Source of the DNA: Marinobacter alexandrii
GTDB lineage: Bacteria > Pseudomonadota > Gammaproteobacteria > Pseudomonadales > Oleiphilaceae
Direction of reading: 5' to 3'
Assembly (NCBI RefSeq): GCF_005871205.1
Contig: NZ_SWKM01000014.1
Coordinates: 412,001 to 476,000, forward strand
Length of the DNA stretch: 64,000 nucleotides
A model generated the notes under the pieces. The model did no database searches. It was not told where the DNA came from and worked only from the letters and a program-made list of their open reading frames with translations. Of this stretch, positions 1 to 64,000 are shown piece after piece (position 1 is the first letter of the stretch; each line of letters starts with the position of its first letter). Position numbers and translations under genes: made by a program.

Positions 1-509
1 ACGGTATTCATGCGGTTGGCATCAACCAGGTGCTCGAGGAGGCGGGCGTAGCAAAACAGACGCTTTATAACCATTTCGAGACCAAAGACAGCCTTGTGGA
101 GGCCGTCGTTGAGCAACGCGATAGCCTGTTCTTCGATTGGCTTGAGCAACGGATGAGCAGTCGTCCGGCTGGCAAGGAGGCGCTATTGGAAATGTTTGAT
201 GCGGTCAATGACTGGATCAACAATCGTGTTCCCACACTTAACCGGTTTTATGGCTGTTTTTTTATCAACACCTGTGCGGAATACAGTGATCCGGAACACC
301 CTGTCCATAAACGATGTGCAGCTCATAAAGCCCGGATTTTCAGGCTTTTTAAGCACCATGCTGAGAGCTTAAGCAATTCGGAAATGGATGCGGAAGAACT
401 GGCGAATGCACTGTTTCTGTTGAAGGAAGGAGCGATTGTAAAAGCACATGTTGAGGGCGATCTGGAGGCAGCGGTCAAAGCCCGGGCCATTGCGGAAAGG
501 ATGATGTAA
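1..509 (+). CDS. TetR-family transcriptional regulator, 5' end outside window
   Basis: This is the C-terminal part of a TetR/AcrR-type repressor; its start lies before base 1. The open frame runs from the first bases, and the visible start of the protein (AGVAKQTLYNHFETKDSLV) is the recognition helix of a TetR N-terminal HTH. The remaining helical part, about 140 residues, is the ligand-binding and dimerisation domain, whose ligand cannot be read from sequence. A GTG at base 30 is internal to the HTH and cannot be the true start. The nearest candidate operators are the 16-bp palindromes at 2404 and 3395, but whether this protein binds them is inference. The family call is secure; the target is not. 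Confidence 0.9.
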   Translation, partial: GIHAVGINQVLEEAGVAKQTLYNHFETKDSLVEAVVEQRDSLFFDWLEQRMSSRPAGKEALLEMFDAVNDWINNRVPTLNRFYGCFFINTCAEYSDPEHPVHKRCAAHKARIFRLFKHHAESLSNSEMDAEELANALFLLKEGAIVKAHVEGDLEAAVKARAIAERMM

Positions 510-558
510 CGCCGCACTGTGCCGGCGGCACAGCGCGACGCGCCCGTGCGCAAGAGCG

Positions 559-813
559 TCATCGGGAAACGGGAACGTCGAATCCCGAGGTTTTTCGCCG
601 GATCTGGTCAGAGGAGCGTTTGCCGAACATGAACACGCAAAACGGCACGCAGTAGGTTAGCAGTGCTGGCACCCACTGAATGTCCCGCGTTCCGAATAGC
701 GCATCATGCTGGTTAATGATGAGCAGAATCGTGCCTACCACAATTGCGACCGTGGCGGCCTGCAGGTAGAAGCGCTTAAGCAGTTGAAGCAACGGCATGG
801 CCAACGCCCCCAT
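559..813 (-). CDS. nrtS: NrtS-type nitrate/nitrite transporter, small membrane protein
   Basis: An 84-residue inner-membrane protein with two hydrophobic segments (about residues 18-35 and 48-63). The pattern VVGTILLIINQHDALFG followed by LLTYCVPFCV is the hallmark of the NrtS family, short two-helix proteins implicated in nitrate/nitrite movement across the membrane in cyanobacteria and some proteobacteria. The gene overlaps the 3' end of the upstream flavoprotein gene by 38 bp, so the two are probably co-transcribed. A second Met at base 798 has a G-rich stretch just upstream and could be the real start, giving 79 residues. Family assignment is from motif memory, not a search. No nitrate-assimilation genes are visible nearby. 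Confidence 0.75.
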   Translation of the reverse strand: MGALAMPLLQLLKRFYLQAATVAIVVGTILLIINQHDALFGTRDIQWVPALLTYCVPFCVFMFGKRSSDQIRRKTSGFDVPVSR

Positions 814-2206
814 TTTCTTTAGGTGTCAGTTGCTCTGCGGCATCTCTGAAGGCAGTACGCACGCCTTCCTCAATGACCGGGTGATAAAACGGCATCGCCA
901 GGATCTCGGGAACGGTGAGCGATTGCTGTACCGCCCAAGCTAAGAGGTGGCCAATGTGCTCAGCGGCGGGTCCGAACATCTCTGCGCCTAAAAGTACGCC
1001 GGTCTCGCGCTCTACATAGATTTTCAGCATCCCCTGATTTTTCGCCATTACGCGGCTTCTGCCCTGGTTGTGGAAGCTTACTTTCCCGGTGATATAACTC
1101 GTTGAAGGCAGCTCTTGCGCCCGCGTTCCAATACTCGCGATTTGCGGGTCCGAGAAGACCACGCCCAAGCCGGCGCGCCGATGCCCGGCCTCTAAGGAGG
1201 GGTAAATGCCCGCATTCCGTCCCGCAATGCGCCCCTCATCTGAAGCTTCGTGCAGCAATGGCAACTCGTTGTTGGCATCACCCGCAATGAATATATGGGG
1301 TTGGCTGGTTTGCATGGTAAGGCAGTTAAAGTTTGGTACACCATTCGAACCCACGGTTAAGCCGATGTGTTCAAGACCGAGCTTGTCGGTATTCGGAACA
1401 CGTCCAGTGGCTGCCAGCACGTAATCGACCGTTACCGTGTGAATCACGCCGTCTGCATTGCGATAGCTTACTTGCACGCCCCCGTCGGTTTCTTTGGTTC
1501 CGAGAATTTCAGAATGAAGCCTTAAATCAAATTCAGACTGGAAGGTCGCGGCAGCAATGGCCCGGATTTCAGGATCTTCAATGCCGCCTACCGACTCCTT
1601 GCGTGCGAGCATCGTGACCTTGACGTCCAGGCGGCTCAGCGCTTGGCCCAGTTCAAGTCCTATCACACCAGCCCCGACAACGAGCACGGATTTGGGTAAT
1701 TCCTCAAGCTCGAAAATATCGTCGTTAATCAGCAGGCGGTTGCCCGCGCCCTCAAGGGGCTCAGGAATGAAGGGCCTGGATCCTGTGGCAATAACGATTC
1801 GGTCGGCGGTGATTTCAAGCCCGTTATCAACCAGCAACCGGTGTGCGTCCAAGAAGCGTGCATAGCCTCGGACTTTGTGGCTCACGTCGAAGTTCTCGAC
1901 GTCGTCGACAACAAAGTCAACAAATCGGTCACGCTCCCTTCGAACGCGTTCCAGCACGGCAGTTCCATCGGTCAGGACGGCCGGCACCTGGATACCGAAT
2001 ACCTCAGCATGCTTTGCCCCGTGAGCGGCTTCTGCCGCCGCAATCAGAAGTTTGCTGGGCATGCAGCCGACGCGCGCGCAGGTCGTTCCGTAGTGCCCGC
2101 CCTCAATCAGGGCAATGCTGTCAGTATGTTGGCGGGCTTCGCGATAAGCGCCCATGCCCGCTGTTCCCGTACCAATGATGGCGATATCAACCTTCCGCTT
2201 GAGCAT
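776..2206 (-). CDS. Dihydrolipoyl dehydrogenase-like FAD/NAD(P) disulfide oxidoreductase
   Basis: A 476-residue class I pyridine-nucleotide disulfide oxidoreductase. It has an N-terminal FAD dinucleotide fold (GTGTAGMGAY), the redox-active disulfide CARVGC, the central NAD-binding fold (VVGAGVIGLELGQ), the ATGRVPNTD stretch and the second FAD contact (HIFIAGDANN). The C-terminal dimerisation domain ends with YHPVIEEGVRTAF, supplying the His-Glu dyad expected in lipoamide dehydrogenases. Length is normal for the family. The start is supported by an AGGAGA Shine-Dalgarno. No 2-oxoacid dehydrogenase E1/E2 genes are adjacent, so this is probably a stand-alone paralogue whose substrate is uncertain; a mercuric-reductase-like or other quinone/disulfide reductase role is possible. 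It overlaps nrtS downstream. Confidence 0.88.
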   Translation of the reverse strand: MLKRKVDIAIIGTGTAGMGAYREARQHTDSIALIEGGHYGTTCARVGCMPSKLLIAAAEAAHGAKHAEVFGIQVPAVLTDGTAVLERVRRERDRFVDFVVDDVENFDVSHKVRGYARFLDAHRLLVDNGLEITADRIVIATGSRPFIPEPLEGAGNRLLINDDIFELEELPKSVLVVGAGVIGLELGQALSRLDVKVTMLARKESVGGIEDPEIRAIAAATFQSEFDLRLHSEILGTKETDGGVQVSYRNADGVIHTVTVDYVLAATGRVPNTDKLGLEHIGLTVGSNGVPNFNCLTMQTSQPHIFIAGDANNELPLLHEASDEGRIAGRNAGIYPSLEAGHRRAGLGVVFSDPQIASIGTRAQELPSTSYITGKVSFHNQGRSRVMAKNQGMLKIYVERETGVLLGAEMFGPAAEHIGHLLAWAVQQSLTVPEILAMPFYHPVIEEGVRTAFRDAAEQLTPKENGGVGHAVASTA

Positions 2207-2403
2207 GTGTTTCTCCTGTATTTCGCCTGAGTTTGATTGGTGGGTTCCTTCGAAGTGACTGTGGATGCCATTCTCCGCCGTTCAGCGTCCCGGGAGATGG
2301 CAGGATGGCTAGAAAACTGGTCTATCTGTTCAGGCACAACCGCGCCTCGCGCCTTTAATGGTCTGGACAGAAAGCCAACCGAAAAGACTTGCATAGTCTT
2401 CTG

Positions 2404-2419
2404 AAGTGCATATACACTT
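2404..2419. promoter_or_regulatory. Candidate operator, near-palindrome (copy 1)
   Basis: AAGTGCATATACACTT differs by one base from the perfect palindrome at 3395-3410. It lies 77 bp before the hydrolase start at 2496 and about 200 bp upstream of the divergent flavoprotein gene. A symmetric 16-bp site suits a TetR-type dimer. The repeat is seen directly; the regulator is inferred. Confidence 0.6.
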
Positions 2420-2495
2420 TATGGCAAGTTGCTCCTGTCGGGAAACGGTTTCCCTGAACGGGTGGCTGTTTGCTCCATAGAGAGAGGAAAAGGGT

Positions 2496-3326
2496 ATGAG
2501 CCTGTCGCTTGATATGTTTCAGGCCGCATTCGGTGTCTACAGCCGAGTGCTGCCATCACGTGCTGCTTCCAAAGCCGTGAAGCTGATGACCAGTCCCCGT
2601 ATAAACGCCGAGCGGCGAAATTCATCAAAGGAGTTGTTTGATGGTGGCGTTCCATTAAGCGGAGGAGGGGTGCTGTCCATACATGGTAACGGGCGCAAAA
2701 AGATGCTGCTCTTGCACGGATGGTCCGGTTGGGTCGGGCAATTCAAGGATCTGATCCGCCAGGTTGATCCTAATGAGTACACCATCTACGCCGTCCACCC
2801 CCTGGGACATGGGGAATCCCATACTCAGGAGTCGCACCCCGGGCGATTTATAGAAGCCGTTTTTGAAGCCCATGATTACGTAGGCAGGCCTTTCGACGTT
2901 GCCATCGGGCATTCGCTGGGTTCTGCTGCGCTGGTCTATGTGGCAGCCATGAGAAGCTGTTTCGATCGGCTGGTGCTTGTGTCTGGGCCAGCGACCATTG
3001 AAGGGGTGCTGAACCGCTTTGCGCGATTCGTGAACCTTGGCGAAAAGAGCAAACGTCTTTTCATACGGAAGATGGAGGCAACCGTTGGGTTGGATGTAGA
3101 CCGGCTGGATCTGGTTACCCTGGCGCCATCCATCGAACAGCCTACGCTTCTGGTTCATGATGATAGTGATAGAGAGGTCCCTGCTACTGAATCGAAAACG
3201 CTGAATCAGGTTTTTCCACGTAGTCGGCTGGTCGAGACCAGTGGCTATGGTCATAGCAGACTTTTGCGGGACCCTGAAGTAATTAGCGAAATCGTGGAGT
3301 TTATGCACTTGCCGTTTCGGCCTTAA
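2496..3326 (+). CDS. Alpha/beta hydrolase
   Basis: A 276-residue cytoplasmic alpha/beta-hydrolase. The strand and oxyanion region LLLHGWSGW, the nucleophile elbow GHSLGSAAL (serine as nucleophile), a late acid in the LLVHDDSDREVP region and the C-terminal GYGHSRLL histidine give a complete Ser-Asp-His triad. There is no signal peptide. An AGAGGAAAAGGG purine run precedes the ATG. It is followed, after a second copy of the same operator-like palindrome, by the RND permease/LolA fusion gene, so the hydrolase may act on the lipid or hydrophobic ester that the exporter moves. That link is inference from shared regulation. The substrate (ester, lipid, polyhydroxyalkanoate or other) cannot be told from sequence. 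Confidence 0.88.
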   Translation: MSLSLDMFQAAFGVYSRVLPSRAASKAVKLMTSPRINAERRNSSKELFDGGVPLSGGGVLSIHGNGRKKMLLLHGWSGWVGQFKDLIRQVDPNEYTIYAVHPLGHGESHTQESHPGRFIEAVFEAHDYVGRPFDVAIGHSLGSAALVYVAAMRSCFDRLVLVSGPATIEGVLNRFARFVNLGEKSKRLFIRKMEATVGLDVDRLDLVTLAPSIEQPTLLVHDDSDREVPATESKTLNQVFPRSRLVETSGYGHSRLLRDPEVISEIVEFMHLPFRP

Positions 3327-3394
3327 GCGACATCTTTTTAAGTAAACCGGGATATTTGGGGGGAGCCTGACGGCGCCTTTTTTTAACCAACACA

Positions 3395-3410
3395 AAGTGT
3401 ATATACACTT
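3395..3410. promoter_or_regulatory. Candidate operator, perfect 16-bp palindrome (copy 2)
   Basis: AAGTGTATATACACTT is a perfect inverted repeat abutting the AGGAGG ribosome-binding site of the RND gene (start 3422). Fifteen of 16 bases match copy 1 at 2404-2419. A protein bound here would block transcription entering the gene. Two copies in front of two consecutive same-strand genes suggest a shared repressor. Confidence 0.65.
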
Positions 3411-3421
3411 AGGAGGATCCG

Positions 3422-6400
3422 ATGGCCAACTATCGGATGCATCGCTCAACTGCGTTTCTGTTTTTCAAAAGTCTCATTCGCTATCGGTGGTTCTCGCTGA
3501 TTGCGGCCCTGCTCGTGATTGGGGGCTTGGGGAGTCAGCTTGGGGAACTGAAAAAGAATACCCAGGCCGACGCTTTCATTGATGCAAACGAACCGGCACT
3601 GATCTATCGGAGTGCTGTTGAGGATATTTTCAACCTGAAGGATCCGTTGGTCATAGCGATCCAGAACGGCGGCGCAACAGGGATCTATAACACGGAGAGC
3701 CTGGAGTTGGTTCGACGGCTGAGTGATCAACTGATATCCGTGCCGAACATAGACCCTCAGGGCATCACCAGTCTTGCCACTGAATCCAACATTGAAGGGG
3801 ATACCTTTGGCATGGAGGTTCGGGAATTTCTCGACGGCCCTCTGGATAGTGCTCACATTGACTGGATCAAGGCCAGCATTGAGAGCTTTCCTCTGTACCA
3901 GGGCAGCCTGGTTGCTGACGATGGTTCGATGACCCTAATTGTCGCTGAACTGCTTGATCAGAAGAAAGCTGAAGCGACCTATCAGGCTGTTATGCAGCTC
4001 ATCGAGCACGCACCGGCAGGCGAGAATGAGATTCATGTGGCAGGAGAGGGTGCCATTGCGGGGTTCCTTTCCGAGTACATAGATCGCGACGCCAAACGAC
4101 TTAACCCGTTGGCGGGTCTAATCATCACTATTGTCTTGATTGCGGCCTTTTTCACCGTTCGGGCAGCCGTTATTCCCAATCTGATTGTCGCGGGCACGGT
4201 CGCCGGTACTCTCGGTGCCATGGCCGTTTTTGGCGCTGAATTCTATGTGATCACCAATGGCTTGATTGTTTGCATGATTGGCATTGCGGTTGCGGATTCC
4301 ATTCATATTTTTTCGGAGTATTACGAGGTCCAAGCTGCCGATCCGACCCTATCCCAGGGCGATGCCGTTGCACTGGCAATGGCCCGCATGTGGCGCCCGG
4401 TCGCTCTAACAACGCTGACAACAGCAGCGGGCTTTCTCGCCCTGTACCCCACCAATGACATGCCGCCGCTTCAGTACTTTGGCATTTTCGGCGCATTCGC
4501 CGTTGTGGTTGCCGGCATTCTAACGCTATTCGTAACGCCTGCTCTCCTGTCGTTTTTTCGTGCCAGGCCCAGCCGCCTGTTTCGGCGCCAGGGCAGCGTT
4601 TCCTCAAAACGAAGCCTGGCGAGGGTGCTTGGCTCCATTCCGGTAAACCACCCGAAGAAGGTTCTTCTGTCCGGGACATTGATTGCAGGCCTGGCTGTCA
4701 TCGGCGCGGTTAACGTGGTGGTCAATGAAGAACGAATTGAGAACTTCCAGGCCCATGAACCCATTTACCTTGCTGACAAGTCGATCAATCGTTCGATGGA
4801 CGGCACCTATTACCTTGATGTTGTGATTGAGACCCCTGACGCAGAGGGTATCTATGATCCGTCAGTTCTGACCGCCATCAGTGAGCTACAGGACTTTCTG
4901 GAACAGCAGCCGGAGATTCATGGAAGCACCTCCATCGCTGATTACATCAAGCAGATGTACAAAGCCGTCAATGAGGACGATCAGGCATTCTACCGCTTGC
5001 CGGATGACAGAAATCTGATCGCTCAGCTCTTTCTCCTCTATACCGCCTCTGGCGATCCAACAGATTTCGAGGAGCGAGTGGATTCCCGTCGGGAAACGGC
5101 ACTGGTCAGGGCAAACCTGAAGACAGGCTCTTACCAGGTTAGCCGTTCACTTGTTCCGCGGCTGGAGAGTTACCTTGCCGCCGAGTTTGATGGCGAAGTA
5201 AGCGCGCAATTAAGCGGGCGAATCAACGTGGATTACCACTGGATTGACGGCATTGCTGAATCGCACCTTGATAGTGTCATCGTGTCCTTCCTCGCTGTAT
5301 TTCTAATGGCCGCACTGCTTTTCCGTTCCATTGTTGGCGGCCTGATGGCAGCCATACCGGTTGGCTTGTCTATTTTGCTGATCTACGCCGTCATGGGCGT
5401 AAAAGGCATCTGGCTAGGTGTGGGAACATCAATGTTCGCGGCTATCGCTATTGGGCTGAGTGTGGACTTTGCGATCCACACGATTGATCGGCTCCGCGAG
5501 GCGATGTCACAGCCGGGGGATTCAAACATCGCTGAGCGGATTACCGACGTGTTTGCCTCCACGGGCCGGGCGCTCTGGTTCAATCTGTTGGCGGTCGCTC
5601 TGGGTTTTGGCGTTTTGATGACCAGCCAGGTACCACCACTCGTGAACTTTGGCATGTTGGTGGCGTTGTCCGTATCGGTGGCGTTCGTTGCAAGCCTGTT
5701 CCTGTTGCCTGCCTTTGCCCTGGTTTTTCGACCGAAATTCGTTCATGGCGCATATGGGAGTTTCTGGCGAACTGGCACCATTCTGTTGGTACTTTTGGCG
5801 GCGGGTGTTTTGAGCGGCAGGGCGTTCGCCGCTGAGGGCCGACCTGAGGCGGATGACATCATCCAGAAAATGAACGACCGCCCGGAAGGCGTTTCCGTTC
5901 AGAGAGATATGTCCATCACCTTGACGGATCGTCGGGGTAATGTCCGTGAAGAGCATACTCGGGCATTCCGCCGCTACTTCGGCGACACCAAGAAAACGGC
6001 CATTTTCTATACAAAACCGGGAACAGTTGCCGGCACGGCTTTTCTCACTTGGGACTATGCTGATCCGGGCAAGGACGATGACCAGTGGCTGTATCTTCCA
6101 GCCCTGAGGAAGGTGCGCAGAATATCTGCGTCAGACCGTGGGGATTATTTCCTTGGCACTGACTTCACCTACGAGGAGATCAAGAAAGAGAGCAAGATCG
6201 CCGCCGAGGACTATCAGTTTTCACTGCTCGGCGAAGAGGATGTCGATGGTCATCACGCATGGAAGGTCGAGGCAACTCCAGTTGATCCCGAGGTAAGTCG
6301 GGCTCTGGGCTATGGACGAGTGGTGTTGCGGGTTGATTCCTCACTGTTGATCCCGAGATTGACCGAATATTGGGACGTAAACGGTAACTTCCTCAAGACG

Positions 6401-6571
6401 GTGCACGCGCGAGGCATCGAAAACATTGATGGAATCTGGGCGATCACCGACATCGAGGCAACCAACCAGAAAACCGGTCACAGCACCCGCATCCAGTTCC
6501 AGGACACCGATTACGGCGCAACTGTTCCGCCCCGCTTATTCGAGCAGAATGCGCTGAAGCGGGGTTTCTGA
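3422..6571 (+). CDS. RND/MMPL-family permease fused to a periplasmic LolA-like domain
   Basis: A 1,049-residue inner-membrane exporter of the MMPL/HAE3 RND type. TM1 is near residues 21-40, followed by a large periplasmic loop. Membrane bundles (about 228-380 and 615-780) with IAVADSIHIFSEYY and IAIGLSVDFAIHTIDR carry the acidic TM residues typical of proton-driven RND pumps. The last quarter (about 810-1049) is a LolA-like lipoprotein-sorting domain (WLYLPALRKVRRIS, FTYEEIKKES) normally encoded by a separate secreted protein. At the junction, residues about 778-803 read like a signal peptide ending AFA/AEG, which would act as a 13th helix placing the domain in the periplasm. The SD AGGAGG precedes the start. 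The next gene, an outer-membrane barrel, begins one base after the stop. Probable role: moving a hydrophobic or lipid substrate to the outer membrane. Confidence 0.88.
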   Translation: MANYRMHRSTAFLFFKSLIRYRWFSLIAALLVIGGLGSQLGELKKNTQADAFIDANEPALIYRSAVEDIFNLKDPLVIAIQNGGATGIYNTESLELVRRLSDQLISVPNIDPQGITSLATESNIEGDTFGMEVREFLDGPLDSAHIDWIKASIESFPLYQGSLVADDGSMTLIVAELLDQKKAEATYQAVMQLIEHAPAGENEIHVAGEGAIAGFLSEYIDRDAKRLNPLAGLIITIVLIAAFFTVRAAVIPNLIVAGTVAGTLGAMAVFGAEFYVITNGLIVCMIGIAVADSIHIFSEYYEVQAADPTLSQGDAVALAMARMWRPVALTTLTTAAGFLALYPTNDMPPLQYFGIFGAFAVVVAGILTLFVTPALLSFFRARPSRLFRRQGSVSSKRSLARVLGSIPVNHPKKVLLSGTLIAGLAVIGAVNVVVNEERIENFQAHEPIYLADKSINRSMDGTYYLDVVIETPDAEGIYDPSVLTAISELQDFLEQQPEIHGSTSIADYIKQMYKAVNEDDQAFYRLPDDRNLIAQLFLLYTASGDPTDFEERVDSRRETALVRANLKTGSYQVSRSLVPRLESYLAAEFDGEVSAQLSGRINVDYHWIDGIAESHLDSVIVSFLAVFLMAALLFRSIVGGLMAAIPVGLSILLIYAVMGVKGIWLGVGTSMFAAIAIGLSVDFAIHTIDRLREAMSQPGDSNIAERITDVFASTGRALWFNLLAVALGFGVLMTSQVPPLVNFGMLVALSVSVAFVASLFLLPAFALVFRPKFVHGAYGSFWRTGTILLVLLAAGVLSGRAFAAEGRPEADDIIQKMNDRPEGVSVQRDMSITLTDRRGNVREEHTRAFRRYFGDTKKTAIFYTKPGTVAGTAFLTWDYADPGKDDDQWLYLPALRKVRRISASDRGDYFLGTDFTYEEIKKESKIAAEDYQFSLLGEEDVDGHHAWKVEATPVDPEVSRALGYGRVVLRVDSSLLIPRLTEYWDVNGNFLKTVHARGIENIDGIWAITDIEATNQKTGHSTRIQFQDTDYGATVPPRLFEQNALKRGF

Positions 6572-6572
6572 G

Positions 6573-7835
6573 ATGAAGCCGGTTCGATATACAGGTTTGA
6601 CGATAGCCTGGTGGTTGGTGGGCACACCGGTCTCAGCCATCGATGTTCAGCACTCATCTCTTGTCGAACTTGAGGCGGCCTACGCCTACAAGACAGGTTC
6701 CTGGCAGAAGCAGGAAATAGTCTGGCGGCCCGAGTGGGTCACGCGTTTCGATTCGGGAGCGCGCCTCACGGTCATTGGGGAAGGGCGTTTCGACGCAAAG
6801 GATAAACTGGACCCGGGCCGTCCGGACCAACCTTTTCGTGCGCAAAATACAGAAACAGTCTTTCCTTCTGACCACATTGATCTGGAACTGAGGGAGTTTT
6901 ACCTGGACCACTATGCTGGTGATGCCTTTGTGCGCCTGGGTAAACAGCAGATCGTGTGGGGACAGGCCGATGGTCTGCGCGTGCTTGATGTCATCAACCC
7001 TCTGAGCTATCGGGAGTTCATACTCCCGGATGTCGAGCACCGCCGCATACCGCTTTGGTCAGCACTGACCGAGATTCCTCTGGAGACCTGGACCGCCCAA
7101 CTGGTTTGGATTCCTGATGCCACAGTGACGGAAAGTACCTTACCTGGGGCGACCTATTCGCTTATTCCGGACCCGTTTGGCGAAGGGCGTCTGCAGGTCA
7201 ATCGTCCGGATTCGTTGGCAGACAGCGATTTCGGGTTGAAGCTCTCGACGTTCCAAAGCGGCTGGGATCTGTCTCTGAACTACCTGTACCACACGATCGA
7301 TGACCCGCTGATCCGGATTGACGCCTTTGGGCAACAAGTTCTGGCGGACTATAACCGCTCACACCTTGTGGGCGGAACCGCCTCGAAACCGTTTGGAGAC
7401 CTCACCCTCCGAAGTGAGGTTGGGCTGGAGAGCAAAAACCGGTTTGAGAACTCGTTGACTGGAGAAATCATCAATACAGAGGTCGGCTCTTACGTTATCG
7501 GGCTGGATTATAGCGGATTCAGTGATTGGTTTATCAGTGCGCAGTTCTTCCAAACCTACCGCTTTACCGGCACGCACGATAACGGATCGTCGAAAGAGCA
7601 GGTCACCGTTTTAATACGACATGATGCGATGAACAACGCTTTAATACTGGAGGCGCTCGGCATATACGACCTGAATAAAAAAGATTCGCTGATTCAACTG
7701 GAGGCTGAGTATTCTGTGTCTACCAACGTGGTTCTGAGGGCGGGTGCCGATCTGTTTTTCGGAGATCAATCCGGCACCTTTGGCCAGTTCCAGGAAGCAA
7801 GCAGACTGAGTACAGGTTTCACCTTTAGCTTTTAA
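6573..7835 (+). CDS. DUF1302-like outer-membrane beta-barrel protein
   Basis: A 420-residue exported protein with an N-terminal signal peptide (cleavage likely near VSA/IDV, about residue 23) and a body of alternating amphipathic strands ending in a terminal aromatic (STGFTFSF), typical of an outer-membrane barrel. The stretch RLGKQQIVWGQADGLRVLD followed by INPLSYREF resembles the DUF1302 family, which in many proteobacteria is encoded beside RND permeases and LolA/DUF1329-like proteins. It starts one base after the stop of the RND fusion gene, so the two are translationally coupled and likely form one envelope-spanning route. The transported substrate is unknown. Confidence is high for an outer-membrane barrel and moderate for the exact family. 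Confidence 0.78.
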   Translation: MKPVRYTGLTIAWWLVGTPVSAIDVQHSSLVELEAAYAYKTGSWQKQEIVWRPEWVTRFDSGARLTVIGEGRFDAKDKLDPGRPDQPFRAQNTETVFPSDHIDLELREFYLDHYAGDAFVRLGKQQIVWGQADGLRVLDVINPLSYREFILPDVEHRRIPLWSALTEIPLETWTAQLVWIPDATVTESTLPGATYSLIPDPFGEGRLQVNRPDSLADSDFGLKLSTFQSGWDLSLNYLYHTIDDPLIRIDAFGQQVLADYNRSHLVGGTASKPFGDLTLRSEVGLESKNRFENSLTGEIINTEVGSYVIGLDYSGFSDWFISAQFFQTYRFTGTHDNGSSKEQVTVLIRHDAMNNALILEALGIYDLNKKDSLIQLEAEYSVSTNVVLRAGADLFFGDQSGTFGQFQEASRLSTGFTFSF

Positions 7836-7866
7836 ACACAATAGCTAACGTAACTGGAGGCAAAGC

Positions 7867-8268
7867 ATGCTGGATAAGATTTTGTTAACCATAGGGATTG
7901 TTCTCTATGCCGTTGCTGTTCCATATCTGGAAATCAACGACACCCACGTATTTAATCCCGCCTGGGTTGCCCACGCACGAATTCACGAGGTTTGGCAGTT
8001 ATTTACGAACTCGTCGCTGGGCCTGGTGGCTTTGTGGCTTACCTGGTTCGATTCGTCCGGCAAGGGCAAGGCCAGCGTGATTGCGCTCCTTGTGACCGGT
8101 GGGTTTCTGGCCGCGTACCTGATTCAGGACCTTTACGGGGGCTCCATGGTGCACCCGGATGGAACGGAGAAGGCGCTGTTAGGGATCAACGTAGGGGTGA
8201 TCGGTTTTGGCTGGGTGTTCGCCAGTGCGTTATTTACGCTCTTCCGAGCCGGACGCCGCAGCGCCTGA
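7867..8268 (+). CDS. Small polytopic membrane protein
   Basis: A 133-residue hydrophobic protein with four likely transmembrane helices (about residues 5-20, 44-62, 70-88, 104-126) and an HxxxHEVWQLF segment after the first helix. I do not recognise a named family with confidence. A clear SD (GGAGG, then CAAAGC) precedes the ATG, and it follows the outer-membrane barrel gene after 31 bp, so it may be the last gene of the RND operon. The end of the reading frame is followed after 47 bp by phzF. A conserved His-rich loop could bind a metal or haem, but that is speculation. Confidence 0.7.
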   Translation: MLDKILLTIGIVLYAVAVPYLEINDTHVFNPAWVAHARIHEVWQLFTNSSLGLVALWLTWFDSSGKGKASVIALLVTGGFLAAYLIQDLYGGSMVHPDGTEKALLGINVGVIGFGWVFASALFTLFRAGRRSA

Positions 8269-8315
8269 CTGGAGTGGAGCCATCAAGGCCCCGAATCGTT
8301 TAGAGGTATCAGGTT

Positions 8316-9167
8316 ATGAAGTGCCGATTAGTGGACGTATTTGCCCGCCAGAGGTTCCACGGAAACGGGCTCACGATTTTTTACGACTTTGAATCGCTGG
8401 ATGAGCAGGAAATGCTCGTACTCACTCAGGAAATGCGACAGTTTGAATCGATATTTCTGAAAGGAAGTCCCGGGAACTGGTCAGCCCGGATTTTCACAAT
8501 GGAAGAGGAGCTGGACTTTGCGGGTCACCCCTTGCTGGGTCTTGCCTATCATCTGCACCAGGCCCACGGCTCGTTGACGGAGCCAGGGAAATGGCAGGTC
8601 GCTGTTAATGGTCGTGAGGTGACTCTGTCGAGCAGTTGGGAGGGCGATGGGGTGTTCCGGGCCTCTATGTCTCAGGGCGAACCGACGCACCTTAAAACGC
8701 TTTCCTCTGAGGAGTCTTCAGCGTTCTACGAGGCCTTGAATTTATCGCCGGACTCCTGCTCATCTTACCCGGCAGAAGTCATTACCACCGGTCTTCCTTA
8801 CCTGATTCTTCCGGTGGACGGACCTCTCGATGCCATTGAATTCATGAGCCCGGACCTGAGCCCGCAGCTTGCTCGGCACGAGGCAAAATTCGTTTATGTT
8901 CTGGATACGCGCACATTTGAAGGGCGTACCTGGGACAACGCAGGCAAGGTGGAAGACATAGCAACCGGGAGCGCCGCAGGCCCAGCGGCAGTTTATCTTT
9001 TCAGGCATGGTTTGATGACAAAAAATCCGATTACCATTTCTCAGGGGCGCTTCTGCGGAAGGCCCAGTCAGATTGAAGTGCTGTTGCAGTTTGAAGGGCG
9101 GGAGATATCCGACGTTCAGGTTGCCGGCAACGTTGTCGATGTGGCTGAAATCAGATTCGGCAGCTGA
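8316..9167 (+). CDS. PhzF-family isomerase-like protein (copy 1)
   Basis: A 283-residue PhzF/diaminopimelate-epimerase-fold protein. The start (VDVFARQRFHGNGLTIF) is the usual VDVF..xxxGNPxxV opening, Glu44 in RQFESIF sits where PhzF has its catalytic glutamate, and ELDFAGHPLLG corresponds to the E-[LI]-xFAGHPTxG motif. The C-terminal half has the second lobe with ATGSAAGPAAVYLFRHG. Family members isomerise or epimerise small metabolites; only PhzF itself makes phenazines, and no other phz gene is visible. A second, diverged member lies at 10222-11103. Substrate unknown. Family call is firm. Confidence 0.9.
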   Translation: MKCRLVDVFARQRFHGNGLTIFYDFESLDEQEMLVLTQEMRQFESIFLKGSPGNWSARIFTMEEELDFAGHPLLGLAYHLHQAHGSLTEPGKWQVAVNGREVTLSSSWEGDGVFRASMSQGEPTHLKTLSSEESSAFYEALNLSPDSCSSYPAEVITTGLPYLILPVDGPLDAIEFMSPDLSPQLARHEAKFVYVLDTRTFEGRTWDNAGKVEDIATGSAAGPAAVYLFRHGLMTKNPITISQGRFCGRPSQIEVLLQFEGREISDVQVAGNVVDVAEIRFGS

Positions 9168-9379
9168 CGTTTAAAGTTAGTTAAAACGCACCATGGCAAC
9201 TGATCGAGTCATCACAAGGCGTGATGATAAAGATACCGTAACGGAATTATTCAATCCCCTCCAAACTCCCAATAATTCTCTCCAGATGACGTGCACTGAG
9301 CCGTCGCCAGGAGCTTGCTCAACGGTCGCTCGCCGGCAGCTGTTTTGGAAGTCTCGTAACTAGAGGTTCTGGAGGAGAA

Positions 9380-10141
9380 ATGGACGGTCAAAGTAACTGC
9401 ACCACGATCAGCCCAGCAAGTTGGGAGCTCAGTGCGGCCAGCGAGAGTGCTGAGCAAAAATGGTACAAGCCGATCCTGTCTGTCCATTCTGACGCGTTTG
9501 GCAATAAGCACGTTTACAAGGCTTTTCGATTTTCCCGGGGCCTTTTGGGCAGGTATTTCCTGTTCCTCGCATCCCACGAATTCAACATGCTCAAGCGGGT
9601 GGAGCATCTGGACTTTACGCCCGATCAAATTAGTCGGGGATCGGATAATTTGCCCACCATTAAATATCGCCTGATAGAAGGAACGCCCATAAAGGGCATT
9701 GCTGGAAAAAACCGGATTCCCGAGGGCTTCTTTTCGGCACTTTTCAACGATGTCAGAGTGCTGCATCAGAATGGCGTTGTGCACATGGACCTTGGCAACT
9801 CTGGCAATATTCTGGTGTCTCAAGAGGGGCGTCCAATCATCATCGATTTCGGCTCTGCCGTACCCCTAAACCGGCTGCCTTCTGGAGTTCGAAGCTGGGC
9901 TCTGAAGAAAGATCTGCTCGGTGTGCTTAAGCTTTGGCAACGATTCGATAGCGAGTCGTTGCCGCCGAGTCTCCTGCGTTATTTTCATCGGAATTACCGA
10001 AAAAATATTTACACACCCAAGCGTTTCTTTAAGGCCGTACGGAAACAGCTGAACAAAAACGAGGCCCGACTGGATGGTTCCGGGTTAACCACAGTGATTA
10101 GCCTGTTTATTGGACTCTTAGTGCTCGTTTCTCTGGCATAA
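9380..10141 (+). CDS. Protein-kinase-like protein with C-terminal membrane anchor
   Basis: A 253-residue kinase-fold protein. The catalytic loop reads VVHMDLGNSGNIL (His135-Met-Asp137, Asn140 and Asn143) and is followed by IIIDFGSA (DFG at 156-158), matching the small bacterial kinases related to RIO, InaA and LPS-core (Kdo) kinases. The N-lobe lysine is likely K48 in HVYKAFRF, and a glycine-rich loop is not obvious. The last 20 residues form one hydrophobic helix, which would tether the protein to the inner membrane with the kinase in the cytoplasm. A GGAGGAG ribosome-binding site precedes the ATG. It sits between two phzF-like genes with no obvious partner. The substrate could be a lipid or sugar rather than a protein. 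Kinase fold is well supported; biological role is open. Confidence 0.75.
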   Translation: MDGQSNCTTISPASWELSAASESAEQKWYKPILSVHSDAFGNKHVYKAFRFSRGLLGRYFLFLASHEFNMLKRVEHLDFTPDQISRGSDNLPTIKYRLIEGTPIKGIAGKNRIPEGFFSALFNDVRVLHQNGVVHMDLGNSGNILVSQEGRPIIIDFGSAVPLNRLPSGVRSWALKKDLLGVLKLWQRFDSESLPPSLLRYFHRNYRKNIYTPKRFFKAVRKQLNKNEARLDGSGLTTVISLFIGLLVLVSLA

Positions 10142-10221
10142 CGCGTCGTAAACTTGGTGATTGCGCTCATAGGATTTTCCACCTTTGGTGCAGAGGGCAA
10201 CCCGACGGACGCATCCATGTT

Positions 10222-11103
10222 TCAGTCATCAAAAACAACTTCTTTTATCTCCTTGATGACGCCTCGCCCGCCTGCGTACAGACGCAGGATCTGTTCGTTG
10301 CCATCAATATCCAGCCGGACGGTGATCACGCTGGGAGAGGAGGGCGACATCCAGCGGCCCTGCTCAATGACGAACTCCTGTTTCGCGATGCCAAGCGCAT
10401 CACGGAGGTAACAGGCGAGGGGGCCTGCAGCCATGCCGGTTGCGGGCTCTTCCGGTATGCCATACCGAGGTGCAAACATCCGAGCTCCAGCATCCCTTCC
10501 ATGACCGACGTCTTCAAAGCAGAAAACGTAAAAACCAATTAGATCTAGAGAAACGCTCAGCTTTTCAATCATATCCAAGTCTACCTTGAGATTCCTGATC
10601 GTTTCGGCGCGGCGGACACCGACCAGGAGAAAGCTATTCCCTGTGTTGACGACTTTTGGCGCTGCTCCATTAACCAGGTCTGATCGCGCTATCCCAAGAG
10701 CTTTCAGGGCAGATTGAAGATCGGCATCGTTCAGCGCCTCATAGGCCGGTGCTTTCTGCTCCATGAACGCAGCATCACTTTCCATGTGGATTGACCTGCA
10801 ACCATCAATGGTTTCTTTCGACAGCTGATCCGTTGTGAATAAGCCGTCTTGACGCAGATAGCTGAATGTGGCGACCGTTGCATGGCCGCAATGGGCAATC
10901 TGCTGGGTTGGTGTAAAGAACTCCAGTTTGATGTCTGCGGAGTCCGACGGAGACACAAACGCCGTTTCTGACAAACCAACAGCCGCAGCAATTCGTTGCT
11001 TTTGTTCAACGCTGAACCGCTCTGCGTTTAATACGATGCCTGCCGGGTTTCCTCCGGACTCGCCATCAACAAAGGCACTCACGATTGGAACTTGAATTTT
11101 CAT
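10222..11103 (-). CDS. PhzF-family isomerase-like protein (copy 2)
   Basis: A 293-residue PhzF-family protein, distantly related to that at 8316. It opens with VPIVSAFVDGESGGNPAGIVL, has the catalytic-type glutamate at Glu46 (GLSETAFVSP) and the substrate-binding QQIAHCGHATVATF and EEPATGMAAGPLACYLR segments. The frame extends 24 codons further upstream, but the ATG at 11103 is preceded by AAAGGAGATTGCAAA, an excellent ribosome-binding site, so that start is preferred. The DUF1127 gene lies 13 bp upstream on the same strand, and the LysR gene at 11451 is divergent, an arrangement suggesting LysR-dependent control. Substrate unknown. Confidence 0.9.
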   Translation of the reverse strand: MKIQVPIVSAFVDGESGGNPAGIVLNAERFSVEQKQRIAAAVGLSETAFVSPSDSADIKLEFFTPTQQIAHCGHATVATFSYLRQDGLFTTDQLSKETIDGCRSIHMESDAAFMEQKAPAYEALNDADLQSALKALGIARSDLVNGAAPKVVNTGNSFLLVGVRRAETIRNLKVDLDMIEKLSVSLDLIGFYVFCFEDVGHGRDAGARMFAPRYGIPEEPATGMAAGPLACYLRDALGIAKQEFVIEQGRWMSPSSPSVITVRLDIDGNEQILRLYAGGRGVIKEIKEVVFDD

Positions 11104-11116
11104 TTTGCAATCTCCT

Positions 11117-11329
11117 TTATTGTTTCCAGAATGGTTTCTGGTATTCGTTTTCTGCCTGACTTCTCGAAATGCCAAGATCTTTCAGCATGAAATCCGACAA
11201 CCTTGCGAGATCTTTACGAGTCCGCCGGTTGGTTTGCCATTTCCTGAACAAGGCAATTAACCTCCTATTAAGCCTTTGTGCTCCAGCTGACTCACAAACA
11301 TCACGGCCGGTTATCGCTATGGTTGTCAT
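11117..11329 (-). CDS. DUF1127 (YjiS-like) small basic protein
   Basis: A 70-residue protein. Its C-terminal half (RRTRKDLARLSDFMLKDLGI followed by SRSQAENEYQKPFW) is the DUF1127 pattern: a short basic helix pair ending in a D[ILM]G[IL]SR motif. DUF1127 proteins occur across proteobacteria and some have been linked to RNA turnover and phosphate or carbon metabolism. It is the first gene of a two-gene unit with phzF (13 bp downstream) and faces the divergent LysR gene. The 121-bp gap between them should hold both promoters and LysR sites. Confidence 0.85.
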   Translation of the reverse strand: MTTIAITGRDVCESAGAQRLNRRLIALFRKWQTNRRTRKDLARLSDFMLKDLGISRSQAENEYQKPFWKQ

Positions 11330-11450
11330 GAGGTGTTCTCCCGCTTGTGTATGTATGCTCTATCTTTTCAACTGCTGGCCTGGTGAACAAACGGGTAAAA
11401 TTGCGCTACGCTTAATTAAAACTTAATTATGAGCCAACTAAGGGCAGGCC

Positions 11451-12338
11451 ATGTCGAACCTACCGCCATTAAGGGGAATGCAGGCATTTCGGTATGCCGC
11501 CAGAGAACTGAGCTTCAAGGCAGCGGCGGAATCCCTGAACATTTCCCAAGCAGCCGTCAGCACCCACATTCGTGGCATGGAGAACTTCCTCGGATTAAAG
11601 CTTTTCGTTCGTCTGACCCGCGAAGTGCAATTAACGCCGGAGGGAAGGGCACTTGCAGGCTATGTTGAGACCGGCTTCCAGGAATTAGAGAAAGGCATTG
11701 CGCTGCTTTCGCCGAACGCCGATCCCGGCCGTTTAACGGTGGCAACGGTGCCTTCCTTTGCCAGTCGCTGGCTTGTGCCCAGACTTAATTCGTTCCAGGA
11801 AATGTATCCGGAGATCAAATTAAGCATTCAGCCCAACCTTCAGTTGGTGGACTTCCAGGGGGATGGTGTAGATCTTGCCATTCGTTTTGGTAACGGCAAT
11901 TACCCGGGGCTCGAATCCCGGGCTCTGCTTGAAGAAAAGCTGTTACCGGTCTGTCATAGCGAGCTTTTTAATATCGACTCCGTAACGCCTGCCGTTTTGG
12001 CTGAGCTCCCATGGCTCATAGACGATTCCGTCGACATGGAAAGTTCGTGGTTAGCGTTCCAGGAAAAGCTCGGTGCCAACATACCCGACAGCTCTATAAA
12101 ATTGCGGGTTTCGGAGGGCACCACACTCGTCGAGGCGGTACTTGCTGGAAGAGGAATAGCATTGATGCGATACAGCCTTGTTAAAGACCTTCTCAAATCG
12201 GGCTTGCTCCTTTGCCCAATTGATATTTCGATACCTGCGGAATACCAGTATTACCTCGTGGCACCGGAGGCTAAATTTCGCACCGCCAAGGTCCGTGCGT
12301 TTGTTTCGTGGATTACTGGCAAAGTAAATGCCGAGTAG
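11451..12338 (+). CDS. LysR-family transcriptional regulator
   Basis: A 295-residue LysR-type regulator with an N-terminal winged HTH (residues about 8-66: FRYAARELSFKAAAESLNIS and then QAAVSTHIRGMENFLG) and a periplasmic-binding-protein-like effector domain (about 90-290). The opening resembles the GcvA/AmpR subgroup (LPPLRGMQAFRYAAR). It is transcribed away from the DUF1127-phzF pair, the classic LysR arrangement in which the regulator controls its divergent neighbours. The intergenic region has an AT-rich interrupted repeat (TTAATTAAAACTTAATTA, about 11411-11428) that may be part of the binding site. Effector unknown. Confidence 0.92.
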   Translation: MSNLPPLRGMQAFRYAARELSFKAAAESLNISQAAVSTHIRGMENFLGLKLFVRLTREVQLTPEGRALAGYVETGFQELEKGIALLSPNADPGRLTVATVPSFASRWLVPRLNSFQEMYPEIKLSIQPNLQLVDFQGDGVDLAIRFGNGNYPGLESRALLEEKLLPVCHSELFNIDSVTPAVLAELPWLIDDSVDMESSWLAFQEKLGANIPDSSIKLRVSEGTTLVEAVLAGRGIALMRYSLVKDLLKSGLLLCPIDISIPAEYQYYLVAPEAKFRTAKVRAFVSWITGKVNAE

Positions 12339-12593
12339 TAGCCCCGAATCTCAAGATGCTAATCTTGAAATGCTTGTTGAGTGGATCAAAGAGTACGGAC
12401 AACCAGAGACGTTTTAAGAATTTCATAGATATGCTCGGCCGCAATGAAAAACCGCGCTGAGGTGGTTAAGCTCTAGTTTGGATTAAACCGAACACGGCAT
12501 CACAAGTGGCTCCTCAGGACGAAATACCCATCTGGGTGGCGTCAGCCCAGAGGCCTTTGAAATGGCCTCCACAGGTTGCACAACCGAACGAAC

Positions 12594-13613
12594 ATGGATT
12601 ATCTATGTCCCATGGCTCAAATAACCTCACTGTATGTCTATAAGGTCGTCAGTCAGGCAAGCCCAGGCGTCGAAACGCGGGACTTGATACGAAAACTTGG
12701 CCTTCCGGTGAACGGTCCCATCGATCCCACTCAGATGGTGTCCTCATCGGACTATTATGACTTTTTTGCTGAACTGGTTGATCGGGATCCCAATGGCCTT
12801 TCATTACCGCTGAAGATCGGCGCTGCCATGCGAAGCGACGAGTACGGCGCTTTCGGGCTGGCGTGGAAATCCGCACCGACCTTGCACGGCTCCTTCACAA
12901 GGGCAGAGCGGTACGGGCATGTTCTGGGCAGTGCAGAAACGTATTCCCTTGAGGAAACGGGGCAGGGTTTCTTCTTCAACCTTGAAAAAGCAGGGGATGG
13001 TTGTCCAGGCATGCAGCTCTCTAATGAGGCCAGCATGTCGGCCGTAGATACCATCAGCAAAGAAGTTTGCTCCTCACGCTTTATTCCGATGGCCATCTAT
13101 TTCAAGCATGCACCCAGGGGCGATGCCCGAGTGTACGAATCTCATTTCGGTTGCCCTGTCCATTTCCAGTCGGGACGAGATGCGTTGCTTGTGAGTAAAG
13201 AAAGCATCGAAATTCCAAACAAGCTAGGCGACGAATCCATCGCCCAGTTTTTCGACCGACATCTTGAACAACAGCTGAATTCGCTGAAAGGCGATATCGA
13301 TCTGCAACAACAAGTCAGGCGTGCCGTAGTCAACGTGCTCAGTGAGGGTGTACCGAAGCTGTCACGGATTGCATCCGAATTGAAAATAGGCGCACGGACA
13401 TTGCAGAGGAGATTGTCGGAGCAGGGATATTCATATCAAAATGTTGTCGACATGGCGCAGAAGGATCTCGCACAACGGCTGCTTCGGGAGACAGACTACA
13501 GTCTTGCCGAGGTGGCATTCCTGACGGGGTTTGCTGAGCAGAGTGGCTTCACACGGGCTTTTAAGCGGTGGGCCGGACAGACTCCACGGTCCTATCGACT
13601 TTCGACTCGTTGA
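12594..13613 (+). CDS. AraC-family regulator (arabinose-binding-like N-terminal domain)
   Basis: A 339-residue AraC/XylS regulator of the OruR/ArgR-like type. An N-terminal ligand domain of about 200 residues (EYGAFGLAWKSAPTLHGSF is typical of the Arabinose_bd family) is followed by a C-terminal double HTH (about 245-335: LSRIASELKIGARTLQRRLS, then LAEVAFLTGFAEQSGFTRAF). The frame is open from a TTG at 12576; the ATG at 12594 is used here, and a third Met at 12612 is equally possible because no strong SD is seen. The NAD(P)-binding gene 112 bp downstream could be its target. The 255 bp before the gene contain no recognisable gene. Confidence 0.88.
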   Translation: MDYLCPMAQITSLYVYKVVSQASPGVETRDLIRKLGLPVNGPIDPTQMVSSSDYYDFFAELVDRDPNGLSLPLKIGAAMRSDEYGAFGLAWKSAPTLHGSFTRAERYGHVLGSAETYSLEETGQGFFFNLEKAGDGCPGMQLSNEASMSAVDTISKEVCSSRFIPMAIYFKHAPRGDARVYESHFGCPVHFQSGRDALLVSKESIEIPNKLGDESIAQFFDRHLEQQLNSLKGDIDLQQQVRRAVVNVLSEGVPKLSRIASELKIGARTLQRRLSEQGYSYQNVVDMAQKDLAQRLLRETDYSLAEVAFLTGFAEQSGFTRAFKRWAGQTPRSYRLSTR

Positions 13614-13724
13614 CGCTGAGCTTGACGTTGTCGCCCGCTGCACAAACCCTGGCACGCTGAGGCAATAACAAGCGACACTCTTCCACGAAAATTGACTTGC
13701 ACACATGTTGAAGGGAGCAAGTCA

Positions 13725-14567
13725 ATGAAACCATCCAATCAGACACATCAATCAATTCTCGTAGTAGGCGGTACCGGAAAAACTGGCAAACGCGTTGTTG
13801 AACAGCTGAAAGACAGTGGTCATGAGGTTCGAGTTGGGTCCCGCTCAGCCATCCCGTCTTTTGACTGGGGCAACGAAAAAAGCTGGACTCCTTGCCTCAC
13901 CGGTGTCACTTCAGCTTACATCACTTACTCACCAGATCTGGCCATGCCGGGCGCAACCGACGCTATCCAGGCGTTTGTTGGCCTAGCCAAACGCCGCGGC
14001 GTGAAGCGACTCGTCCTGTTATCAGGGCGTGGCGAGTCCGAGGCACAAGCCTGCGAAAAAATTGTGCAAGACTCTGGTCTCGAATGGACAATCGTCCGCG
14101 CAAGCTGGTTTAACCAGAACTTTTCTGAGGGGGCATTCATCGACATGGTGTTGAAGGGTGCCATCACTCTGCCAGCAGGCAATCAAGTCGAGCCTTTCGT
14201 TGATGTCGATGACATCGCGGACGTGGCTGTTGCTGCCCTGACTCAGGACCACCACAACGGCCGAATCTATGAAGTGACGGGGCCAAGACTAATGACCTTT
14301 GCGGACGTGGCCAACGACCTTTCCCGCGCGACCGGCCGCGAAATTTCATTCATAGACGTACCCCACAAAGGCTTCATCGCTGAGATGGAGAACTCTGGAG
14401 CACCCGAGGATGTGGTCTGGATGCTGGACTATCTTTTTGCAACGGTACTTGATGGCCGTAACGCCCATTTGACCGAAGGCGTTCAACAGGCACTTGGGCG
14501 CGCACCGAAAGACTTCGCTGCATTTGCAGAAGAGGTCGCAAAGACCGGTATCTGGGAAAAACGCTAA
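13725..14567 (+). CDS. NmrA-like NAD(P)-binding short-chain reductase-type protein
   Basis: A 280-residue atypical SDR of the NmrA/QOR2 type. The nucleotide-binding start ILVVGGTGKTGKRVVEQL (GxxGxxG) is followed by VLLSGRGESEAQA, WTIVRASWFNQNFSE, and a substrate half with FVDVDDIADVAVAAL and RIYEVTGPRLMTF. No Tyr-x3-Lys pair is evident, as in other NmrA-like proteins that act as redox sensors or quinone/ergot-type reductases. The frame is open 11 codons further upstream, but the ATG at 13725 has GAAGGGAG ahead of it. It ends before a strong hairpin at 14632-14657. It may belong to the regulon of the AraC protein just upstream. Confidence 0.85.
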   Translation: MKPSNQTHQSILVVGGTGKTGKRVVEQLKDSGHEVRVGSRSAIPSFDWGNEKSWTPCLTGVTSAYITYSPDLAMPGATDAIQAFVGLAKRRGVKRLVLLSGRGESEAQACEKIVQDSGLEWTIVRASWFNQNFSEGAFIDMVLKGAITLPAGNQVEPFVDVDDIADVAVAALTQDHHNGRIYEVTGPRLMTFADVANDLSRATGREISFIDVPHKGFIAEMENSGAPEDVVWMLDYLFATVLDGRNAHLTEGVQQALGRAPKDFAAFAEEVAKTGIWEKR

Positions 14568-14631
14568 AAGCGACTGCCTGAGCGCGGGCATCGTTTTGGG
14601 TACTGACGCAAGGGCAGGTTGAGCCACTCAC

Positions 14632-14657
14632 ACGCCCTGCCGAAATCGGCAGGGCGT
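14632..14657 (+). terminator. Strong hairpin after the NmrA-like gene
   Basis: A perfect 12-bp inverted repeat (ACGCCCTGCCGA, two bases, then its complement) about 65 bp after the stop. There is no T-run, so it may be a Rho-assisted or transcript-stabilising hairpin. The rest of the 14568-14933 gap shows no convincing gene; a 91-codon frame at 14677-14952 has no family features and runs into the next gene. Confidence 0.5.
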
Positions 14658-14933
14658 TGCCCAACTGTCCCGTTTCATGAATGCCAATGATCTCGAAAAG
14701 GGAGACTTGGTGAAGCTGCTCGACCTTGTCGGCCCGTATTCGGGTGTTTCTGGGCTTCTTTGCCCAGCGTTGGACGAACCTCTGAACATTACACTTAACG
14801 GTTTGGTTAAAAGTTCCCCAATCTATTATGCGGGATTTACGAAAACTGAAATCTGGAGAGTCCGGTTTTTAGCGATTATAGCGACGAGTAATCTATTAGC
14901 TCCGTTCATTTTACAGATACATGGAGCTATCAA

Positions 14934-15761
14934 ATGTTCTCGCGAAGAGTGATATCCACGATTTTCCTTGTCAGTGCAGCAGCACTGGCTTATGCAGATA
15001 ACCATAACGCCGGCTCTTTGGTAAAAGTCATACCCGCTGAAGAAGTGGAATGGGGTTATCTAAACCCTTTGCGGGGAAAGCTTAGCCCCGGCGCTGCAGA
15101 TCTCTGGGTCGATCGCACAAGCGGCAGCGCGACAGGCATGCTCGTTCGGTTCAAGAAGGGTTTCGAGTCACCACCCCACATTCATAACATCACTTATCGC
15201 GGTGTCGTGATCGAAGGAATGATGCACAACGATGACCCGTCCGCGGCAAAAATGTGGATGCCACCCGGATCTTTCTGGACTCAGCCTGCCGGTGAAGACC
15301 ACACAACAGCGGCCGATGGCGAGACGAACCTGATTTATCTGGAGATCGACTCCGGGCCTTACCTGGTAAAGCCGTCTGACGAGCAATTTGATAACGGGGA
15401 ACGGCCGCTTAACCTGCACGCCGACAACGTGGTCTGGCTGGAAGACAGCGACCTGCACACGATCAATGCGGACAATGTGCAGGCCACTCACGTCTGGGGC
15501 AGCACTGCCGATATGGGTGGATCGATGATCAGACTCGGTGCCGGTTTCGAAGGTGAACTGATGACAGAGGCCAGTGAATTTCGCGCCGTGGTGATCGGAG
15601 GGGAGGTCACCCATAACGCTCGGGACCTCGATGAGCCAGAAACTCTTGAAGCCGGGAGTTATATCGAGTCCACGGGCGACTACACTCATGAGTTCGCGAA
15701 CTACAGCGATGATGAAGTGACAATCTACATCCGCACTAACAGCCGCTACTCAGTGCAATAA
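14934..15761 (+). CDS. Secreted DUF4437 (cupin-like) protein
   Basis: A 275-residue exported protein. An N-terminal signal peptide ([21 protein letters not shown], cut in two here only by its A-Y-A/D cleavage point near residue 21) is followed by two cupin-like half-domains. The first has [17 protein letters not shown], with a His-x-His metal-site pattern, and [16 protein letters not shown]; the second repeats the fold ([25 protein letters not shown]). This matches DUF4437. The expected location is the periplasm; the reaction is unknown. GGAGCT lies upstream of the ATG. It seems to be a single-gene unit. Confidence 0.82.
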
Positions 15762-15882
15762 CGCCTATCCGGAGCTGGCTGCTGCCTGATAATAAGCCGC
15801 TCGGGCGGCGGCGAGCAGACGGCGAAGGCACGGTATTGCTCAAACAGCTTGGTGCAGTAATAGATGAAGAATAAGAGCAGAA

Positions 15883-15909
15883 AACCCGGTCGAACAAATC
15901 AACCGGGTT
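15883..15909 (-). terminator. Rho-independent terminator (minus strand)
   Basis: The stem AACCCGGT (15883-15890) pairs with ACCGGGTT (15902-15909). Read on the minus strand it is followed by a TTTTCT run, 22 bp after the stop of the small gene at 15932-16063, which supports that gene being real. Confidence 0.65.
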
Positions 15910-15931
15910 CAGGTTCGATTCGAGGCAATCC

Positions 15932-16063
15932 TTAACCAGCGAGTTTGTTATCGTCTTGCTGATCGACAACCTGAGTTTTTCCGATGGCCAGTCTCAGCGC
16001 GAACGCCAAAGTGAAAAATGCCGACAGGCCTCCGAACAGAGTAATCACAGGGATAATGTTCAT
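15932..16063 (-). CDS. Small single-helix membrane protein
   Basis: A 43-residue protein beginning MNIIPVITLFGG, with one hydrophobic helix (about residues 3-27) and a short polar tail ending DNKLAG. The ATG at 16063 is preceded by TGGAGG at 11-nt spacing, and a terminator follows the stop, which together argue for a genuine small gene. The frame could extend 18 codons further, but that extension is polar and lacks an SD. No family recognised. It may be an accessory subunit of a membrane complex or a stress-induced small membrane protein; neither can be shown here. Confidence 0.55.
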   Translation of the reverse strand: MNIIPVITLFGGLSAFFTLAFALRLAIGKTQVVDQQDDNKLAG

Positions 16064-16250
16064 AGGTTCTAAAACCTCCAGTTGTTTCTTCAATGGGACA
16101 TGCCTGCGGTCTTGCAAAAAGCGTTGTCCCGAAGAGCAAATAAATTCGAGCCTTGTTCTTTAGACAATGACCGATAGAAAGCTAACGACTATTTTACGAG
16201 GAAGAGGCGCTCCAGGTCGTATGCAGAAACCGTTACTGCTCGTATGCAAA

Positions 16251-16405
16251 TGGACGATCACAGAAAGTGCTAAACCTGCTAAGCCATGAATCAATTAGTT
16301 AGCGGTCGGATTCCACACAAAGTGCTAAACAAACTTAAAGTAGATTCTAGGATAGAGCGCTGATTCAGAATTCCACACAAAGTGCTAAATTTGTCGTCCG
16401 CGCCG
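16251..16405 (+). repeat. 155-bp direct repeat, copy A (left of RHS gene)
   Basis: This block opens with TGGACGATCACAGAAAGTGC and holds three copies of the core CACAnAAAGTGCTAAA (at about 16260, 16314, 16374). It includes a shared AAACTTAAAGTAGATTCTAG segment and ends with TTCCACACAAAGTGCTAAAT plus TGTCGTCC. The same order and spacing (120 bp from first to last element) recur at 29183-29337. The 16064-16654 gap is otherwise gene-free. Confidence 0.85.
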
Positions 16406-16620
16406 GTAGCGAAACTCTTCTGTAGTCCAAGAGACGAATTCCTATCCAAACGGCTCGAAATAGTGACAACTTTCCAATCTTTCCAGTCATTTTGAAGTTC
16501 CTGCCTTCGTCCCACCGCGGCCTAAGTCTTTGTCAAAGAATGTAAAACATCTCGGAAAAGTGAATCAGTCAGTTTCCGATAGATTTTGGCCTGCCATAAT
16601 TCAATCTAAATTTGGGATCG

Positions 16621-16637
16621 GCACCAGTGGTGCTTTT
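16621..16637 (+). promoter_or_regulatory. Short hairpin plus T-run in the RHS leader
   Basis: GCACC-AGT-GGTGC followed by TTTT, 18 bp before the RHS start codon. It has the form of a small terminator or attenuator; the 5-bp stem is weak, so it may be chance. Confidence 0.3.
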
Positions 16638-16654
16638 GATACAGGGAAGTTGTG

Positions 16655-19600
16655 ATGATGTATAAGTACGCGCGTGGTTTCGCGCTCGCTTGGGTAGTTA
16701 CGTCTTTTTCTTTGGTAAATGCCGAGCAGTTCAAAGAAACCGATGACATCGTCATAAGCCCAGATTTTTGCTCTCTCTACCCCATAGCCATCTCCAGCTC
16801 TGTGCTGTCCTCCGCGGCTCCGGGGCAGCAATTTCAGAACATTCCGGCGGGTACCGGCCCTGGGAATTACAGCTGGCTTTCGTGGGATGGAAGTAATAAT
16901 GCCAACACGCTAGCGAATTCACTGCTGCCTCCGGGAACCAGCGAGAACTATAGAAACCCCGTCAATCCCTTCGATATCCAGATTAATATTGGTGATTGGG
17001 TAGAGGGCTTACCCGGTGTCAAGAATAGTAACGCTGTACGTTCAAATCTTGACGCCCTGTTGAACTACAACATTATCGTTCCGGTTTGGGGGAGCGTGGA
17101 GGGACAGGGTTCCCGCTTCAACTACGAGACCGTGCGTTTTGCCGTTGTACGCTTGAACGACTATGCCCTTAACGGCAAGGGCTACATCAGTTTTACCTTT
17201 GAGCGCTATACACGCTGCTATAACCATCGTCCTGAATCACTCGACAGCCAGATCACCACACCTGAGGACACACCGGTTACTTTCGAGCTACAAGCCCAGG
17301 ATGCTGATGGCGACGAGTTAATTTACGAGATACTGGCTCAGCCAGAGCACGGTCAGATCGAACACTCGGGCTCACGAGTTACCTACACGCCTGCCCAAAA
17401 TTTTAACGGTAGTGACAGCCTGGAGTTTCAGGTACATGACGGCGAACAACTCTCAGGTAATGCTACCGTCAGCATTGATGTTTTGCCCGTAAACGATGCC
17501 CCGGTAGCGGATCCCGGCTCAGCCACCGGTCCCGAAGATACCGCAATCCCGCTGGCGTTCTCCGGCAGAGATATCGAAACTTCACCACTTACATTTGCCG
17601 TCGTAACCGCCCCTACACATGGCGAAGTCGTCAAGACTGATAATGGCTTGGTTTATCTGCCGGAGGCCAACTACTTCGGACTGGATTTACTGGAATACGT
17701 GGCCAACGATGGGGAGCTAGATTCACAACCCGCCTCATACAACCTTACGGTAACGCCAGTCAATGATCCGCCAACGGCACAGGATGTTTTTGCTGAGACC
17801 GAAGGAGGGGACCCGGTAGTTGTCACTCTCTTGGGTGAAGATATTGATAGCGAAACTCTCGAATACCGGCTGATCGAAGAACCTGCCCATGGAGGGTTCG
17901 CAGGGAAGGCCCCGGAGCTGGTATATACCCCGGATCCCAGGTTTGAAGGCCTAGAGGTAGTCCAATATGAGGTGTCCGACGGGGAGTTCCGGGCAACGGC
18001 TAGTATTACTATCAATGTCATTCAGCCGAACCTTCCACCGGTGATTACCAGTCCGCCGATAGTTAGCACTCCTGAAAGGGCAAATTACAACTATACCGTT
18101 GTCGCCGAAGACCCGAACGAGGATGAGCTGACTCACACCCTAGATCGGGGGCCGGGTGGCATGACCATCGATAGCGCGTCCGGAGTGATTCACTGGTTAC
18201 CCCAGGCAGAATTCACGCAATCAGTACCCACTTTCAATCAACAGTGTTATGTGATGCCAAGCGGTAGCGTGAAGGTCAATGAGCAAGGTGACGACACTTC
18301 GGGGATCAGTTACATCGCCCCGCTGTTCCATCGCGTAAAGACTTCTATTGCCGATGCAAGCAACTATGTTGCACCGCAGTCAGTTGCTTGGCACAAGAAG
18401 AACGGATGCCTTGGTTGTCATATCCAGACCCAGAGCCTCTTGGGCTTGGAATCTTCTAAAGCCAAAGCCGACGTGGATGAGGGGGCTGCGGAGTATCTGC
18501 TGACGGAACTTTTGTCCAGCCAATTGAATGATGGCTCTATCCGCCGCTCGCATCCCCAGTTCGCGAAGAATCAGACAGCGTTCGCACTGTGGGCACTTAA
18601 TGCGGTGCCCGACCGTTCCCGGACTTTCCTGGTTCGCCATAGGGGGCTGGACTTCTTCCTTGATCGGGTCACAGTCAGTGGCAATCAGTCGTACTGGACA
18701 ACGGATCATAGCAGCGGATGGCTGCGCGATTCGCTTGGGATAACGGCGCTCGTGGCGCAGGCAGCCGCGGGATACCTTAATGATCTCGATGGGATGGAAA
18801 CCCAAACGTCCGATCAGCTTGAGATTGCGGATGCCTACCGGATGATGATGCCGGCGTTGGCTGAACATCTGTTGACAGGGCTGAACACGAACGAAAATGA
18901 CACTCTGAGGCGCGTATTCCGCCTTATGGGCCTTGCAGAAATTGCCCCCTATGTTGGCGGTGAGGAACTTCATTCTCGAATTACGGCCGCGATATCCCTT
19001 CTTGACCAGCAACTCCGAGCGCGCCAACGCGAGGATGGCGGCTGGTCACGCTATCAATCAGGCAGCCAGAGCGATCCTCTCACATCAGCCTGGGTGGGCC
19101 TGAGCTTGGATTATCGAGACCCGGCACTAACTGACGTCGTGGTACTTAACAACATCGAATATCTGTTGGATCACCAACAAGCAGGGGGCACCTGGGATAC
19201 CACTAGTGGTCTGTTTACTACTAAATTGGCGACCACTAGCTTGGTTATGGCTTATCTCCCTGTCGCACTCGATCACCTGGGAAATCCGGATGTGCGGTTA
19301 GGCCAAGTATTTCTTGAGCAAGGCGACGATGGACGGCATGAACTGAGTGTCCAGCTCGGTAATCGTGGTCTGGCTAACATCACTGTCCCATTATTGGTCG
19401 ACTTCTACGCGGGCAGACCCGATAACGGCATTCTACTCGGGTCGGCAGAGGTCGAAGGCGCAGCGAGCGGCACCTACGCCTACCCTGGTATCGAAGTGTT
19501 CGATAGTGCGTTGATCGACGATATCGCCGTGGTCCTGCGGCCCAGCTCTGAGATCGATGAATGTCAGATCAAAAATAACGTGACCCGGGCGGCCCTTGTC

Positions 19601-22600
19601 CGCGTGAGCGTGTCAGATCCGGACGGACTAACCGATGATCAGCTGTACGCGCTCAACGTTGAGGATGTCAACGAAGCCCCTTCGATCGAGAGCGAGCCGG
19701 AAACCGTTTTGGAAGGCGGGCAGTCGTTCGACTATCAGGTGGCCATCACTGACACAGATATCGGGGATGCGCATACCTTTGCGCTGGTTTCGGGGCCAGA
19801 CGGGCTGTATCTGGACGAGCGGACCGGTCGATTTACCTCGTTGCCCGGAGGCATTGCGCCGGGGTCCTACGACATCACCGTGCTAGTCACCGACCTGCGC
19901 GGGGCGACTACCGAGCAGACCTTCACGCTGGTAGTGAATGAAAACCTGCCGCCTGAAATCGTCACGCCGCCGATTGAAGAGGGGGATGAGAATGCGGGTT
20001 ACCGCTACGACGTGGATGCAACCGACCCCAATGCAGGCGATGAACTGACTTACGGCCTGGAGCTTTCTCCCGACGGCATGGGCATAGCGAAAACGACCGG
20101 GCTGATCGAGTGGGCAGCGGGTAACGAATGGGTGGACAACCGCACGGATTCAAACAACCTGTGTATCGCCGAACCACAGGCGAGCCTTGGCGCACTGAAT
20201 CCCGTTGAGAAGTGGCGCTGGACGGCGAACGGACAGCCAGCATCCAGCTACAACCAGGTCATGCACGCCCCGATTGCAGTGCCGCTTTACGACACCAATG
20301 GCGATGGTCAGGTTAACGCGAAAGACGATATTGCGATTATTTTCCAGACGTTTCGAAGTCGGTACTACAACTCCGCCGGTTATCTGAGGGCAGTCTGGGC
20401 GAAAAATGGGGCGCCAGTCTGGACGTCGGCCAGTGCGAACATTTTGCCGGTGAGTTCGCCAGCGGCCGCAGACATTGATGGCGATGGCTTCGTTGAGATT
20501 GTTACCGGTCGCTACGGCGGTGGTCTCATCGCTTATTCCCATGATGGCCAGGTGGAATGGGTGTCCAACACACGACCCACGGTCCGCTGGGGTGGCCCTG
20601 TGATCTCCGATCTCGATGGCGATGGCACAACCGAAATCGTTGTCGGCAATACCGTTTTCGATCACAAGGGCCAACAGAAGTGGCAAGGCGCTGGACCGAC
20701 GGGCAATAACGGTGTCGGGCCGCTCTCCTTTGCTCTGGATATCAATGGTGATGGATTCCAGGAAATTATCGCTGGGGGTAGCGCCTACACTCACGATGGT
20801 CAGTTGCTATTCAATCGAGGAGAAGGTTTCTCGGCGGCCGGTGATCTGGATGGCGATAAGCTGCCAGAGATTGCGGTCGTCGAACGAGGCCAAGTGAAGC
20901 TTCTGAACCACGATGGTTCGGTTATCTGGAGTGGTAAGTCCATTCCCGGCGGTGGAGTTGGCGGAGCACCGACCATTGCAGATTTGACAGGCGATGGCGT
21001 GCCGGAGATTGGCATTGCGGGCGCAAGCTACTATGTCGTCTTCAACGCTGAGGGAAACATCGTATGGCAATCCCCTACCCGAGACAACTCGTCTCACAAA
21101 ACGGGGTCGTCAGTCTTTGACTTCAACGGCGATGGTCGTGCCGAGGTGGTGTACGGGGACGAATACTATCTGCGTATCTACGACGGCCCGACCGGCGAAG
21201 TAATTTATGAGATTCCCAACACCAGCGGTACTACTCATGAATTGCCAGTCGTTGCGGATGTTGATAACGATAATCACGCAGAGATCGTCGTTATTGCCAA
21301 CAACTACAGCCGTGGCAGCTACTCGGGTGTTCGCGTGTTCGAGGACGAACAAGACTCCTGGGCACCAACCCGGTCCATCTGGAACCAGCACGCCTACAAC
21401 ATTAATAACATCAACGACGACCTGACGGTACCGGCACAGCCGACGCAGAGTTGGCTGAGCCACAATACCTTCCGCCTGAACACCTTCCCGGATCGGGATG
21501 CCCTGTCGCTCGCTGATATCTCGGTGTCCGGCATCACTTACGACCAGGCGACGAGTACGGCGAGGGTAATCGTACGAAACCGAGGACTGGCGCCGGCCGA
21601 AGGTCCAATCACCCTGTCCTTTGTGCACGATCATTTCTGGACCGGCGAGGAAACGCTGGGCCAAGTTACCGTTGGCAGTTTGCAGCCAGGTGAGCGTACT
21701 CAGGCATCGCTGGTGGTCGATGACGCCAAAATCATTCAGGCCCTGAAAGTGACCGTCGCCGGCCCGGCTGATCTCGTCGAGTGCGCGATCGACAACAACG
21801 AAACCCGGGCCGCCATCGTCGACACCCGTGTGTACGACGAAGCGGGCCTGTTCGATAGCCAGAAGTATGCGGCGTCCATTGCCGACGCCAACGATGCGCC
21901 GGAGATCGCCAGCGCGGCGGCCAGTTCGGCCATCGCCGGTGACGCCTTCGTCTTCCAGATCAAGGTGAATGACCCGGATAAGGGCGATGCCCACCGATTC
22001 GAACTGGTGGATGCGACCGCCGAGTTCGAGCTCAACGAACGCACCGGCATGCTGCAAGCGGACGGACTGGCGGCAGGTGTGTATTCTCTGACCGTGCGTG
22101 CGACCGATTTGTCTGGCGCCGAGGCCGAACAGACTCACGTTGTCACGGTGACGGTTCCGGACAATCTTCCGCCGGAATTTACCTCCACCCCGCAGGGCGT
22201 GATCCAGCCAGACAAGACGTTCAATTACCTGGCCCAGGCCACCGATCCGGATGGCGACGACGTGGTGTATCTGCTGAGCCGGTCTCAGCCGGGCATGGCC
22301 ATTGACGGTGTCACTGGCCAAATCGCCTGGACGCCGGCTGCCGGAGTGACCGGTGTGTTCTCGGCGGAAGTGACCGCCTTCGATACCCGCGGTGCGTCCA
22401 CTAAACAGTATTTCCTGATTGAAGTGGTGGACCCGGCTCAAGGCAATCAGCCGCCGACCATCACCAGCCAACCCCAGGGCGCGGTGTATGCCGGCCAGCG
22501 GTTTATTTATCAGGTGACGGCAAACGATCCGGACGGGGACCCGCTGACCTTCTCGCTGACGGAATCTGAAGACGGCATGACCCTCTCCGATACCGGTCTG

Positions 22601-25600
22601 TTCGCCTGGCTGGCGCCGGCCGACCGGATTGGCGACACGGCCATTGTCGAGATTCAGGTCGACGACGGTCGTGGTGGCCAGGCCCGTCAGAAACTGAACC
22701 TGCCGGTGAACGAAAGCGCCAACCATCCGCCGTTGATCACCAGCACGCCGGAACTTCAGGCGCTGGCTGAAACGCCCTACCGCTACACGGTCATAGCGTC
22801 GGATCAGGATGGCGACGACTTCAGTTTCACGCTGAATCAGGCGCCGAACGGCATGACGCTGGCGGGTAACCAGATCAGCTGGACGCCGGCCACCGTGCAG
22901 GCAGGCCGGGTGCACGAGGTGGTGGTTCGGGTGACCGACGCCCGGGGCGCCGCTTCCACGCAGAGCTATGGTATCGGCGTGAATGCGCCCGCAGCGTCGA
23001 ATGCGGTGCCGGAGATCAGCAGTCTGCCCACGTCCCCGGCCTTCACCGGCCAGACCTACGGCTACGATGTGATTGCCCGGGATGCGGATGGCGACAGCCT
23101 GAGCTACGCGCTTGAAACCGGTCCAGCCGGCATGACGCTGTCCGGGGAGGGCGTGCTGCGCTGGACGCCGGACGCCAATCAGATCGGCGCCCACGACGTA
23201 CGTATCCGGGTCTCTGACGGCAAGTCCTACGTGACTCAGAGCTATATCCTGGATGCCGTCGACGGCAGCACCAACAATTACCCGGAAATCACCAGCCGAC
23301 CGACTTTCCAGGCGGTGGTAGGTGAGGTCTACCAGTACCAGCTGGTGGCCACCGATGCCGACGGCGACGCGCTGACCTACGGCGCTCTGACCCTACCGGA
23401 TGGTATGAGCGTCGACAGCTCCGGCCTGGTGACCTGGACGCCGACCCAGGGCCAGATCGGTCTTCACGATGTGGCGTACTTCGCCGACGATGGCAAGGGC
23501 CGGACCCTGCAGAGCACCAGCATCCGGGTTCAGGAAGAACCGGCACCCCTGACGGTGCACGTCCTGGTCAGCCCGGACAGTGTGCAGGCGGGTGATACCG
23601 TCACCATCGATGTGTTTACCGAAGGCGGCAAGGGCGACTTCGACGTTGCGGTGGACGTCGATGGTCAGCCGCTGGTAGTCAATCCCTACGGTCGCACTTA
23701 CTGGGCCGCTGACGGTTCCGGACGTCATACCGTCACCGCGACGGTCAGCGACAGTGAAACAACCGTCTCCGAGCAGGCGTTTGTGACCATCCTGGACGAC
23801 ACCGACTCGGTGGCGCCGGTGGTCACCCTGGAGGGGCCGGAAAGCGGCACCCTGATCACGGCACCGACCGACATCATTGCCACCATCGAAGACGACAACC
23901 TGGTGGCCTATGAAGTGCTGATCACCCCGGCGGGCGAGAGTAACTGGCAGGTGATCGCCGAAGGCGACAGCAACCAGGTGTCTGCCCCGGTGGCGGTGTT
24001 TGATCCTAGCCTGTTGATGAATGGCCAGTGGGATGTGGCCGTGCTGGCCCTGGACGTGAATGGTCAGTCCGCGTCCGACATGATCACTCTGGAGGTGGAA
24101 GGTGACCTGAAAGTCGGCAACTTCAGCATCACGCTGGAAGACCTGTCGATTCCCATGGTGGGCCTGCCCATCCGGGTGACCCGCACCTACGACAGCCGCC
24201 GCCGGTTCGAGGATCTGGACTTCGGCCACGGCTGGAGCGTCGGTTACCAAGACGTCAAGGTTGAAGAGTCCCGGGTGCCAGGTAGTTATTGGGCGATCAA
24301 TCAGTACAAGCGCGGCCCGATGAACCTGATTACGGATTTCTGTATCGAGCCTCTGGGTGCGCCGATCGTGACGGTTACACTGCCGACCGGCGATGTGGAG
24401 AAGTTTGAGGTGGGTGCGTCACCGCGCTGCAACACCTACCAGGTATACAAGGACGTCGAGCTGGTGTTCAACCCGGTGGGCGACACCCAGTCCAAGCTGG
24501 TTGCTCTCAACGAGAGCTCCGCCCGCTACGAGAACGGCATTTTGCTAGAGAAGGGCAGCTTTGCCCACGCGGTGAACCCGAGCCGCTATCGGCTCACCAC
24601 CGCCGCGGGCTATGTCTACAATCTGGACCAGGACTTCGGCACTGACACCGTGGTGGACCCCAACGGCCACACCCTGCGCTACACCAACGATGGCATCTTC
24701 CACTCCAGTGGCAAGGCGGTGACGTTCGACCGGGACAGCCATGGACGTATCCAAACCATCACCACCCCCAATGGTGATGTGCTGACCTACAGCTACAGTC
24801 CCGACGGTGACCTGGTGGCCAGCGCCGATGCCATGGCCAATACCACCGAGTACACGTACAACCGTAACCACGGTTTGCTGGACATCATCGATCCGCTGGG
24901 TCGTACTCTGGTGCGTAACATCTACGCCGCCGCCGGCCGCCTGGTGGCCCAGGAAGATAACGAGGGCAACCGAACCGAGTTCAACCACGACATCGATGGG
25001 CGCCAGTCGGTGGTCACGGACCGCCATGGCAACACCACGTTGTACTACTACGATGCGCGCGGAAACGTCACCACCAAAGTGGACGCCGCCGGGCAGACCT
25101 GGCAGTACACCTACGACGAGCGCGGTAACCAGCTCAGCCAGCTCGACCCGCTGGGCCATAGCACCGCGGCGACCTTCGATGACCGCAACAACCAGCTGAG
25201 CCAGACCGATGCGCTGGGTAACACGGTGGCGTACACCTACAACACCCGCGGTCAGGAACTGACCATCACCGATGCCCGGGGCAATCAGTACACCAACACC
25301 TACGACAGTCTGGGCAACCTGCTGAGTGTTGAAGACCCCAGCGGCAAAACCGCCAGCAATCACATCAATGCCGAGGGTCTGGTGTCCAAGAGCGTTGATG
25401 CCGAGGGCAACGCGACCACCTACACCTACGACGAAGACGGCAACAAGCTGACCGAAACCAACCCGCGCGGGGAGACCACTAGATTCACTTACGATGCCAG
25501 CGGCAACGTACTTACCGAAAGCCGCGAGCGCACGGTCAACGGCAGCCCCGTGTCGGAGACCACTCGGTATGTCTATGACGCCAACAATCGGGTCATCGAG

Positions 25601-28384
25601 ACCCACTACCCGGATGGCTCCACGGTCTACAACGAGTACGACGTGGCCGGCAATCCCACCGCGACCGTCGATGCCCTTGGCCGCCGAACCGAATACGTCT
25701 ATGACGCCTTTGGCAGGGAAACCGAAACCTACTTCCCGGACGGCACCGTGGCTTTCAAGACCTACGACGCGGAAGGCAACGTGGCAACTGAAACCGACCG
25801 ATTGGGCAGGATTACACGCTACACCTATGATGCTTTAAATCGGGTGGTTCGCACCGATTATGCCGATGGCAGCCACACCGCCACCGGCTATGATGCAGCG
25901 GGCCGGGTGGTTAGCGAGACCGACGCCAACGGTAACGTCACGACCTACGAGTACGATGCCGCCGGACGCCGCACTGCCGTGGTCGATGCCTTGGGAAATC
26001 GCCACAGTTTCGATTACGACGCTGATGGAAACGTCATCGCGGAAACCGACGCCAACGGCCATACCACACGGTACACCTACAACGCACTGGATCAGCGCAC
26101 CGAGAGCCTGTACCACGACGACAGCAAGGTTACCGACGCCTATGACGCTCTGGGCCGGCGCATCTCTCGCACCGATCAGAACGGTCGCGTGACCCAGTAC
26201 GGCTACGACGCCCTGGGCCGTCTGATTAAGGTGACCGATGCGCTCGATGGTATCACCACCTACAGCTACGACGCCGCTGACAACAAGCTCACGCAGACCG
26301 ACGCCGAAGGCCACACCACACGCTGGACCTACGACAGCCAGGGTCGGGTCCTGAGCCGGACACTGCCCATGGGCCAGACCGAAAGCTTCAGCTACGACGC
26401 TGTCGGTAATCGAGTGAGCCATACCGACTTCAACGGCCAAACCACGAGCTACCAGTACGACCTAAACAGCCGTCTGACCGGGGTGATCTATGGAGACGGG
26501 ACCGTGGAGCGCTTCACCTACGATGCAGTGGGCAACCGCTTGAGCGCCACCACGCCGGAAGGCACCACAAGCTACTACTACAACGCGATGAACCGTTTAG
26601 TCGAGGAGGTCCAGCCCAATGGCGCTGTGCTGTCCTACGGCTACGATGCGGCGGGCAACCGGGTGCAGCTGGAAGTCTCGACTGATGATCAGACCCGCAG
26701 CACCCGTTATGAGTTCGACGCGCTGAACCGGCTCGCCTCAGTCTACGATGGAGGGGGCGAGACCACGTACACGTACGACAAGGTGGGCAACCGCGGCAGC
26801 GTCAGCTACCCCAACGGTAACGTGACTAACTACGGCTACGACGCCCTGAACCGACTGGTAAGCCTGACCACCACCGATGCTTCCGCTGCCGTGGTGGCGG
26901 ACTACCGCTACGAACTGGACCCAACGGGCCGCCGTACCCGTGTGCAGGAATTGCACAATGGTCGAAGCACCACGTACGACTACGATTTGCTGTACCGCCT
27001 GACGAGCGAGACCGTTACCGACCCGCTCAACGGTAACCACAATGCCGAGTACCGGTTCGACAAGGTCGGCAACCGCACCCTGAGTACCATCAACGGCGTA
27101 CAAACCAGCTACAGCTACGATGCCAACGACCGGGTGACCCAGCAGGGTGGCACCAGCTATACCTACGACGCCAATGGCAATACCCTGACCGAAACCGAAA
27201 GTGGCCAGGTCACCCGGTATAGCTACGATGCTCGTAACAAGCTGGTGGAAACATCCCGACCCGGTTACAGCGCCAGCTACGGCTACAACGCTGACGGCAT
27301 CCGCACCCGTCGGTCCGAGAACGGCATCACAACCCGGTTCGTGGTGGACAGCAATAGGGATTACGCCCAGGTGCTAGCGGAAGTCGAAAACGGTAGTACC
27401 GAGGTGAGCTACACCTATGGCGACGACTTGCTGTCTCAGCAGAGTGGCAGTGAAACGGTTTACTACCTCTACGACGGCCACGGTTCCACGCGAGCTCTGG
27501 CAAATGACGTCAGTGCCGTTACCGATACCTACCACTACGACGCATTCGGCACCTTGCTGGCCAGTATTGGCGACACCGAGAACGATTACCGGTACAGCGG
27601 CGAACAGCGGGATTCAGGTCTGGAGCAGTATTACCTGCGGGCGCGCTACTACAACCAGGACGTAGGGCGCTTTACGCAGATGGACACGTGGATGGGGCAT
27701 AGTGATGAGCCTGTTACGTTGAATAAATATCTGTATGCAAATGGGGATTCAATAAACTGGACCGATCCTACGGGTAATTTTGGCTTGGCAAGCTTTGGAA
27801 CGGCATCGAATATCCGTTCGAGTTTGGCCACAACCAGTGTTGCCAACTTTTCAAGCGCCGTCAGCAGAGCTGTAATTGGCACCTTACCCGCGGTCGGAAA
27901 GGTTTCGTCGAAGGTCGCCTTGAGAACCTTGCGACAGTGTATTCGAAAGAAAAACCGCTGCAATATGCGTTTTAATCTTTTGATAGTAGGTTTCGATTCC
28001 CCGGAAATGATAGACCACGTGCGCTCCGCTCAGATGCGGATTCCCAGTTCGATTGTTCTCACCTATGACTCACGAGTCGGTGGTAGTAAAGGGGGAAGGC
28101 GATGGTATACCCGCAGTGGAGGATTACCTAGTTGCCAAGGAAAAAGGCCAAAAGGAAAAAGCTGCGACGAGTACCCGATGTACCGAACCCGAGAAGGCGG
28201 ATATGCTCGGTATCAATTAGGAATGGTGTCGCTGCGCTGGGTTGATGCAACAGAGAACAGTTATGTGGGCATACAGTATGGAGTGATCGCACGTGCTATT
28301 CGTAGCGGACGAGTGAAAGACAAAAAAGTAGTTGTTGTAACTACCCATCATCTACCAACAATTGGAATACCAGGATCAAAATAA
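16655..28384 (+). CDS. Giant RHS/YD-repeat surface protein with NucA/NucB-like nuclease tip
   Basis: A 3,909-residue secreted polymorphic toxin. In order: signal peptide (1-22); cadherin/Ig-like repeats (about 190-480, TYTPAQNFNGSDSLEFQVHDG-type units); a segment with CLGCH (about 585-590) and an alpha/alpha-toroid, prenyltransferase-like domain (to about 880); CARDB-like and Ig-like domains; an FG-GAP/VCBS propeller rich in DxDGDG calcium loops (about 1165-1610); six or more Ig modules to about 2480; an RHS opening domain (TRTYDSRRRFEDLDFGHGWS); some 30 YD repeats (about 2650-3640) and the core end RARYYNQDVGRFTQMD then DPTG. The variable tip (last about 200 residues) contains GKSCDEYPMYRTREGG, a NucA/NucB DNase signature. 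Start: GTG-ATG-ATG run; the ATG at 16655 with upstream AGGGAAG is used. The DNA becomes visibly AT-richer in the tip. A candidate immunity gene follows after 3 nt. Confidence 0.9.
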   Translation: MMYKYARGFALAWVVTSFSLVNAEQFKETDDIVISPDFCSLYPIAISSSVLSSAAPGQQFQNIPAGTGPGNYSWLSWDGSNNANTLANSLLPPGTSENYRNPVNPFDIQINIGDWVEGLPGVKNSNAVRSNLDALLNYNIIVPVWGSVEGQGSRFNYETVRFAVVRLNDYALNGKGYISFTFERYTRCYNHRPESLDSQITTPEDTPVTFELQAQDADGDELIYEILAQPEHGQIEHSGSRVTYTPAQNFNGSDSLEFQVHDGEQLSGNATVSIDVLPVNDAPVADPGSATGPEDTAIPLAFSGRDIETSPLTFAVVTAPTHGEVVKTDNGLVYLPEANYFGLDLLEYVANDGELDSQPASYNLTVTPVNDPPTAQDVFAETEGGDPVVVTLLGEDIDSETLEYRLIEEPAHGGFAGKAPELVYTPDPRFEGLEVVQYEVSDGEFRATASITINVIQPNLPPVITSPPIVSTPERANYNYTVVAEDPNEDELTHTLDRGPGGMTIDSASGVIHWLPQAEFTQSVPTFNQQCYVMPSGSVKVNEQGDDTSGISYIAPLFHRVKTSIADASNYVAPQSVAWHKKNGCLGCHIQTQSLLGLESSKAKADVDEGAAEYLLTELLSSQLNDGSIRRSHPQFAKNQTAFALWALNAVPDRSRTFLVRHRGLDFFLDRVTVSGNQSYWTTDHSSGWLRDSLGITALVAQAAAGYLNDLDGMETQTSDQLEIADAYRMMMPALAEHLLTGLNTNENDTLRRVFRLMGLAEIAPYVGGEELHSRITAAISLLDQQLRARQREDGGWSRYQSGSQSDPLTSAWVGLSLDYRDPALTDVVVLNNIEYLLDHQQAGGTWDTTSGLFTTKLATTSLVMAYLPVALDHLGNPDVRLGQVFLEQGDDGRHELSVQLGNRGLANITVPLLVDFYAGRPDNGILLGSAEVEGAASGTYAYPGIEVFDSALIDDIAVVLRPSSEIDECQIKNNVTRAALVRVSVSDPDGLTDDQLYALNVEDVNEAPSIESEPETVLEGGQSFDYQVAITDTDIGDAHTFALVSGPDGLYLDERTGRFTSLPGGIAPGSYDITVLVTDLRGATTEQTFTLVVNENLPPEIVTPPIEEGDENAGYRYDVDATDPNAGDELTYGLELSPDGMGIAKTTGLIEWAAGNEWVDNRTDSNNLCIAEPQASLGALNPVEKWRWTANGQPASSYNQVMHAPIAVPLYDTNGDGQVNAKDDIAIIFQTFRSRYYNSAGYLRAVWAKNGAPVWTSASANILPVSSPAAADIDGDGFVEIVTGRYGGGLIAYSHDGQVEWVSNTRPTVRWGGPVISDLDGDGTTEIVVGNTVFDHKGQQKWQGAGPTGNNGVGPLSFALDINGDGFQEIIAGGSAYTHDGQLLFNRGEGFSAAGDLDGDKLPEIAVVERGQVKLLNHDGSVIWSGKSIPGGGVGGAPTIADLTGDGVPEIGIAGASYYVVFNAEGNIVWQSPTRDNSSHKTGSSVFDFNGDGRAEVVYGDEYYLRIYDGPTGEVIYEIPNTSGTTHELPVVADVDNDNHAEIVVIANNYSRGSYSGVRVFEDEQDSWAPTRSIWNQHAYNINNINDDLTVPAQPTQSWLSHNTFRLNTFPDRDALSLADISVSGITYDQATSTARVIVRNRGLAPAEGPITLSFVHDHFWTGEETLGQVTVGSLQPGERTQASLVVDDAKIIQALKVTVAGPADLVECAIDNNETRAAIVDTRVYDEAGLFDSQKYAASIADANDAPEIASAAASSAIAGDAFVFQIKVNDPDKGDAHRFELVDATAEFELNERTGMLQADGLAAGVYSLTVRATDLSGAEAEQTHVVTVTVPDNLPPEFTSTPQGVIQPDKTFNYLAQATDPDGDDVVYLLSRSQPGMAIDGVTGQIAWTPAAGVTGVFSAEVTAFDTRGASTKQYFLIEVVDPAQGNQPPTITSQPQGAVYAGQRFIYQVTANDPDGDPLTFSLTESEDGMTLSDTGLFAWLAPADRIGDTAIVEIQVDDGRGGQARQKLNLPVNESANHPPLITSTPELQALAETPYRYTVIASDQDGDDFSFTLNQAPNGMTLAGNQISWTPATVQAGRVHEVVVRVTDARGAASTQSYGIGVNAPAASNAVPEISSLPTSPAFTGQTYGYDVIARDADGDSLSYALETGPAGMTLSGEGVLRWTPDANQIGAHDVRIRVSDGKSYVTQSYILDAVDGSTNNYPEITSRPTFQAVVGEVYQYQLVATDADGDALTYGALTLPDGMSVDSSGLVTWTPTQGQIGLHDVAYFADDGKGRTLQSTSIRVQEEPAPLTVHVLVSPDSVQAGDTVTIDVFTEGGKGDFDVAVDVDGQPLVVNPYGRTYWAADGSGRHTVTATVSDSETTVSEQAFVTILDDTDSVAPVVTLEGPESGTLITAPTDIIATIEDDNLVAYEVLITPAGESNWQVIAEGDSNQVSAPVAVFDPSLLMNGQWDVAVLALDVNGQSASDMITLEVEGDLKVGNFSITLEDLSIPMVGLPIRVTRTYDSRRRFEDLDFGHGWSVGYQDVKVEESRVPGSYWAINQYKRGPMNLITDFCIEPLGAPIVTVTLPTGDVEKFEVGASPRCNTYQVYKDVELVFNPVGDTQSKLVALNESSARYENGILLEKGSFAHAVNPSRYRLTTAAGYVYNLDQDFGTDTVVDPNGHTLRYTNDGIFHSSGKAVTFDRDSHGRIQTITTPNGDVLTYSYSPDGDLVASADAMANTTEYTYNRNHGLLDIIDPLGRTLVRNIYAAAGRLVAQEDNEGNRTEFNHDIDGRQSVVTDRHGNTTLYYYDARGNVTTKVDAAGQTWQYTYDERGNQLSQLDPLGHSTAATFDDRNNQLSQTDALGNTVAYTYNTRGQELTITDARGNQYTNTYDSLGNLLSVEDPSGKTASNHINAEGLVSKSVDAEGNATTYTYDEDGNKLTETNPRGETTRFTYDASGNVLTESRERTVNGSPVSETTRYVYDANNRVIETHYPDGSTVYNEYDVAGNPTATVDALGRRTEYVYDAFGRETETYFPDGTVAFKTYDAEGNVATETDRLGRITRYTYDALNRVVRTDYADGSHTATGYDAAGRVVSETDANGNVTTYEYDAAGRRTAVVDALGNRHSFDYDADGNVIAETDANGHTTRYTYNALDQRTESLYHDDSKVTDAYDALGRRISRTDQNGRVTQYGYDALGRLIKVTDALDGITTYSYDAADNKLTQTDAEGHTTRWTYDSQGRVLSRTLPMGQTESFSYDAVGNRVSHTDFNGQTTSYQYDLNSRLTGVIYGDGTVERFTYDAVGNRLSATTPEGTTSYYYNAMNRLVEEVQPNGAVLSYGYDAAGNRVQLEVSTDDQTRSTRYEFDALNRLASVYDGGGETTYTYDKVGNRGSVSYPNGNVTNYGYDALNRLVSLTTTDASAAVVADYRYELDPTGRRTRVQELHNGRSTTYDYDLLYRLTSETVTDPLNGNHNAEYRFDKVGNRTLSTINGVQTSYSYDANDRVTQQGGTSYTYDANGNTLTETESGQVTRYSYDARNKLVETSRPGYSASYGYNADGIRTRRSENGITTRFVVDSNRDYAQVLAEVENGSTEVSYTYGDDLLSQQSGSETVYYLYDGHGSTRALANDVSAVTDTYHYDAFGTLLASIGDTENDYRYSGEQRDSGLEQYYLRARYYNQDVGRFTQMDTWMGHSDEPVTLNKYLYANGDSINWTDPTGNFGLASFGTASNIRSSLATTSVANFSSAVSRAVIGTLPAVGKVSSKVALRTLRQCIRKKNRCNMRFNLLIVGFDSPEMIDHVRSAQMRIPSSIVLTYDSRVGGSKGGRRWYTRSGGLPSCQGKRPKGKSCDEYPMYRTREGGYARYQLGMVSLRWVDATENSYVGIQYGVIARAIRSGRVKDKKVVVVTTHHLPTIGIPGSK

Positions 28385-28387
28385 TCT

Positions 28388-28996
28388 ATGAATTTAAAGA
28401 TTCCTGAAAATCTGTCTGGCCCGAAAACAGTTGTGAGTCTTGTTAAGTCACTGCGAAACAAATTCGAGCCGACCCAAGCGAAATCGCTGGAAAAGGCTAT
28501 CGAGCTAGGGTGCTGCATTCAGGTGATGTGTGATCGATATTCTTTTGTCGATTATATGGAGAGTTTCATCTTTGACATCCAACACGACGAACGTAGCTAT
28601 GCTTGGGGTTATAAATGCGACGGCTTAGGGTTGTTGGCCTATGACGCCGATAGCCATTCTGATACAGAACTCAGGGCCAGGGCTGTTTCTGTCATGGCTA
28701 GCAGGCACTTTGACACGGATGACCTCTCCTGGCTGATAGAGAACGCAAGAGATGAGCTTGACCATGAGTGTGAGGAAGAGGAAATTCTGGCGGCACTCGC
28801 GGAACAAGGTAAGTCACTGGATTTGACACCAAAGGAAAAGCAGCAGGGTTGCTGTTCAAGGCTTGTCATCTTGACCTACTACCATCAGCTTCTGAAAGCC
28901 TTTAAAGAAGAATCTGCGACCGAAGAAATAGAGAGCCTTGCAAAGTTAATTGAGCAATACCGAGCAATGTTAAAAAGCTCGCTGGCAACGAGTTAA
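28388..28996 (+). CDS. Candidate immunity protein for the RHS nuclease tip
   Basis: A 202-residue acidic, soluble protein with no signal peptide, starting 3 nt after the RHS stop codon. It is rich in Asp/Glu (for example ELDHECEEEEILAALAEQ) and predicted mainly helical. I do not recognise a family. In polymorphic toxin systems the gene directly after the toxin tip usually encodes a specific inhibitor, and acidic proteins often neutralise basic nucleases; the tip here is basic (KGGRRWYTR, GKRPKGKS). Immunity is therefore inferred from position and charge only. Composition is AT-rich like the toxin tip, consistent with both arriving together. Confidence 0.65.
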   Translation: MNLKIPENLSGPKTVVSLVKSLRNKFEPTQAKSLEKAIELGCCIQVMCDRYSFVDYMESFIFDIQHDERSYAWGYKCDGLGLLAYDADSHSDTELRARAVSVMASRHFDTDDLSWLIENARDELDHECEEEEILAALAEQGKSLDLTPKEKQQGCCSRLVILTYYHQLLKAFKEESATEEIESLAKLIEQYRAMLKSSLATS

Positions 28997-29127
28997 CATA
29001 TAGAATAAAGACGCGGACAGATTTGTTTTTGATTTGCAGCTTCTCGATGCATCCAACCATTATTCGGATGGAGCACTTAGACCAGGGTGTCCATACTGAT
29101 GGTGAAAACGTTGCGTACATTTTGTGA

Positions 29128-29209
29128 AAATTTAGTACTTTCTGTGGCTATTCTTTAGCACTTTCTGTGGTTGGGCGTTTTATGGACGATCACAGAAAGT
29201 ACTAAATTT
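29128..29209. repeat. 19-bp perfect inverted repeat with a third internal copy
   Basis: AAATTTAGTACTTTCTGTG (29128-29146) is the exact reverse complement of 29191-29209; a further inverted copy, TTTAGCACTTTCTGTGG, lies at 29154-29170. These are the same element as the CACAGAAAGTGCTAAA cores of the flanking direct repeat, so core sites in both orientations meet here, just after the RHS/immunity pair. Confidence 0.85.
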
Positions 29210-29337
29210 CTAGAACTGCATATCGGCTACTTATCGGCCAAATTAAACAAAAAGTACCAAATAAACTTAAAGTAGATTCTAGAATAGGCAACCTAGTCGA
29301 TTTTCCACACAAACTACTAAATTCATCTTCCGCTCGG
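29183..29337 (+). repeat. 155-bp direct repeat, copy B (right of RHS pair)
   Basis: A diverged copy of 16251-16405 with the same order of elements: TGGACGATCACAGAAAGT, AAACTTAAAGTAGATTCTAG and TTTTCCACACAAACTACTAA. The first and last elements are again 120 bp apart. It overlaps the inverted repeat at 29128-29209. The 28997-29504 interval contains no gene, only these repeats. Confidence 0.82.
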
Positions 29338-29340
29338 ATG

Positions 29341-29389
29341 GCCGGATTTTTCCACCTTTGGGTGGACCTAATACGGCGTCAGGGTCACT
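29341..29389 (+). repeat. 49-bp dispersed repeat, copy 1
   Basis: It starts GCCGGATTTTTCCACC and ends CAGGGTCACT; 40 of 49 bases match the equal-length block at 39013-39061. The middle can fold (CCACC TTTG GGTGG). The form resembles a REP-type or insertion-sequence-end repeat. Confidence 0.65.
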
Positions 29390-29422
29390 AAACGTGGCTA
29401 AGCTGAAGACGTGTCAGACAGA

Positions 29423-29460
29423 GGGTAGCAGGTCAGGGGTTCCAAAATGACCTGCTACCC
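29423..29460. repeat. Perfect 13-bp inverted repeat (hairpin)
   Basis: GGGTAGCAGGTCA and its exact complement are separated by 12 bases. There is no T-run. It could be a terminator-like hairpin or the end of a mobile element; it lies 45 bp before the chimeric endonuclease/integrase remnant. Confidence 0.6.
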
Positions 29461-29504
29461 TATGTAATGGAACAATCGATAACCAGTTTTGGACATCCTG
29501 TTGA

Positions 29505-30041
29505 ATGCACAATTACGACTTCAGCCAGCTCTCTCCCAATGACTTTGAGACCCTAACCCGAGATTTGCTTCAGAAAAGGGAAGGGGTTGAGCTTGAAAGT
29601 TTCCCGCCCGGAAAGGCCCAAAGGCGTTGTTTGTGGCACGGTAACACTTCTCCCTGTGTTCACTCTAATACTCATCATAGTCCCTGCCTGAGAAGTTTTT
29701 GCAAATCTATGTCAAATCGCCTCTCCAATCAGAGCAGAGCAAAGAAGGGCGGCGTTATCGACAAGCGGCGGTTGTTGCTGGAAATCCTCGACACCATGCC
29801 CAAGTACCTGCTCAAGCCCGAAGTGCTCACGCTGTTGGAATCCGAGACCCACGCCATGCATCGGCTGATCCTGGATCTGATGTGGTGCACCGGCGCGCGG
29901 GTCTCCGAGGTGCTGGCGATCACGCCGGCGGGTTTTCACGACGACGGGTACGACTTCGGCGTCCTACTCAAGACGCTCAAGCAAGGGGTAGGGCGACCGA
30001 GCAAACGCAGCCTGCAACGGTCTCCCAAACGGTTTATCTGA
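29505..30041 (+). pseudogene. Chimeric remnant: mrr-type endonuclease start joined to truncated tyrosine recombinase
   Basis: The first 37 codons (MHNYDFSQLSPNDFETLTRD, then LLQKREGVELESFPPGK) match the conserved start of mrr-type restriction endonuclease-like proteins (YDFSxLSPxDFExLxRDLL). Just where the catalytic core would begin, the frame runs into unrelated sequence. From about 29757 it becomes a fragment of the tyrosine recombinase found intact at 47162-47902 (IDKRR..., MPKYLLKPEVL, RLILDLMWCTGARVSEVLAI). The recombinase half contains the first catalytic arginine but ends at KRSLQRSPKRFI, so the His-x-x-Arg and Tyr boxes are missing. Neither half can work. It marks an old insertion or recombination. 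Confidence 0.7.
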
Positions 30042-30558
30042 AGAGAATTTCGGTTTTTAGCGGCATCGCAATAGCTTCTGGTGTAGATGAATCTTGGTCT
30101 CATATCTTGGGAGTCGCGGTTGCTTATTCTGTTGCAATTGATTTTCTTTTTTTAAATCACGACCGAATTGTTGCTACTACAAACGCTTAACAGGTTTATA
30201 GCCGATTAACAAAAGAGGTTTGACGTACCCACCAGGTTGATCTTACTTCAATTCTTATCGAAAAAAGCTCCAATTCCGAACGAACCAAAAACGATCTTAT
30301 AGAGTTGCTCCGAAATTTAACATCTATACTGCATACTCAATGTGCTCAAATCGAAAAAGCCCTTGGTGATATGAACTTGCAAGCACTTAACGCATTAAGT
30401 ATTGAAAATGAGAAGGAATGATCAAAAGCCTTAAAAAATATAAAAGCGACCCAGAACCGCGGACTTAGCCAAATATTGACCTATCAGGCTTACCCCGGTC
30501 CACTATGTAGAGGCGTTCGATAAAGCCGCCCTCTGGTTTGGCAGGCTAGACTATTGAC
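30042..30558. other. No gene recognised
   Basis: AT-richer sequence with only short open frames and no usable ribosome-binding sites; probably decayed mobile DNA. A TAGTGGACCGGG word near 30500 (reverse orientation) also occurs near 38840. Confidence 0.5.
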
Positions 30559-30888
30559 TTAAATCCAGCTAATACGTTGAGAACGTACTACTTCGCTTTT
30601 GGGAACACTGCTCCAACTGGAGCCAAAGCACTGTGCTGGATAAACCCGAAATGTCTGGCCTTCAATGTTACCCATTGTGCTATAGAAAATTGCTATTGAT
30701 ATAGTCATTGCAATTAAAGCGACTAGGTTGCTTTCTATGCTGGCTATTGCACCCGCGATTACAAGTCCAAAAATACCTATGAATAATCCAATTACCCACG
30801 ACCAAGGATCATTAGCACTAAGGTTTAACAGTCCCGCAATAAAATAGGAAATAGAGACTGCAAAGAAAACGCCTGCCACGTATCGCAT
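30559..30888 (-). CDS. Small multi-helix membrane protein
   Basis: A 109-residue protein with three to four hydrophobic helices in the first 75 residues (FFAVSISYFIAGLLNL, WSWVIGLFIGIFGLVIAGAI, LVALIAMTISIAIFY) and a polar C-terminal tail of about 35 residues. GGGATGAC precedes the ATG. No family recognised. It lies with other AT-rich small membrane or secreted genes between the RHS locus and the hydrolase at 34111, and the next upstream gene on the same strand encodes a lipoprotein. Role unknown. Confidence 0.55.
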   Translation of the reverse strand: MRYVAGVFFAVSISYFIAGLLNLSANDPWSWVIGLFIGIFGLVIAGAIASIESNLVALIAMTISIAIFYSTMGNIEGQTFRVYPAQCFGSSWSSVPKSEVVRSQRISWI

Positions 30889-30941
30889 TTTTAGTCATCC
30901 CCTGATGACAGAAATTCTCGTAGTTGTTGGTTTTTAGGAAA

Positions 30942-31319
30942 TCATTCCACTATTTTTGATTTTTCCCACACTGGTAATATTCTATTTTTTGCATATTTAT
31001 GACACATTTTTTGTCCGCCTTTCCAATAGCAATGTAGATAAACTGGGTTCCCGACGGTCGTCGTGTCCTTAGTAAACCAAATACATGTTGCTCCCTCTGA
31101 CGCGACCAATATTCTGCATTCGTCCGACGAACAGGGATCTACCCGCTTTACAGTTCCTTGTAGAAGAAATCTGTCTTTGTCTAGAGTGGAGTCACATCCC
31201 AAAAGGATAGCAAAAAAAAGAATGGTGAAGGCCGCCCTGCATACTTTGTAAATGCTATCCCTAATGTTGACAATCAAAATATTTTTCCTATTGTTTAAAG
31301 GGCGAAAGTTCTTACACAT
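30942..31319 (-). CDS. Small predicted lipoprotein
   Basis: A 125-residue protein with a hydrophobic stretch AAFTILFFAILLGC that ends in a lipobox (LLG/C), predicting lipid attachment at the cysteine near residue 42. The mature part (about 84 residues) has five further cysteines and no recognisable domain. The N-terminal segment before the hydrophobic stretch is longer (about 28 residues) than usual for a lipoprotein signal, and no better start codon is visible, so the start is uncertain. It is AT-rich and in the same direction as the membrane protein at 30559. Small lipoproteins in such islands can be periplasmic immunity proteins; here this is only a suggestion. Confidence 0.55.
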   Translation of the reverse strand: MCKNFRPLNNRKNILIVNIRDSIYKVCRAAFTILFFAILLGCDSTLDKDRFLLQGTVKRVDPCSSDECRILVASEGATCIWFTKDTTTVGNPVYLHCYWKGGQKMCHKYAKNRILPVWEKSKIVE

Positions 31320-31553
31320 TCTTTATAAGCAAAAAATATACCGACCTAAAGAAAAATAAGGATTTTTGGTTTCTTACGTCGTCCTCCTGTGAGGTGTACT
31401 TGTAAAGTGACAAATAATTCGACGCCTTATTACTCTGGCCGAGCGGGGGAGTATTACTCCAGATGCCTTGTGCATCAGGGGGCTGATTAATGGTTTTAAA
31501 ATTCCAGGGAGAGGATTAAATGTTAAAAATATTATTGACTGCCATCTTATTTC

Positions 31554-31976
31554 TTGGTTCACGAATTTTTATTCGCAGAGGAACTAATAGAAGGGCGTAT
31601 CTACAGGCTGACTACCACTATCGACGTAAATAAGGTCGGTGACGATGAAGTACTCTATAAGGCAATGAAAAATAATAAATTTGAGGTGCTGCAGGAAAAA
31701 TCTGATGGCAACTTTTTGATTCGCTTTGAAGAAGTTTACGAGGGAGACGAAAATCGGTTTAAAGGAGTTGATTGGGTTAGGTGGGATGAAGTATACACCT
31801 TACCGAAGACGATATCCGGGTCTATCGATGCAGCCAAGAGTTCCAAAGAATCAATTGCTGGTTTATCCGCTGGACCACTTATCGTTCCGTTCAAGTTTCG
31901 ACTTGATGATGATGCTCTTGGGTTCATTCCGGTTTCCACACAAAGTGCTAAATTCGTCGTCCAGCTGAAGAGCTAG
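31554..31976 (+). CDS. Hypothetical protein, possibly a frameshifted secreted protein
   Basis: About 140 residues of mostly beta-type, charged sequence without recognised domains (LIEGRIYRLTTTIDVNKVGD). The only in-frame start is a TTG at 31554. Thirty-four bases upstream, at 31520, an ATG with a purine-rich GGGAGAGGA leader begins MLKILLTAILFLG, a good signal-peptide start, but in the +1 frame relative to this protein. Joining the two by a one-base shift would give a normal exported protein (signal peptide ending near FLFA/EE). Either the gene is broken, the read has an error, or the protein is cytoplasmic. Its last 14 codons are encoded by the dispersed repeat at 31934-31962, so the natural C-terminus may have been replaced. 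Confidence 0.5.
   Translation: MVHEFLFAEELIEGRIYRLTTTIDVNKVGDDEVLYKAMKNNKFEVLQEKSDGNFLIRFEEVYEGDENRFKGVDWVRWDEVYTLPKTISGSIDAAKSSKESIAGLSAGPLIVPFKFRLDDDALGFIPVSTQSAKFVVQLKS
31934..31962 (+). repeat. Third, partial copy of the RHS-flanking repeat (29 bp)
   Basis: It begins TTCCACACAAAGTGCTAAAT and is identical to 16371-16399 at 28 of 29 positions. It overlaps the 3' end of the reading frame at 31554-31976. The upstream elements of the 155-bp block are absent. Confidence 0.8.
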
Positions 31977-32279
31977 GTTTTTTAACTCAGATAGCCGTTA
32001 ATGCGGGGGCGGGGCAATTATCAAACAGAGGGTGATTTTCTCTTTGGCCTAAAATAGTAGTCAGTCAGTGTGGTTAGGGTGAAGCGCTCAAGGATGAGGT
32101 TAGGCGTGGTTCTAAACAGCGAACTCAAGAAAATTCTTCTCCCTGCCTATGGTCCATGCGCGGGGTTTATGAGCACCTTCGGTAATATGCGCTGGATCCC
32201 CTCAGTTAGCACTATATGTGGGCATCCAATCCAATAGACTCTCGAAAAGGCTTAAGCTGAGTAAAAAGAATGATCATGA
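31977..32279. other. No intact gene; possible coding remnant
   Basis: A short open stretch near 32105-32237 would read LKKILLPAYGPCAGF and FGNMRWIPS, which looks protein-like but has no start or continuation. Otherwise nothing recognised. Confidence 0.35.
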
Positions 32280-32948
32280 TTATTCCAGCTTGGGAGTTGG
32301 AATGTCTGGAACTTGATTCTTACCTAAAGCATCAGCTTGACTTGATTCATTGTTTTGAGATATGTGAATTGGGTATACCTTATCCAAGTATGAGTTCAGG
32401 AAGAAGAACGTTATTACAAGGATCACTACACCTATAAATGGGGTGTCCAGGGAGAATCCCTCTTTGCTTATTGAGATAACGCTTCTCTTGATCGGTCTTA
32501 TTGTGTGCTCTTCTGTTCTTTGCTGGGCGTCGTGATCTGCTGCTTCGTCCTCTTTTACCCTAACTTCAGACCTGACCTTTAGTGAGTAAATATGAAATTG
32601 TAGCCAAACCAGGAACATAGAAAAAAGGGTTAATCCAGCTACGAGTGCAAAAATAAAATAGGATATAATTCCTTGCCTTTCATGCACATTGATGAAATTG
32701 GTCAGCGTCCATATCTTATACTTTTCAGATGCTATAGCATGTTGAACCTTCATCTTATAGATGTCGTATGAAGAGGGTGTAGATACCCGATTCTTAACAA
32801 CAATCGGTGATTGTTTTTTTGAGGCCTTGTCGATTTCATCATTGGCTCTAGATATCCTAGATAGCTCCTCTTCTTTAAATTCTTGCGAGATTGCTGAAAT
32901 CGGAAATAATGAGAATAGTAAAAGGATCAAGGTAAGCAAGTAGTTCAC
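32280..32948 (-). CDS. Membrane protein with signal peptide and two later helices
   Basis: A 222-residue protein: an N-terminal signal sequence (LLTLILLLFSLFPISAISQ), a polar, mostly helical segment (about 22-85), two transmembrane helices (about 93-115 and 172-190) and a polar tail. No family recognised. It starts 3 nt after the stop of the gene at 32952-33359, so the two are an operon and probably act together at the cell envelope. AT-rich and cysteine-free, unlike its partner. Secretion accessory, immunity or stress function are all possible; nothing decides between them. Confidence 0.6.
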   Translation of the reverse strand: MNYLLTLILLLFSLFPISAISQEFKEEELSRISRANDEIDKASKKQSPIVVKNRVSTPSSYDIYKMKVQHAIASEKYKIWTLTNFINVHERQGIISYFIFALVAGLTLFSMFLVWLQFHIYSLKVRSEVRVKEDEAADHDAQQRTEEHTIRPIKRSVISISKEGFSLDTPFIGVVILVITFFFLNSYLDKVYPIHISQNNESSQADALGKNQVPDIPTPKLE

Positions 32949-32951
32949 GAA

Positions 32952-33359
32952 TCACTCCTGCCTTATCGTTAGTCCATCGTAGTATTTTACAATGACAAAA
33001 AGTTCAGCTTGGCAATCCGACATTCCTAATATTTCTGTATAGGTTTCTTTATTTTTTTCAATCAAGCTTTTTAATTCACGAGATTGGTCGCGGTCTAGAA
33101 GCATCATCCCATTTTCTTTGTAAAAGTTGTCCCGCAAACAGCAGGAGTCATAACACATAAACTTCATTGAATCGTCTATTGGGGAGGGGGTGGTGCGGGG
33201 CATAGGGCTCCACTCAGGATTCCCAATAACTATCGGTCCCGGTGCCCCTTGTGAGGTTTCATCTCCGCCAAACGAAGCCACTTGAGCGATCGATTGGCTG
33301 GTAGAAATCATCAATGCGAGAAGACCAGCTTTGGTGAGTATACGAGCCAAGTTATTCAC
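32952..33359 (-). CDS. Small secreted protein
   Basis: A 135-residue protein with a signal peptide (ILTKAGLLALMISTSQSIAQ, cleavage near residue 26) and a mature part with a Gly/Pro-rich linker and a cysteine cluster (MCYDSCCLRDNFYKENG), plus one later Cys in SDCQAELF. Disulfide bonding in the periplasm is likely. No family recognised. First gene of a two-gene minus-strand operon with the membrane protein at 32280. Upstream lies an umuC remnant in the same direction, apparently unrelated. Confidence 0.6.
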   Translation of the reverse strand: MNNLARILTKAGLLALMISTSQSIAQVASFGGDETSQGAPGPIVIGNPEWSPMPRTTPSPIDDSMKFMCYDSCCLRDNFYKENGMMLLDRDQSRELKSLIEKNKETYTEILGMSDCQAELFVIVKYYDGLTIRQE

Positions 33360-33545
33360 GGTTTATGTTCATCCCTGATGCGATTTGATTCATCTAATAT
33401 TAAGATTAGACCGGCTTTTATCAGATCGCAAAAGTTCCCCTTTCTGCACCCGCCGACCTATTTTAGCACTTGCTTGTGTAGGTTGTGCCGTTAGACCTTT
33501 ATCACATTGCCTGTAAGCCATACTGGCTGCCCGGCTACGCCGGGC

Positions 33546-33896
33546 TTAGGTCATTTTCGGGAGGGGCTGTTTTGCTTTCGGTAGGTCGGACCACCGTGTT
33601 GTGTATGCGGGTGAGAGAAGGCTTCGCTTCATTGACCAATGCTTCTTTGCACCCTGGCCGGTAAACCAAACTTTGGATGAGCACTTCTGATTGATTTTGT
33701 CCAAGTTAGCCGTGAGTTCAGCGTTCTTATTGTCGTCTTCGGGCTCACTAAATAACTCTTGCTGAAAGCTCCGGCTTCCCAAAAATTTCTCAGCATGCCC
33801 CCTGCCTTGGCGTATCTCGGTCCGTCCATACAGAATTCATCGAGGAGGCGTATGGCATTTTCTGAAATCACCCGTGTATCTGATCTTGGAAGGCGT
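33546..33896 (-). pseudogene. umuC: umuC C-terminal remnant, frameshifted
   Basis: Two overlapping minus-strand frames reconstruct the end of UmuC, the catalytic subunit of error-prone DNA polymerase V. Frame one gives DTRVISENAIRLLDEF, then DGPRYAKAGGMLRNF (E. coli UmuC has DGHRYAKAGCMLNDF). Frame two gives QQELF, then KVWFTGQGAKKHWSMKRSLL and SPAYTTRWSDLPKAK (compare MKRELLSPAYTTRWTDIP). At least one frameshift near 33775 separates them, and the polymerase N-terminal three quarters are absent. A GCCCGGC-TAC-GCCGGGC hairpin at 33529-33545 just after the stop may be the old terminator. Non-functional; evidence of deletion or replacement at this site. Confidence 0.85.
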
Positions 33897-34110
33897 CAGT
33901 ACCGAGGACTTTGAGCGGGCCTCCGTTTGAGGCTGAGGCATGTCATGGTTACCTAGGGAAGTCCAACCATCAATCTATTAGTCCTAAACAACAAATAAAC
34001 TTACCATGTTCGAGGCCTTTTAATTAAAGCTGAATAGTAGTATAAATTAAATTGCTTTGCGCAGTGTCGCCGTATTGCAGGAAGACAATCACTACAATAA
34101 GGATAGCTCC

Positions 34111-35205
34111 ATGGCGACACGACACTTATTGTGCGTTCACGGTATCGGCGAGCATGCCAATAACTGGATAGAAACGGTTGACGACGGTGACATCTCCCTC
34201 AAGGATCTGTTTCTTGACCGCTGGAATAATTTACAAGACTCGCACAATTACCTGCCGCGACACGATATTCAACTGCACTCCATTCACTACGACGATGCCA
34301 TCATCAGGCTACTCAATAACTGGGAAGAGCAGCTGACAAGTCTGTCTTCAGGCCTAGCTGACATACCGGACTTCAAAGAGCACAAAGGCTTCTTTGATGA
34401 CGTCATTGAAAAATCTAAACTGGCCAATGATGAGCAGCAAACCTATATACAAACCCATCTGCTGGATCTTCTGCTGTTTGCCGGACTGTATTCTGTTCAG
34501 GACAGCATCATCGTCAAGGTCGGCAACCAGATCGGCAGCATCATCCAGAATCACGTGGACAGAAACAGGGGCGATGAAGTCGTTGTTATCGGTCACTCCA
34601 TGGGTACTGCCGTCACCGAGAAGGCCTTAAAGGCCCTGTTCAATGAGACCGTCACCGTCGGCGGCCTTCAATACAAGCTAAAAGGCAACGATAAGCTGCT
34701 GGCTGTGATGCTGATTGCCAACATCAGCTATACCCTAGCCAGGGACAGAAGCTCGTTCTACCAGAGCATTTTCCGCCCCGGCACCGGAGAGACGCAGATC
34801 ATGAATTATCTGCTCAACGTCAACCACAAGCTGGATGTCGTCGGGCAGTTCCTGGCGTTCGACCCCTATCGATACAACCCGGATTGGATCAAAGCCAAAC
34901 ACCGCGAACGCTATCAGGATATTGCAATTTCCCGGCTAACCTCCAAGAACGTGCATTCCATCAACCACTATTTCCGCGACCCCAGGGTCTATCTGCCGTT
35001 GTTCGAAATTTTGGGGGGCAGACCTATCTCTAAATCGATCACAACCGCCTTGTTGTCAGACTTTGACGCACATACGCCCGTGGGAACCTTCAAGTCATTC
35101 CAGACCTCCCTGGAAAACCTCGACGTCACCAACATTGCCTCCATGAAAGAGTTCTATGACAAGGCCGTGAAACTGCACCAGCGGATAAAAGAATTCAGAC
35201 AATAG
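34111..35205 (+). CDS. Alpha/beta hydrolase (lipase-like)
   Basis: A 364-residue alpha/beta-hydrolase. It begins RHLLCVHGIGEHANNW, with the HGIGE oxyanion region, and carries the nucleophile elbow VVVIGHSMGTAVTEKAL (GHSMG). The later acid and histidine are less clear; SINHYFRDPRVYLPLFE may supply the histidine. The HGIGEH start is typical of lipases and of Tle-type phospholipase effectors. There is no signal peptide. The frame is open 18 codons further upstream, but the ATG at 34111 has an AAGGA ribosome site. The next gene, 11 bp downstream, encodes a secreted protein, so toxin/immunity or enzyme/partner pairing is possible but unproven. Confidence 0.8.
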   Translation: MATRHLLCVHGIGEHANNWIETVDDGDISLKDLFLDRWNNLQDSHNYLPRHDIQLHSIHYDDAIIRLLNNWEEQLTSLSSGLADIPDFKEHKGFFDDVIEKSKLANDEQQTYIQTHLLDLLLFAGLYSVQDSIIVKVGNQIGSIIQNHVDRNRGDEVVVIGHSMGTAVTEKALKALFNETVTVGGLQYKLKGNDKLLAVMLIANISYTLARDRSSFYQSIFRPGTGETQIMNYLLNVNHKLDVVGQFLAFDPYRYNPDWIKAKHRERYQDIAISRLTSKNVHSINHYFRDPRVYLPLFEILGGRPISKSITTALLSDFDAHTPVGTFKSFQTSLENLDVTNIASMKEFYDKAVKLHQRIKEFRQ

Positions 35206-35216
35206 GGCAGGACGCC

Positions 35217-36416
35217 ATGAACATGTTAACGAATACGCTACACAGGTCGGTTGCGGGTCTGCTGGTAACCCTCCTGACCATTATCTTCTCCCAGGTTGCT
35301 CAAGCAGAAGAATGCGAATACACGCTGCCGGCACCGGCCGACCAACAAGAGTTTATACGTAAAATTCAACCCTACCTTGAGTCCGACTGCTACCAGACTG
35401 ACCCCTCTGACGGCGCAACTGTGATCGATGAGTTCAGTCGCTTAGAGGTCTGGCGCGATGGAACCTTTAATTATTTTCAGGCACAAAAAGCCTTTCTAGA
35501 ACGAAAACAGGCTTTCAACGCGATAAAAAAAGAAGTAGCGCAAGCCGAATCCAATGGGGAGATCACTTCCTCGGGAGCGGAGGAGCTGAACCAGGTGCTG
35601 GATCAAATGATCGCGCGATCCCAAATCACCTACGGGCGCTTGGTCACGTTATCCCCAGCCGGAAGCTGCAAAACCATGACGCTCGGTAATATCTGGAATG
35701 TCAACCGCTTGAACAGCATTGACCCAACTGAGCTTGAGCAAGAGTGCCGATCCGGTTACCCACCGGTCGACGACCTTAATCTCCTCAACACCCTCGAGGC
35801 GGCGTGCACGGACTCCGACTGCCAGACCGAGTTCAGTCTCGTGAGGAAACTCGGTAATCAATATAAGATGGCCCAATCTTTATCGAACGAAATCGTGACG
35901 CGCGGCTCCGACGCCGTTTTCGCGAAGGTAAATGAAAAAGACGCCTTGTGGGACGAGTTTTTTTACCAATCCCGCCCCATGCTTCCCTGGGAAATTGCTG
36001 CGACTGACTGGTTCTCAGGACAATCGGATGACAATAAGAATTTTGAGGCTGGCTTTAACACTCCTCCCAAAACTCAGGTGATTCTGTTTCACCCGGGCAT
36101 CGGGTATGAATGGGTGGACACGGCCCTAGAGACAAACAAAGGCGAAGTGAGTCTGTACGTGGAAGTGTTGGGATTCAATCGGTGGCGCGAACGAGATCGA
36201 ATGTTCAGATACGTTTCAGGGGTCTCGGTGGTGGCCGCTCTGTCCGACCGAGTCGGGGTCAATAACGTGGGGGGAGGGTTGATGTTAACCCTCGACAACG
36301 ACTACCAGTTCGGCGTCAACTATTACGGCGACGGTGACATCGGCGTGGTGCTCAGTATGAACCTGATGAACCTGTTCCGGGACTCTTATGTGAACGCGGT
36401 CCGTGACTGGAAATAG
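35217..36416 (+). CDS. Secreted protein paired with the lipase-like hydrolase
   Basis: A 399-residue exported protein. Signal peptide about 1-30 (SVAGLLVTLLTIIFSQVAQA/EE), a helical cysteine-containing middle region (cysteines in pairs such as CEYT, ESDCYQ, SCKTM, ACTDSDCQ), and a C-terminal third of beta-strand character (VSLYVEVLGFNRW, GGLMLTLDNDYQFGVNYYG, IGVVLSMNLMNLF) that could pack against the outer membrane. No family recognised. Transcribed with the hydrolase 11 bp upstream. A periplasmic or outer-membrane location makes it a candidate immunity protein or secretion partner of the hydrolase; that is inference from pairing alone. Confidence 0.65.
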   Translation: MNMLTNTLHRSVAGLLVTLLTIIFSQVAQAEECEYTLPAPADQQEFIRKIQPYLESDCYQTDPSDGATVIDEFSRLEVWRDGTFNYFQAQKAFLERKQAFNAIKKEVAQAESNGEITSSGAEELNQVLDQMIARSQITYGRLVTLSPAGSCKTMTLGNIWNVNRLNSIDPTELEQECRSGYPPVDDLNLLNTLEAACTDSDCQTEFSLVRKLGNQYKMAQSLSNEIVTRGSDAVFAKVNEKDALWDEFFYQSRPMLPWEIAATDWFSGQSDDNKNFEAGFNTPPKTQVILFHPGIGYEWVDTALETNKGEVSLYVEVLGFNRWRERDRMFRYVSGVSVVAALSDRVGVNNVGGGLMLTLDNDYQFGVNYYGDGDIGVVLSMNLMNLFRDSYVNAVRDWK

Positions 36417-36843
36417 TCCCAGGCGATGGGGTGGGTACGGGTCAGCAGGCGCACACCGAGGAAGGGCCGGCGGATCGCAATCCTCAACCGAAGCTATGAC
36501 CATAATTGAAAGGCCAGGGCTTTGCTGCCGTGGGCCTTGACACATTTGGGTAAGCGACGTACTAGCTTCCCGGTCCAACCACCGTAAATGAAATCAAGCG
36601 ACGAACACAATAAACCTTACAAACCGAAAGGAATAGCGTGATTCCCGTAATTTTATTTAAACGGATTTGGGCGGGCCGGCCGTGACGTTTTTCGGGGTAT
36701 TCGGGGAGGGCAATCGGTTTACATAATGCTTGGATTAATTTGATTCCCTAAGATGCTAGTAATGCAGGTAAATCAGCATAGTAAAATTGTGCTCATTGTA
36801 CTCAGCGATTATATTGGGACCAGACAGCCCGATTATATATATT
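36417..36843. other. Intergenic, no gene recognised
   Basis: GC-rich at the left and strongly AT-rich at the right. It separates the plus-strand hydrolase pair from the minus-strand membrane-protein genes, so it must hold convergent 3' ends. No clear terminator with a T-run was found. Confidence 0.4.
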
Positions 36844-37650
36844 TTATTTATCATCATTTCTGATGAGTGTTGTTGGTTCGCCGGCCACAAAGATACCATA
36901 AGGTTTTACCCGAAAATCCACTTCACGAGGGTTGATTTTATCTTCACGAACCTGGTCAAACAAGTCTAGTTCTCCAGACATCAGCATTCGGAGTTCACCG
37001 GTATCGAGAGAAAACCACTCGCTCTCTACGCAACTCGTGTCAATAAGTCTCCATCCGTTCTCATTTGCCTTCCTCATATGTACATCCACACACCGAGCTC
37101 GATTGCTTACCTCCCATGCTAGCCACCAATTATTATGGTTTCCTTCTATTAATTCTAATTTATTAATATTAGGTGGAATAAAAAGATGCACTATAGCTAG
37201 CGAAGCAAGGTAAATAAAAACAACGATTGATGCAAATCCAAATAACGTCTCTACGATACGATATACCTTTGAGCTAATAAATTGAAATAGAACCCCCTGG
37301 CTTTCAGAGCCGTCATCTTTTCTGGAAATAGATAACATTATTTCGTAAACCGCGAAATCTCTTATGAACATCACTTTGCTTTTAATATATGATACCCATA
37401 TACCAAAAAATATGCCGAATGCGATGAGAAGCTGAACACTTTCCGCCATATCTGCTGTACTCTGCGCACCACCGAATAGAAGCTTAATATAAATATGGAT
37501 TTCATCGGCTATAAAATCATTTTTCATAATATAACTCATATATAGTATGGGGGCTAAGCCAGCAAAAATTACAAAAATAGAGGACCAAAAAAAGCGGAAT
37601 AAGAAGCCGGCCACCAATTGATTTCCATAAAGGTCTACATTTCTTTTCAT
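36844..37650 (-). CDS. Multi-pass membrane protein of unknown function
   Basis: A 268-residue protein with four hydrophobic helices (about residues 13-40, 70-88, 130-150 region and the FGFASIVVFIYLASLAIVHLF helix) and a C-terminal soluble part of about 100 residues with WRLIDTSCVESEWFSLDTG. Upstream of the ATG at 37650 is AGGAACAGGGA, favouring that start over the TTG at 37683. AT-rich. No family recognised. It lies in the same orientation as the two small genes at 37803-38574 but 150 bp beyond them. Confidence 0.55.
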   Translation of the reverse strand: MKRNVDLYGNQLVAGFLFRFFWSSIFVIFAGLAPILYMSYIMKNDFIADEIHIYIKLLFGGAQSTADMAESVQLLIAFGIFFGIWVSYIKSKVMFIRDFAVYEIMLSISRKDDGSESQGVLFQFISSKVYRIVETLFGFASIVVFIYLASLAIVHLFIPPNINKLELIEGNHNNWWLAWEVSNRARCVDVHMRKANENGWRLIDTSCVESEWFSLDTGELRMLMSGELDLFDQVREDKINPREVDFRVKPYGIFVAGEPTTLIRNDDK

Positions 37651-37746
37651 TACAGATCCCTGTTCCTGTATCGGATTTGCCAAAGGTAAAAAAATGGGCG
37701 TCTAAAAGCTATTATTGATTTCCGAGTAAAGACGCTAAACTCCTGT

Positions 37747-37782
37747 CAGACAACTTTTAAAAGTGCGATGCACTGTTGTCTG
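37747..37782. repeat. Nested inverted repeat (hairpin)
   Basis: The outer arms CAGACAAC/GTTGTCTG enclose an inner hairpin AGTGC-GAT-GCACT. It lies 20 bp after the stop of the minus-strand gene at 37803 and may end its transcript, although a T-run is lacking. Confidence 0.45.
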
Positions 37783-37802
37783 CCGGATAAAGTTTTTATG
37801 CC

Positions 37803-38189
37803 TTAATCTAGGTGCCCACCCTTTTTTACAGAGGACCTACCTAGCAAATAGCCCGCAACGGTACCCAGCAACCCGAATACAGGGGCAATCTGTTTTTCTG
37901 AGTAACCGGCGATCATCAAGAAAACGGCAGAGATGACAATCAACATCATACCGAATACTCGAACTAATGATTCTGGCTCATTGCCTGACTTGACAAGGTG
38001 AGCAAATATCATGGTCAGTATAAGACCAAATCCGAGAAACATTCCGCTCAAGACAAAACTATCTTGCGACGTTTTTTCGTAGGCAGCATTGAAATCATCT
38101 TTTTGCGGTTCGACAGTTCCCTTCAGCGCGTTTCTCTCTTGCATTGCTTTGTCTACGTTTTCCTTGAGATTATCGAGATCACTTGTCAT
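37803..38189 (-). CDS. Small membrane protein with N-terminal coiled region
   Basis: A 128-residue protein: a charged helical N-terminus (LDNLKENVDKAMQERNALKG), then three hydrophobic helices (about 45-65, 77-96, 101-118) in which AGYSEKQIAPVFGLLGTVAG is a short re-entrant-like stretch. Its start overlaps the end of the gene at 38179-38574 by 11 bp, so translation is coupled. The tail GRSSVKKGGHLD is cytoplasmic if the N-terminus is. No named family recognised. Probably forms an envelope complex with its coupled, exported coiled-coil partner. Confidence 0.6.
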   Translation of the reverse strand: MTSDLDNLKENVDKAMQERNALKGTVEPQKDDFNAAYEKTSQDSFVLSGMFLGFGLILTMIFAHLVKSGNEPESLVRVFGMMLIVISAVFLMIAGYSEKQIAPVFGLLGTVAGYLLGRSSVKKGGHLD

Positions 38190-38574
38190 TTGTTAACTCC
38201 TTAAGTTTTGCCTCCAGCGCTTGCACATATTTAGTCAAAGCATTTATGGTTTTGTCTTGCGCACGAATGTAAGCTTGAAGCCCACGGATCTCGTCTGACA
38301 GTATGGTGGTGGTAGCCTCTTCAATTATCTCTGAGCGCTGGATCTTGTCTTGCGCCATTGAAATGGAATGAAGGAGCTCTTCTGATTCGAGTTGGGGGTT
38401 CTCACGAATTCTTTGCTGAAGGGTGGACAGATCCTCCGCCGCCGATCGCATGTTTAGCTCCCTTAGCATTTCGGAACTAGTGGCGCGATCAAATTGAATA
38501 GTGGAAGCTTCCTCCGCCGATAGGGAAGTGGATATTAGGAGAGGAAACAGCGGGATAGTCGCGAGTAGTTTCAT
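38179..38574 (-). CDS. Secreted coiled-coil protein
   Basis: A 131-residue protein with a signal peptide (LLATIPLFPLLISTSLSA/EE) and an almost entirely helical, charged mature part with heptad-like spacing (LQQRIRENPQLESEELLHSI; ALTKYVQALEAKLKELTNDK), predicting a periplasmic coiled coil. First gene of a two-gene minus-strand operon, overlapping its membrane-protein partner by 11 bp. No family recognised. It resembles accessory proteins that bridge inner membrane and periplasm, but there is no direct evidence of function. Confidence 0.6.
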   Translation of the reverse strand: MKLLATIPLFPLLISTSLSAEEASTIQFDRATSSEMLRELNMRSAAEDLSTLQQRIRENPQLESEELLHSISMAQDKIQRSEIIEEATTTILSDEIRGLQAYIRAQDKTINALTKYVQALEAKLKELTNDK

Positions 38575-39012
38575 ATCGTTATCCTCGAAGGTCTAAAGAG
38601 GGTCTGAGTCCTAAGCAGAGCTTCGTAAACGGCGCGTAGTGGACAATCCTGCTGGGAGAGGACTTCCGAATTGAAGATCGGATCGTGCCTCTTCCCTGAG
38701 TTATTTTGTGACGGCTTATAACTCCATGCGTGACACTTGTCTCTTCACATTTCGATGGGAGACTAGGACTAATTATGCGACACCTTAACTCAAAGTTAGC
38801 AGATCCCGCGTAAAGCGCCCCCTCTATGGACTTTCCCCACTCTAGTGGACCGGGATAGGTATATTCGCCAACGCCACGAGATCGTGAAATTACCGTAGCA
38901 AGTGCCTCGCAATTTATCCGACATATTCTTTTCTCGAATATCGGACAAGGGAAATCCCATTCGGTGGAAAGTATTGAATCAATCGTTTGGCAGAGCGGGG
39001 TCAGGGTCAGGA

Positions 39013-39061
39013 GCCGAATTTTTCCAACTCTGGGTGGACTTGGTTTGGGGGCAGGGTCACT
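39013..39061 (+). repeat. 49-bp dispersed repeat, copy 2, in a gene-free stretch
   Basis: Equal in length to 29341-29389 with 40 of 49 identical positions, starting GCCGAATTTTTCCAAC and ending CAGGGTCACT. It is preceded by GGGGTCAGGGTCAG. The 38575-39147 interval otherwise holds no convincing gene. Confidence 0.65.
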
Positions 39062-39147
39062 CTAATTTCTTTTTGAGATCAGATTGGATCCAAATGATGG
39101 GGGCAGGTCAAGCCGCTTATCCAGAAGCGGTTAAGGTCACGTGGCCC

Positions 39148-39438
39148 CTAATTAAAAAAATTTAGATAATTAAGGACCGTTTCCAGCCCTGCTGGGGAAT
39201 CGAAATAGGTTAGGGGACTCTTGCCTTCAAAATAATCATTTTCACAATGCACCCAGTGATGGATGTTCTCAAAATCATCGCTGACTAATTGTCCCAGTTT
39301 TCTTTGAATTGCTCTAAGCAGCCGGGTGGTCTCTCCAAGGTGCCCCGTCGAAGCGTTAAGAATTCGGACTTGCTCAGAGGAAGAAAGACCCAGCGAGTTC
39401 GCTACCGTAAAAAACTCCTTGAGCGTTGCTTCATGCAT
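39148..39438 (-). CDS. Xre/MbcA/ParS-type (DUF2384) antitoxin-like protein, orphan copy 1
   Basis: A 96-residue protein with a short helical N-terminus (LGLSSSEQVRILNAS, HTH-like) and a C-terminal toxin-binding domain. The end, FEGKSPLTYFDSPAGLETVL, matches the usual F.GxSPLelldt..G.e.V pattern of DUF2384 antitoxins. These normally pair with a RES-domain toxin that modifies NAD. GGAGGT precedes the ATG. No RES-domain gene follows: downstream is gene-free repeat DNA, and upstream only fragments are open. Either the toxin has been lost or the protein serves as a regulator or immunity factor against an incoming RES toxin. Confidence 0.65.
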   Translation of the reverse strand: MHEATLKEFFTVANSLGLSSSEQVRILNASTGHLGETTRLLRAIQRKLGQLVSDDFENIHHWVHCENDYFEGKSPLTYFDSPAGLETVLNYLNFFN

Positions 39439-39927
39439 AGATCACCTCCTCGATTTCCTTCGCCGAAGCAGTATCAACTTGAATCGCCAGAGCGAGGTCC
39501 AAAGCTAGGAAGATATCGTGGCATTCCGAACTACGTCCTGGTCGCGTATTCTCAGTAGGCTTTTCACTTTGGCTAAATGTGGTGTGAGCAGCTTCGCCGG
39601 ACTGGCCTGTGGTGGACAAAATGCCAAGGTATTGAGCCGATATCGACAACCATCAGCGCTAGCATGGCGATTTTTGATTGACTCTCCGGAAAAACCAGGT
39701 TTTTTGCACCAGCTGCCCCCCTTTAGAATAAGGTTAACTCGGCGGCTACTGGCCAGAAGGCTATTTAGAACAGGCACATAGAAAGGCTGCTCAAATATAA
39801 ACCCAGTTTATCACCACGCCCTGCAATACCCCTCGCTGCAAACACCGAATGGCAGCTGGGAAAATACCGAATGCAACAGGTCTACGAGATGACGCTCAGC
39901 CATTGCATCGGTCGTAAGACCCATCGT
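39439..39927. other. Decayed stretch between two antitoxin-like genes
   Basis: Open frames here (for example 39431-39649 and 39505-39777, minus strand) lack ribosome sites and family motifs. A short segment ending ASAKEIEEVIYA runs into the start of the antitoxin-like gene at 39438 and may be the tail of a lost upstream gene. Confidence 0.4.
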
Positions 39928-40305
39928 TCACCAGCTTCCGCTTTGCAGGTGATAAAGATGATCCAATAAGCACTGTAAGTCGCTGGCTTTTCCAGACCCT
40001 ATAACCATCAACGGCGTCTTCCCGAAGAAGGGCGCGTTGTAATTAGCCGCATTCATGAAACACGCTGGGTTTTCGGGGTTACTGAACAACTCCTTTAACG
40101 AGGCATGTATGTTCAGGATCAAAGACAGTTTCCTGAGCTGGCAAGAAGTTAGCCTGGGCACCGGCCGTGAAAGGCTATTCAGGTCCAGGATCCTGAGTTG
40201 CCGCTCCAGGGTAAGGCCCCAACCCGTCATGATCCTTGAGGCAACTTGAATGCCACGGACCTCGGACGGCGATTCGCCTGACGATACACTCGCCTTCAAC
40301 ACCAT
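39928..40305 (-). CDS. Xre/MbcA/ParS-type (DUF2384) antitoxin-like protein, orphan copy 2
   Basis: A 125-residue protein of the same broad family as the gene at 39148. It has a helical DNA-binding-like part (VASRIMTGWGLTLERQLRIL) and the toxin-binding part LSLILNIHASLKELFSNPEN, then AANYNAPFFGKTPLMVIGSG and LQCLLDHLYHLQSGSW; the G.(T/S)PL.vm..G pattern is diagnostic. The next minus-strand frame (about 37 codons, starting near 39925) is too short to be a RES toxin. Like copy 1, it is therefore an antitoxin without a visible toxin. Two such orphans within 1.2 kb suggest a decayed pair of modules. Confidence 0.6.
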   Translation of the reverse strand: MVLKASVSSGESPSEVRGIQVASRIMTGWGLTLERQLRILDLNSLSRPVPRLTSCQLRKLSLILNIHASLKELFSNPENPACFMNAANYNAPFFGKTPLMVIGSGKASDLQCLLDHLYHLQSGSW

Positions 40306-40639
40306 GGTGCTGTCCTCGTTATGTTTCCATTCACAAACCCTCCTTCAACACACGTTCTATGTTCCACGGCCGAAGGGTCACCAGTACGGATCGAAGTCGA
40401 AATTCAGAAGTGGAGGAGCGATTCTTTACTTTATAGCGCCGATCCAAAAGACATGCAACCCATTGTTTATAATGCCATTTACACCTTGATAGGTGTAATT
40501 TTAGAGCTAGTTACAAGGATTGATTGAAGCAATCTAACCGCATATAGCCGCGACTTGAGCCCCCCTCAAAATGGCTGGAAAAGAACTGCTTTGAGTTCCG
40601 GTACAGCGGCAGCTGTTGCCTGCAGAGCGCTCGCGATCA
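40306..40639. other. Intergenic; expected left flank of the Tn7-like module
   Basis: No gene recognised. I looked for terminal repeats matching the sequence right of tnsA (46925-47160) and found none by eye; only a short GATTG-AAG-CAATC palindrome near 40522 stands out. Confidence 0.4.
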
Positions 40640-41896
40640 TCAGGACGAGTAAATGTCTTTCAAACCGATGACTCGGTAGGTGTTGATCGTCTGGTCAATG
40701 GAATGGTGCCCCATCCATCGGGACAACTGGTGGACGGAGCAACCGTTGGCGAGGGCCTGAGTGGCTCCAGTGTGCCGAAGACAATCGGTTTTCCCGGCGA
40801 GCTCACGGAATCTACTAGCATCCTGCCACCGCCCCTGAGTCTCCAACACCTTTGCCGCACTTGTCATTGCGGTATGAACCATCAACTCAAGTTGACGCTT
40901 GGAAAGCGCGGTCTGCTGCCTACCGCGAAGAATGGGCGAGGTTTCGTGCGGTGAGGGCAGGGCCGGCAGATCCAGAAAGCGTCGATACCGCGCGATGTAC
41001 GGCCAAATGTCAGCCGGTACCGGTATCCATCGTAGCCGGCCCGATTTCCCTTCGATGCGAAGAAACCAGATTGTCCGGCCTTGCCTGCTGCGGGTAATAA
41101 AGTCCGCCATCCTGGGATAGCGGTCGTCATTGGACCGTAACCGGGGTACCCGAGCGAGGTCCGAAACTTGTAGGAACAGGGACTTGAGTAACACCACCGC
41201 AAACAGCGTCCGCTCCATCTTTGGACACTCCGCTGCCACTTTCTCCAGGTGCTTCACCAGGAAGGCCCACTGTGCCTCGGTGAGGACATTGTTGGCCGTA
41301 GTGCGGGAACGGGCCCTTGAGTGCGGTCCCCTTGGCAACAACGGATCCGGCAGTTCACTCAGATAACCGCTATGGCTCAGGTGCGATAGAAACGTGCGCA
41401 AGATCACCGGTGTCGAGTTCTGTGTCGCGGACTGGCGCTGCTGTGTTACGCATAAGAAAGGCCGCCAATCAGCGTTGCCCCAGCGGTCCTCTGCGCAGCC
41501 CCGGAAGCAGGCGAACCTGGCGCTACTTTGCCATGCAACCGGGGGGCTATCGCAAAACCTTAAAAAGGCCTCGATGTCTGCACCGTTTGCCTTCCGTATT
41601 GTTTTCTCAGCGATGCACCAGAGGTAATTCAAAAAGCGTTGAAGCACACCACGATAATACGAGTACGTACTCGGTTGGCCGACATAGTACTGCAGGAACC
41701 TTGCGGCCTGACGCCAGTCTTCACGGGCACCGTCCGGGCACCGTCTGACGAATTGCACCAAGGTCGGATAGTGACTCATGCGCTGGACCTGAGCGTCGAT
41801 ATGGGCTGGCGTGTCAAACAGCGGGTGACCGGGAAACGATGCCCGCCGGGTGACAGAGCTCCAGGTGCTCACGGCCGGATTCGGTCTTTTTGCCAT
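40640..41896 (-). CDS. Tyrosine recombinase, last gene of the Tn7-like operon, altered active site
   Basis: A 418-residue phage-integrase-type protein: a core-binding domain (about 40-180) and a C-terminal catalytic domain (about 200-410). The fold motifs are clear, but box I reads LFLQVSDLA, with Gln243 where the catalytic arginine should be, and box II reads DCLRHTGAT, with Asp371 in place of the usual histidine. Arg374, His397 (WMGHHS), Lys284 (EGKSG) and the nucleophile Tyr407 (TINTYRVIG) remain. It overlaps the upstream unknown gene by 28 bp, so it belongs to the transposition operon. It may be an unusual or inactive enzyme, possibly kept for DNA binding in target choice or for resolving cointegrates. 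Confidence 0.82.
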   Translation of the reverse strand: MAKRPNPAVSTWSSVTRRASFPGHPLFDTPAHIDAQVQRMSHYPTLVQFVRRCPDGAREDWRQAARFLQYYVGQPSTYSYYRGVLQRFLNYLWCIAEKTIRKANGADIEAFLRFCDSPPVAWQSSARFACFRGCAEDRWGNADWRPFLCVTQQRQSATQNSTPVILRTFLSHLSHSGYLSELPDPLLPRGPHSRARSRTTANNVLTEAQWAFLVKHLEKVAAECPKMERTLFAVVLLKSLFLQVSDLARVPRLRSNDDRYPRMADFITRSRQGRTIWFLRIEGKSGRLRWIPVPADIWPYIARYRRFLDLPALPSPHETSPILRGRQQTALSKRQLELMVHTAMTSAAKVLETQGRWQDASRFRELAGKTDCLRHTGATQALANGCSVHQLSRWMGHHSIDQTINTYRVIGLKDIYSS

Positions 41897-42489
41897 CGCT
41901 TTGAGTACCGGTGAAAGCCAGTTTCCACCCCTGGCCGAGATTCGATGGGGCGAAGGTTGGGGTGTTGGTTGATAAAATGCCTAATGAGCCGGGTATAGGA
42001 TGTACGAGGCATTCCCGGTGAGGGCACGTTCGCCACACAGGCGCCAGAATCCTGTGGACCGGCGATGTGGCGATGGAACGCCCGGCATTCCTGACCGGTA
42101 ATTGGGGGCCATGCCTCGCTCGCCCCGTTCAATGGGTGCGCCCTGACTAACGCCAGCGTCAGGGTCTCGTCCTGTCGACTCAGATAGTAGCCCCATCCAA
42201 CCGTCGACTCGGGAGGGCATTGGATCCACGGCGGGCAGTTGGAAGTTTGCCGCACAAACAGTAGGCGCTGCGATAGTAATAGAAAGTCCCGAAAGACGAG
42301 CAAGAGTGACCGGTAATAGAGGCGGGCAAAAACGGCGTCTGGCAGGTCATACACAGCCTGTTGTTCACTGCATCCGAGATAGGGTGTCAATGAGCTGCTA
42401 AGCGGCGCCTGCAACTCCCACAGGAACGGGTACCGGTCTTCGTTCAGGCCTGAGCCTGCCGGTTCCAGACTGTGTACCACGTGATCCAT
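41869..42489 (-). CDS. Unknown protein in the Tn7-like operon
   Basis: A 206-residue soluble protein with no family I recognise. The start overlaps the end of tniQ by 46 bp and the end overlaps the recombinase start by 28 bp, so it is tightly embedded in the operon. The first third is Leu-rich helical (YYRSLLLVFRDFLLLSQRLL); the second is rich in Pro and Cys (NCPPWIQCPPES) and the end is basic (KRWQKDRIRP). It could be a target-selection or recombinase-partner protein, since it sits between those genes. Because the frame overlaps tniQ heavily, the true start may be later. Confidence 0.6.
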   Translation of the reverse strand: MDHVVHSLEPAGSGLNEDRYPFLWELQAPLSSSLTPYLGCSEQQAVYDLPDAVFARLYYRSLLLVFRDFLLLSQRLLFVRQTSNCPPWIQCPPESTVGWGYYLSRQDETLTLALVRAHPLNGASEAWPPITGQECRAFHRHIAGPQDSGACVANVPSPGMPRTSYTRLIRHFINQHPNLRPIESRPGVETGFHRYSKRWQKDRIRP

Positions 42490-43409
42490 CCAGATACTGA
42501 GGGCCAGACAATAGGGGCAGGGGGGGGTAGGGATTGGAAATCGGCCACCCCCAGGAGCGAGTAGTCGTTGAGGGTCACCTTGTGACCTTTGGGCGTGTGT
42601 CGATCCACCGCCTGCACGATGGTTTTGATTGCCAGCGTATGGGCCCAGTGTCGAAGGCCTTGTCTTCGTTTCAGGAAGCGCCTGACGCCTCCGGTTCTCG
42701 TTGCGCCATGCGGGGAACTAAGCGTGCGACCGGCGCGATAGCGAAACACTCGAACGTTTGGGCCAAGCAGCGGCTGGAACGAGTGGTCGCTGGCACCAAG
42801 AGCGTTTAATCCGGCCAGCAGGTCGCCGTAGCTTGCGTCGGTCGGGTGGTACCGGGACCACTTAATGAGGGCCGATGGGACTGTCGGCATCAAGTCCATG
42901 CCATGGCCTTCCACGGCCGCAATCCGGGCATCTAAGTCTCCCAGGCAGTGAAAGGCCGAGGCAGGCGCGGCGATGCCGGCGTAGTCGGCAAAATCCGACA
43001 CTCTGGGGCAACCACAGGTTGCGCACCCACGGTTGGTCATTTCCCGTGGCCGGGGCCACGGACGCGAGCAGGCAGGGCAAGTGTCGGTCAGGCATGCGCC
43101 GTGGAGCGGGCATCGGGCCAACCAGGGCAGATTGAACAACGTGGAGTGGTACAAACTGCGAGCGCATTTCGGACACTGGCGACGGGGCTCCAGGTACTCC
43201 CTAGACAATCGGGGCAACCTGGGGTTGCTACACTTTGCCAGGAGGGCGTGCTCAAGCCCTGGCTTCGAATGGACTTGGGCCAGGAGTTGGTTACGAAGGA
43301 CGGAGCCGGCGACGCCGGGATTCACCGTCAGGAAGCGCCGCCAGACGGCATCGAGGCTCTCGTAAGGGCGCGCAAAAAACTTGCCGTGGCACAGCTGTGT
43401 TTTCGTCAC
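42444..43409 (-). CDS. tniQ: TniQ/TnsD-family target-selection protein
   Basis: A 321-residue TniQ-domain protein. It starts at a GTG overlapping the tnsC stop (GTGA), and opens FFARPYESLDAVWRRFLTVN, the usual TniQ N-terminal pattern (RP...ESL.SWL.R). A zinc-finger region follows: CPKCARSLYHSTLFNLPWLA, then CPLHGACLTDTCPAC, and a second CATCGC. In Tn7, Tn5053 and CRISPR-linked transposons TniQ/TnsD connects target DNA recognition with TnsC. The C-terminal part (about 150-321) is variable, as expected for target specificity. Size is closer to short TniQ than to Tn7 TnsD. Confidence 0.85.
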   Translation of the reverse strand: MTKTQLCHGKFFARPYESLDAVWRRFLTVNPGVAGSVLRNQLLAQVHSKPGLEHALLAKCSNPRLPRLSREYLEPRRQCPKCARSLYHSTLFNLPWLARCPLHGACLTDTCPACSRPWPRPREMTNRGCATCGCPRVSDFADYAGIAAPASAFHCLGDLDARIAAVEGHGMDLMPTVPSALIKWSRYHPTDASYGDLLAGLNALGASDHSFQPLLGPNVRVFRYRAGRTLSSPHGATRTGGVRRFLKRRQGLRHWAHTLAIKTIVQAVDRHTPKGHKVTLNDYSLLGVADFQSLPPPAPIVWPSVSGWITWYTVWNRQAQA

Positions 43410-44353
43410 CCGCGCCCCTCCACCTGTTTGGCCAGTACGCCGGCCAGCTGTATGCAGTCGTTGAGAATGCCATCGTCCACCCGCTGCACGCCAACGGCCG
43501 GCAAATAATCCACCAACAGCGCGTTCGTGCTGATGATGAAGTCCCCCATGCCCCAGCTTGACAACCGAAACTGCTTGGCCAGCACCCGATAACATCGCCA
43601 GAGATCCTGACTGAGCTCTGCTAACTGCCAACCGTTGGCGACCGCCTCTGGCAGCGCCCATTCGGTGTAGGTGGGTCCGTCTCCCGGCGGATAGCGAAGG
43701 CTGTCGTACTGGCCTAAGACCTGGGCCACCTCCCTGGCACTCACCAATCCCTGCAACAAACTGGTTTGTCTGAAAAAACGGCCAAAGATATGGGCATACT
43801 GCTGCGAGCGGACCCGCTCAAGCATGGGCCCACATTCCGAGTCGTTGCCCGCGAACAGCACCAGAAGATCAATGCCAAGCAGTCGCAATTTGTCGCTGAT
43901 TTCAGCAAAAACGTTAAACTGGCCCAGTTGGAGGCGCTGGACCTCATCCACCATCAGTACCACCACATCGACCTGATGCTCGTGAACGCTGTCGACCAAC
44001 ACATGGACAAAGCGATCAGACAGCGTATCGGCCACTTCTCGGCCATTAAGCGACAGTTGGGCACTGTGGCACAGCGCCCGTAATACCGCGGTGATGGTGT
44101 TGGTATCCCGGTCGGGGATAGAGACATAAAACGTAGGGACGCGTCGCTGGCCCCGCGTAACCAGCTTATTGCAAAGTGTCACGAGGGCCGTCGTCTTGCC
44201 GACCTGTGAGGGGCCCAGCAGAAGGGCTCCTCTCACACCGGTCCAAAGCCAGCGCTGGCAGTCCTCCCGCAGCCGCGCGATCGCGGGGGTTTCCAATCTT
44301 AACTGGCTGGGTTGCAGCAGGGGGTGCTGGGGCGCGTTAGTTCGTATCGTCAT
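43406..44353 (-). CDS. tnsC: TnsC/TniB-family transposition AAA+ ATPase
   Basis: A 315-residue AAA+ regulator. It has Walker A GPSQVGKTT (residues 47-55), Walker B VVVLMVDE (130-137) and sensor-type LLVLFAGNDSECG. It connects the target-selection protein with the transposase, controlling target immunity and activation. The ATG at 44353 has GGAGGA upstream and overlaps the 3' end of tnsB by 17 bp; the tniQ GTG start overlaps its own stop. The open frame extends far upstream inside tnsB, but without a start that makes sense. All expected motifs are intact. Confidence 0.9.
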   Translation of the reverse strand: MTIRTNAPQHPLLQPSQLRLETPAIARLREDCQRWLWTGVRGALLLGPSQVGKTTALVTLCNKLVTRGQRRVPTFYVSIPDRDTNTITAVLRALCHSAQLSLNGREVADTLSDRFVHVLVDSVHEHQVDVVVLMVDEVQRLQLGQFNVFAEISDKLRLLGIDLLVLFAGNDSECGPMLERVRSQQYAHIFGRFFRQTSLLQGLVSAREVAQVLGQYDSLRYPPGDGPTYTEWALPEAVANGWQLAELSQDLWRCYRVLAKQFRLSSWGMGDFIISTNALLVDYLPAVGVQRVDDGILNDCIQLAGVLAKQVEGRG

Positions 44354-46244
44354 GGGACGTTCCTCCGTGAATGAGAGCCGCGTAGCGTGCTCGTAGACCG
44401 GTTTGACTTGCGGTCGGGGCAGGGCGGGCGACGCCTGGCGAATCCTCCGCCGGCAGCACGACCGTCTGTCCCGGGGCAATCTCATGGGCCACCCGCAGCA
44501 ACTCCAGGGCCTTGGCGGGATCGTCGCCGCCGGCCAGCAACGCCCGGAAATAGGCCGACAGCGGATCCCGGACGCGCTTACCCTCGCGTCGCACCCAGCG
44601 AAACACCCGCCGACGCAGCATGATTCCGTGTTGAAAGCGGTACCAGGCGGGGGAGGCATAGAGCGTTCCCAAGGGCCGGCCTTGCAAGGTATAGGCCTCC
44701 AGGGTGCGGATATCGCGGCGGTCGTAGTGCACGTACAGGTGGGTATCGGTGACCGCATCGAGCAGGGTGCGGTTGGTGTATTTGGTGTACTCGAAATTGA
44801 CATACGCCTGATGATGGCAGTCCGCCGGACGATGGATCCGCAGCTGTTGGCGGTATTTGAAGGGTTGCCAGGCCGTGCGCTCGGCCTCACTGCGGTAGCA
44901 CAGGCACTGCTGTTCGCAGGCCAGGCGTACCAGCTCTAGCGGCGACAGGCCCAGCCGGTCGGCCTTGGGCGTGACGTTGTACTCGCTGAGCAGCACCTCA
45001 AGCGCTTCTTCCAACGTCCGTAAGCTGCAGGTGGGCGGTTTTGCACGATTGCGGGCCCCCTCGCGCCGCGCATCCTGAGGACCGGTCCCGCTGGTGGCCG
45101 CGAACCGGTGGGTGCAGTGGGTCGCGATGTAACCGAACACCGACTCCACCAGCGCGCGTCCCAGGGGGTTGCCCGACACGCTTTGATGAAACGTCGACCC
45201 CCACTGGTCACAAAGGGCCGTGGCGAGCGTATCGGCGACATGGAGCCATGCATTGTCCATCTCGACGATGCCCATGCTGACCAGCCCTGGCGCTTCCATG
45301 ACGGGAAACCCGGCGCCGGGGAGATAACTCAACCCCGGCGCGGTCAAGGGCAGCAGCGTCCGGCGCGTCAGGCAATTTGCCACCAATAACAGCATGTCGT
45401 CCTGGTTGGGGGCCGCGGTCAATGCGATCTGCCAGCCAAGCACGCAGTCGGAGAAACAATCGACCGCCACCAGAATGCTGGCTCGCTTGAGCCGCACCGG
45501 GTGACGCAGACCATCGACCTCCAGGTGCAAACGGTTTTCCACATCGAGCCGGTGCTCATCAATCTGGATGCGCTCGAAGACCCGGCCTGCGCCGCCCTTC
45601 TGCGTTCCCCGACCGGCTGGCGTCCCACGCTGGTGGCGCTCGGCTTGGACGCGCAGGACCAGTCGCTGGCCATAGCGCCGCACGGATTCATACGCCAGAT
45701 CATCGTTAGTGTAGGGGTAACGGTCCCGCGGCCAGCGCGCCTCGGCCAACAGCCGCTTGAATTCACCGTGCAAATCCCGGGGGGCGATCCGCTGGCTGTA
45801 GGGCGAGTCGGCCAACTTGGCCCGGACCATGGCGTCCAGGCCGTCCGCAAGCCCCGGCGCCTCGCGCAAGAGCCTCCGGAACGCGCACGCCGAGCCGGCG
45901 GCGTGGCGCCGGCCCACCTGCGGCAGCGGCGCCTTTCGCTCGCGTTGTCGCTGAGTGTTGTACGGCACCAGACCGTAGGTCAGGGCCGGCTCGCTCTCGG
46001 CGGGGCCGCCGAGGCAACGGTTGAGGATCTGGGTGACCCGGGCCGGGGTGACGGTGGCCTCAAGGGCCACCTCCTGTAGCGCTTGGCCCCGCAGGACGGC
46101 GCCGACCATCCGAAAGTTGCGACGAAATGCCTGCTGCTGCCGCGGTGGCAACGCATCCACCACCACCACCGGCCAGTCGTTGAGATCGGCGAGGGCGGGA
46201 TTGAGTTGAAGTCGCTGGTGCCAGGTCAGGTAGGTCAGGGCCAT
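44337..46244 (-). CDS. tnsB: TnsB/TniA-family DDE transposase
   Basis: A 635-residue Mu/Tn7-type DDE transposase. It has an N-terminal DNA-binding region (HTH-like, VALEATVTPARVTQILNR), then the RNase-H-like catalytic domain with the first Asp in IQIDEHRLD, the second in VEMDNAWLH and the Glu in LVESVFGYI, then a beta-barrel-type C-terminal domain. It cuts the 3' ends of the element and joins them to the target; together with TnsA it should give clean cut-and-paste excision. It overlaps tnsA by 10 bp and tnsC by 17 bp. Catalytic residues are complete, so the transposase is probably functional. Confidence 0.9.
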   Translation of the reverse strand: MALTYLTWHQRLQLNPALADLNDWPVVVVDALPPRQQQAFRRNFRMVGAVLRGQALQEVALEATVTPARVTQILNRCLGGPAESEPALTYGLVPYNTQRQRERKAPLPQVGRRHAAGSACAFRRLLREAPGLADGLDAMVRAKLADSPYSQRIAPRDLHGEFKRLLAEARWPRDRYPYTNDDLAYESVRRYGQRLVLRVQAERHQRGTPAGRGTQKGGAGRVFERIQIDEHRLDVENRLHLEVDGLRHPVRLKRASILVAVDCFSDCVLGWQIALTAAPNQDDMLLLVANCLTRRTLLPLTAPGLSYLPGAGFPVMEAPGLVSMGIVEMDNAWLHVADTLATALCDQWGSTFHQSVSGNPLGRALVESVFGYIATHCTHRFAATSGTGPQDARREGARNRAKPPTCSLRTLEEALEVLLSEYNVTPKADRLGLSPLELVRLACEQQCLCYRSEAERTAWQPFKYRQQLRIHRPADCHHQAYVNFEYTKYTNRTLLDAVTDTHLYVHYDRRDIRTLEAYTLQGRPLGTLYASPAWYRFQHGIMLRRRVFRWVRREGKRVRDPLSAYFRALLAGGDDPAKALELLRVAHEIAPGQTVVLPAEDSPGVARPAPTASQTGLRARYAALIHGGTSHDDTN

Positions 46245-46924
46245 GGCGTCAGCTCCAGATCAAAATCCAGTCGCTTGTCATGGAAGGGCGCCCGCACCCG
46301 GCCCCGGTGCATCAGCCGGTAGAGGGCAATCTCTCGGGTATAGGTGCGTTCCCGGGCGCCGCCGTCAATCAGCGCCCCCAGGGTTAGCCCTTGGGGCTGG
46401 CGCAACAGGGCTTCCCAGACCTGGGTTTCGGCCACGGTGGTGTCCCGCTCACCGGCGGCCACCAGCCGGCGCACCAGCTCCAGCCAGTTTTCCGCCGCTT
46501 GTTGCTGCTCGAGAATCCGTTCGTTGGCGACCACTTCAAACGCCACGTCATGGCGCGCAAAAAAAGCCGTCACCGGCCCCTGCAGCGCCTCGTCCATCCG
46601 GCCCTCCGGCTTGATTTCGACCACCCGGCGGCGGCCGTCCTCAACCACGTAGACGTCGGGGGTGTACCACTGCCGGCCCACCTGCAGCAGAAACGGCTGG
46701 GGGACGAACGCCGTCACCGCCGGGTTGCCTTCGAGCAGACCGGCGTGCAGGTATTCGGCACGGCTATGGAATTCGCTGCGGTGGGGGTGCTTGAGTAGAC
46801 GCTGCTGCCAGAAGTCGCAGTGGCTGCGGAACCGCCGGTTGGCACGGTGCTGAACCGGCTCCAGCGAGGGCAGGCGGACGTATGGGCCGACATCCGCCCC
46901 GGTATAAAGGTCAATAGAAGCCAT
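46235..46924 (-). CDS. tnsA: TnsA-family transposase endonuclease subunit
   Basis: A 229-residue restriction-fold endonuclease that cuts the 5' ends of Tn7-like elements. The catalytic pattern is visible: Glu57 (SRAEYLHAG), Asp90 (QWYTPDVYVV) and VVEIKPEG giving Glu103-x-Lys105. A C-terminal winged-helix-type region (AETQVWEALLRQPQGLTLGA) would contact TnsB/TnsC. First gene of a leftward operon, starting with ATG at 46924 behind AGGAGGAT. The presence of TnsA separates this element from Tn5053/Tn402-type replicative transposons. In Tn7-like elements the transposon end normally lies just upstream of tnsA, here somewhere in 46925-47160. Confidence 0.88.
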   Translation of the reverse strand: MASIDLYTGADVGPYVRLPSLEPVQHRANRRFRSHCDFWQQRLLKHPHRSEFHSRAEYLHAGLLEGNPAVTAFVPQPFLLQVGRQWYTPDVYVVEDGRRRVVEIKPEGRMDEALQGPVTAFFARHDVAFEVVANERILEQQQAAENWLELVRRLVAAGERDTTVAETQVWEALLRQPQGLTLGALIDGGARERTYTREIALYRLMHRGRVRAPFHDKRLDFDLELTPWP

Positions 46925-47161
46925 GGTGATCCTCCTAAGGAATCACGTGGGCGTCCTAACCTGTCGCTGCAGCTATTGTTATAGAATACGCTCCGGGCAC
47001 GTTTGAATAAAGGGGTAGGGTGTTGACGTTTACCAGTAGTTCGTCAACCGGCCCCCGTTTCTTGCGGTTTTCCCGGCCCTTGCCATACTGAAAGTATCGG
47101 AAGAGGGCGCTTTGCCAGGGCTTTAATTCCACCCAAAAATTGACAGAATCCCGGAGGGGAA

Positions 47162-47902
47162 ATGTCAAAATCCATCACCAGCGCGCGGTCATTTCCGCGA
47201 GATCGATCAAGCAAACGTCCGTTTGGATTCGAGGATCGGCCCGTAGTGTCGTTCCCGATCACCGAAGTGACCATCGATTGGGATCGGCTCATCGACAAGC
47301 GGCCGTTGTTGCTCGAGACTCTTAACACCATGCCCAAGTACCTGCTCAAACCCGAGGTACTGGACCTTCTAGAGACAGAGACCCACCCCATGCATCGGCT
47401 GATTCTGGATCTGATGTGGTGCACCGGCGCCCGGGTCTCCGAGGTGCTAGCGATCACGCCGGCCAGCTTCCATGATCGCGGGCGCGATTTTGGGGTGATC
47501 CTCAAAACGCTCAAACAAGGCGCCGGGCGGCCGAGCAAACGCAGCCTGCAGCGCTCGCCTAAGCGTTTCGTTCCGATTCTCGATCGGGACTTTCAAACCC
47601 GGATCCAGAGCTACCTGTGGATGGGGAAGTTTCGGAAGGACGAGCGGATCTTTCCGATCACTCGCCAAGCGGTCAGCGCCAACATCGACCGGCTGATTGA
47701 GCAGGTTGGGGGAGAGCCGCCGTTCAAGATCGGGTGCCACACCTTCAGGCATAGTTTTGCAGTCCATCTGCTTCTCCACGGCCGGCCGTTGAAGTTTGTG
47801 AGCCAGCTTCTGGGGCACAGAAGTGTCGAATCTACAGAGGTTTACACGAATGTGTTAACGTTCGATGGGGCGCATTTTTTGGAAGGCGTAGCGTTTCACT
47901 GA
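47162..47902 (+). CDS. Tyrosine recombinase (intact)
   Basis: A 246-residue tyrosine recombinase with a full catalytic set: Arg91 (CTGARVSEVL), His193-x-x-Arg196 (GCHTFRHSF), His219 (LLGHRSVEST) and Tyr228 (EVYTNV). It lacks a long N-terminal core-binding domain, so it is short for the family and may rely on the region before residue 50. ATG follows GGAGGGGAA. It is divergent from tnsA, with 237 bp between the starts. A truncated relative (about 80% DNA identity by eye over some 280 bp) lies in the chimeric remnant at 29757-30041, so this recombinase family has moved or recombined within the window more than once. Confidence 0.88.
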   Translation: MSKSITSARSFPRDRSSKRPFGFEDRPVVSFPITEVTIDWDRLIDKRPLLLETLNTMPKYLLKPEVLDLLETETHPMHRLILDLMWCTGARVSEVLAITPASFHDRGRDFGVILKTLKQGAGRPSKRSLQRSPKRFVPILDRDFQTRIQSYLWMGKFRKDERIFPITRQAVSANIDRLIEQVGGEPPFKIGCHTFRHSFAVHLLLHGRPLKFVSQLLGHRSVESTEVYTNVLTFDGAHFLEGVAFH

Positions 47903-48182
47903 ACTGGACAAATGCATATTCTGATCTTGTGGGAGCTAGGGCTATGCCTTCTCCAACCAGTTCTTTTTCCTGTCGCAGCACTAGCTCTGACATATTGGCC
48001 GTGCTCGGCTTTTAAATCATTACAGCATCTGCCCCAAGCAATACTCGCCAACTGTCCAAATCTCGCTAACGTCAATCTTAGACCAAAAAGATATGAACAT
48101 TGAAACGTTTAGCTTATGCAACAGACATCATCCGATATGACAGCTAAGATAGCGAAAACAATGCCTAATGGCGGAGTCACGG

Positions 48183-49667
48183 ATGACGAGCGGATTGCAT
48201 AAAGTCCTTATTAGCTGGATTGGGGGCAACGATTTAAAGGCGGTAGCCGACAAACAATCGGGCCCGATCTTATCGACGCTCAAAAATGCCGAAATTGATT
48301 CGGTTGAGTTGCTGTATTCCTATCCTCAAGCGGAGGTGGAGTCATACCTCTCATGGTTGCAGCAACGGGTCGATATCCCTATCAAGGCCACAGAAGCCAA
48401 GCTCAGCTCGCCGGTCAATTTTGGTGAGATTTATCTGGCTGTAGAGCCCGTCCTAAAAAAACTTTCGACTGCTGAAACCGAGTTATCGATTCTGTTAAGC
48501 CCTGGCACCCCTGCTATGCAAGCGGTGTGGATACTGCTCGGCAAAACCAGATTCCCGGCTGTCTTCTACCAGTCTTCGCGCGAGAGTGGAGTAGAGCGGG
48601 TAGAGATACCCTTCGAGCTTGCAGCAGAATTCGTTCCTGCCGTTTCCGAAATTTCAGATGCCAAATTGAATGCCCTGACCGATTCCCGGGTCCCCATCAA
48701 TGCGGCATTCGATAATATTGTCACCCAAAACCCGAGTATGCACGTGCTCAAACAGCAGGCGCAGATCCTTGCTGAACGTAACGTGCCAGTCCTGATTTAT
48801 GGCGAAACAGGCACGGGGAAGGAGTTGTTTGCCCGTGCCATCCACAATGCTAGCCCGCGTCGCGAGAAACCGTTTATTGCATTGAATTGCGGGGCCATTC
48901 CTGAAGAGCTGATTGATTCGACTCTCTTTGGCCACAAGAAGGGAGCCTTTACGGGAGCAGTCGCAGATCGTTCTGGTGTGTTCCAGCAGGCCGATGGCGG
49001 CACTTTATTCCTCGATGAGTTTGGTGAGTTGTCGCCACAATCGCAGGTTCGGCTGCTTCGTGTGTTACAGGAAGGCCGATTAGTCCCGGTAGGTAGTGAC
49101 AAAGAGCTGCCTGTGGATGTGCGCATCATCACCGCCACACATCGTAATCTCATGGAAGCGGTTGCAGATGGTCATTTCCGGGAGGATCTTTTCTACCGTG
49201 TGGCCGTCGGAGTTCTGCACCTGCCGCCTCTTCGTGCCCGCGAAGGTGACCTTTCGTTACTTGCAGATATGATGCTCAAAGCTCAGGGTGACCAGGATCC
49301 GGCGTTCTCCGGTAAGAAACTTTCCGCTGACGCAAAAAAAGTTATTCTTCAACACCCTTGGCGAGGTAATGTTCGGGAGCTTCGCTCCACTCTCGTAAGG
49401 GCAGCGCTCTGGAGTTCAGGCGAAAACATAACCGGTGCGGAATTACAGCAGGCACTATTCACTATGCCAGAGCGTGAGCCGGATCTACTCAATCATGATG
49501 TGAGTCAAGGTGTTGATCTAAATGGAATAATGGGCGAATTGGCTGCGCATTACATTCAGAATGCCATGGCCCACACTGCACAGAATAAAACGAAGGCTGC
49601 AAAACTTCTTGGCCTGAAAAGCCAGCAGACCTTGAGCAACTGGATCGAAAAATACGACATCGAATAA
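48183..49667 (+). CDS. RtcR/CARF-like sigma-54-dependent activator
   Basis: A 494-residue bacterial enhancer-binding protein. Residues about 1-165 form a Rossmann-type sensor like the CARF domain of RtcR, including ILLSPGTPAMQAVWILLG (compare the glycine-threonine ligand loop of CARF proteins). The AAA+ domain has Walker A GETGTGKE (from 207), the sigma-54-contacting loop GAFTGA (254-259) and TLFLDEFGE as Walker B. A Fis-type HTH ends the protein (KTKAAKLLGLKSQQTLSNWI). The ATG at 48183 is chosen because GCGGAG lies 6 nt upstream, inside the alternative 48168 start. RtcR responds to RNA-damage ligands and turns on RNA repair; here the neighbours are restriction and TerY-P genes. GG-N10-GC promoters at 49671 and 62160 are the likely targets. 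Confidence 0.85.
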   Translation: MTSGLHKVLISWIGGNDLKAVADKQSGPILSTLKNAEIDSVELLYSYPQAEVESYLSWLQQRVDIPIKATEAKLSSPVNFGEIYLAVEPVLKKLSTAETELSILLSPGTPAMQAVWILLGKTRFPAVFYQSSRESGVERVEIPFELAAEFVPAVSEISDAKLNALTDSRVPINAAFDNIVTQNPSMHVLKQQAQILAERNVPVLIYGETGTGKELFARAIHNASPRREKPFIALNCGAIPEELIDSTLFGHKKGAFTGAVADRSGVFQQADGGTLFLDEFGELSPQSQVRLLRVLQEGRLVPVGSDKELPVDVRIITATHRNLMEAVADGHFREDLFYRVAVGVLHLPPLRAREGDLSLLADMMLKAQGDQDPAFSGKKLSADAKKVILQHPWRGNVRELRSTLVRAALWSSGENITGAELQQALFTMPEREPDLLNHDVSQGVDLNGIMGELAAHYIQNAMAHTAQNKTKAAKLLGLKSQQTLSNWIEKYDIE

Positions 49668-49670
49668 AAA

Positions 49671-49686
49671 TGGCATGGTCCTCGCA
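49671..49686 (+). promoter_or_regulatory. Candidate sigma-54 promoter before hsdR
   Basis: TGGCATGGTCCTCGCA fits the -24/-12 consensus with exact GG-N10-GC spacing, 4 bp after the activator gene. The predicted start of transcription, about 49697, coincides with the annotated hsdR ATG (49698), so use of this promoter would need a later start codon (for example 49716). Moderate confidence. Confidence 0.45.
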
Positions 49687-49697
49687 GAAGGACTGAT

Positions 49698-52600
49698 ATG
49701 AGCAGAGTATCCTTTATGAAATCGGTCAATTTTGAGTTTCTTCGGCCCAAGTACGATGTCCTGGCAAACCTCGGGGGGTTGGCGGAGGCCGTTCTCCATG
49801 TCGACCCCGGAAGCGCTTTGACGCGGCTGCGGAGCTTTGGCGAGGAGATGACGAAGACCATTTACAAAGAAGAGTCTCTGCCGAGGTTTCCGCAGGCCAC
49901 GTTTTATGAATTGACCAGAAACCCGGTCTTCGCCGACTGTGTCGATAAATCGCTTATCCATCAGCTCAATTTTCTTCGGGTTCAAGGCAATGATTCCGCA
50001 CACGGTGCGGAAGGTGACCTGCAGAGTGCAAAGATGTCACTCTCAACTGCTCATCAGTTGGCAGGCTACATGGCGCTTACCTATGGCGGGGAGCCAAAGG
50101 AGAACCTGCCATCCCTCAAGGAGATTCCTGACCCAGCCAACGCCATTGCTCAGCTGAAAAAGTCGGTTTCCAGTTATAAGAAAGATATAGAAAAACAGCA
50201 GGAAGAGCTCGAGCGGGTCATGATCGAGCTGGACCGCGAGCGCGCTAAGCAAGCCGAATCGTTCGAGCAGCCGGCCGAACCGGAACAGCAAGCGCGCAAA
50301 GAACGCAGCCAGAAGGCGGCCGACTCTCTTCAATGGAACGAAGCCAAAACCCGAGCGCAGTTGATCGACGCAATGTTGGTGAAAGCAGGCTGGGATATCG
50401 GAAACCCGGCCCAGGTTGGCCAGGAAGTGGAGGTGAAATTCCCCGACAATCCCTCGGGCAAGGGCTATGTCGACTATGTACTTTGGGGTGAGAATGGCCA
50501 GCCGCTTGCGCTGGTCGAGGCCAAGAAATCCGGCACGGTAAACCTTCAGGCAGGGCGGGAGCAGGCCCGTTTATACGCCAACTCTTTTGAGTATATGGGG
50601 TTCCAACGGCCCGTCATTTTCTACAGCAATGGCTATGAAACCTTTATCTGGGATGACCACCAGTACAATACCTATCGTCCGGTCTATGGATTCTATAGCC
50701 AGGAAAGCCTGGAATATCTGATCTACCAGCGCCACTACCGCGCCGCAGAACTTGAGCGTTTCAACCCTGAGCTCAAGATCGCTGACCGCCCCTATCAGAT
50801 TGAGGCCATCAAAACCGTCGCCGCCCATTTCCAGAATCAAAGGCGTAAAGCGCTGATCATTCAGGCGACGGGCACAGGTAAAACCCGAGTCGCGATCGCT
50901 CTGGCAGAGCTGCTTACACGGACAGGATGGGCCAAGAGGGTGCTATTTCTGTGTGACCGAAAAGAGCTACGGATTCAGGCAGACGATGCGTTCAAGCAGA
51001 ACCTTCCCAGTGAGCCCCGCTGTGTCATCGGTGAAACCAGCAGGATTGATGACTCCGCCCGCATATACATCGCAACCTATCCCGGCATGATGAACCGGTT
51101 TGCGCAGTTGGATGTGGGGTTCTTCGATCTGATCATTGCCGACGAAAGCCACCGCAGTATTTACAACAAATATCGGGATTTGTTCGATTACTACGATGCG
51201 TTGCAGGTTGGCCTAACCGCAACACCGGTCAAGTTCATCAGCCGTAACACCTTTGATATCTTCGATTGTGAAACTACCGATCCCACGTTCGAATTCGGGC
51301 TGGATGCGGCGATCAATAATGAGCCGCCTTACCTGGTGCCGTTCACGGTAAAAGACCTAACCACCGAATTCCTTCGCGAGGGTATTCATTACGGCGATCT
51401 GGCCCCGGAGCAACAGCAACAGCTTGAGGAAGATCTGGGTGAAGAAGAAGCCCGGACTACCACCATCGCTGGCTCAGATATAGGCCGAAAGATCTTCAGT
51501 GAGGCTACTGATCGCGTCATCCTGGAAAACCTGATTGATAATGGCATCAAGGATGAAACCGGCTCACTGGTTGGGAAAACGATCATTTTTGCCCAGCGCC
51601 AGGACCACGCAGAGCACCTCGAGAAACTGTTCTGCAAGATGTACCCGCAGTACGGGACTAAAGTGTGCAAGGTCGTCCACAACGCCATTCCTCATGTGGA
51701 TAGCCTGATCAAGGAATTTAAAAAACCAGATAACAATTTCCGCATCGCCATCTCGGTAGACATGCTGGATACCGGTATCGACGTGCCGGAAATCGTCAAC
51801 CTCGTCTTCGCCAAGCGCGTTAAATCCTGGGTGAAGTTCTGGCAGATGATCGGCCGGGGTACCCGTTTGAGGCCAAATCTTTTCGGCCCAGGGCAGAACA
51901 AGACTGAATTTTTGATCTTTGACCACTACGGGAACTTTGATTTTTTTGAAGAGGAATACAAAGAGCCCGAAGACACTGGCAGCAAGCCACTTCTTCAAAC
52001 CACGTTTGAGGAGCGGCTTGCCCTAACACAAGCGGCCCTGAAGCAGAACCATGCGGCAGGCTACGACGTGGGTGTGCGCCTACTCAAGGAAGACATCAAT
52101 GACCTGCCTGATGAAAGCATCGCTGTGCGGCGCAACCTACGGGTGGTTCACCAGCTTCAGCAAACCGATCTGCTGGATAAACTGGATGCGCGAACGCAGC
52201 ACCTGCTGGCAGAAACCATCGCTCCTCTTATGTCCAGTCGCGTACTGCGGGACAAGCATGCAACGGCGCTGGACAAACTCATGGCAGGCATCGAGCGTTG
52301 TCTGGTAGAAAAGGCGAGCTGCTTTGAAGATGGCAAGACTGCACTCATTGCGGAAGTCGAAAGGCTAGCGGTAAACATCCAGGCCGTTCGCCAGAAAGAC
52401 AAAGTGATCGAAGAAGTTAAGAGTGCTTCGTTCTGGGCAGATCCAAGCATTGAAAAGTTGGAGCATGCCCGGCTGGAGCTGCGCGGCATTATGAAGTACC
52501 GAAAGCCTAAGGTTTATCCGGGTGCTGGAACGCAAACAACCAGAACGAAAGATGGCGAGGTTTGGATCCGAGAGCGCGAGGTTTACATAGCCGGTGCAAA

Positions 52601-53102
52601 CGAAGCCATGATCTACCGTCGGCGTCTCAAAGGCATTCTGGACAAGATGCTTTCGGAAAACCCGATCCTCCAGAAAATCCACAATGGCGAGGCAATCGGT
52701 GAGTCGGATCTCCAAACTCTGACATCAACGATTCTTACGACGCATCCGGGGGTCAGCCTGGATGTATTGAACGAGTTCTATGGTCGGACAGCAGACCAGT
52801 TAGACCTCACGGTGCGAGAGATCATTGGCCTAGACCCTCAGGCGGTAGAAGAGCATTTCAAACAGTTTCTTCACGCCCATCCGACGTTGACAGCCCAGCA
52901 AGTACGGTTCATGAACCTGCTGAAAAACTACATCGCACAGCACGGCTCCATCGTCGTCGAAACCCTCTACGATGCGCCATTTACCTCGGTATCCCATGAG
53001 GGAATCGACGGCGTGTTCAAACCGGACGATGTGGGTGAGCTGATTGATGTGCTTAGACCGTTTCTAAAACCAGATTCTCAGCCCACGGAACTACAGGGAT
53101 AA
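49698..53102 (+). CDS. hsdR: Type I restriction enzyme R subunit
   Basis: A 1,134-residue HsdR. An N-terminal DUF4145-type helical domain (about 10-130) is followed by a short coiled coil (about 150-205), the HsdR_N nuclease (YVDYVLWGENGQPLALVEAKK, PD-ExK site), the SF2 helicase motor (Walker A QATGTGKTR near 391; DESH near 482; VGLTATP; MIGRGTR) and a C-terminal HsdM/S-binding region. The DUF4145 plus EcoEI-like layout indicates a type IB-like relative. It translocates DNA and cuts unmodified phage DNA. A candidate sigma-54 promoter lies immediately upstream. The start is either the ATG at 49698 (GAAGGA upstream) or 49716. It is separated from its hsdM/hsdS partners by rmuC. Confidence 0.93.
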   Translation: MSRVSFMKSVNFEFLRPKYDVLANLGGLAEAVLHVDPGSALTRLRSFGEEMTKTIYKEESLPRFPQATFYELTRNPVFADCVDKSLIHQLNFLRVQGNDSAHGAEGDLQSAKMSLSTAHQLAGYMALTYGGEPKENLPSLKEIPDPANAIAQLKKSVSSYKKDIEKQQEELERVMIELDRERAKQAESFEQPAEPEQQARKERSQKAADSLQWNEAKTRAQLIDAMLVKAGWDIGNPAQVGQEVEVKFPDNPSGKGYVDYVLWGENGQPLALVEAKKSGTVNLQAGREQARLYANSFEYMGFQRPVIFYSNGYETFIWDDHQYNTYRPVYGFYSQESLEYLIYQRHYRAAELERFNPELKIADRPYQIEAIKTVAAHFQNQRRKALIIQATGTGKTRVAIALAELLTRTGWAKRVLFLCDRKELRIQADDAFKQNLPSEPRCVIGETSRIDDSARIYIATYPGMMNRFAQLDVGFFDLIIADESHRSIYNKYRDLFDYYDALQVGLTATPVKFISRNTFDIFDCETTDPTFEFGLDAAINNEPPYLVPFTVKDLTTEFLREGIHYGDLAPEQQQQLEEDLGEEEARTTTIAGSDIGRKIFSEATDRVILENLIDNGIKDETGSLVGKTIIFAQRQDHAEHLEKLFCKMYPQYGTKVCKVVHNAIPHVDSLIKEFKKPDNNFRIAISVDMLDTGIDVPEIVNLVFAKRVKSWVKFWQMIGRGTRLRPNLFGPGQNKTEFLIFDHYGNFDFFEEEYKEPEDTGSKPLLQTTFEERLALTQAALKQNHAAGYDVGVRLLKEDINDLPDESIAVRRNLRVVHQLQQTDLLDKLDARTQHLLAETIAPLMSSRVLRDKHATALDKLMAGIERCLVEKASCFEDGKTALIAEVERLAVNIQAVRQKDKVIEEVKSASFWADPSIEKLEHARLELRGIMKYRKPKVYPGAGTQTTRTKDGEVWIREREVYIAGANEAMIYRRRLKGILDKMLSENPILQKIHNGEAIGESDLQTLTSTILTTHPGVSLDVLNEFYGRTADQLDLTVREIIGLDPQAVEEHFKQFLHAHPTLTAQQVRFMNLLKNYIAQHGSIVVETLYDAPFTSVSHEGIDGVFKPDDVGELIDVLRPFLKPDSQPTELQG

Positions 53103-53104
53103 CT

Positions 53105-54958
53105 ATGCAGACCATTCAATGGACGAACGAACTGATCGTAATTGCCAGCCTGATAGGCATCGCGTTCGCTGGGCTGGGCTTTTTGATGGCCACCGTGGTG
53201 CAAAGTCGAAAGGTTGCCAGGCTCACTGCCCAGCTGGAACAGCTGCAAGGAAATCTGGAGCAAGCAGGCGCCTTGAATCAAAGCTTGCAGGATTTGATGA
53301 AAGATCTGGAATCATCACTGCATGAGAAGGATCTGGCAGAAAGCCGACTGCAAGCGCAGCTGAGCGGTGCCCAATCTAACGAGCAACGGCTAACTGACGA
53401 GCTGCGAAGCCAGAAAGAAGAGGTTGCCTCTGTGAACGCTAAACTGGAGGAGTCTCGCCAACGTCATCATGCGACCGAGAGGCAGCTGGAAACATTCCAG
53501 GCAGACAATCGCGCCCTCCAGGAGCGTGTAGATGACCTGCGTGAACGGCTGGGGCGTGCAGAGCTGGACCTCCAAGAGGAGCGAGAGCAGATGAGCCAGC
53601 TCAAGGAGAGGCTGGCAGAAGAAGGAAAGAAAGCGAAGGCCCTGGAATCGTCAGACACAGACGCGAGAGAACAGCTCAAAGAAGCCAAGGCAAACCTGTC
53701 GGCCCAGCAGGAAAGATACTCGGAGCTCCAGGAACGCTACCAAAGCCTCAGCAGCGAACACACAGAGCTGAAAACCACGCTGGAACGAAAGGAAGAACAC
53801 TTCCAGGACCAGATGCAGCAGCTAGGCGAGACCAAGCAGGCTCTTACCAAAGAATTCGAGAATATAGCGAATAAGATCTTTGAGGAGAAAGGCAAAACCT
53901 TCACTCAAACTAGCCAGAGCAGCATCGACAGCATGCTCAAGCCCTTTCGAGAGCAAATTGAGGGCTTCCAGAAGCGCATCAACGAAGTTCACGATGCGTC
54001 CCTAAAGGGTAACAGCAACCTGAACGCCGAAATCCGGAAAGTACTGGATATTGGTCTGCAGATGAGCAAGGAAGCGACGAGCCTCACTTCCGCCCTGAAG
54101 GGGGATTCCCAGCAGCGCGGTGCCTGGGGCGAAGCCCAATTACGCCGAACCCTGGAAATGAGCGGTTTGATTGAGGATGCTCATTTCGCAGTACAGAGCA
54201 GCTTCAAGGATGATGACGGCAAGCAAAAACAGACCGATTACCTGATTAAACTGCCGGATGAAAAGCACATCATCATCGACAGTAAAGTCTCCCTGGTGGC
54301 TTACGACCGTGCGGTATCTGCAGACACCGAAGAAGAGTACAACCTGGCAATGGCGGAACACGTAAAAGCAGTGCGTCGCCACATTGATGATCTGGCCGGT
54401 AAGGATTACACCAATCTTGTCGGTATGCGCAGCCCCAGTTTCGTGCTCATGTTCATGCCGATTGAACCGGCGTATATAGAAGCCCTGAAAAGCAACAAGG
54501 ACCTCTTCGAGTACGGCTACAAAAAGAACATCGTGCTGGTGTCCCACACTACGCTGATTCCAATTCTGCGAACCGTGTCCAACCTCTGGATGATTGAGCG
54601 CAGCAACGCCGAAGCCCGTGAAATCAGTGAAAAGGCCGGCGATATCTACAACCAGGTGTGTACCGTGGCCGAACGTCTGAATAAGCTCGGCGGCACGCTC
54701 AACACCGTTAGCAATCACTACAACGATACCGTCACCGCCCTCGCTGGCAAGCAGGGCCTTTATGGCAAGGTTGAACGTTTCACCAAGCTTTCTGCAAAGG
54801 TCACAAAGTCCATGCCTGCCATCGAGCCGGCACACAGGGATTTCGAGACAGAACGGCTCTCAATGATTGTTGAAGCCATTGAAGAGCCCGAAGAGGAAGA
54901 CTCTCGAGCTCTGGACAATCCAGAAGAAGCGACCGATGACGTCGCAACCAATCAATAG
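53105..54958 (+). CDS. rmuC: RmuC-family protein embedded in the hsd operon
   Basis: A 617-residue RmuC: an N-terminal membrane helix (residues about 8-30, LIVIASLIGIAFAGLGFLMA), a long coiled coil (about 35-270, Glu/Gln/Leu-rich heptads) and the RmuC nuclease-like domain (about 290-570, with QRGAWGEAQLRRTLEMSGLI, then DYLIKLPDEKHIIIDSKVSL, an IIDSK motif resembling a PD-DxK-type site). RmuC limits inverted-repeat recombination in E. coli and recurs inside type I R-M loci. It starts 2 bp after the hsdR stop and 30 bp before hsdM, so it is part of the operon; its job here may be to process DNA at the membrane during restriction. RmuC identity is firm, the defence role is inferred. Confidence 0.9.
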   Translation: MQTIQWTNELIVIASLIGIAFAGLGFLMATVVQSRKVARLTAQLEQLQGNLEQAGALNQSLQDLMKDLESSLHEKDLAESRLQAQLSGAQSNEQRLTDELRSQKEEVASVNAKLEESRQRHHATERQLETFQADNRALQERVDDLRERLGRAELDLQEEREQMSQLKERLAEEGKKAKALESSDTDAREQLKEAKANLSAQQERYSELQERYQSLSSEHTELKTTLERKEEHFQDQMQQLGETKQALTKEFENIANKIFEEKGKTFTQTSQSSIDSMLKPFREQIEGFQKRINEVHDASLKGNSNLNAEIRKVLDIGLQMSKEATSLTSALKGDSQQRGAWGEAQLRRTLEMSGLIEDAHFAVQSSFKDDDGKQKQTDYLIKLPDEKHIIIDSKVSLVAYDRAVSADTEEEYNLAMAEHVKAVRRHIDDLAGKDYTNLVGMRSPSFVLMFMPIEPAYIEALKSNKDLFEYGYKKNIVLVSHTTLIPILRTVSNLWMIERSNAEAREISEKAGDIYNQVCTVAERLNKLGGTLNTVSNHYNDTVTALAGKQGLYGKVERFTKLSAKVTKSMPAIEPAHRDFETERLSMIVEAIEEPEEEDSRALDNPEEATDDVATNQ

Positions 54959-54988
54959 AACTCTAGTCACTAACGAGAAACCGATTTA

Positions 54989-56590
54989 ATGCTTACAGGC
55001 CAACTTCGTAACGACATCGACAAGCTCTGGGAAAAGTTCTGGACCGGGGGCATCACCAACCCCCTGACCGTGATAGAGCAGATCAGCTACCTCATGTTCG
55101 CCCGCATGCTGGATATGCAGGAAGAGGTGGCTGAACGCAAGGCGGCCCGCACGGGCAAGCCCTTCGACCGCCTGTTCCCGGACACATCAGATGGCCAGCT
55201 CCTGCGCTGGAAAAATTTCCACCACATGAGTGGCAAGGAGCTGCACAAGCACCTCAAGAATAATGTCTATCCGTACTTCGCCAGTCTGGGTCAGCACTCA
55301 GAAGACGAGGGGTTAGGCACAGAAGGCACCGCCGTCCAGGCGTTGGGGCACATCGGTGAGTACATGCAGGATGCGGATCTGGAGATCAAGAACGAGTCCG
55401 TGCTTGTTTCCGCCGTGGAAATGGTCAACAACCTGCCGCTCACCCAAAGCGACGTAAAAGGCGATATCTATGAATACCTGCTCAGTAAACTAACCACCGC
55501 AGGTATTAACGGCCAGTTCCGCACGCCGCGACACATCATCGACGCGATGATCGAGCTGATCGACCCACAGCCCACAGACGTTATCTGCGATCCGTCTTGC
55601 GGCACGGCAGGTTTCCTGGCGCGGACCATGGAATACCTGAACAAGAAGTATTCCAGCGATGCAGGCACCTTTACCGACGAAGACGGCAATCTCCATTACA
55701 CCGGCGATCTGCTGGAGCCCTACCGGGAGCACATCAACAAACAAATGTACTGGGGCTTCGACTTCGACACCACCATGCTCAGGGTAAGCAGCATGAACAT
55801 GATGCTGCATGGGGTGAACGGCGCCAATGTTCTCTATCAGGACAGCCTCAACAAATCCATCAAAGAGCATTATCCAGAACAGGAAGAAGAGTTCTTCGAT
55901 ATCGTCCTGGCCAATCCGCCGTTCAAGGGCAGCCTGGATGAAACCAACACCAATCCGGACGTTTTGGGGGTCGTGAAAACCAAGAAAACCGAGCTGCTTT
56001 TCGTGGCGCATATCCTGCGCTCTCTCAAGCTTGGTGGCCGTGCGGCGGTGATCGTACCCGATGGTGTTTTATTTGGCTCTTCCAATGCCCACCAGCAGCT
56101 GCGTAAGGAGCTGATTGAAAATAACCAGCTGGAAGGCATCGTCAGCTTGCCCAGTGGTGTTTTCAAACCCTACGCGGGTGTAAGCACCGCGATCCTGATT
56201 TTTACCAGGGGCGGTTCTACCGAGCGCGTTTGGTTTTATGACTTGCTAGCCGATGGGCTCAGTCTTGATGACAAGCGCACCGAGCTAAAAGGTGAGGGCA
56301 CCAACGACCTGCCGGATGCAATCGCCCAGTGGAAGCAATATCGCGGCTTGGTGGAATCCAACGCCAGCGCCGAAGAGATCGAGCAAGGCTTTGGCGATAA
56401 AGCCCAAAAGTCGTTTGTAGTGGATGCCAAGAACATCGCTGACAATAAGTTTGATCTTTCTATAAACCGCTACAAAGAGGTGGTGTACGAGGAGGAGGAA
56501 TACGAGGATCCGAAGGTAATTCTGCAACGGCTAAAAGGACTGGAGAGAGAAATTCTGGCCGATCTGGATGAGTTGGAGGGGATGTTGTGA
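54989..56590 (+). CDS. hsdM: Type I N6-adenine methyltransferase M subunit
   Basis: A 533-residue HsdM. HsdM_N helical domain (about 6-130, opening [20 protein letters not shown]), SAM-binding motif [11 protein letters not shown] (201-210) and catalytic motif IV NPPF (309-312), as in N6-adenine methylases. It methylates the host recognition site together with HsdS, protecting it and forming the core to which HsdR binds. The hsdS GTG start overlaps its stop (GTGA), so the subunits are made together. Length and motifs are normal. Confidence 0.95.
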
Positions 56591-57768
56591 ATTGGCCTGC
56601 TGTTTCCTTGGGTGAAATATCGGCGCATATAAGAAATGGCGCGTCGATTAAGCAAAGTAAAGATGCCTCTGGTTTGCCTGTGACTCGAATTGAGACAATT
56701 GCACAGCGTGAGGTTAATCTGGAAAAGTGCGGATTTGCTAATATTGGCGATGATGAGTATCGAAACTACAGGCTTTCTTCTGGTGACATTTTAATCAGTC
56801 ACATAAATTCTGAGAAGCATCTCGGAAAGTGTGCAATCTATGAAAGTGCTCGGAGTGATGTGGTTCATGGAATGAACCTGCTTTGTCTTCGACCCGTCAA
56901 AGATAAAGTTTTTCCAAAATATCTTTTTTACTGTATTTCCAGCCCAAGTTTTACACGTTTGCTTCCGGCTATATCCAAGAAATCAGTCAACCAAGCTAGC
57001 TTTACTGTCAGCGCATTTAAAGGTTTGAAGGTTCCTCTTCCACCGTTAGAAGAACAAAAACGCATCGCCACCATCCTCGACAAAGCCGACGCCATCCGCC
57101 GCAAACGCCAGCAAGCCATCCAGCTCGCCGATGAATTCCTCCGAGCTGTGTTTCTGGATATGTTTGGTGATCCGGTGACTAATCCCAAGGGGTGGGAGGT
57201 GAAGCCTTTAAAACAACTTGCAAGGGTGACTACCGGGAACACGCCGTTGCGAAAAGAAGAAAAATTTTATGGTGATCACATTGAATGGATTAAGTCAGAC
57301 AATATCAATACGCCTTCTCACTTCTTGACTGCGGCTTCTGAAAGCCTTTCTGCAGAAGGCAAAAAGGTAGCGAGAGTCGTTGGCAAAGGCTCAATATTAG
57401 TTACGTGTATTGCGGGAAGCTTTGACTGTATTGGTAATGTGGCCTATGCAGATCGTGAAGTGGCTTTCAATCAACAAATTAATGCGCTTACACCACTTGA
57501 TAGTGTGACAAGTTGGTTTTTATACGCGCTAATCCTTTTTTCGAAAAAGCATATCCAGTCGGCATCAACAAACTCAATGAAAGGAATGGTAAGCAAGGGA
57601 AAAATGGAAGAAATTCCTATGATCTGCCCGCCACGATCGATCCAGGAAACGTTTCAAGAAGCCTTTCTCAAGTTTCTATCGGTGACTGAGGATTTGGGTT
57701 GTTCTTTTGCTGGGACGAGTGATGTTTTCGATTCAATAAGCCAGCGGGCATTTTCGGGCGAAATCTAA
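56587..57768 (+). CDS. hsdS: Type I specificity subunit S
   Basis: A 393-residue HsdS with two target-recognition domains (about 1-150 and 205-360) separated by a conserved helix (LPPLEEQKRIATILDKADAI, then RRKRQQAIQLADEFLRAVF) that acts as the ruler between half-sites. A second PPRSIQETFQEAFLKFL helix closes the second unit. It determines the bipartite DNA sequence methylated and cut. The start is a GTG overlapping the hsdM stop. The second TRD is visibly AT-richer than its neighbours, consistent with TRD exchange. Recognition sequence cannot be predicted by eye. Confidence 0.93.
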   Translation: MNWPAVSLGEISAHIRNGASIKQSKDASGLPVTRIETIAQREVNLEKCGFANIGDDEYRNYRLSSGDILISHINSEKHLGKCAIYESARSDVVHGMNLLCLRPVKDKVFPKYLFYCISSPSFTRLLPAISKKSVNQASFTVSAFKGLKVPLPPLEEQKRIATILDKADAIRRKRQQAIQLADEFLRAVFLDMFGDPVTNPKGWEVKPLKQLARVTTGNTPLRKEEKFYGDHIEWIKSDNINTPSHFLTAASESLSAEGKKVARVVGKGSILVTCIAGSFDCIGNVAYADREVAFNQQINALTPLDSVTSWFLYALILFSKKHIQSASTNSMKGMVSKGKMEEIPMICPPRSIQETFQEAFLKFLSVTEDLGCSFAGTSDVFDSISQRAFSGEI

Positions 57769-57777
57769 GGAGGGAAC

Positions 57778-60024
57778 ATGATCGGCGAGATCAAGATCAA
57801 TCCACCGGTAGCAACGTATTCGAATCCGGCGACGCTCAACGATCTGCGCCGTATCAACTTTATCTTTGGTGCTAACGGCACCGGAAAAACCACGATCAGC
57901 CGTGTGATCGCACAAACAGAGGAGAACAGTCACTGTCAGCTTATATGGCAAGGCGGTGCCCCTTTGAATGCGATGGTGTATAACCGCGATTTCGTTGATA
58001 GAAACTTTAATCAGGATAGCCCGTTACAAGGCGTTTTTACCCTTGGCGAAAACCAAGTAGAGGCTGAGCGTGAAATTGCACGCTTGCAGCCAGAAATCGA
58101 GAAAGTTGACGATCAAATAGCCAGCCTAAACAGGCAGCTTGACGGCGACGATGACCAGCCCGGTAAACGAAAAGAGCTCGTCGACCTAGAGCCTGCATTG
58201 CGAGAAAAGTGCTTTGCGCAGAAGAAACTGCACGATAACTACTTTCAAGAAGCGTTTACAGGTGTTCGCAACAATGCAGAGAGATTCAAAGAAAAGGTTT
58301 TGAGTGAAAGGGACTCGAACAATGCAGAGTCGCTTACATTAGATGAGTTAAAGGAGAAGGGCAGAACGGTTTTTTCGAAGGGGCTTGAAAGAACATCGCC
58401 TCTTGCGGATTTATCTGCCGACAATCTCATAGAGGTTGAGTCTCATGAATTACTGAAAAAGGCGATCATAGGTAATCAGGACGTCGATATTGCTGCGTTA
58501 ATTGATCGTCTTGGCAATAGCGATTGGGTAAAGCAAGGTATTAAGTTCCATGAGCAAGATCCGGAAACCTGCCCTTTTTGCCAACAGTCAACGGATGATC
58601 ATTTTGCTGACAGTCTGAAATCCTTTTTCAGCGATGCTTATGATAGTGACATTCAGGCATTAAGGGCGCTTCAAAGCAATTACCAAAGAGCGAGCGAACG
58701 GTTGCTGGCTACCGTCCAGCGCAATATTGAACTAGGCAACCCTTTCTTAAAGCTGGAATTGTTCAATGCTGAAGCCCAGGCGCTGTCTGAACGGCTAAAG
58801 GGAAATAGGGCGCTCTTGGAGGACAAGCTTGCCGAGCCGAGCCGAAAAATAGAGCTCGACCCTGTCGAACCGTTGCTAATGAATTTGCAAAAGACAGTAT
58901 CTGAAGCAAATGACGCGACCACCAGCCATAACCAAACTGTGGCGAATATAGCGACTGAGAGGCAGACGCTAACCACCCAAGTCTGGCGCTATGTGCTCAA
59001 CGAGTTAACTGAAGATTTGTCTGAGTACCAGGAAAATAAGAATCAGTTGACGCAAACAATTCGAGGGATGGAGGGTGGCCTGAGAGCAAAAAAGCAGAGG
59101 CGCGGAGAGCTGAAGGAGCAGATTGCGGAGCTGGAAAAGCAAACCACGTCAATTCAGCCTACCATCGCCGCGATCAATGATTTGTTGCAGCGATTTGGTT
59201 TTCATTCTTTTAAGCTTGGCGAGTCGAATGACGGTCGTCACTATCGAATTGTCCGCGAAAATGGAGAAGACGCCAGTCGCTCATTGAGTGAGGGCGAAAA
59301 GACCTTTATCACCTTCCTGTATTTCTACTACCTAATCAAAGGCGCTCAAACTCCATCAGGAATAACCTCAAACAGGGTTGTGGTATTCGATGACCCAATA
59401 TCCTCGTTAGACAGCGATATCCTCTACATCGTCAGCAGCCTTATCAAGGGAGTCATGGAGGAAGTCAGAAGCGAAGCAGGTCAGATCAAGCAGGTGTTCT
59501 TGCTAACGCACAACGTCTACTTCCACAAAGAGATCACCTTCAATCAAAAAAGGCCGTCAGACCGAGCACTAAATGAGGAAAGCTTTTGGCTTGTGAAGAA
59601 GCTGCAGCAAGGCTCTGTTGTTGAGCGCTGCAATACCAACCCAATTCGCTCTGCTTATGAGCTTCTGTGGGAAGACGTAAAGTCCGCCAACCTATCGAGC
59701 TTAAGTCTTCAGAATACATTGCGCCGGATCCTTGAAAATTACTTCACTATGTGGGGTGGGATGGGGAAGGACGAAATCTGTGCGCTTTTTGATGGGCGAG
59801 ACAAGTTGATTTGTCAGTCTCTGTTTTCTTGGGTCAATGATGGCTCTCACTCCATCCATGATGATCTTTACATCAACCAGGGGGAACAGACCAATGAAAC
59901 CTATTTGCGTGTATTCCGGAACATATTTGAAAAGGCTGGCCAACTAGGCCATTACGAGATGATGGCAGGCGAACAGCCGGCGTTGACGGAGGAAGAGCAG
60001 GCGATAGCCCAGCACGGTATATAG
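57778..60024 (+). CDS. RloC-like ABC-type ATPase, candidate anticodon nuclease
   Basis: A 748-residue AAA_13/ABC-type ATPase. It has Walker A GANGTGKTT (31-39), the MVYNRDFVDRNF signature of the PrrC/RloC group, an interrupted coiled coil carrying a zinc-hook-like CPFC (265-268), a second coiled coil (to about 450), the ABC signature LSEGEKTFI and Walker B VVVFDDPISSLD. In the C-terminal region RRILE (R649 to E653) and later NDGSH (H691) match the Arg-x3-Glu...His arrangement of the tRNA-cutting site in PrrC/RloC. RloC proteins accompany type I R-M systems and cut tRNA anticodons after DNA damage. Strong SD AAGGAGGGA. The ATPase class is certain; nuclease activity is inferred. Confidence 0.75.
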   Translation: MIGEIKINPPVATYSNPATLNDLRRINFIFGANGTGKTTISRVIAQTEENSHCQLIWQGGAPLNAMVYNRDFVDRNFNQDSPLQGVFTLGENQVEAEREIARLQPEIEKVDDQIASLNRQLDGDDDQPGKRKELVDLEPALREKCFAQKKLHDNYFQEAFTGVRNNAERFKEKVLSERDSNNAESLTLDELKEKGRTVFSKGLERTSPLADLSADNLIEVESHELLKKAIIGNQDVDIAALIDRLGNSDWVKQGIKFHEQDPETCPFCQQSTDDHFADSLKSFFSDAYDSDIQALRALQSNYQRASERLLATVQRNIELGNPFLKLELFNAEAQALSERLKGNRALLEDKLAEPSRKIELDPVEPLLMNLQKTVSEANDATTSHNQTVANIATERQTLTTQVWRYVLNELTEDLSEYQENKNQLTQTIRGMEGGLRAKKQRRGELKEQIAELEKQTTSIQPTIAAINDLLQRFGFHSFKLGESNDGRHYRIVRENGEDASRSLSEGEKTFITFLYFYYLIKGAQTPSGITSNRVVVFDDPISSLDSDILYIVSSLIKGVMEEVRSEAGQIKQVFLLTHNVYFHKEITFNQKRPSDRALNEESFWLVKKLQQGSVVERCNTNPIRSAYELLWEDVKSANLSSLSLQNTLRRILENYFTMWGGMGKDEICALFDGRDKLICQSLFSWVNDGSHSIHDDLYINQGEQTNETYLRVFRNIFEKAGQLGHYEMMAGEQPALTEEEQAIAQHGI

Positions 60025-60082
60025 AAGATCGAAGAGATATTTCAATAATTGCTTTGAGCAAAAGGGAGTGGCCAACCAAGTC

Positions 60083-60934
60083 ATGCGATTACCTATCCGG
60101 CACAACGGAGATTACATAGTCGAATTCGATCAGTTGACTGTTCATGGTCGGGAGGCCGCTGGCGGATATGGTCTTACCTTCGTCATTCGGGGCAATCGCC
60201 AGCCTTGTCAAAGGAAAATGGTCCTATTCGATATAAGCCTTTCGATCTCCCTGGCCGACCCGATGAGACCGCTACTGGTTTCCATTCCTTCTTCTGAGCG
60301 CTTGATCAAGTGCCATGATTTCCCGGGTAGCGAGCAGGTTGCGTTTGAGATGGTACTCAGTCGAGAGCAGATCAATGCCTTGGAGGCGTACCGACAGGAG
60401 AAAGATCTTAAACTGAATCTGGGGTTGAGGGCATTGGTGGCATCGGGCGATGAACTGCTTCCGAGCTTTGACTGCACGGATATTATCGTACCCAGGGAGC
60501 AATGGCTGGACGCATTAAAAAATGCCGGCTACAGGAACACATTGCTATTCGAGGTTCCGCTTCCGGCAACGTCTGACGGTTTGGCATCTTTGATTTCAAA
60601 AGCTCAGGAGTTCATTGAAACTGGGCACTACAAAGATGCCGTTATGCAATGTCGGCACATTGTCGAACAGATCGAATCCATGCGCGAGGATAAGAACTTA
60701 TCAGCCTCTGCCAACAAGAGGGCACATTCCAGCGAACGGAAGGGTATGACCTCTATCGAGCGCCTGTTCAGCCTTCGAGAACAGCTCAAGAACATCTGCC
60801 ATTTGGGCGCTCACGGCACTGAAGAATTCACCCGTTCTCAGGCGAAGGCGATTCTGGGTATGACCATGGCGTTGCTGTCGGAACCCACTGTGGGTTTTGC
60901 GGCCGGACAAGATCTGATTGAGGAGCAAGATTGA
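60083..60934 (+). CDS. Unknown island protein with C-terminal helical domain
   Basis: A 283-residue soluble protein. The first 170 residues are beta-rich (YIVEFDQLTVHG, MVLFDISLSISLADP) without a recognised fold. The last 110 are helical, with MQCRHIVEQIESMRED and LREQLKNICHLGAHGTEEFT, then RSQAKAILGMTMALL, resembling DUF4145 or Abi-C-type domains that occur in defence proteins. The ATG at 60083 is preferred over a GTG at 60068 that overlaps the AAGGGAG ribosome site. Its stop overlaps the ATG of the next gene (TGATG), so the two form a coupled pair. Function unknown; it may modulate or be modulated by the RloC-like or nuclease neighbours. Confidence 0.7.
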   Translation: MRLPIRHNGDYIVEFDQLTVHGREAAGGYGLTFVIRGNRQPCQRKMVLFDISLSISLADPMRPLLVSIPSSERLIKCHDFPGSEQVAFEMVLSREQINALEAYRQEKDLKLNLGLRALVASGDELLPSFDCTDIIVPREQWLDALKNAGYRNTLLFEVPLPATSDGLASLISKAQEFIETGHYKDAVMQCRHIVEQIESMREDKNLSASANKRAHSSERKGMTSIERLFSLREQLKNICHLGAHGTEEFTRSQAKAILGMTMALLSEPTVGFAAGQDLIEEQD

Positions 60935-62004
60935 TGGCAGTCCAGCACGGAATCTGGAAGATCGGCGATAAGCCCCAAACGCTCACGACGGTGACGCTTG
61001 AAAGCGAGTCACTCCTCGAAGAGCAGATCACCAAAGACATCTCCATCCTCAGCGATCACTGGTTATTGATTGGTCGCCAAGTTTATACCGACTTCGGCAA
61101 GTACATTGATCTTCTGGCTATTGATGCCACTGGCTCCATCATCATTATCGAGCTCAAGAAAGACAAAACACCTCGCAATGTGGTTGCTCAAACCATTGAT
61201 TACGCATCTTGGGTCGAGAACCTGTCTTCGGAGAAGTTTGTTCAGATTTATGCAGACTTCGCAGCTAATAATGGCCTGCCAGACCAGACCTTCGATCAGG
61301 CATTCAAAGCGAAGTTTGGTGTGGCGCCAGTAGAAGATGAAATCAACAGCTCCCACCAGATGGTGATCGTTGCCGCTGAACTCGATGCGAGTACCGAGCG
61401 GATCATCAACTACCTTAACGATAAGGCCAGTGTCGCGGTAAACGCCGTTTTCTTTTCTGTGTTCAGGGACGGAGAGAACCTGTATCTCAGCCGGTCATGG
61501 ATGATTGACCCTGTGGAGACGGAAGAGCGCGCAGTCAACACAGGGCAGCGGGGTGAATGGAACGGAGAGTTTTACGTCAGCTTCGGAACCTACCCTGATG
61601 GACGGAATTGGCAGGATGCGGCGGAATATGGGTTTATTTCTGCCGGTGGCGGACGCTGGTACAGCAGAACCGTGTTTATGCTGAAACCTGGCGATCGGGT
61701 TTGGGTAAACATTCCGGGCACGGGGTATGTGGGTGTTGGAAAAGTTTCCGGCCACCCGATGGTGGCGGACGAATTCATCACCGACGATATGACGATGCAG
61801 GGCGGATATAACCGGGCATTAGAGTACGGTGAAGATGATGCGGAATATTTTGTGCCGGTGGACTGGCTTCACAAGGTTTCAGAATCCAACGCCGTCAACG
61901 AGGTGGGTTTGTTCGGCAACCAGAACTCTGTGGCCCGGCCTCGTGCGTCTAAGTGGGATCACACGGTGACTCGGTTGAAGGAGCTTTGGCACCTTTCGAA
62001 ATAG
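60934..62004 (+). CDS. NucS/DUF91-like PD-(D/E)xK nuclease protein
   Basis: A 356-residue protein. The N-terminal half has a restriction-like nuclease core: DFGKYIDLLAIDATGSIIII followed by ELKKDKTPRNVVAQTIDYAS, giving Asp...Glu-x-Lys and the conserved downstream Gln/Tyr region seen in NucS/DUF91 nucleases. The C-terminal half (about 200-340; WNGEFYVSFGTYPDGRNWQD, DRVWVNIPGTGYVGVGKVSG) is a beta-rich domain of PUA/EVE-like appearance that could read modified bases. The ATG at 60934 overlaps the preceding stop. It may act on modified or damaged DNA beside the type I system. Nuclease fold likely, substrate unknown. Confidence 0.75.
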   Translation: MAVQHGIWKIGDKPQTLTTVTLESESLLEEQITKDISILSDHWLLIGRQVYTDFGKYIDLLAIDATGSIIIIELKKDKTPRNVVAQTIDYASWVENLSSEKFVQIYADFAANNGLPDQTFDQAFKAKFGVAPVEDEINSSHQMVIVAAELDASTERIINYLNDKASVAVNAVFFSVFRDGENLYLSRSWMIDPVETEERAVNTGQRGEWNGEFYVSFGTYPDGRNWQDAAEYGFISAGGGRWYSRTVFMLKPGDRVWVNIPGTGYVGVGKVSGHPMVADEFITDDMTMQGGYNRALEYGEDDAEYFVPVDWLHKVSESNAVNEVGLFGNQNSVARPRASKWDHTVTRLKELWHLSK

Positions 62005-62159
62005 GGAGCGAGGCGCCCGTTTATCAAAACGGGTGCCAGGCAGAGTCCAAGGATGCGACGGTAAGAAAAATTACTCTCCTGTAAATAGTTCTACCTTTCA
62101 CTCCGCTTCTCTTAAAGCCTTCCTGTTTTAGGTATCTGAATAATATACATTTAAGATCC

Positions 62160-62175
62160 TGGCACGCTTCTAGCT
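62160..62175 (+). promoter_or_regulatory. Sigma-54 promoter before the vWA-PP2C-kinase triad
   Basis: TGGCACGCTTCTAGCT matches the -24/-12 consensus (TGGCACG-N4-TTGCT) with one mismatch and has exact GG-N10-GC spacing. Transcription would start near 62186, leaving a leader of about 48 nt before the ATG at 62234 with its AAGGAGA site. The activator encoded at 48183 is the obvious partner. Upstream 62005-62159 should hold its enhancer sites. Confidence 0.75.
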
Positions 62176-62233
62176 ATTTCAACATATATAAGAAGTCAGA
62201 CGCGGAACTTTAGTGATTTAAGGAGAATTACAG

Positions 62234-62905
62234 ATGTCGGAACTCAAAAAATTCCAGGTGCAAACTGCACGTCCGCTGCCAGTTGTCGTGTTGGCAGATA
62301 CCAGTGGAAGCATGTCGGTTGATGGCAAGATTGACGCATTGAATCGAGGCCTTAAAGACATGGTCGCCAGCTTTGCTTCCGAGAGTCGTCTTCGGGCGGA
62401 GCTCCAAGTTTCGGTGATTGCTTTTGGGGGCGATAAGGCCGAGATGATTTTGCCACTTACCCCCGCCCATCAGATTGAGGGTATCACGCAGCTTGAGGCT
62501 TCTGGCATGACGCCTCTCGGGGGAGCTCTGACCATCGCCAACGAGTTGATTGAAGACAAGGAACGCATTCCTTCCAGGGCATACAAGCCGGTGGTGGTTC
62601 TCATCTCCGATGGCTATCCGAATGATGATTGGCAGGAACCGTTTCAACGTTTTGTTAATGGTGAACGTGCCGCCAAGGCAACACGGTTTGCCATGGCTAT
62701 TGGCTCGGATGCGGACGAAGCCATGCTGGGCGACTTTGCGAATGACCCCGAGGCGCCGCTTTTCCGTGCGGAGAACGCGCGGGATATTCACCGATTCTTC
62801 CGTGCGGTCACCATGAGTGTTAATGCCCGCAGTCAATCAGCTAAACCAAACCAGTCAGCTCCGCTGCAGATTCCCGCAGATGACGACGAGGATTGGGAAT
62901 TCTGA
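62234..62905 (+). CDS. TerY-like von Willebrand factor A domain protein
   Basis: A 223-residue vWA protein. The metal-ion-dependent adhesion site DTSGS (22-26) is complete, with the Thr in SGMTPLGGALT and the Asp in LISDGYPNDDW. The fold covers residues about 15-195; the tail is acidic (ADDDEDWEF). This is the TerY type found next to a PP2C phosphatase and a Ser/Thr kinase in the TerY-P triad of tellurite/stress-linked systems, where the vWA is thought to be a scaffold or kinase substrate. AAGGAGA precedes the ATG. Its stop overlaps the phosphatase start (TGATG). Confidence 0.88.
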   Translation: MSELKKFQVQTARPLPVVVLADTSGSMSVDGKIDALNRGLKDMVASFASESRLRAELQVSVIAFGGDKAEMILPLTPAHQIEGITQLEASGMTPLGGALTIANELIEDKERIPSRAYKPVVVLISDGYPNDDWQEPFQRFVNGERAAKATRFAMAIGSDADEAMLGDFANDPEAPLFRAENARDIHRFFRAVTMSVNARSQSAKPNQSAPLQIPADDDEDWEF

Positions 62906-63597
62906 TGAGGCTGTTAGCCGCCGGAGCATCGGTAAGGGGCCCGGCCCACGAACAGGATGGCTCCCCGAATCAGGATGCTCTTTCTGTGCGCGGGTGTGGT
63001 GGAGGTTGCTTTGTTGCTGTCGCTGACGGACTGGGTAGTCGCTCCCGCAGTCATATCGGTTCTAGGAGAGCGGTCGAGCTGGCTCGCGAGGTTGTTCTCG
63101 ATCTGAAAACCTCTACCAGTGCCGACGTACCTGCTCAGTTGAGTCGAGCATGGCGGTCTGCATTCGCGAATCGCTATGGCGATTATGAGACTACATGCCT
63201 CTGGGCGTGGGTTGATGCTGATGGGCAGGGGCACGTCTGGCAGGCGGGAGATGGTTTGATGCTTATCCGCAGCCAAGGCAAGTTCCGGATTCTATTGGAT
63301 CAGAAGGACGGGTTTGGCAATCAGACAACGACGCTTGCGCAGGCCGAGACCGAGGGTGCCGTCAGTGCTGATATCACACTGACCTCACCAGGTGACGGTG
63401 TACTTCTGATGACAGACGGAATCTCGGATGACCTTATCCCGGAGCAGCTGGAGCCATTTTTCAACGCGATTTATCGACGCCAGAAGCGAAGCAGCAAACG
63501 GCGAATGAAGCGCTGGTTGGAGACAGAGTTAAAACAGTGGTCCACGCCACGCCACGGCGATGACAAGACCATCGCAAGCATTTTCAGAATGGATTAA
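62905..63597 (+). CDS. PP2C-family protein phosphatase of the TerY-P triad
   Basis: A 230-residue Mg/Mn-dependent PP2C-type Ser/Thr phosphatase. The metal-binding Asp residues are in PNQDA (24), VADGLG (41), and the later MTDGISDDL, plus a basic C-terminal end (RQKRSSKRRMKRWLE). It reverses phosphorylation by the kinase encoded next. The ATG at 62905 overlaps the vWA stop; a TTG at 62893 in the same frame is less likely. Four bases separate it from the kinase start. A short PP2C with no membrane or sensor domain, as in other TerY-P loci. Confidence 0.9.
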   Translation: MRLLAAGASVRGPAHEQDGSPNQDALSVRGCGGGCFVAVADGLGSRSRSHIGSRRAVELAREVVLDLKTSTSADVPAQLSRAWRSAFANRYGDYETTCLWAWVDADGQGHVWQAGDGLMLIRSQGKFRILLDQKDGFGNQTTTLAQAETEGAVSADITLTSPGDGVLLMTDGISDDLIPEQLEPFFNAIYRRQKRSSKRRMKRWLETELKQWSTPRHGDDKTIASIFRMD

Positions 63598-63601
63598 GCA
63601 C

Positions 63602-64000
63602 ATGAGCACGACAACCAAACCGAAAGCAGCCCGCGTTGTTCAGGATACTAAGGGAACTAGTTATCAGCTTGTTCAGGAAATAAGTCGAGGCGGGCAGGGT
63701 ATTGTCTACCGCACCAACCATCCAGAGGTGCTGGTCAAAGGTTTCACCAATAAAGATGAACAGGCTATTGGGCGATGGCGCCGGCACATCGAGTGGTTGG
63801 TTCGCCAGGATCTGGGGGCGCTCAAACTCTCCAGACCTTTAATCATGCTCGCTCCGCCACGGAACGGCTACGTTATGGAACTGATGGATGGGTTGGTTCC
63901 TCTTCAGAGCCTTCTGGACAGCTTCGTCAAGGCTGGGGAAGAAGCCTCGGAGGATTATCTCAAGCAAGGAGGGCTTCGCAGGCGCGTGCGTATGCTTTGC
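63602..64000 (+). CDS. Ser/Thr protein kinase of the TerY-P triad, 3' end outside window
   Basis: The first 133 codons of a Hanks-type kinase. The glycine-rich loop ISRGGQGIVY (27-36) and lysine K46 (VLVKGF) form the ATP pocket; the hinge region is YVMELMDGLV. The catalytic loop lies beyond base 64000. It completes the vWA-PP2C-kinase set under the sigma-54 promoter at 62160. ATG at 63602, 4 bp after the phosphatase stop. Substrates may include the vWA protein or island effectors. Confidence 0.85.
   Translation, partial: MSTTTKPKAARVVQDTKGTSYQLVQEISRGGQGIVYRTNHPEVLVKGFTNKDEQAIGRWRRHIEWLVRQDLGALKLSRPLIMLAPPRNGYVMELMDGLVPLQSLLDSFVKAGEEASEDYLKQGGLRRRVRMLC

Follow-up and report, generated by a model that had tools for sequence, protein, structure and literature searches.

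One of the closest known counterparts of the locus described here is the RtcR-rtcBA system of Escherichia coli. According to the available part of the text, RtcR is a bEBP of CARF-AAA-HTH architecture that acts with an upstream activating sequence (UAS), an IHF site and a -24/-12 promoter, and it is constitutively active in vitro when the CARF domain is removed (PMC9650030). Similar control of defense genes has already been predicted. RtcR-like CARF proteins that are not associated with Rtc and are encoded beside R-M genes were proposed in 2014 to be sigma-54 activators of the downstream restriction genes (PMC4012209), and in 2024 RtcR homologs were proposed to promote transcription of CoCoNuTs via an upstream activating sequence (PMC11090510). 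In the portions of these papers that were accessible, the predictions do not name promoters, a UAS element or an embedded enhancer: no promoter or binding site is described for the RtcR-like/R-M systems (PMC4012209), and no promoter or UAS sequence is given for the superoperons (PMC11090510). Among the papers found in literature searches, none addresses the promoters of these loci in its title or the opening of its abstract.

The window, i.e., the whole stretch of 64,000 nucleotides that was analyzed, belongs to contig C14; the genome, of 4.34 Mb, also contains rpoN. On its + strand, an integrase-family ORF (47162-47902) is followed by an RtcR-like activator gene (48168..49667), hsdR (49698..53102), a gene for an RmuC-domain protein (53105..54958), hsdM (54989..56590), hsdS (56587..57768), genes for an AAA_13 protein (57778..60024), a product of 288 amino acids (60068..60934) and a PDC-S11/NucS_C nuclease-like protein (60931..62004), and, behind a sigma-54 site designated P2, a vWA gene (62234..62905), a PP2C phosphatase gene (62905..63597), the ATG of which overlaps the vWA stop codon, and a Ser/Thr kinase gene (63602..64000, continuing to C14:477002). 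The assignments rest on Pfam and PADLOC for the hsd genes and those for the RmuC, AAA_13, NucS_C-like and vWA proteins, and on profile matches for the phosphatase, supported by its sequence, and the kinase. Searches of Pfam, PADLOC and NCBIfam found no family match at E<=0.001 for the 288-amino-acid ORF in the defense block.

The activator matches the PADLOC profile RtcR_PspF2 (7.5e-215) over positions 2-481 of 481, which comprise the CARF domain, the AAA+ sigma-54 interaction domain and the Fis-type HTH; in Pfam, it matches Sigma54_activat (9.7e-69) and, slightly below the cut-off, HTH_8 (1.7e-4). It shares the CARF-AAA-HTH architecture with E. coli RtcR and, as predicted elements, also the UAS, the IHF site and the -24/-12 promoter known there (PMC9650030, in the part available). 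However, with a score of 328.7 against a cut-off of 650 in the NCBIfam equivalog for canonical RtcR, the protein belongs to another subfamily, and its predicted targets are different, i.e., R-M and CoCoNuT genes served by two promoters, with one enhancer located within the activator ORF itself. Its nearest relative among the 80 listed of 399 is that of Marinobacter litoralis (locus L056; 85% for RtcR), and the host is accordingly probably a Marinobacter.

The genes for the vWA, PP2C and kinase proteins, the last with a C-terminal zinc ribbon (CQSCGG...CFFC), stand in the order of a TerY-P triad, although the vWA protein matches the PADLOC TerY profile only at 1.2e-4. The sequence-only reading had spoken of these three genes as a triad. 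The unit is larger: the triad is followed beyond the window end (C14:477009-486220) by genes for a UPF1-like helicase (AAA_11/AAA_12), a protein with the motif RNQGGH, which is a single HEPN-type RxxxxH motif as in CnuE, a McrB-like ATPase (AAA_5, 1.9e-5; a long coiled coil was judged by eye) and a McrC-like DUF2357 protein (21.5 bits, just under the cut-off of 23.3), and then by an integrase-family gene on the opposite strand. By their family features, these genes make up a Type II CoCoNuT operon, which has the triad at its head and extends beyond the window. The locus fits the superoperons of RtcR, R-M, TerY-P and Type II CoCoNuT as they appear in the accessible part of PMC11090510, with two differences. 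The RmuC-domain protein (53105..54958) occupies the position that is held by ShdA there and, whereas internal promoters independent of RtcR are supposed in those superoperons, the one that precedes TerY-P in this locus seems to depend on RtcR.

The AAA_13 protein deserves separate mention. Its Pfam match (7e-190) is accompanied by a PADLOC match to PrrC (7e-13) that is limited to residues 465-727, and a comparison with PDB sequences gave no match at E<=0.01. A CPFC hook-like motif and an R-x3-E...H motif near the C-terminus were found by eye. An ABC-type NTPase with a zinc hook and R-E-H nuclease residues would be typical of RloC/PrrC. The protein is possibly an RloC/PrrC-like anticodon nuclease encoded between the restriction and CoCoNuT modules. 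Integrase-family genes flank the defense block (47162-47902 and L013:14324-15127), which suggests an integrative island; a tRNA search of the 64-kb window found none.

Sigma-54 promoters have the consensus GG-N10-GC within TGGCAYR/TTGCW. P2, TGGCACGCTTCTAGCT (62160..62175, + strand), has GG at 62161-62162 and GC at 62173-62174, 10 nt apart, and deviates by one mismatch (A62172) from TGGCACGNNNNTTGCW (TGGCACG-N4-TTGCW). Transcription is predicted to start at 62186, and 58 nt separate the site from the vWA ATG (62234). P2 lies 12.49 kb beyond the stop codon of the activator gene. The sequence-only reading had described a promoter one base off the consensus, 59 bp before the first triad gene and 12.5 kb from the activator, and these statements agree with the direct reading of the sequence. 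P2 is the sole site with <=1 mismatch in the window, and the exact sequence TGGCACGNNNNTWGCW occurs nowhere else in the 4.34-Mb genome. A further -24/-12 sequence, with two mismatches, lies directly behind the activator gene (P1; see below), and an upstream dyad pair is located 64 bp before P2.

The same reading had considered the near-consensus match strong evidence by itself, which overrates it. Genome-wide, there are 46 sites with <=1 mismatch as compared to 97 for a reversed control pattern, i.e., ~0.7 per 64 kb, and the window contains 92 sites with <=3 mismatches where 106 were expected from shuffles. Since such sites are fewer than those of the reversed control, the consensus match alone is insufficient; in 64 kb of sequence, one near-consensus match is nothing unusual, and as such weak evidence. 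The case for P2 rests on its position and its conservation, and both are strong. From the genome density, the gap of 229 nt that precedes the triad would be expected to contain about 0.001 sites with <=1 mismatch on its + strand. That the site is a chance match, with the triad being read from upstream or from sigma-70 promoters, is extremely unlikely: the motif is indeed not enriched genome-wide at <=1 mismatch, but its position before the triad, together with an upstream pair, is conserved in relatives. A sigma-70 scan at P2 found no site, and it was equally blank upstream of the rtcR-like gene. The negative result at P2 therefore carries little weight, and a sigma-70 promoter at the triad may have escaped the scan. 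Between the R-M block and the control region of the triad, no terminator-like site was found in a scan, and folding revealed a strong hairpin without a U tract (62012..62037, + strand; -26 kcal/mol, z -4.1, for 62005-62060). Being located behind this hairpin, the triad and the CoCoNuT genes may be more reliant on P2.

P2 is preceded by two 16-bp AT-rich dyads, GGTAAGAAAAATTACT and TGTAAATAGTTCTACC (62060..62095, + strand), the starts of which are 20 bp apart and the center of which lies about 108 bp before the predicted transcription start. Also in relatives, the non-coding P2-type promoters are preceded by an AT-rich dyad of approximately the form RTAAGAAAAATTAC, which is often doubled at a distance of 20 bp. 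A 16-base matrix was built from 14 P2-type dyads, leaving out the pairs embedded in rtcR discussed below. In the 64 kb, it ranks the pair at 62060 first (29.2, in the training set) and a pair at 49311 second (21.0, not in the training set), and the third scores 10.2. The counts of P2 pairs are partly circular, since P2-type dyads were used for training. In 35 loci obtained from searches with other bEBPs, the best pair (21.0) was that of the window's own gene (L008), and the next scored 16.1. A search around rtcR for GTAAGNNNNNTTAC at one mismatch was uninformative, whereas the pair with a fixed step of 20 bp was informative.

The pair followed by a sigma-54 site 50-170 nt further on was matched 25 times in 1.95 Mb as compared to 0.67 times in block shuffles, and 23 of the 25 spacings between pair and site were 51-53, 61-65 or 73-74 bp; the other two were 101 and 117 bp. 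The spacings are phased (all 25 taken together, Rayleigh p about 4e-6), as would be expected if the activator and the polymerase share one face of the helix. Both figures are optimistic, as some of the promoters are closely related and many of the dyads were in the training set. Five matches with 3 mismatches (L076, L126, L127, L131 minus strand, and G612 at 8842) are found where a promoter is not likely, and the phasing was calculated for all 25 as well as for the other 20. This signature of pair plus site can be used in searches for further RtcR-controlled systems.

Whether a P2-type promoter goes together with the activator was judged in loci containing the triad. The vWA protein was searched in the genomes of 50 of the 80 loci of relatives, which yielded ten matches, nine of them new (L147 duplicates L111). 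In all nine, the activator gene shares contig and strand with the vWA gene and lies 10-29 kb upstream of it. A sigma-54 site is found 50-74 nt before vWA in seven of the nine (with 3 mismatches in L148); that of M. litoralis is at -74, placed identically to that of the window. In L149, a small ORF stands between the promoter and vWA, whilst L143 has no site directly before the triad, but its locus L080 has a promoter and a pair one gene farther upstream. In L066, rtcR is followed by a stump of P1-hsdR and then by P2 and the triad, which looks as if the R-M genes had been excised between the two promoters.

Overall, 22 of the 25 loci with the activator have a site plus upstream element before the triad, as compared to one of the 11 without it (Fisher p 1e-5, judged by hand). 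Counted were GG-N10-GC sites with <=3 mismatches within 700 nt before the triad, combined with an upstream element. As such, we accepted a pair, which in G735 is weak (10.5), a single clear dyad (L066 and L150) and, if the promoter is located directly behind rtcR, the pair embedded there. Besides L066, L150 and G735, the weak members among the 22 are L148 and Polaromonas, each with 3 mismatches. With stricter limits of <=2 mismatches and 160 nt, also judged by hand, the numbers were 15 of 25 and one of 11 (p 0.005), and an automatic count based on an earlier grouping and containing four faulty rows gave 14 of 25 and one of eight (p 0.04). The three failures among the activator-positive loci are L143 with its promoter one gene up, G905, which has a pair but GG-N10-GA, and G189, where the promoter lies several genes up. 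The only positive among the activator-negative loci is on the Pseudomonas putida plasmid pKF715A (L182:17847-21301), with a P2-type promoter, the triad and a shortened helicase gene. Duplicates (L153 = L101, L158 = L150, and L161 = L120) were counted once. The presence of the activator in the 25 loci was confirmed by a CARF match; its absence from the 11 negatives, a small number, applies genome-wide for five and to the fetched stretch for six plasmids. G735 was grouped as activator-positive after the CARF search. G1010 has a BLAST match to the AAA domain but was grouped as activator-negative, as no CARF domain was detected in its genome; in the negatives Phytobacter, Caballeronia and G056, a weak CARF match lies in another protein and no RtcR-type activator was found.

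The link between P2 and the activator also holds where rtcR is divergent (G763) or located 11 kb downstream (G735). Thus, it is the triad to which the promoter belongs, and not merely the spot behind rtcR. The association bears on which activator serves P2. The sequence-only reading had pointed to the only sigma-54 activator of the window; there is indeed a single PF00158 match in the window, but this carries little weight, as the whole genome contains 18, of which 16 are strong. In view of this number, P2 might be a real sigma-54 promoter that is served by another bEBP. We consider this very unlikely, as the dyad pair of P2 matches the pair inside rtcR and as P2-type promoters, across many genera, go with the presence of the activator in the proportions given above. 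Very probably, P2 is a true sigma-54 promoter that is used by the RtcR-like sensor to induce a kinase/RNase anti-phage module. A search for an IHF site at P2 in the window gave nothing convincing; in L144, L148 and G189, perfect matches to the IHF consensus were noted by eye.

The second sigma-54 site, which the sequence-only reading did not contain, is located directly after the rtcR stop codon. P1, TGGCATGGTCCTCGCA (49671..49686, + strand), is of the GG-N10-GC type with 2 mismatches and lies in the 30 nt between rtcR and hsdR. Its predicted +1 is 49697, 1 nt ahead of the hsdR ATG, and in relatives with R-M genes next to rtcR, the predicted start is likewise often 1-2 nt ahead of this codon. 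A second in-frame ATG of hsdR, present in many relatives, is found 18 nt downstream (49686-49718 region). A start at the hsdR ATG is odd and suggests a leaderless message or the use of the later start codon.

Conservation of P1 was determined in relatives obtained by searching a collection of genome contigs with the CARF domain, from which 80 loci of 399 relatives were used. Five were dropped for rtcR frames under 480 amino acids (L071, L083, L107, L115, and L129), and L127 was left out of the P1 count, as its downstream sequence is missing. Of the remaining 74, 42 have a site at <=1 mismatch no more than 60 nt from the stop codon of rtcR, 60 at <=2 and 63 at <=3 mismatches, as compared to 0, 0 and 4, respectively, for 678 control stops of ORFs of >=250 amino acids in the same loci. 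Among genes with less than 80% mutual identity, 38 of 51, the window gene counted, have P1 at <=2 mismatches. As a point against P1, many of these sites have a C at -14. A site at <=2 mismatches, at most about 120 nt downstream of the rtcR stop codon, is also present in each of six relatives identified earlier by a match to the full profile, three of which recur among the 80 (G303 = L120, G249 = L133, and G091 = L134).

Also a candidate enhancer for P1 is conserved. The pair that ranked second in the window, GGTAAGAAACTTTCCG and CGCAAAAAAAGTTATT (49311..49346, + strand), with starts 20 bp apart, lies within the coding sequence of the activator, 1.1 kb into the gene and about 370 bp before the P1 start. 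In 300 codon shuffles that kept the protein and the codon usage, none reached its score. The embedded pair was significant by this measure (p<=0.05) in 63 of the 64 genes with P1, including that of the window (p<=0.01 in 57), and in eight of the 12 without P1, and it was the best pair of the locus in 59 and the second in 10 of 75. In the rtcR alignment, AT-rich codons are retained at the pair, also in several genes of 60-67% GC, and synonymous conservation there is about 4 s.d. over the mean of all windows. The pair is absent in the GC-rich L120 and L130. In L072 and L120, where it is lost, an intergenic pair precedes the promoter of the triad instead, whilst in L103 and L130 both the embedded pair and P1 are missing.

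The embedded dyads might be an operator for rtcR autoregulation or reflect another coding constraint instead of being the enhancer of P1. Dyad pairs are found just ahead of the rtcR start in five relatives, mostly methylotrophs (L116, L123, L126, L127, and L131), which suggests autoregulation there, and in the subset with GC>=55%, synonymous conservation is highest in codons 3-10 (48174-48197), outside the enhancer model. However, the pair is located deep inside the gene, some 370 bp ahead of the P1 start, it has the same 20-bp format as the P2 pair, and its loss (p>0.05) follows the absence of P1, occurring in four of the 12 genes without and one of the 64 with P1. On balance, such an operator or constraint appears fairly unlikely, and an enhancer for P1 is the preferred reading. 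Between the pair and P1, an IHF-like site, CAAGGTGTTGATC (49506..49518, + strand), was found with 1 mismatch to YAANNNNTTGATW, the IHF consensus. It lies in a stretch of high synonymous conservation (z 4.7-5.0 for windows in codons 444-453) and is present at <=1 mismatch in 52 of the 64 genes with P1, but by codon shuffling the evidence is weak, with p<=0.05 in only 16 of the 64 and 0.22 for the window gene.

These results bear on the claim that the triad is induced separately from constitutive R-M genes. Its first part stood, in that the triad has a dedicated promoter and, for it, a separate upstream element, both of which are retained where relatives carry the activator, but the R-M block is probably not constitutive. 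One can envisage that only the triad and the CoCoNuT genes are induced from P2 and that P1 is non-functional or negligible as compared to read-through from rtcR: hsdR starts so close behind rtcR that basal read-through is likely, and P1 in the window has 2 mismatches and a predicted start at the hsdR ATG. Nevertheless, P1 and the embedded pair are retained in most relatives, far above chance and codon usage, and a constitutive R-M block is accordingly unlikely. Since both elements are conserved, the R-M genes and the triad are more likely co-induced by one activator acting at two promoters. It appears that the sensor also induces the intervening restriction genes via P1, with an enhancer inside its own gene. 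The model as a whole, in which P2 drives TerY-P and CoCoNuT and P1 drives R-M with a single RtcR-like activator for both, is in our opinion likely.

At the level of sequence and comparison, the two -24/-12 sites and the two dyad pairs with their 20-bp format can be regarded as established, together with their conservation and the link to the presence of the activator. Binding and transcription, the role of IHF, the ligand and the course of events during infection are inferences. By analogy with E. coli RtcR (PMC9650030, in its available part), the CARF domain would restrain the AAA+ motor until a ligand binds, presumably a signal of infection or RNA damage that is sensed by CARF. The activator bound at the pair at 62060-62095 would then stimulate open-complex formation at P2 and, thereby, expression of the TerY-P triad and the Type II CoCoNuT, whilst binding to the pair at 49311-49346, perhaps assisted by IHF, would raise expression of the R-M block from P1. 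R-M expression would thus consist of basal read-through plus a boost from P1. RNA ends that CARF might sense could be produced by the AAA_13 protein of the locus, which is a guess from its motifs. With concrete promoters and candidate binding elements, the induction of defense by an RtcR-type sensor becomes directly testable.

An enhancer at synonymous sites in the gene of its own activator would explain how one gene can bring inducibility to different defense modules. The rtcR-like gene may even be a portable induction cassette, in which the gene's own enhancer, perhaps with the IHF site, and a terminal sigma-54 promoter make any module behind it, such as Type I R-M, TerY-P/CoCoNuT or Druantia, inducible, and in which stacked modules regain control by a copied pair and promoter; the putative RloC-like nuclease could cut tRNA when restriction is blocked, making the RNA ends that CARF senses. 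This wider proposal is possible but rather doubtful; if it were true, failed restriction would become the signal for a second line of defense that cuts RNA. A different defense module behind an RtcR-like gene is found in Marinomonas ushuaiensis (L118:11590-15812), one of the 25 matches for pair plus site, where the same kind of dyad pair and sigma-54 site precedes an ORF of 154 amino acids and the DruH gene of a Druantia type III system. A similar small ORF is present in L112 behind a pair and a site with 3 mismatches.
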